This document shows positions 1-17,852 of a stretch of 17,852 nt of DNA, piece after piece. The notes beneath the pieces are model-generated. The model had not been told where the DNA came from and did not search any database. It saw only the letters and a list, made by a program, of their open reading frames with translations. The DNA comes from Actinomycetota bacterium. GTDB lineage: Bacteria; Actinomycetota; Thermoleophilia; Gaiellales; Gaiellaceae. A program made the translations under genes and the position numbers. The stretch spans positions 1 through 17,852 of the forward strand of contig VAXA01000015.1 of assembly GCA_005883365.1 (NCBI GenBank), in the 5' to 3' direction. The stretch's first letter is position 1. Each line of letters begins with the position of its first letter.

Positions 1-1047
1 GACGACGGCGAAGAACGGCGCGCCGAGGAAGGCGGTGACGACGCCGATCGGCAGCTCGGACGGCGAGAGCACGGTCCGCGCGACGACGTCCGCGAGCACG
101 AGAAATCCCGCGCCGGCGACGAGCGAAAGCGGCAAGACCGCGCGATAGCTCGTCGAGACGAGCAGGCGGATCGTGTGCGGGACGATGATCCCGACGAACG
201 CGATCAGGCCACTCACCGAGACGGCCGCCGCCGTCCCCAGCGTCGCCGCGACGACGATCGCCAGGCGCGCACGCGAGACGTCCACGCCGAGGCTCGCGGC
301 CTCGTCGTCGCCGAGGCTGAGGACGTCGAGGACGCGCCGGTGCAGGACGAGGACGAGCGAGCTCGCGGCAACGTAGGGCGCGCACACGCCGACGTCGCTC
401 CAGGTGGCGGTCGAGAAGCCGCCGAGCAGCCACGCGTAGACGTTCTGCAGCTGCTGCGTGTGCTGCTGCTGGACGAACGTCTGCACCGCTGCCGTGAACG
501 TCGCCATCGTCACGCCGGCAAGCACGAGCGCACCGGTCATATGCGCTGCGCCGGCCGAGCGGCCGAGCGCGTAGGTGACGACGACCGCGGCGATGGCACC
601 GCCGAAAGCGGCAAGCGGCACCGTCCAGTTGCTTCCCGCCGCCGCTGCCGACGCGTAGACGATCGCGAGCGTCGCGCCGAGCCCCGCGCCGCCGGCGACG
701 CCGAGCAGATACGGGTCGCAGAGCGGGTTCCGGAAGACGCCCTGATACGAGGCGCCCGCCACAGCGAGCATCCCGCCAACGAGTGCCGCGAGCGCGACGC
801 GCGGCGCACGCACTTGCCAGACCACTGCCCGGTCGAGGGCGTCGAGCGGTTGGTGGACATGCAGGAACGGGACGTACGAGAGCGCCGAGCGCAGGATCGA
901 GCCGACAGGAACGTGGAACGGCCCCACCGCGAGGCTGATCGCGAGCGCCGCGACGAGGAACGCGGTCGTGGCGAGGCCGGCGCGGAGGCCGACGCCCCGA
1001 GCCTCGACGCGGGGTGCCGCCTCCGCCCTTCCGGCCGCTGCCGTCAT
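1..1047 (-). CDS. btuC: Cobalamin/iron-type ABC transporter permease, BtuC/FecCD family (3' end cut by window edge)
   Basis: Inner-membrane permease that would pass corrinoid received from the neighbouring binding protein into the cell, powered by an ATPase not in this window. I translated it by hand from ATG at 1047. The frame stays open to base 1 and gives about 349 residues, so with a usual family length of about 330-350 only the last few residues are missing. It is hydrophobic throughout with many membrane segments. It carries the FecCD hallmark GLIAFVGIIVPH near residue 281, and RNPLCDPYLLGVAGG near 107, matching the conserved 'NPLA-P-LG' region. Its ATG overlaps the TGA of the upstream btuF-like gene (TGATG), so translation is probably coupled. 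The cobalamin riboswitch upstream makes B12 more likely than haem or siderophore as substrate. The ATPase gene would be expected just beyond the left edge. Confidence 0.9.
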   Translation of the reverse strand, partial: MTAAAGRAEAAPRVEARGVGLRAGLATTAFLVAALAISLAVGPFHVPVGSILRSALSYVPFLHVHQPLDALDRAVVWQVRAPRVALAALVGGMLAVAGASYQGVFRNPLCDPYLLGVAGGAGLGATLAIVYASAAAAGSNWTVPLAAFGGAIAAVVVTYALGRSAGAAHMTGALVLAGVTMATFTAAVQTFVQQQHTQQLQNVYAWLLGGFSTATWSDVGVCAPYVAASSLVLVLHRRVLDVLSLGDDEAASLGVDVSRARLAIVVAATLGTAAAVSVSGLIAFVGIIVPHTIRLLVSTSYRAVLPLSLVAGAGFLVLADVVARTVLSPSELPIGVVTAFLGAPFFAVV

Positions 1048-1913
1048 CAGCCCTTGCTTGCGATCCTTGCGACTGCCCGCGCGAACTGCACGATCCGCGG
1101 CCCCCAGCGGGAGGCGACGTCGTCGTCGACGCCGATCACGCGCTGACGCTGCACTGCGGTGATCGTGTTCCAACCGGGCCGCGCCGCCACGGTCGCCTGA
1201 CTCTGCTGGCAGCATTTCGTGTCCGCGAGGACGATGATCTGCGGGTTCTGCGCGATGATGTACTCGGCCGAGAGCTGCGGGTAGCCACCCCCGGTCGACC
1301 CCGCTCCGTCGGCGATGTCCCGGAAGCCGAAGAGCTTGTAGATGCTGCCGATGAACGTCGTCGAGGTCGCCGAGAAGTACGTCGGGTCGAGCTCGTGATA
1401 GACGCGCAGGTGGCGCCGCGATCCCGGCACGCTCTGCACGATCGCCGCGAGATGCGTCCGCATCGAGTGCACGACGGCCGTCGCGCCGCGGTTGTGGCCG
1501 GTGAGGCTGCCCAGCCGGAGGATCTCCCGGTACGCCTGTCCGAGGTCGTTCGCGGCCGGCTCGTTCACGACCTTGATGCCGAGCTTCCGCAGCTGCGAGG
1601 CGAAGTTGCCCGGGTTGTAGGAGATGAGGACGAGATCGGGGTGGTACTTGGCGATCGCCTCGGTGTTCGGCGTGAAGCCGGAGAGGCTGGTGCGCGGCGC
1701 GCGCCGTGGGTAGTTCGAGTCCTGGTCGACCGCGACGACCTGCTTACCGGCGCCGATCGCGAACAGATCCTCGGTCACGGTCGGCGAGAGCGAGACGATG
1801 CGGTGCGGGTAGCGGTGCGTAGCACCCGTCTGTTGGTGGGCGGCCGCCGAAAGGGAGACGACGGCGAGCGCGGCGGCGAGGGCCGCGAGGGTGGCGAGAG
1901 CAAGGCGGTGCAC
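1047..1913 (-). CDS. btuF: Periplasmic-type B12 substrate-binding protein, BtuF-like
   Basis: Extracytoplasmic binding protein (288 aa) of a BtuFCD-type importer. The first ~25 residues form a signal peptide (MHRLALATLAALAAALAVVS...), apparently without a lipobox cysteine, which is unusual for a binding protein in a Gram-positive lineage. The mature part starts with PHRIVSLSPTVTEDLFAIGAG, typical of the PF01497 (BtuF/FecB) fold, followed by the usual 'DLVLISYN' strand near residue 95 and 'PQIIVLADT' near 218. The start is GTG at 1913, supported by AAGGAGG at 1918-1924 five bases upstream. A cobalamin riboswitch lies directly upstream and the permease gene overlaps its stop. Haem or siderophore binding cannot be excluded from the protein alone; the riboswitch decides for cobalamin. 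Confidence 0.9.
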   Translation of the reverse strand: MHRLALATLAALAAALAVVSLSAAAHQQTGATHRYPHRIVSLSPTVTEDLFAIGAGKQVVAVDQDSNYPRRAPRTSLSGFTPNTEAIAKYHPDLVLISYNPGNFASQLRKLGIKVVNEPAANDLGQAYREILRLGSLTGHNRGATAVVHSMRTHLAAIVQSVPGSRRHLRVYHELDPTYFSATSTTFIGSIYKLFGFRDIADGAGSTGGGYPQLSAEYIIAQNPQIIVLADTKCCQQSQATVAARPGWNTITAVQRQRVIGVDDDVASRWGPRIVQFARAVARIASKG

Positions 1914-1944
1914 GAATCCTCCTTCCGCGAGGGGTTCGGGGTGG

Positions 1945-2095
1945 CGGGCGGCAGGTCTTCTGACTCGGGGCTCCCTCCCCCGCCGCCTTCCCGGGTTGCA
2001 ACCCAGTGGCGTCGTGGCGGGAGAGCGTCTCCCCTTACAGCGGCGGGACCGTCCCGGACTTGCACCGGAGTTCCCTCACCGCTCGCCGGTATGTG
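1945..2095 (-). promoter_or_regulatory. Cobalamin (B12) riboswitch
   Basis: Read on the minus strand, the leader of the btuF-like gene shows the conserved cobalamin riboswitch blocks in order. GGTGAGGGAACTCCGGTGCA comes first (about 2081-2062), then AGTCCGGGACGGTCCCGCC, then GCTGTAAGGGGAG (about 2042-2030), GCCACTGGG, CCCGGGAAGGCGGCGGG, and the B12 box GAGTCAGAAGACCTGCC (about 1966-1950). The element ends about 37 nt before the GTG start. A short CCTC segment lies just before AAGGAGG and could pair with it, so control at translation initiation is possible; that step is inferred. In the known family, adenosylcobalamin binding lowers expression of uptake genes. Confidence 0.96.
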
Positions 2096-2100
2096 GCGGG

Positions 2101-2109
2101 AATCTAGCA
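2101..2109 (-). promoter_or_regulatory. Probable extended -10 promoter element of the B12 transport transcript
   Basis: On the minus strand TGCTAGATT reads as TGn followed by TAGATT (4 of 6 to TATAAT, and fits the actinobacterial TANNNT form). It would start RNA near 2094, exactly where the riboswitch begins. No good -35 is visible, which the extended TGn may offset. It shares the CTAG core with a plus-strand -10 candidate. Confidence 0.4.
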
Positions 2110-2110
2110 T
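2105..2110 (+). promoter_or_regulatory. Possible -10 element for a leaderless HAD-like gene
   Basis: TAGCAT (TANNNT) ends 8 bases before the GTG at 2119, so RNA could begin at or next to the start codon. No Shine-Dalgarno sequence precedes that GTG, and leaderless messages are common in actinobacteria. No clear -35 is present. Confidence 0.3.
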
Positions 2111-2118
2111 CGCCTCCG

Positions 2119-2565
2119 GTGGCTGGCTTGGCGCTTGCGCTCGACCTCGACGGCGTGCTCGCCGACACGCGGCCGCTTTGGGAGGCGTGGCTCGAGGACG
2201 CGGCGCGGCGGGCTCGCGTCGAGCTCGACGTGCCGGAGGATCGGGAGGCGGCGGCGGGCGCGCTCGACGAGGCGCTCGGCGACTGGCGTCCTCTGCTGGC
2301 GCGGTTCGCCGCCGACCGGGCGCCGCTCTGGTTCCGTCCCCGAGCCGACACGAACGCGGCGCTGCGGCGGCTCGCGGCGGCCGGGGCGCGGATCGGCGTC
2401 TTCAGCGACGCGCCGCGGGAGCTCGCGGAGATCGCGCTCGCCCACGCGGGGGCCGCGCGCGAGGTGGAGGTCGTCGGGACGCTCGGCGACGTGCAGGTCG
2501 CGCTCGGCGGGAAGGCGATCGTCGTGCGATCGCGCGAGGAGCTCGCGGCCCGGTCACTAGGATGA
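2119..2565 (+). CDS. Small HAD-superfamily hydrolase-like protein
   Basis: A 148-residue protein with HAD motif I near the N-terminus (ALDLDGVLADTR; D9 nucleophile, D11 acid/base by analogy) and a motif II-like strand ending in serine (RIGVFSDAPRE, around residue 95). Between them is a short helical cap. The C-terminal part (VEVVGTLGDVQVALGGKAIV) is short and I see no clear motif IV acidic pair, so phosphatase activity is uncertain and the substrate unknown. The start is taken as GTG 2119 because motif I must lie near the N-terminus; the open frame extends further upstream but would run through the riboswitch region. There is no visible ribosome site, so it may be leaderless. It is followed after 4 nt by a small coiled-coil gene, probably in one transcript. 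Confidence 0.7.
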   Translation: MAGLALALDLDGVLADTRPLWEAWLEDAARRARVELDVPEDREAAAGALDEALGDWRPLLARFAADRAPLWFRPRADTNAALRRLAAAGARIGVFSDAPRELAEIALAHAGAAREVEVVGTLGDVQVALGGKAIVVRSREELAARSLG

Positions 2566-2569
2566 GGGC

Positions 2570-2788
2570 GTGGAGCAGAGCCTCTCCGACCGGCGCTTCG
2601 ACCTGATCCTCGAGCGGCTCGACCGGATCGGGGACGAGCTCGCGAAGACGAACAAGCGCCTCGACAACGACGAGAACTTCCTCCGTCTCGCCCGGGAGCT
2701 CGCGACGCTGAACGAGTCGCTGCAGGCGCTCGCGTATGCCGCCCTCGGCCAGCAGGCGCCGCAGGTCCGCCGCCGCCGCTCGGCCTAG
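2570..2788 (+). CDS. Small hypothetical protein, probable coiled coil (72 aa)
   Basis: GTG start at 2570, preceded by AGGATGAGG that overlaps the end of the HAD-like gene, so translation is probably coupled. The protein is charged and helical: heptad-like leucine/isoleucine spacing runs from about residue 6 to 55 (FDLILERLDRIGDELAKTNK, then ENFLRLARELATLNESLQAL). It ends in a basic tail, VRRRRSA. I recognise no family. The reading frame agrees with a protein-like composition, unlike the Arg/Ala-rich shadow frames around it. A soluble oligomerising helical protein is a fair description; no function is claimed. Its TAG stop shares a CTAG with the stop of the convergent RAYT gene. Confidence 0.6.
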   Translation: MEQSLSDRRFDLILERLDRIGDELAKTNKRLDNDENFLRLARELATLNESLQALAYAALGQQAPQVRRRRSA

Positions 2789-3351
2789 CGGCAGCAGCCC
2801 CGCCATGGCGTGTCCGCCGAGGACCTGCCCCGGTGCCAGGCACCGGGACGTGGCGCCAAGGGACATGCGCCGCACGGGACGTCGGCGGCGTTCACAAATT
2901 CGAAGGATCCGGCGACGCCGATCGTCTTGCCGTAGCTGCTCCACAGCCAGTCCTCGGGGCGCTGGACGAGACCCGCTCCGACCGGGTTCCTCGCCACATA
3001 GCGGAACGCCTCGAGAACCGCCTCGGGCGTCTCCTTGCGCCTCGACCAATACCGGTCGCGCACGAGGTAGCCGGCCCGCCCATGCCGATCGTTGAAGCGC
3101 CTCGAGTAGCCGCCGACGAGCCGATGCATCCCCGCGGAGAGCGAGTTGTCGGGGAGATCGATGATCGCATGCCAGTGCGTCGTGAGCAGGCAAACCGCGA
3201 TGCACCGCCAGGCAAACCGGTCGATCGTCGCGACGAAGAGCCGGAGCCATGTCAGGCGATCGAGGTCGTCCTGGAAGTAGACGGCAGCTCCGGCCGCACC
3301 GTTGCCGACGTGCTGGATTCCGGGAGCGAGATCACGAGGAGCTCGTGGCAC
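2785..3351 (-). CDS. REP-associated tyrosine transposase (RAYT), Y1/HUH transposase family
   Basis: A 188-residue single-strand transposase-like protein. It opens with MPRAPRDLAPGIQHV, the usual RAYT/IS200-like 'PR-PG-xHV' start. The HUH motif is THWH (H59 and H61). The segment FRYVARNPVGAGLV places the catalytic tyrosine at Y118 by comparison with E. coli RAYT (Y in DYIYINPV). WLWSSY follows at 135-140, as is typical. The start is GTG 3351, chosen because it gives the canonical N-terminus. It is flanked on both sides by inverted copies of a GGTGCC-W-GGCACC palindrome, the expected substrate. The last ~20 residues are encoded by the left palindrome and DNA beyond it, so the native C-terminus may have been shorter. 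RAYTs are single-copy, domesticated relatives of IS200/IS605 TnpA that scatter REP sequences; all key residues seem present here. Confidence 0.85.
   Translation of the reverse strand: MPRAPRDLAPGIQHVGNGAAGAAVYFQDDLDRLTWLRLFVATIDRFAWRCIAVCLLTTHWHAIIDLPDNSLSAGMHRLVGGYSRRFNDRHGRAGYLVRDRYWSRRKETPEAVLEAFRYVARNPVGAGLVQRPEDWLWSSYGKTIGVAGSFEFVNAADVPCGACPLAPRPGAWHRGRSSADTPWRGCCR
2829..2847. repeat. REP-like palindrome, left copy
   Basis: CCCGGTGCCAGGCACCGGG is a perfect 19-base palindrome with 9-base arms around a central A. It is followed on the plus strand by GACGTGGC. It lies inside the last codons of the RAYT frame, and 41 bases after the stop of the plus-strand coiled-coil gene. It could also act as a transcription barrier, although no T-run follows. 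Confidence 0.8.
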
Positions 3352-3426
3352 GGAGTCAGCTTCGGCCCCGAAGGCCGGCGGCGCAAGATGTCCTCAGCGG
3401 ACAGATACCCGGTCCGGCCATGTCTC

Positions 3427-3439
3427 GGTGCCTGGCACC
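3427..3439. repeat. REP-like palindrome, right copy (inverted relative to the left one)
   Basis: GGTGCCTGGCACC has 6-base arms around a central T. Read on the minus strand with its flanks it gives CC-T-GGTGCCAGGCACCG-A-GAC-A-TGGC. This matches the left copy (CC-C-GGTGCCAGGCACCG-G-GAC-G-TGGC) at all but three positions, so the two copies face each other around the RAYT gene. It sits 76 bases upstream of the RAYT start and 62 bases past the stop of the beta-propeller gene. Confidence 0.78.
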
Positions 3440-3501
3440 AGGACGTTGCCGGAGGAGCCAGTCCCGCCGCCGAAAGGTGGCAGCGGCGCGTAGCGCACCT
3501 T

Positions 3502-4920
3502 CTACGCCTTGCGGAGGCGCCAGATGTCGAGCACGCCGCTCGTCGCGTGGTGGTTCGCATCGCCTTCCGGGAGTGCCACCCGGCCGTCGATGACGATCGG
3601 GCTGTTCCAGTGCCCCGAGCCGGCGCTCAGCATTGCGACGAGCTTCCCGCTCGCCGGCCGGTAGACGCGCAACCCGGCGCCGCCCGGGTCGTAGACCCAG
3701 AGCAGGCCGCCGGCGACAACCGGGCTCGTCCCGCCGTGCCCCACTCGCCAGACGGGATGGAGCCGCCCCTTCGCGAGCGACCACGCCTGCGTCGCGCCTC
3801 CATCGGCCGCGAACATCCAGGCGCGCTTCCCACTCCGCCACACCGCGGGCGCCGTGAAGAGATCCGTGCCGGACGGCGTCGAGACGATCTGGAGCTCGTG
3901 GCCCGTGTGCGCCGCCGTGCCGCGCAACCGCGCGAGCGAGAGGAGCCGGATCTTTCCGTCCTTGCCGCCCTGCGCGATCAGGTTCGACGTGAGATAGACG
4001 GGTGAGGTGGAGCCGAGGTCGAGATCGCTGGAGTTCAGCTGCTCGGTGTTCGTCGGCGTGTAGTTCCCCACCAGCTTTGCCTTCGCCGACAGGACGACAA
4101 CCGCGTCGCCCCAGTTCGTGCGGCCGTCCCAGGGTGCATTGCCCGTCGCCACGAGCAGGTTGCCGCTGCGCGGCACCACGACCGCCCCGGCGCGTCCCCA
4201 GATTGCCGAGTCGCTCGCCGGGCACCGCGAGGGCGCCAGGAGTCCGTGCTGGTTGGAGCAGAGCGAGTTCCAGACGTGCAGCAGCCGACCGTTCCCGGCA
4301 GCTATGACCACTACGTGTCCCTGATAGGGCGGCGCGTCGCCGATGTAGCCGCCGGTCGTGGCGATCACGTGTCCGCCCGCGAAGTTGAGCGACGCCGCGA
4401 TCTTCTCGCGCGACGGCAGCTTCGTGATCCGACGGCGCCACACGGCGTGACCGGTCGCGACCGAGAGCTTCTGGATCCGTCCGTCAGGCGACGCGGCGTA
4501 GATCCACCTGCGGCTGGGATCCGCGACCGGGGTCGCTGTCGTGATCTGCGCCGAGCCGGCCCAAGAGGAGTAGCCGGGCGGTGTCCACCGCCAGAGGATC
4601 TGCCCGCCCGTCGCGTCGATCGCGAGCGTGATCCCGTACGTCGCCGTGACGAAGAATGCGTCGTGGGACGCGCCGCCGACCATGACGCCGCGCAGGTAGA
4701 TCGCGGAGGAGTCGACCGTGCCCGGCAGCCGAACCTGCTGGCGAATCAGCGACCCGGCGTTCGCGGCGGTGATCCCGGTCGCGTGCGGATCGTCGTTGCT
4801 GCGGCGAGCGTCCCAGCCGAAGCGGGTCCAGTCGCCGCCGGAGGTCACGATCGCCTTCCGGGCGCCGCGGACGCCGCCGGTCGAGGCACCGCTGCCACAG
4901 CCAGCGAGCACGGCTCCCAC
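3502..4920 (-). CDS. PQQ-type beta-propeller lipoprotein (start uncertain, probably upstream of 4920)
   Basis: About 472 residues from the first ordinary start, GTG 4920. The body is a series of beta-propeller blades of the PQQ-enzyme/BamB type, for example GITLAIDATGGQILWRW, RRWIYAASPDGRIQKLSVA and GHVVVIAAGNGRLLHVW, with a second half of similar blades. A lipobox LAGC sits only eight residues from GTG 4920, which is too short for a signal peptide. In the same frame upstream, ITSRSAASLALILAVGAVLAGC reads as an excellent lipoprotein signal, but no ATG, GTG or TTG precedes it. ATT at 4962, with GAGG four bases before, is the best alternative start. The gene overlaps or abuts the RCK gene and is the last of the long minus-strand run. 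PQQ-dependent catalysis is not shown; many such proteins are scaffolds or of unknown role. Confidence 0.8.
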   Translation of the reverse strand: MGAVLAGCGSGASTGGVRGARKAIVTSGGDWTRFGWDARRSNDDPHATGITAANAGSLIRQQVRLPGTVDSSAIYLRGVMVGGASHDAFFVTATYGITLAIDATGGQILWRWTPPGYSSWAGSAQITTATPVADPSRRWIYAASPDGRIQKLSVATGHAVWRRRITKLPSREKIAASLNFAGGHVIATTGGYIGDAPPYQGHVVVIAAGNGRLLHVWNSLCSNQHGLLAPSRCPASDSAIWGRAGAVVVPRSGNLLVATGNAPWDGRTNWGDAVVVLSAKAKLVGNYTPTNTEQLNSSDLDLGSTSPVYLTSNLIAQGGKDGKIRLLSLARLRGTAAHTGHELQIVSTPSGTDLFTAPAVWRSGKRAWMFAADGGATQAWSLAKGRLHPVWRVGHGGTSPVVAGGLLWVYDPGGAGLRVYRPASGKLVAMLSAGSGHWNSPIVIDGRVALPEGDANHHATSGVLDIWRLRKA

Positions 4921-4934
4921 AGCGAGGATCAGAG

Positions 4935-5930
4935 CTAGCGACGCAGCAGAACGCGACGTAATTCGTCCTCTTTGCCGGGCTCGAGGATCGCGAGTACCTG
5001 ATCCCCTGCCTCGAGCACGGTCGAGCCGACGGCGATCTCGGCCCGTCCGCCTCGCATGACGGAGATGAGCCGCGAGCCCTCCGGCAGCGAGAGCGCCTCG
5101 ATGCTCTGCCCCGCGGAGGGCGACTCGCCGTCGATCTGCACCTCGACGATCTCGAGGTTCTCGCCGCGCAGCTCCAGCAGGTGGATGAGGTCGTGCTCCG
5201 GCACCTCGTGCTCGACAAGCGCCATCACGCTCGACGTCGCGCAGATGGTGGGCGAGATCCCGAGGAGGTCGAAGTGCGGCTGGTTGCGTGGATCGTTCAC
5301 GCGCGCGATCACCTTCGGGACGCCGTACTTCTCGCGCGCGATCTGGCCGATGATCATGTTGTCCTCGTCGTCGCCGGTGAGCGCGAGCACGACGTCGGGC
5401 GGGCGGGCGATTCCGGCCCGCTCGAGGACGTAGAGCTCGGTCGCGTCGCCGCGCTGCACCTGGTGCTCGAACTCGTCTTCGAGCTGCTCGTAGCGGTCGC
5501 GGCGCTGCTCGATCAGCGTCACCTCGTTCCCGAGGCGCAGCAGCGAGCGCATCACGTTCGCGCCGACCTTGCCGCCGCCGGCGACGATCACGTACATCAG
5601 CCGGCGACCTCCTCGGCGGCGGCCGGCTGCGGAAGCGGGATCGCGCACGTCCGCGCCGCGTCCATCAGGCGCTACCTGGCCGATGATGATGTTCGTGTTG
5701 TCGCCGTCGGTGGCGACGACGACGGCGTCGGCCTCCTCGATGCCGGCCTCCTGCAGCAGGTGGGCATCCATGCCGTGGCCGACGATGAACGTGCCCGGCC
5801 AGTTCTCGCCTAGGCGCGAGAGCGCGTCCTCGTTCTCGTCGACGACGGTCACGTCCCAGCCCTCCTGGAGGAGCTGGAGCGCGATCGTCGAGCCTACGCG
5901 GCCGCAGCCGATGACAAGCGCCTTGAGCAT
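4935..5930 (-). CDS. Fused RCK/TrkA-type potassium regulatory protein (truncated first RCK domain joined to a complete TrkA/KtrA-like protein)
   Basis: This 331-aa frame holds two TrkA-type units. Residues 1-87 are an RCK_N domain with the nucleotide site GCGRVG (8-13) and VVDEN (29-33), but it breaks off after NTNIIIGQVA. A 24-residue Gly/Arg-rich linker follows. From M112 (ATG 5597) comes a complete ~220-aa protein: YVIVAGGGKVGANV, EVTLIEQ, then DDEDNMIIGQIAREKYGVPK, and a TrkA-C domain from about 255. Such proteins bind NAD(H) or ATP/ADP and gate potassium transporters. Many actinobacteria have two adjacent full-length genes here (M. tuberculosis ceoB/ceoC), so this fusion looks like a deletion. 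The start is ATG 5930, 17 nt after the APC-Usp gene. No TrkH/KtrB channel is seen; its partner may be one of the neighbouring APC carriers. Confidence 0.85.
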   Translation of the reverse strand: MLKALVIGCGRVGSTIALQLLQEGWDVTVVDENEDALSRLGENWPGTFIVGHGMDAHLLQEAGIEEADAVVVATDGDNTNIIIGQVAPDGRGADVRDPASAAGRRRGGRRLMYVIVAGGGKVGANVMRSLLRLGNEVTLIEQRRDRYEQLEDEFEHQVQRGDATELYVLERAGIARPPDVVLALTGDDEDNMIIGQIAREKYGVPKVIARVNDPRNQPHFDLLGISPTICATSSVMALVEHEVPEHDLIHLLELRGENLEIVEVQIDGESPSAGQSIEALSLPEGSRLISVMRGGRAEIAVGSTVLEAGDQVLAILEPGKEDELRRVLLRR

Positions 5931-5947
5931 CAGATGAGCGTAGCTCG

Positions 5948-7831
5948 CTAAACCTCTTCGAGCACGCCCTGGGGGAAGGCGACGACGAGCACCTCCGCGG
6001 GCGCCTTGCGGAGGACGTAGTCGACGGTCGGCGAGAAGAAACGCGATTGCCGGCGCCAGCGCGGCGAGGAGCCGAGCACGATGAGGTCGGCGCCCGTCTC
6101 CTCGGCGGCCTGCACGATCGCCTCGCCGATCGAGCGCGCGCGGATGGAGCGGCCCTCGACCGCGACGCCGTGGTCGGCGCCGAGGGCGGCCGCCTCGGCG
6201 AGCGATGCCGCCGCCCGCTCCTCCTGGTCGAAGAGCTCGGCGTCGAGCGGCTGGTCGAGCGGCACGCGGATCACGTTCAGTGCCACGACTCCGGCGCCGC
6301 GCTCCTGGGCCAGCTTCACCGCCGTCGCGATCATCTCCTCGCCGATCTCGCCGAGCTTCATCGGCACGAGGATCTTCGAGAACTCGGCGTGCGGCAGCTC
6401 ACCCTCGACGACGGGCTCGACGTGCTCGAGGAGGCCGGTGCCGCGGCGGCGGCGAACGAGGAGATAGACGACGCCGCCGGCAGCGAGCCAGATCGGACCG
6501 CCGTAGCGGGCGCCGATGTGCGTGGTCATCGCCGCGACGAAGATCGCCGCCGTCGCGAGGGCGCCGACGACCGCCGGCAACGGGACGTCCGCGCCTCGCA
6601 CGCGCACCGAGAGCGGCACCCGGAAGGGACGCTCGAGATCCGGCTTGCTGAAGCGGAGCTTCACGACCGCGAGCTGTGCCGCGGTGAAGGCGACGAGGAC
6701 GCCGAAGCTGAAGAGGCTCGCGAGGAAGCCGACCGGATTCGTCGCGAAGGCCGTCGAGAGCAGGAGGACGATCGAGATCGTCGCGGCCGCGATCACCGTC
6801 TCGGGGGAGTGCAGGCTGCGGCGGCTTAGCCGGCCGAAGCGACGCGGGAGCTGGCCGTGCTCCGCGAGCGAGAAGGCGAGGCGTCCGAAGCCGGAGTTCG
6901 AGGTCGCGGCGGCCGTGAGGAGGATGAGCGCACCGGTCAGGCCGACGTAGACCCGCAGCGCCCGCTCCACCCAGAAGGCGACGTGCGGGCCGAGCGCGTA
7001 GACGACTCCCATCAGCGGGGCGCGCTGCCAGGTCGTCCCGAGCTGCGTCGTCCCGTGCGGGGCCGGGAAGGCGGAGAGGGCGACGAGCCCGACCAGCACG
7101 GTGACGAGGACGACCGCTCCCATGCCGGTGAACAGGCTCCGTGGCAGGTCGCGCCCGGGCTGCCGCGTCTCCTCCGCGAGGTTCGCCACGGTTTCGAGCC
7201 CCGTGTACGCGAGCAGCGCGAGCGGGAGCGCGAATGCGAGCTCGTGCCACGACGGCTGCGTGCCGAGCGACAAGCCGCGCCCGAGCGCGCTCGGCGAGAA
7301 GAGGAAGGCGAAGCCCAGCACCACGAGCAGCAACTGCGTCACGAGGTCGAGGACCGGCACGGCGAGGCTGAACGAGTAGAGACGCGTCTGGCGGAACAGG
7401 CGGACGATCGCAATGGCCACGATCACGACGCAGCCCACGATCAGGTCGCCCGGGTGCCGGGCGATCGAGTGCACGCCGAGCGCGAGCCCCAGGTAGTGCG
7501 GGAAGAACAGCGCCGAGAGCGCGATCACGATCAGGTAGTCGAGGAAGAGCGCCCAGCCCGTGAGGAATCCCGCGAGGTCGTTGAAGGCGACGCGGACGAA
7601 GGTCGCGGCGCCGCCCGTCTCGCCGATCGTCGTCGTCCCTTCGGCGTATGACAGCGTCACGATCAGGAAGAGCACGCCGACGATACCGAGGACGGCCGGC
7701 GTCAGCCCGAGCGCGTGCAGGGCGACGATGCCGAGCGCGAAGTAGAGAGAGGACGCAACCTCGCCGTACGCGACGGAGGCGAGCGCCGGAGCGTCCAGCG
7801 CGCGTTGCAGCCGCGGCAGCTTCCTGGCCAT
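5948..7831 (-). CDS. APC-superfamily permease with C-terminal Usp-like domain (second of two)
   Basis: 627 aa. Residues 1 to about 460 are an APC-fold carrier with roughly 12 membrane segments, starting VAYGEVASSLYFALGIVALH and including the family-typical SYAEGTTTIGETGGAATFV and YTGLETVANLAEETR. From about residue 483 there is a Usp-like domain (EFSKILVPMKLGEIGEE ... ADLIVLGSSPRWRRQSRFFS ... APAEVLVVAFP). It lacks the G-2x-G-9x-G(S/T) ATP-binding pattern of ATP-binding Usp proteins. Aligning SSLYFA with SSVAYA of the KimA-like protein in this window puts E24 where KimA has its K+-binding aspartate. The substrate is unknown: amino acids, or a cation given the potassium-related neighbours. The start is ATG 7831, 21 nt after the small membrane gene; no strong ribosome site is visible. 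Confidence 0.85.
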   Translation of the reverse strand: MARKLPRLQRALDAPALASVAYGEVASSLYFALGIVALHALGLTPAVLGIVGVLFLIVTLSYAEGTTTIGETGGAATFVRVAFNDLAGFLTGWALFLDYLIVIALSALFFPHYLGLALGVHSIARHPGDLIVGCVVIVAIAIVRLFRQTRLYSFSLAVPVLDLVTQLLLVVLGFAFLFSPSALGRGLSLGTQPSWHELAFALPLALLAYTGLETVANLAEETRQPGRDLPRSLFTGMGAVVLVTVLVGLVALSAFPAPHGTTQLGTTWQRAPLMGVVYALGPHVAFWVERALRVYVGLTGALILLTAAATSNSGFGRLAFSLAEHGQLPRRFGRLSRRSLHSPETVIAAATISIVLLLSTAFATNPVGFLASLFSFGVLVAFTAAQLAVVKLRFSKPDLERPFRVPLSVRVRGADVPLPAVVGALATAAIFVAAMTTHIGARYGGPIWLAAGGVVYLLVRRRRGTGLLEHVEPVVEGELPHAEFSKILVPMKLGEIGEEMIATAVKLAQERGAGVVALNVIRVPLDQPLDAELFDQEERAAASLAEAAALGADHGVAVEGRSIRARSIGEAIVQAAEETGADLIVLGSSPRWRRQSRFFSPTVDYVLRKAPAEVLVVAFPQGVLEEV

Positions 7832-7852
7832 CGAACCGCGAGCGTAGCCCGT

Positions 7853-8026
7853 CTATCGGCGGCGCAACAGGTACAGGCGCCCAATTCCCAGCGCGACAAA
7901 CAGCGCGCCGAGGAGGTAGCCCGTCGAGCCGCCGCCTGCGGCGACCGTCTCGGCGACGAGCGCGATCCCGAGCCCGATCGCGACGAGGCCGAACACGAAG
8001 ACGGACCTCTTGTAGAGGCCGCTCAC
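7853..8026 (-). CDS. Small two-helix membrane protein (57 aa)
   Basis: Short frame starting GTG 8026, whose GTGA overlaps the TGA stop (8025-8023) of the upstream APC-Usp gene, so translation is probably coupled. The protein begins with a basic stretch (VSGLYKRS). It has one hydrophobic helix (VFVFGLVAIGLGIALVAETV), a Gly-rich turn (AAGGGSTG), a second helix (YLLGALFVALGIGRLYLL), and ends RRR. A helical hairpin with both ends in the cytoplasm is expected by the positive-inside rule. I recognise no family. It lies between two APC-Usp genes, 21 nt before the second, so an accessory subunit is possible but unproven. Confidence 0.7.
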   Translation of the reverse strand: MSGLYKRSVFVFGLVAIGLGIALVAETVAAGGGSTGYLLGALFVALGIGRLYLLRRR

Positions 8027-9924
8027 GCGGCTCGCTCGCGCGGCGTCGCGACCATGACGCGGCAGGGCGCGTGCCGGAGGACGAAGTCGACGGCGTCGCC
8101 GAAGATCTGGCGCCGTCCGCGCTGCAGCCGCACGCGCCGCGGGCCGGCCATGACGATGATCTCCGAGTTGCGCCGGATCGCCTCGTCGACGATCGCGCGG
8201 CCGATGTTGCGGGTGCGCGAGATACGGCCGATGACGCGCACGCCGTACGAGTCGCCGATCGCCCGCGCCTCGTCGAGCTGCTCGTTCGCCTCCCGCACCT
8301 CCTCCGGCAGGTCGGTGTCGAGCGGCATGTCGAGAGGAACCTCGATCGCCGTGAACGCCACGATCGACGCGCGCCGCTCGGCGGCGAGCCGGCAGGCGAA
8401 GTCCATCGCCTCGTCGGAGGCGTAGCCCGGCGCGATCGGTACGAGGATGCTGCGGAACTCGAGGGCCGCGGCGACGCCGTACTCGACCGGCGCGCGCACG
8501 GTCTCGCTCAGCGGCACGTTCAGCACCCGGCGCCGATAGACGACGTAGATGACGAAGCCGACGGCGATCCAGCCGAGCCCCGCGTACCGCGTGCTCGGGT
8601 ACTGGATCACGACGTCGAGCCACGACAGCCCCGTCCCGACGCCGCCGATCACCGCGAACAGGGGCCAGTCCACACCGCGCCAGCGGAAGTTCGGCCGCGC
8701 GCGCCACGGGATGTCCTGCCCCGCGCTCCGCCGCCGCAACTGGATCACCGAGGCATGCGCGATCGTGAACGAGAGCATCGCGCCGAACGAGTACATCGTG
8801 CCGAGGAAGTTCGTCTTGCCCGGCAGGAGAACGAGGATCGAGATGAAGCCGGCGAAGACGACGAGCGAGATCCACGGCGTCTTGAACTTCGGATGCAGCC
8901 GTCGGAAGAGGGATGGGAGCTGCCGGTAGCCGGCCATCGCGTACGTGATCCGCGACGCACCGATCACGCCGGCGTTCGTCGCGATGAAGAGGATCGTCGC
9001 CGCGAGCAGGCCGACGTAGACCTTGATCACGGAGAGGAACGCCCCGCCGATGCCGAGATGCTCGACGAGGCCGAGCACCGGATCGTTCGCAAAGCCTCCG
9101 TGCGACGGCTGCAGTCCGAGCAGGGTCTGCTGGTGGCCGCCGATCAGGTGGACGGGCAGCGCCGAGAGCGCGATCAGCGGCAGCGTGAAGTAAATGGCGA
9201 AGACCGCGATCGCGACCATCAGGATCGAGCGCGGGATGCTCCGCACCGGATCGCGCGCCTCCTCCGAGAGGTTCGAGACCGTCTCGATTCCCGTGTAGGC
9301 GATCATCCCGACCGGGATCGCAAGCAGGAAGTGGCCCCAGCTCGGCGCCGTGCCGAAGTGGACGTTCGTCGCGAGCGTGTGCGGGCTGAAGACGAGAGCG
9401 AAGCCGAGCAGGACGAGCAGCACCTGCGTGCCGAAGTCGACTGCAGCAAGGACGACGTTGATCCGGGCCGACTCCTGGATCCCGACGACGTTGAGCGCGA
9501 CGAGGACGACGATGACGACGGCGCCGCCAATGATGTCCCAGGGGTTCTGCTTCAACGGCTCCCAGAAGATCGAGAGGTAGTGCGGCACGAAGAACGCCGA
9601 GATGGCGATCGTGATCACGTAATTGAGCATCTGCGCCCAGGCGGCCCCGAACGAAACGACCTCGTTGAAGGCGTGCCGCGCGAAGCTCGAGGAGCCGCCG
9701 GCCTCCGGGAAGCTGACCGTCCCCTCCGCGTACGTCGCCGCCGTGGCCGCGAAGAAGAGGCCGGCGATGACGAAGACGACGGGCGTCAGCCCGAGCGCGA
9801 AGAAGGCAGTTACCCCGAGCGCGTAGTAGATAGACGAGCCGACGTTCCCGTAGGCGGTGGCGAAGAGGGCGTTCGCGCCGAGAACGCGCTCGAGCTCGTG
9901 CGCCTGGCGACGCCGTCGTGCCAC
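8023..9924 (-). CDS. APC-superfamily permease with C-terminal Usp-like domain (first of two)
   Basis: 633 aa from GTG 9924. Residues about 15-465 form an APC-fold carrier: FATAYGNVGSSIYYALGV, then TYAEGTVSFPEAGGSSSFAR (64-83), AISAFFVPHYL and AYTGIETVSNLSEEARDP (209-226). From about residue 490 a Usp-like domain follows (FRSILVPIAPGYASDEAMDF ... EIIVMAGPRRVRLQRG ... HAPCRVMVATP), without the glycine-rich ATP motif. Relative to the KimA-like protein, N27 falls where KimA has its K+-binding aspartate. The frame is open further upstream, but residues before 9924 are Arg/Ala-rich shadow of the preceding gene. The chosen start matches the N-terminus of the second APC-Usp protein. It overlaps the stand-alone Usp frame by 115 nt. 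Substrate unknown. Confidence 0.85.
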   Translation of the reverse strand: MARRRRQAHELERVLGANALFATAYGNVGSSIYYALGVTAFFALGLTPVVFVIAGLFFAATAATYAEGTVSFPEAGGSSSFARHAFNEVVSFGAAWAQMLNYVITIAISAFFVPHYLSIFWEPLKQNPWDIIGGAVVIVVLVALNVVGIQESARINVVLAAVDFGTQVLLVLLGFALVFSPHTLATNVHFGTAPSWGHFLLAIPVGMIAYTGIETVSNLSEEARDPVRSIPRSILMVAIAVFAIYFTLPLIALSALPVHLIGGHQQTLLGLQPSHGGFANDPVLGLVEHLGIGGAFLSVIKVYVGLLAATILFIATNAGVIGASRITYAMAGYRQLPSLFRRLHPKFKTPWISLVVFAGFISILVLLPGKTNFLGTMYSFGAMLSFTIAHASVIQLRRRSAGQDIPWRARPNFRWRGVDWPLFAVIGGVGTGLSWLDVVIQYPSTRYAGLGWIAVGFVIYVVYRRRVLNVPLSETVRAPVEYGVAAALEFRSILVPIAPGYASDEAMDFACRLAAERRASIVAFTAIEVPLDMPLDTDLPEEVREANEQLDEARAIGDSYGVRVIGRISRTRNIGRAIVDEAIRRNSEIIVMAGPRRVRLQRGRRQIFGDAVDFVLRHAPCRVMVATPRERAA

Positions 9925-10460
9925 GGCGGGACTGTAGTGCGCGCCGCGGTCGCTCCAGTGCCCGCAACCGGGCCGGTGGCGATCATCACGCGGCACGGCG
10001 CGTCGCGGACGAGCAGGAGCACCTCGCGGGAGAACGGGAGGTGGAAGCCCCGCCGTGACTCGACCGGCGCGCCGACGACGACGAGCTCCGCGCGGCGTTC
10101 CGCGGCGATGCGCGCAACGTCCTCGCCGAGGCTCCCCGGCCGCGTGCGAACGATCTCCCGCCGTACTCCGACGCCGTAGGAGGTCGCCACGGCAGCCGCC
10201 GACTCGAGCCGCTCCTTCAAGGCCGTGAGCCGGCCCTCGAAGTGCGCGTCCAGCGGCAGCTCGCGCTCGACGACGAGCGGCGCGACGAGGACGACCTGGG
10301 CACCGCGGTCGGCGGCGAGCCGGCAGGCGAGATCGAGCGCGTGCTCCGTCTCCTCCTGCTCGAGCAGCGGCACGACGATGCTGCGGTAGGCGATCGAGCC
10401 CGTCCAACGCGCGAAGCGACGCGCTCGGCGTCGGAGCATCTTGACATCGGGGCGTTTCAT
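9810..10460 (-). CDS. Universal stress protein-like, stand-alone (216 aa)
   Basis: ATG 10460 overlaps the TGA of the KimA-like gene (ATGA), so translation is coupled. A basic N-terminus (MLRRRARRFARWTG) precedes a Usp-like alpha/beta domain at about 25-163: YRSIVVPLLEQEETEHALDL, GVRREIVRTRPGSLGED, AELVVVGAPVE, then DAPCRVMIATGP. The G-2x-G-9x-G ATP motif is absent. It resembles the Usp tails of the two downstream permeases, and its basic start looks like the membrane-to-Usp linker of such fusions, so it may be a detached tail. After residue ~166 the sequence (TTVPPWHDGVARRTSSSAFS...) runs 115 nt into the next gene in another frame and looks non-native. Either the overlap is real or the stop has been lost by mutation or frameshift. 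Confidence 0.75.
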   Translation of the reverse strand: MKRPDVKMLRRRARRFARWTGSIAYRSIVVPLLEQEETEHALDLACRLAADRGAQVVLVAPLVVERELPLDAHFEGRLTALKERLESAAAVATSYGVGVRREIVRTRPGSLGEDVARIAAERRAELVVVGAPVESRRGFHLPFSREVLLLVRDAPCRVMIATGPVAGTGATAARTTVPPWHDGVARRTSSSAFSARTPSSPPPTGTSARLSTTRSG

Positions 10461-12739
10461 CGGAGCAGCTGGTACGGGACGGAGGCGAGAATCACGTTCG
10501 GCTCGACGAGCAGCAGCCGCTTCACGTAGAGGGCGCGCTGGTTGTGGAGGACCCGCGCCCAGCCGCGGAGGACGAGCTCCGGCAGGACGACGAGCACGTC
10601 GTGGCCGTCGCCGGTGAGCTCGCGGAGGTAGGCGAGGAGCGGGTCTCCGATGTCCCGGTACGGCGCCGCGAGCACCTCGAGCGGCACCCGTGCGTCCTCG
10701 GCGAGCCACTTGCGCCTCATCTCCGCCGCTTCGCTCTCGTCGAAGGCGAAGTTGACCGCGCGCGTGTCCGGCAGTCCGACGGCCTCGGCCCAGTTCAGGG
10801 CCCGCATCGAGGCGGCATTGGCGCCGGAGACGAAGATCCGGACCGCGAGCGGCCGGCCGCCCGGGCTCTCATCGACGGTCGGCACGTCCGCGACGACCAC
10901 GCCCGACTCCGTCAAGAGGCGCAGCTTGAGCGCGAACTCGAACGGATGCCGCGCCTCCTCGGCGAGCGAGCGGCGTCGGAGCTGCTCGGGGACGACGACG
11001 GTGACGAAGTCCGACTCGCCGCGCGGCAGCCGCCAGACCTGCTCGAGCACGGCGTCGACGGTGCCCCCGTCCGGGTCGAGCGTCTCGAGCAGCGGCGCGC
11101 CGCCGACCAGGTGGAACCAGCGCGGGCCGATCCCGGGGTCGCTGCCGTGGCGCGGGACGTGGATTGCGCGGAACCCGTCCGGCGCGATCGTCCGGGCGAA
11201 GGCGAGGGCACGCTCGGCCGCCGGGTCGAGCTTCTCGACGACGAGCAGGGTGCTGTTGCGGGCGCCGGGAGCCGACGCGACCGCCGCGGCTCCCGCGGTC
11301 AGCCTGCGGCCGATACGGCGGTAGTGGCGCCGCACGCCGAGCATCGCGAAGACGAGCACCGGGATCGCGACCGTCACGAGCCAGGCGCCCTCGGCGAACT
11401 TCGTCCAGACCACGATCGCCGTGACGAGGCCGGTGGCCGTCGCGCCGAGGCTGTTCACGACCGCGCGCCCGCGCCAACGGGGGCCCCGGGTGCGCAGCCA
11501 GTACCGGACCATCCCGGCCTGCGAGAGCGTGAAGGCGGTGAAGACGCCGATCACGTAGAGGTGGATGAGGCTGTTGGTGTTCGCCTTGTAGATCGCGAGC
11601 AGGGCGGCCGCGGCCCCGGCGAGCACGAGCATCCCGTTCGAGAAGACGAGCCGGTCGCCGAGGTTCGAGAATTGGCGCGGCGCGAAGCGGTCCCGCGCCA
11701 GCAGCGCCGAGAGCCGCGGGAAGCCCTGGAACGACGTGTTCGCCGCGAGGATGAGGATCAGGAGCGTCGTGGCCTGTACGGCGTAATACATGAAGCCGCC
11801 CATCGATCCGGGCTGGAACACGGCCCGGGCGATCTGCGAGACGACCGAGCCCGTCGCGCTCGGCTGCGCATGCACGTGGATCGCGAGAAACGAGACGCCG
11901 AGGAACATCACGATCGCCATGACTCCGAGCGCGCCGAGCGTCTTGGCGGCGTTCTTGCCCTGCGGTTGCCGGAAGGCGTTGACCCCATTCGCGATCGCCT
12001 CCACGCCGGTCAGGGCGGTCGATCCCGAGGAGAACGCACGGAGGAGGATGAAAACTCCGACCGCGCCGGCGCCCGCGGGCAGCGCATGCGGCACGACCGC
12101 GCGGTGCAGGTGCCCGGTCGCGTACTGGACTAGCCCGATCGCGTCGAGCGAGACGATGGCGGCGATGAAGGCGTACGTCGGGAGCGCAAACAGCAATCCC
12201 GACTCACGCACGCCGCGGAGGTTCGCGAGCACGATCACGCCGAGGCAGGCGAGCGCCAGGCTGACGCGATGCGACGAGAGCGACGGGGCGAACGACGTGA
12301 TGGCGAAGATCCCCGCGGAGATCGAGACGGCGACGGTCAGCACGTAGTCCGTGAGCAGCGCGGCGGCCGCGACGAGGCTCGGGGCCGTGCCGAGGTTCTC
12401 GCGCGCGACGATGTACGCGCCTCCGCTGGTCTCGTAGACGCGCACGGTCTGCCGGTACGAGAGGACGACGATCGCGAGCAGGCAGGCGATCCCGATCGAG
12501 ATCGGCAGAACGAGGTGCAGCGCGCCGAGCCCGGCGGCCCCGACGAGCACGACGAGCGCCTCCTCCGTTGCGTATGCCACGGACGAGAGCGGATCGGAGG
12601 CGAAGATCGGCAGCGCGAGCCACTTCGGCAGCAGCGTCTCGTGCATCTGGCCGGTGCGCATGGGCCGGCCGACGAGCACGCGTCGCAGGCGCCTCGGCTC
12701 GAGGGCCGTCTCCACGTCCGGACGCGTGACCGTGCTCAC
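10457..12739 (-). CDS. kimA: KimA-like (YdaO-type) potassium importer, APC superfamily, with cytosolic Usp-like tail
   Basis: 760 aa. It aligns by eye along its whole length with B. subtilis KimA, a high-affinity K+ (H+-coupled) importer inhibited by c-di-AMP. Shared blocks are ASDPLSSVAYATEEAL (47-62), SYRQTVRVYETSGGAYIVAR (94-113), DYVLTVAVSISAG (131-143), AFSSGSTALTGVEAI (235-249), NLGDRLVFSNG (359-369), and the end LHNQRALYVKR ... ASVPYQLLR. D49 and Y56 match the Asp and Tyr that contact K+ in KimA (D36/Y43 there, from memory); T244 matches a third ligand region. About 12 membrane segments lie between residues 38 and 470, and the tail from ~495 is the Usp-like cytosolic domain that binds c-di-AMP in KimA. 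The tail is longer than in B. subtilis (607 aa protein). The start is GTG 12739 with only weak ribosome-site match (GGGAAC). It lies 67 nt after the KdpE-like gene. Confidence 0.88.
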   Translation of the reverse strand: MSTVTRPDVETALEPRRLRRVLVGRPMRTGQMHETLLPKWLALPIFASDPLSSVAYATEEALVVLVGAAGLGALHLVLPISIGIACLLAIVVLSYRQTVRVYETSGGAYIVARENLGTAPSLVAAAALLTDYVLTVAVSISAGIFAITSFAPSLSSHRVSLALACLGVIVLANLRGVRESGLLFALPTYAFIAAIVSLDAIGLVQYATGHLHRAVVPHALPAGAGAVGVFILLRAFSSGSTALTGVEAIANGVNAFRQPQGKNAAKTLGALGVMAIVMFLGVSFLAIHVHAQPSATGSVVSQIARAVFQPGSMGGFMYYAVQATTLLILILAANTSFQGFPRLSALLARDRFAPRQFSNLGDRLVFSNGMLVLAGAAAALLAIYKANTNSLIHLYVIGVFTAFTLSQAGMVRYWLRTRGPRWRGRAVVNSLGATATGLVTAIVVWTKFAEGAWLVTVAIPVLVFAMLGVRRHYRRIGRRLTAGAAAVASAPGARNSTLLVVEKLDPAAERALAFARTIAPDGFRAIHVPRHGSDPGIGPRWFHLVGGAPLLETLDPDGGTVDAVLEQVWRLPRGESDFVTVVVPEQLRRRSLAEEARHPFEFALKLRLLTESGVVVADVPTVDESPGGRPLAVRIFVSGANAASMRALNWAEAVGLPDTRAVNFAFDESEAAEMRRKWLAEDARVPLEVLAAPYRDIGDPLLAYLRELTGDGHDVLVVLPELVLRGWARVLHNQRALYVKRLLLVEPNVILASVPYQLLR

Positions 12740-12806
12740 GTTCCCACGCTAGGTCCGCGCGACTCAGTCGGAGATCAGGATTCCGTCCGCAGGCCTCAGG
12801 AACTGC

Positions 12807-13490
12807 TCAAGACGGCGCAGCGAGCCGGTAGCCCGCGCCGGGCTCCGTGAGGATGAAGCGCGGCCGCGCGGGATCCGGCTCGAGCTTGCGCCGGAGCTGC
12901 GAGATGTAGACGTGGAGGTAGTGCGACTCGTCGCCGTAGCCCCTCCCCCACACCTCGCGCAGGAGCATCGTGTGGGTCAACAGCTTCCCGGGATTGCGCG
13001 CGAGCACGCGGAGGAGCGCGAACTCGTGCGGCGTGAGCTGGACCGGCTCGCCGCCGACCGAGACCGCGCGCTTCTCGAGATCGATCCGCAGCTCGCCGAT
13101 CTCGACGACCGGCTCGGCCGGAGCGTCGGCCCGCCGCAGCGCAGCGCGCAGACGAGCGAGCAGCTCCTCGACCCCGAACGGCTTCGTCACGTAGTCGTCG
13201 GCGCCGGCGTCGAGCGCGGCAACCTTCTCGGCCTCGTCGCCGACCACGGACAGGACGATCACCGGAGCGCTACTCCAGGTGCGCAGCTCACGGCAGACCG
13301 CGGTGCCGCTGCCGTCCGGGAGGACGAGATCGAGCACGACGGCGTCGGGCGGATTCGCGGCGAGCGCGGCGAGCGCGGCCTCGGCCGTCTCGGCAGTCTC
13401 GACCTCGTATCCCGCACCCCGGAGGCTGGCCCGCAGGGCGCGCAGGATCTGCGCCTCGTCGTCGACGACGAGGACGCGCTGGCCGCTCAC
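12807..13490 (-). CDS. kdpE: KdpE-like OmpR/PhoB-family response regulator
   Basis: 227 aa. The receiver domain has acidic pair D10/D11 (VLVVDDE), phosphorylation site D54 (VVLDLVLPDG), S81 and K103 (VTKPFG). The winged-helix domain spans about 130-225, with QLTPHEFALLRVLARNPGKL and SHYLHVYISQLRRKLEPDP, very close to E. coli KdpE (HSHYLRIYMGHLRQKLEQDP). It would bind DNA after phosphorylation by the adjacent kinase. The start is GTG 13490, which overlaps the kinase stop (GTGA); the frame is open further upstream but that part is the Arg-rich shadow of the kinase. No kdpFABC genes are in view, so the KimA-like importer 67 nt downstream is the likeliest local target. Confidence 0.9.
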   Translation of the reverse strand: MSGQRVLVVDDEAQILRALRASLRGAGYEVETAETAEAALAALAANPPDAVVLDLVLPDGSGTAVCRELRTWSSAPVIVLSVVGDEAEKVAALDAGADDYVTKPFGVEELLARLRAALRRADAPAEPVVEIGELRIDLEKRAVSVGGEPVQLTPHEFALLRVLARNPGKLLTHTMLLREVWGRGYGDESHYLHVYISQLRRKLEPDPARPRFILTEPGAGYRLAAPS

Positions 13491-14860
13491 GCGCGCACCG
13501 GGGCGCGGCGCTCGGCGAGCGGCAGGGAGAGGACTAGGTGCCCGCCCGCGGGATCGTCCTGCGCCCAGAGCCGGCCCCCGTTCGCTTCGGCGAAGCCGCG
13601 GGCGATTGCGAGCCCGAGGCCGGAGCCGTGCCCGGCTGCGCCGCGGCGGAAGGGCTGGAACAGCGCCTCCCGCTGCTCGTCGGGCAGGCCGGCGCCCGAG
13701 TCGACGACGTGGATGCGAAGCTCGGTGGCGCCGGGCTCGGCCCGGAGGAGCACGCGCGAGCCCGGCGGCGAGTAGTGGAGCGCGTTGTCGAGGAGGTTTG
13801 CGAGGACGCGCTCGACCTGGGCGGCGTCGACCTCCACCGGCGGCGTCTCGGAACCGATCTCGAGCCGGATGCGGCCGGCCTCGGCCCCGAGACCGGCGAG
13901 CGCCCGGCCGACGAGCTCGTCCACGGGCCACAACTCGCGGTGCGTCTCGACGGCGCCGGCCTCGAGCCGCGAGAGGTCGAGCAGCTGCTCGACGACACGG
14001 TCGAGGCGCGTCGCCTCGGCGCGGATCGTCTCCGCGAGGCCGAGCCTGTCCTCCGCCTCCAGCGTGAGGCCGGGGCTCGCCAGCGCGTCCGCCGAGGCGA
14101 GGATCGCCGTGAGCGGAGAGCGCAGGTCGTGGGACACTGACCGCAGGAGCGCCGTCTTGAGGGCGTCGCTCCGCCGCAGCGCCTCCGCTTCGAGCGCCTC
14201 GCCCTGGAGGCGGCTGCGCTCGACGTCCACCGCGAGGAGCGCCGCGAGCGACGGCAGGAACCGGCGCCGCACGGCGTCGTCGACTGGAGCGACCTCGTCC
14301 AGGAACAGCGTCGCGACACACCGGAGCCCGGCTTCCACCGGCAGCGCCCGCTCGCCCGGCTCCGGCGGCTGTTCACCGAGCGCAAGACGAGCGCGCTCGA
14401 GTCCGAGCACGCCCGCGGTGAGCGCCGCAAGCCGGCCGAGCTCGTCTTCGAGGCTCCTGCCGCGCAGCAGGTCGAGCGCCGCCTCGGCGAGCGCGTGCGC
14501 CTCGACGCGCCGCTGCTCGCCGTCCTCGCGGCGGGCGCGCGCCCGCGCGGCGAGCGCGCTGACCGCGAAGGCGATGGCGAGGTAGACGGCTAGCGCGAGC
14601 CAGTTCTGGCTCTCGCGCAAGTGGAACGAGTGGTACGGCGGCAGGAAGAACCAGTTGAACGCGAGCATGCTCGCGACCGAGACGACGGCCGCGAGCGCCG
14701 TCCCCCAGACGATCGCAACGGGCAGGACGGCCAGGACGTAGAGCGCGCCGAGGCTGAGCACGGGCACGTGCGGCTTCAGCAGCTCGACGACGCCGCTCAC
14801 CGCCGCGACTGCTCCGGCGCTCGCAAGGATCCCGGCGAGGAGCTTCGCCCGCGTTCTCAC
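13487..14860 (-). CDS. KdpD-like sensor histidine kinase lacking the N-terminal KdpD/Usp domains
   Basis: 457 aa. Four close membrane segments at about residues 7-108 form the KdpD membrane module (DUF4118), including FNWFFLPPYHSFHLRESQNW (68-87), a KdpD signature. A GAF-like region follows at about 120-215. The kinase core has the H box SVSHDLRSPL (H244), N box NLLDNALHYSPPGS (355-368), G1 VDSGAGLP and G2 GSGLGLAIA (412-420). Classical KdpD (about 900 aa) also has an N-terminal KdpD domain and a Usp domain that respond to K+ and ligands; these are absent here. The start is GTG 14860, 22 nt after the pyrophosphatase stop. It overlaps the response regulator start by 4 nt, so the two form a two-component pair. 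Confidence 0.9.
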   Translation of the reverse strand: MRTRAKLLAGILASAGAVAAVSGVVELLKPHVPVLSLGALYVLAVLPVAIVWGTALAAVVSVASMLAFNWFFLPPYHSFHLRESQNWLALAVYLAIAFAVSALAARARARREDGEQRRVEAHALAEAALDLLRGRSLEDELGRLAALTAGVLGLERARLALGEQPPEPGERALPVEAGLRCVATLFLDEVAPVDDAVRRRFLPSLAALLAVDVERSRLQGEALEAEALRRSDALKTALLRSVSHDLRSPLTAILASADALASPGLTLEAEDRLGLAETIRAEATRLDRVVEQLLDLSRLEAGAVETHRELWPVDELVGRALAGLGAEAGRIRLEIGSETPPVEVDAAQVERVLANLLDNALHYSPPGSRVLLRAEPGATELRIHVVDSGAGLPDEQREALFQPFRRGAAGHGSGLGLAIARGFAEANGGRLWAQDDPAGGHLVLSLPLAERRAPVRA

Positions 14861-14882
14861 GCGGGCAACGGTACTCCGCTAG

Positions 14883-16952
14883 CTAACCGTGAACGCTGAT
14901 GATGAGCGGAATGATCAGGATCGCGACGATGTTCGTGATCTTGATCATCGGGTTGATCGCGGGGCCCGCCGTGTCCTTGTACGGGTCGCCGACGGTGTCC
15001 CCGGTGACCGCGGCCGCATGGGCCTCCGAGCCCTTGCCGCCGTACAGACCGTCCTCGATCAGCTTTTTCGCGTTGTCCCAGGCGCCGCCGCCCGACGTCA
15101 TCGCGATCGCGAGGAAGAGGCCCGTCACGATCGTCCCGATCAGCAGGCCGCCGAGCATCTTCGCGTTGATCAGGCCGACGACGATCGGGAAGGCGATCGG
15201 CACGATCGCCGGCAGGATCATCGAGCGGATCGCCGAGCTGGTGACGATGTCGATCGCCGGCCCATACTGCGGCCGCTCCGTGCCTTCCATGATCCCCGGG
15301 TGCTCGCGGAACTGGCGCCGCACCTCCTCCACGACCTCGCCGCCGACGCGCCCGACCGCCTGCATGGCGAGCGAGGCGAACAGGAACGGCATCAGGCCGC
15401 CGATGAACAGGCCGGCGATCACCCAGGCGTCCGAGAGGTCGAACGTAAGGCGCGAGAGCATCGAGCCAGCCTTGGCCTGGGTGTGGAGCCCGTCGGCGTA
15501 GGAGCCGAAGAGGACGAGGGCGGCGAGCGCGGCGGAGCCGATCGCGTAGCCCTTCGTCACGGCCTTGGTCGTGTTGCCGACCGCGTCCAGCGGGTCGGTG
15601 ATCGCCCGCACCTCGTCCGGCAGGTCGGCCATCTCGGCGATGCCGCCGGCGTTGTCGGTGACCGGCCCGTAGGCGTCGAGGGCGACGATGAGGCCCGTCA
15701 TCGACAGCTGCGCCATGACCGCGACGCCGATCCCGAACAGGCCGGCGAGATGGTTCGCAACGAGGATCCCGACCGCGATCACGATCACCGGGAGCGCCGT
15801 GGCCTGCATCCCGACGGCGAGACCCTCGATGATGTTCGTCGCGTGGCCGGTTCGCGACGCGGCCGCGATCGACTTGACGGGATTCCAGCGCGTGCCCGTG
15901 TAGAACTCCGTGATCCCGACGAGCAGCGCCGTGACCGCGAGCCCGATCAGCGCCGAGCCGTAGAGGTTGCCGAACGAGAACCGGCCGGTCGTGTCGAACG
16001 CCTGCGTGACCGGGATGAAGATCAGCGCGGAGATGACGGTCGCGACGATGACGGCTCGGTAGAGCGCGTTCATGACGTTGCCGCCGGGCCGGACGCGCGC
16101 GAACTGGACGCCGATGATCGATGCGATGATCGAGACGCCGCCGATCGTCAGCGGATAGAGCCAGAGGTTCGTGCCGGTCGTCGCGGCCGCGCCGGTGACG
16201 CCGAGGAGCATCACGGCGACCGCGGTCACCGCGTACGTCTCGAACAGGTCGGCGGCCATGCCGGCGCAGTCGCCGACGTTGTCCCCGACGTTGTCGGCGA
16301 TCACGGCCGGGTTCCGCGGGTCGTCCTCCGGGATGCCCGCCTCGATCTTCCCGACGAGGTCGGCGCCGACGTCCGCGGCCTTGGTGTAGATGCCGCCGCC
16401 GAGCCGGGCGAAGACGGAGATGAGCGAGCCGCCGAAGGCGAGCCCGATGAGGTGCTCGATCGCCTTGTGCGGACTGTCGCCGATGCCGGCGGTGAGGATC
16501 CAGTAGTAGCCCGCGACTCCGAAGAGCCCGAGCCCGACTACGAGGAGGCCCGTGACCGAGCCGGCGCGGAAGGCGACGTTGAGCGCGGCCGGTAGCCCGT
16601 GGCGCGCCGCCTCCGCCGTCCGCACGTTCGAGCGCACGGCGACGTTCATCCCGATGAAGCCGGCCGCGGCCGACAGCACCGCGCCGATGAGGAAGCCGAT
16701 TGCCGTCCCCCACCCGAGCGAGTGGTAGAAGCCGAGCAGGAGGAACGGAACGATGGCGACGACCGCGATCGTCGTGTACTGGCGGCGCAGGTAGGCGGCT
16801 GCGCCCTCTTGCACGGCGCGCGCGATCTCCTGCATCCGCTCGGTACCCGCCGGCTGCCGCAGTAGCCAGACGGTGAGGCCGAGGCCGTAGAGGACGGCGG
16901 CGCCCGCGCACAGCAGCGCGAACAGCACGGCGTGATGCATGAACCAACTCAT
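14883..16952 (-). CDS. hppA: K+-independent H+-translocating membrane pyrophosphatase
   Basis: 689 aa integral membrane pump of about 16 segments that couples pyrophosphate hydrolysis to proton export. The catalytic signature is complete: [20 protein letters not shown] (194-213), then [27 protein letters not shown], and the C-terminal [20 protein letters not shown] (651-670). Within [10 protein letters not shown], lysine 463 and threonine 466 are the residues typical of the K+-independent subclass (Ala at both in K+-dependent enzymes), so a proton rather than a sodium pump is expected. Length is normal. The start is ATG 16952 with GGAGGGAG about 9 nt upstream. It is followed after 22 nt by the KdpD-like kinase, so read-through is possible. 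Confidence 0.96.
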
Positions 16953-17012
16953 CGGGTAGGGCTCCCTCCGGGCGTCACAAAGTCAGCGCCGAGACGACCC
17001 CGGCGCGGCTGG

Positions 17013-17021
17013 TTTGTACCA
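17013..17021 (-). promoter_or_regulatory. Possible extended -10 element upstream of hppA
   Basis: On the minus strand TGGTACAAA fits TGn plus TACAAA (4 of 6 to TATAAT). It would start RNA near 17006, giving a leader of about 54 nt to the hppA ATG. No well-spaced -35 is seen, so this is tentative. Confidence 0.22.
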
Positions 17022-17040
17022 CACCGGCCCCGCCGGTCGT
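17020..17040 (-). terminator. Stem-loop just after the GCS2-type gene, possible weak terminator
   Basis: ACCGGC-GGG-GCCGGT forms a 6-bp stem with a 3-base loop (17023-17037), extendable by CAC/GTG around a bulged G. It begins a few bases after the ligase stop codon. No T-run follows, so intrinsic termination is uncertain; it may only mark the gene boundary. Confidence 0.3.
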
Positions 17041-17041
17041 G

Positions 17042-17852
17042 TCACGAAGCGGGCGTGCGGAGGTGCCAGCGCACCTGCTCTTCGAAGATCTCGCGCGCGG
17101 ATGCTCCCTCGTCGTGGCGGACGATCTGACGCTCGGCGGCGTTCCGCTCGGGGATCCCGAGCCACTCCGCCGCGCCGAGCTCCTCCGCGACCGGGCGCAC
17201 CCACTCGGCGAGCTGCTCGAGGCGCGCGCGAGCGGGTACCGCCTCACCCCGCTCGAAGTCGATCAGCTCGCCCGACAGCCCATGCCGGATCGCTCGCCAG
17301 AGATTCTCCTCCAGCAGGCGCGGCGGCAAGTCGGGCAGCGGCTCGCCCTCGTCGAGCGCGCGCGCGATCCGCGCGGTCAGCGCGTAGCACAGGGCCGCGA
17401 GCGAGCGTGACTCGCCGAGGTCGGGCTGCGCGTCGCAGATCCGGATCTCCACGGTCGGGAATGCGAGGTGCGGCCGCACGCTCCACCAGATCTGGGTGTG
17501 CTCGTCGATCGAGCCGGTTTCGTAGAGGAAGCGGACGTACGTCTCCCACTCGTCCCAGCTCGCGAGCGCGTCGGGGATGCCGCAACGCGGGAACATGCGG
17601 GTGAAGATCTGCGTGCGCGTCGAGTGGAGGTACGCGAAGACGCCCTCCACGAACGGCGAGCTCGCGGAGAGCGCGAGCAGCTCGGGCAGGTAGCTGCGAA
17701 GCGCCGAGCAGACGCGGATCGCCCGGTCCGCGCCGTTGATTCCGATGTGGACGTGGATGCCGAACGAGTTGTTGCGCCAGACGACGTAGCGGAGGATCTC
17801 GTCGTTGCGGCGGTAGTGCGGCGTGTCGATGATCCGCTGCTCCTGCCACGGG
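17042..17852 (-). CDS. GCS2/YbdK-type carboxylate-amine ligase (glutamate-cysteine ligase family 2), 5' end cut by window edge
   Basis: About 270 C-terminal residues, open to the right edge; roughly the first 100 are missing against a family length of about 370. The frame reads WQEQRIIDTPHYRRNDEILR, then RNNSFGIHVHIGINGADRAI with the HVH motif of the family, and WSVRPHLAFPTVEIRICDAQ, which is the conserved 'P-TVE-R--D' core. Members join glutamate to cysteine or another amine in an ATP-dependent step; in actinobacteria some act in thiol or cofactor pathways, and the exact substrate cannot be told here. ATG at 17650 is internal and not the start. It ends 89 nt before hppA on the same strand. 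Confidence 0.88.
   Translation of the reverse strand, partial: PWQEQRIIDTPHYRRNDEILRYVVWRNNSFGIHVHIGINGADRAIRVCSALRSYLPELLALSASSPFVEGVFAYLHSTRTQIFTRMFPRCGIPDALASWDEWETYVRFLYETGSIDEHTQIWWSVRPHLAFPTVEIRICDAQPDLGESRSLAALCYALTARIARALDEGEPLPDLPPRLLEENLWRAIRHGLSGELIDFERGEAVPARARLEQLAEWVRPVAEELGAAEWLGIPERNAAERQIVRHDEGASAREIFEEQVRWHLRTPAS

What the first reader, a model, noticed from the sequence alone, without database searches (positions are those of the whole stretch)
4935..14860. Compact potassium-homeostasis module: Kdp-type two-component pair, KimA-like importer, Usp, two APC-Usp carriers, small membrane protein and RCK protein in one run
Eight minus-strand genes follow each other with overlaps or gaps of at most 67 nt. 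Seen: the domain types and spacing. Known: KdpD/E senses K+ stress, KimA imports K+, RCK/TrkA proteins gate K+ transporters, and Usp-like tails of KimA bind c-di-AMP. Inferred: the APC-Usp carriers and the RCK protein belong to the same response, with RCK acting on APC-type carriers because no TrkH/KtrB is present. M. tuberculosis has a comparable pairing of ceoB/ceoC with an APC-type permease (Rv2690c), recalled from memory. This gene set, with three carriers bearing Usp-like tails, is not one I know as a described system.
Basis: partly seen in the sequence, partly recalled or inferred. Interest (0 to 1): 0.72.

Follow-up and report, generated by a model that had tools for sequence, protein, structure and literature searches.

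The report
RCK-linked APC-type potassium uptake cassette
The window holds a real run of potassium-related genes, but its old conserved heart is a pair of "amino-acid-permease-like" carriers beside a two-part potassium gating-ring regulator, an arrangement I found no description of, which may be how many bacteria of one soil-dwelling class take up potassium without the usual Trk channel.

Summary
Confirmed: eight minus-strand genes at 4935-14860; the run continues with an HppA pump 22 nt upstream and a beta-propeller gene 14 nt downstream. The importer is a KimA with its K+-site residues intact. The "RCK protein" is a damaged pair: relatives encode RCK_A and RCK_B (TM1088A/B type); here a 116-bp deletion cuts RCK_A and fuses the remnant to RCK_B.

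Across Thermoleophilia the core is HppA - APC1-Usp - small TM protein - APC2-Usp - RCK_A - RCK_B; in this genus KdpDE-KimA-Usp is inserted into it. No TrkH was found in 16 genus genomes. Of 109 near-complete class genomes with RCK_B, 30 lack TrkH, Kup, KdpA and KimA; 28 of these have APC carriers just upstream of the RCK pair. APC1 shares five KimA/Kup K+-path residues; 13 E. coli APC permeases share at most two.

Best reading: an RCK-regulated APC-fold K+ (or K+-coupled) uptake cassette standing in for Trk. Transport is unproven; APC1 has Asn where KimA needs Asp, and 24 of the 30 genomes still have a K+-channel-like gene.

The parts
14883..16952 (-). HppA, membrane pyrophosphatase; GNTTK463..T466 = K12.46/T12.49, signature of K+-independent H+-PPases; ancestral upstream neighbour of the cassette
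   Evidence: Pfam PF03030 E=9e-260; motif; meaning of K12.46/T12.49 from PMC10897367 passages; NCBIfam's best model is named sodium-translocating, so H+ specificity is inferred; HppA within 9 kb upstream in 27 of 30 focal genomes
13487..14860 (-). KdpD-type histidine kinase, C-terminal half only (DUF4118-HisKA-HATPase)
   Evidence: in G006 and G015 the KdpD N-terminal domain is a separate gene beside kdpA and a KdpB-like gene
12807..13490 (-). KdpE-type response regulator
   Evidence: best NCBIfam model KdpE PRK10529, 240.8 bits, below its cut-off of 325
10457..12739 (-). KimA-type K+/H+ symporter with two tandem Usp-like cytosolic domains
   Evidence: 6s3k E=9e-118; residues equal to B. subtilis D36,Y43,D117,T121,S125,T230,E233,Y377 and R337,H579,N580,Q581 (read); S582 is Arg; extra domain about 482-630 absent in L164, L166 and B. 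subtilis KimA; model mean pLDDT only 62, two alpha/beta domains at 494-619 and 630-755
9810..10460 (-). stand-alone Usp protein; ORF overlaps the chosen start of the next gene by 115 nt
   Evidence: Pfam Usp E=6e-10; no G..G(9)G[ST] motif
8023..9924 (-). APC1-Usp: APC-fold carrier with Usp tail; TM1 AYGNVGSSIYY; T,S,T,E,Y at KimA 121,125,230,233,377; the GTG start at 9924 is a choice
7853..8026 (-). 57-aa hydrophobic membrane protein, conserved position between the two carriers
   Evidence: hydropathy; homologues in 27 of 32 named actinobacterial loci with 5 kb upstream, 24 of 30 focal genomes
5948..7831 (-). APC2-Usp: second carrier with Usp tail; TM1 AYGEVASSLYF (Glu), Asp at KimA D117
5598..5930 (-). 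RCK_A remnant: RCK_N cut by a 116-bp deletion and fused in frame to RCK_B
4935..5597 (-). RCK_B: TrkA_N + TrkA_C, TM1088B-like, with its own ATG at 5597
3502..4920 (-). PQQ/beta-propeller protein directly downstream, next to RCK_B in many relatives too
   Evidence: PF13360 E=5e-11

Best explanation
The locus is a potassium-uptake and osmotic-homeostasis locus built on an old Thermoleophilia cassette, HppA - APC1-Usp - small TM protein - APC2-Usp - RCK_A - RCK_B. Shown: the order, its conservation across the class, no TrkH found in the genus, and KUP/KimA-type residues in the carriers. Inferred: APC1 and APC2 are proton-coupled K+ (or K+-coupled solute) carriers, possibly a heteromer in which APC2 supplies the acidic residues; HppA makes the proton gradient from PPi even when K+ is low; RCK_A and RCK_B form a TM1088-like ring that senses nucleotides (perhaps also c-di-AMP; a diadenylate-cyclase gene is in the genome) and opens or closes the carriers instead of TrkH; the Usp tails are a second ligand switch. 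In this genus a KdpDE-KimA-Usp block was inserted between HppA and APC1, adding a K+ importer and a low-K+ type two-component pair. In the window genome RCK_A is broken, so here the ring would be RCK_B alone, or the deletion is an assembly fault.
For: Synteny: of 46 named actinobacterial loci, 42 have 2.6 kb upstream of RCK_B and 36 of these have an APC carrier there; 25 of 32 with 5 kb have two. Other K+ importers: 109 RCK_B+ class genomes >=90% complete, 30 without TrkH, Kup, KdpA and KimA; of the 30, 28 have APC upstream of RCK (26 two or more pieces), 28 a Usp domain, 27 HppA, 30 RCK_A. In 61 relatives TrkH is in 3 of 37 RCK_B+ and 21 of 24 RCK_B- genomes. Seven fetched loci hold both APC cassette and TrkH; in 6 TrkH has its own tandem TrkA, the seventh (L110) is cut by the contig end. 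Residues: T121,S125,T230,E233,Y377 are T,S,T,E,Y in KimA, Kup and window APC1; at most 2 of 5 in 13 E. coli APC permeases. Kup D23 aligns with APC1 Asn and APC2 Glu. KimA, Kdp or Trk genes lie beside the cassette in several layouts. DAC family in G000.
Against: Pfam matches AA_permease_2 in 39 of 39 carriers scanned, K_trans in none; best solved-sequence hits are amino-acid carriers. APC1 has Asn at the D36/D23 position, and D36A/N abolishes KimA uptake (PMC6994465 passages); AdiC, PotE and CadB have Asn there too. APC2 lacks T121, and only 10 of 20 sampled APC2 have Glu. T230A did not impair KimA. 24 of the 30 focal genomes have an Ion_trans_2 (K+-channel-like) match. Two of 30 have RCK without APC, and some lineages keep HppA-smTM-RCK alone. 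Class-wide, TrkH is in 47 of 131 RCK_B+ genomes. In the other 34 named loci only 7 of 29 with enough sequence have an APC upstream. Counts are not corrected for kinship. No expression or transport data.
Confidence: 0.6

Rival explanations
1. The APC-Usp carriers move an amino acid or other osmolyte (for example glutamate as counter-ion for K+), and the RCK pair couples that solute flux to the K+ or energy state; K+ itself enters by KimA, channels or unknown routes.
Against: RCK rings are known on ion channels and transporters (established knowledge); 28 of 30 genomes without four usual K+ importers keep carriers beside RCK, 4 of them (G034, G073, G133, G168) also without a listed Ion_trans_2 match; APC1 keeps the five KimA/Kup residues.
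Confidence: 0.27
2. The RCK pair regulates KimA, and the APC-Usp carriers are bystanders.
For: In G006 and G015 (and, as far as the contig goes, G002) the carriers are gone from the locus while KimA-Usp-Usp-RCK_A-RCK_B remain; KimA sits upstream of Usp-RCK in L164 and L166 and beside the carriers in L113 and L123.
Against: No KimA hit in the 20 non-genus loci or the 40, most of which have APC carriers there; KimA is found in 17 of 61 relatives but RCK_B in 37 of 61.
Confidence: 0.08
3. The RCK pair serves TrkH or channels encoded elsewhere and the carriers are neighbours by history only.
For: RCK_A/RCK_B lie beside TrkH without APC in L152, L172 and L210, as in Thermotoga (PMC4380455); several lineages keep RCK without APC.
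Against: TrkH was found in none of 16 genus genomes and, where it stands beside the cassette, has its own tandem TrkA in 6 of 7 loci, the seventh being cut.
Confidence: 0.05

Closest known systems
Trk K+ uptake system with two-subunit TrkA (TM1088A/B + TM1089 TrkH, Thermotoga maritima)
   Same: RCK_A/RCK_B of the relatives have the same split architecture; 3l4b chains are the solved relatives of that architecture, though single-chain TrkAs score higher (PMC4380455, one section and passages)
   Different: No TrkH found; the neighbouring membrane genes are APC-fold carriers with Usp tails
KimA (KUP family, Bacillus subtilis)
   Same: Window KimA is a clear member; APC1-Usp has the same fold plus a Usp-type cytosolic domain and five residues of the K+ path
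   Different: Window KimA has a second Usp-like domain; APC1/APC2 are a different APC branch, lie beside an RCK pair and have Asn/Glu at the D36 position; APC2 lacks T121
Kdp system (KdpDE, KdpFABC)
   Same: KdpD C-terminal half and KdpE; in G006 and G015 the same locus also has kdpA, a KdpB-like gene and a separate KdpD N-terminal gene
   Different: No KdpA in the window or the genome assembly and no KdpD sensor N-terminus in the gene
Mycobacterium CeoB/CeoC with adjacent Rv2690c
   Same: Two TrkA-type proteins next to an APC-type gene (APC type recalled); ceoB and Rv2690c share a fitness phenotype (PMC12216072 passages)
   Different: Not compared by sequence here; no second carrier, small TM gene or HppA is known to me there (recalled)
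E. coli Kup
   Same: TM1 VYGDIGTSPLY resembles AYGNVGSSIYY/AYGEVASSLYF; T,S,T,E,Y at the five positions
   Different: Kup has no Usp domain or RCK partner (recalled); K_trans Pfam matched 0 of 39 carriers

Membership tests
KimA | Membership by sequence over the whole transporter | tested here: met
   6s3k E=9e-118
KimA | K+-path residues D36,Y43,D117,T121,S125,T230,Y377 and H+-coupling E233 | tested here: met
   all eight identical in window KimA
KimA | c-di-AMP contacts R337,H579,N580,Q581,S582 | tested here: met
   four of five identical, S582 is Arg (its contact is through the amide group); other contacts not tested
KimA | c-di-AMP inhibition | not testable with these tools
   needs assay; DAC family match in G000
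Trk/Ktr system | RCK regulator of TrkA type | tested here: met
   TrkA_N/TrkA_C; intact pair only in relatives
Trk/Ktr system | TrkH/KtrB membrane subunit | tested here: not met
   no PF02386 match in G000 or 15 genus relatives; G000 is 78% complete
Kdp system | KdpFABC pump | tested here: not met
   no KdpA in G000
Kdp system | KdpD with N-terminal sensor domain | tested here: not met
   DUF4118-HisKA-HATPase only
KUP family (for APC1/APC2-Usp) | K_trans Pfam match | tested here: not met
   0 of 39
KUP family (for APC1/APC2-Usp) | K+-path residues of KimA/Kup | tested here: inconclusive
   5 of 5 scored positions in window APC1 but Asn at D36; window APC2 3 of 5, Phe at Y377, Glu at D36
Amino-acid APC permeases (for APC1/APC2-Usp) | APC fold and family profile | tested here: met
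   AA_permease_2 39 of 39
Amino-acid APC permeases (for APC1/APC2-Usp) | amino-acid transport | not testable with these tools
   needs assay

The most novel reading that the evidence does not exclude
APC1-Usp/APC2-Usp with RCK_A/RCK_B are a new kind of RCK-gated, APC-fold, proton-driven K+ uptake system, energised by a K+-independent pyrophosphatase, that takes the place of TrkH in much of Thermoleophilia; and APC-fold carriers are the missing membrane partners of orphan split TrkA pairs in other actinobacteria.
Probability: 0.42. Interest if true: 0.85.

Novelty: new variant of a known kind. Interest (0 to 1): 0.66.

Why it matters
RCK rings are textbook regulators of K+ channels and Trk/Ktr transporters. 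A cassette conserved across a class that puts an RCK pair beside APC-fold, KimA-like carriers in genomes without TrkH would mean the ring can gate alternating-access carriers. It also gives a concrete candidate for what two-protein TrkA systems without TrkH act on: four papers on the Mycobacterium CeoB/CeoC system contain neither the word TrkH nor TrkG in their held main text (PMC12136442, PMC6375644, PMC4553272, PMC13163235; word searches).

Tried and rejected
Rejected: 'eight genes = one conserved system'; 'RCK is a normal fused TrkA'; chance clustering. The TrkH exclusion looked near-absolute in 61 relatives but is much weaker class-wide; both are told. Profile comparison with a single Kup sequence gave nothing usable. 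Automatic alignments put KimA Tyr43 on the AYG tyrosine of the carriers; the other register (Kup D23 = Asn27/Glu24, Tyr43 = Tyr34) is favoured because Kup aligns so, the paper equates Kup D23 with KimA D36, and the model breaks TM1 at 30-31; it is not proven. APCs beside RCK in L147, L149, L150 and L159 (titles Bacillota, Chloroflexi, Anaerolinea, Ktedonobacter) lack S125 and T230, while L160, L170 and L174 keep both. The KimA model (A4) came out poor (mean pLDDT 62) and was not searched. Remaining 34 named loci (mostly Chloroflexota and Armatimonadota; L152, Candidatus Solincola, may be actinobacterial): of 29 with 2.6 kb upstream, 7 have APC, 22 a Usp domain, 2 KimA, 2 TrkH. The 46 'actinobacterial' loci are L097-L141 and L158; many titles say only Actinomycetota. 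Named loci and G genomes overlap (for example L097 is G005), so the 82 APC1 and 88 APC2 sequences hold duplicates; pieces under 1150 nt, under 200 bits or with stops were dropped. For Kup, 54 class genomes had a match, 39 over the cut-off; the 33 with E below 1e-90 were counted, and none of the other 21 is among the 30 focal genomes. G168 is counted as without Ion_trans_2 because it is not among the genomes listed with a match.
Full report
What is in the window. The eight genes and their spacing are as described, and the run is longer: HppA 22 nt upstream and a beta-propeller gene 14 nt downstream. HppA carries K at 12.46 and T at 12.49 (GNTTK463..T466), the pair that goes with K+-independent H+-pumping enzymes (PMC10897367, passages); NCBIfam's best model calls it sodium-translocating, so ion specificity is inferred. 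KimA is unambiguous. Its residues equal B. subtilis D36, Y43, D117, T121, S125, T230, E233 and Y377, and R337, H579, N580, Q581 but not S582 of the c-di-AMP site (roles from PMC10284832, one section). It has a second Usp-like domain that B. subtilis KimA, L164 and L166 lack; a poor model (mean pLDDT 62) shows two alpha/beta domains at 494-619 and 630-755. The kinase is only the C-terminal half of KdpD.

The RCK gene. Single-chain TrkAs score best, but the solved relatives with the split architecture are TM1088A and TM1088B, a two-protein gating ring (PMC4380455, one section and passages). Eight of eight relatives read have RCK_A and RCK_B in different frames, next to or overlapping each other. 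The window lacks 116 bp of RCK_A that 6 of 6 aligned relatives have. Among the 120 best hits listed, the 331-aa product comes only from this contig; longer A-B fusions of about 360 aa do exist. RCK_B keeps its own ATG at 5597.

Neighbourhood. KimA occurs in 17 of 61 relatives, one of them a fragment and one only a distant form. Within the genus three states exist: HppA-APC1-smTM-APC2-RCK (G001, G008); the same with KdpDE-KimA(-Usp) inserted (nine genomes including the window; four are cut before HppA and some are split over contigs); and KdpDE-kdpA-KdpB-like-KdpD N-terminus-Usp-KimA-Usp-Usp-RCK without carriers (G006, G015; G002 in part). In the last, the second Usp of G006 is 76% identical to the tail of window APC2. 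The RCK_B tree, one short gene, puts G006 apart from G002 and G015; G015 is sister to a genome with carriers (G007) at 100%. Other supports are modest. Outside the genus, 20 loci and 40 show no KimA hit, and most have APC1-Usp, small TM and APC2-Usp beside RCK. Among named loci outside the genus, L113 has KimA just upstream of APC1 and L123 has KimA, Usp and KdpDE divergent beside it.

Breadth. Of 46 actinobacterial loci, 42 had 2.6 kb upstream of RCK_B: 36 have APC, 41 RCK_A; of 32 with 5 kb, 25 have two APC pieces and 27 the small protein; of 27 with 7 kb, 11 have HppA inside the held flank. Of the other 34 loci, 29 had 2.6 kb: 7 APC, 22 Usp, 2 KimA, 2 TrkH.

Is it the potassium importer? 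TrkH was found in none of 16 genus genomes. In 61 relatives RCK_B and TrkH nearly exclude each other (3 of 37 against 21 of 24; Fisher p=2.7e-10), but over 199 class genomes only weakly (47 of 131 against 43 of 68; p=3e-4), and kinship is not corrected for. Among 109 RCK_B+ genomes at least 90% complete and at most 5% contaminated, 30 lack TrkH, Kup, KdpA and KimA; in 28 of 30 APC carriers end 970-1383 nt upstream of RCK_B, with Usp domains in 28, RCK_A in 30, HppA in 27 and the small protein in 24. The exceptions are G065 and G077. Twenty-four of the 30 have an Ion_trans_2 match; six do not, and four of those six (G034, G073, G133, G168) have the carriers. Seven fetched loci hold carriers and TrkH; in six TrkH has its own tandem TrkA, the seventh is cut. 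In L152, L172 and L210 the pair is beside TrkH without carriers.

Literature. The listings showed no paper describing an RCK pair acting on APC-type carriers or such a cassette; several listings were capped (12 of 910, 8 of 32) and only the held open-access library was searched. Streptomyces venezuelae is reported with two KimA-like proteins and no TrkH or KtrB (PMC10117811, passages). Four papers on the Mycobacterium CeoB/CeoC system contain neither TrkH nor TrkG in the held main text.

Verdict. A potassium locus, with a conserved core different from the one proposed. The link of RCK pair and APC-Usp carriers is strong in this class; K+ transport by them is the likeliest reading, not a shown one.

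Noticed in passing
window 1952-2102 (-): Cobalamin riboswitch (Rfam RF00174, 92 bits) upstream of a BtuF-like binding protein (1047-1913) and a BtuC-like permease (by eye; no Pfam match in the piece scanned); this block follows the cassette in several relatives too.
   Followed up: partly
window 2785-3351 (-): Weak IS200-like Y1 transposase (Pfam Y1_Tnp E=4e-4, below cut-off) between the cassette and the B12 genes; L025 has one at a similar place.
   Followed up: partly
window 10457-12739: KimA with two tandem Usp-like domains, the first without the HNQ c-di-AMP motif; possibly an intramolecular pair.
   Followed up: partly
L125, L126, L128, L188, L215: Lineages with HppA - small TM protein (weak matches) - RCK_A - RCK_B and no APC carrier between, suggesting the small protein goes with HppA or RCK rather than with the carriers.
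   Followed up: no
L209, L211: APC carriers, RCK_A, RCK_B, tandem TrkA and TrkH on one strand in a row: both kinds of system in one run.
   Followed up: no
L142, L146, L148, L151, L153, L155-L157, L163: A Usp-RCK_A-RCK_B triad with no APC, KimA or TrkH match in the held flank, mostly Chloroflexota titles; partner unknown.
   Followed up: no
L099, L023 (G006): The KdpB-like gene reads in two or three frames, so it is broken or misread in this genome.
   Followed up: no
window 17042-17851 (-): YbdK-type carboxylate-amine ligase (GCS2), cut by the contig end, 89 nt upstream of HppA; also near HppA in G005 and G007.
   Followed up: no
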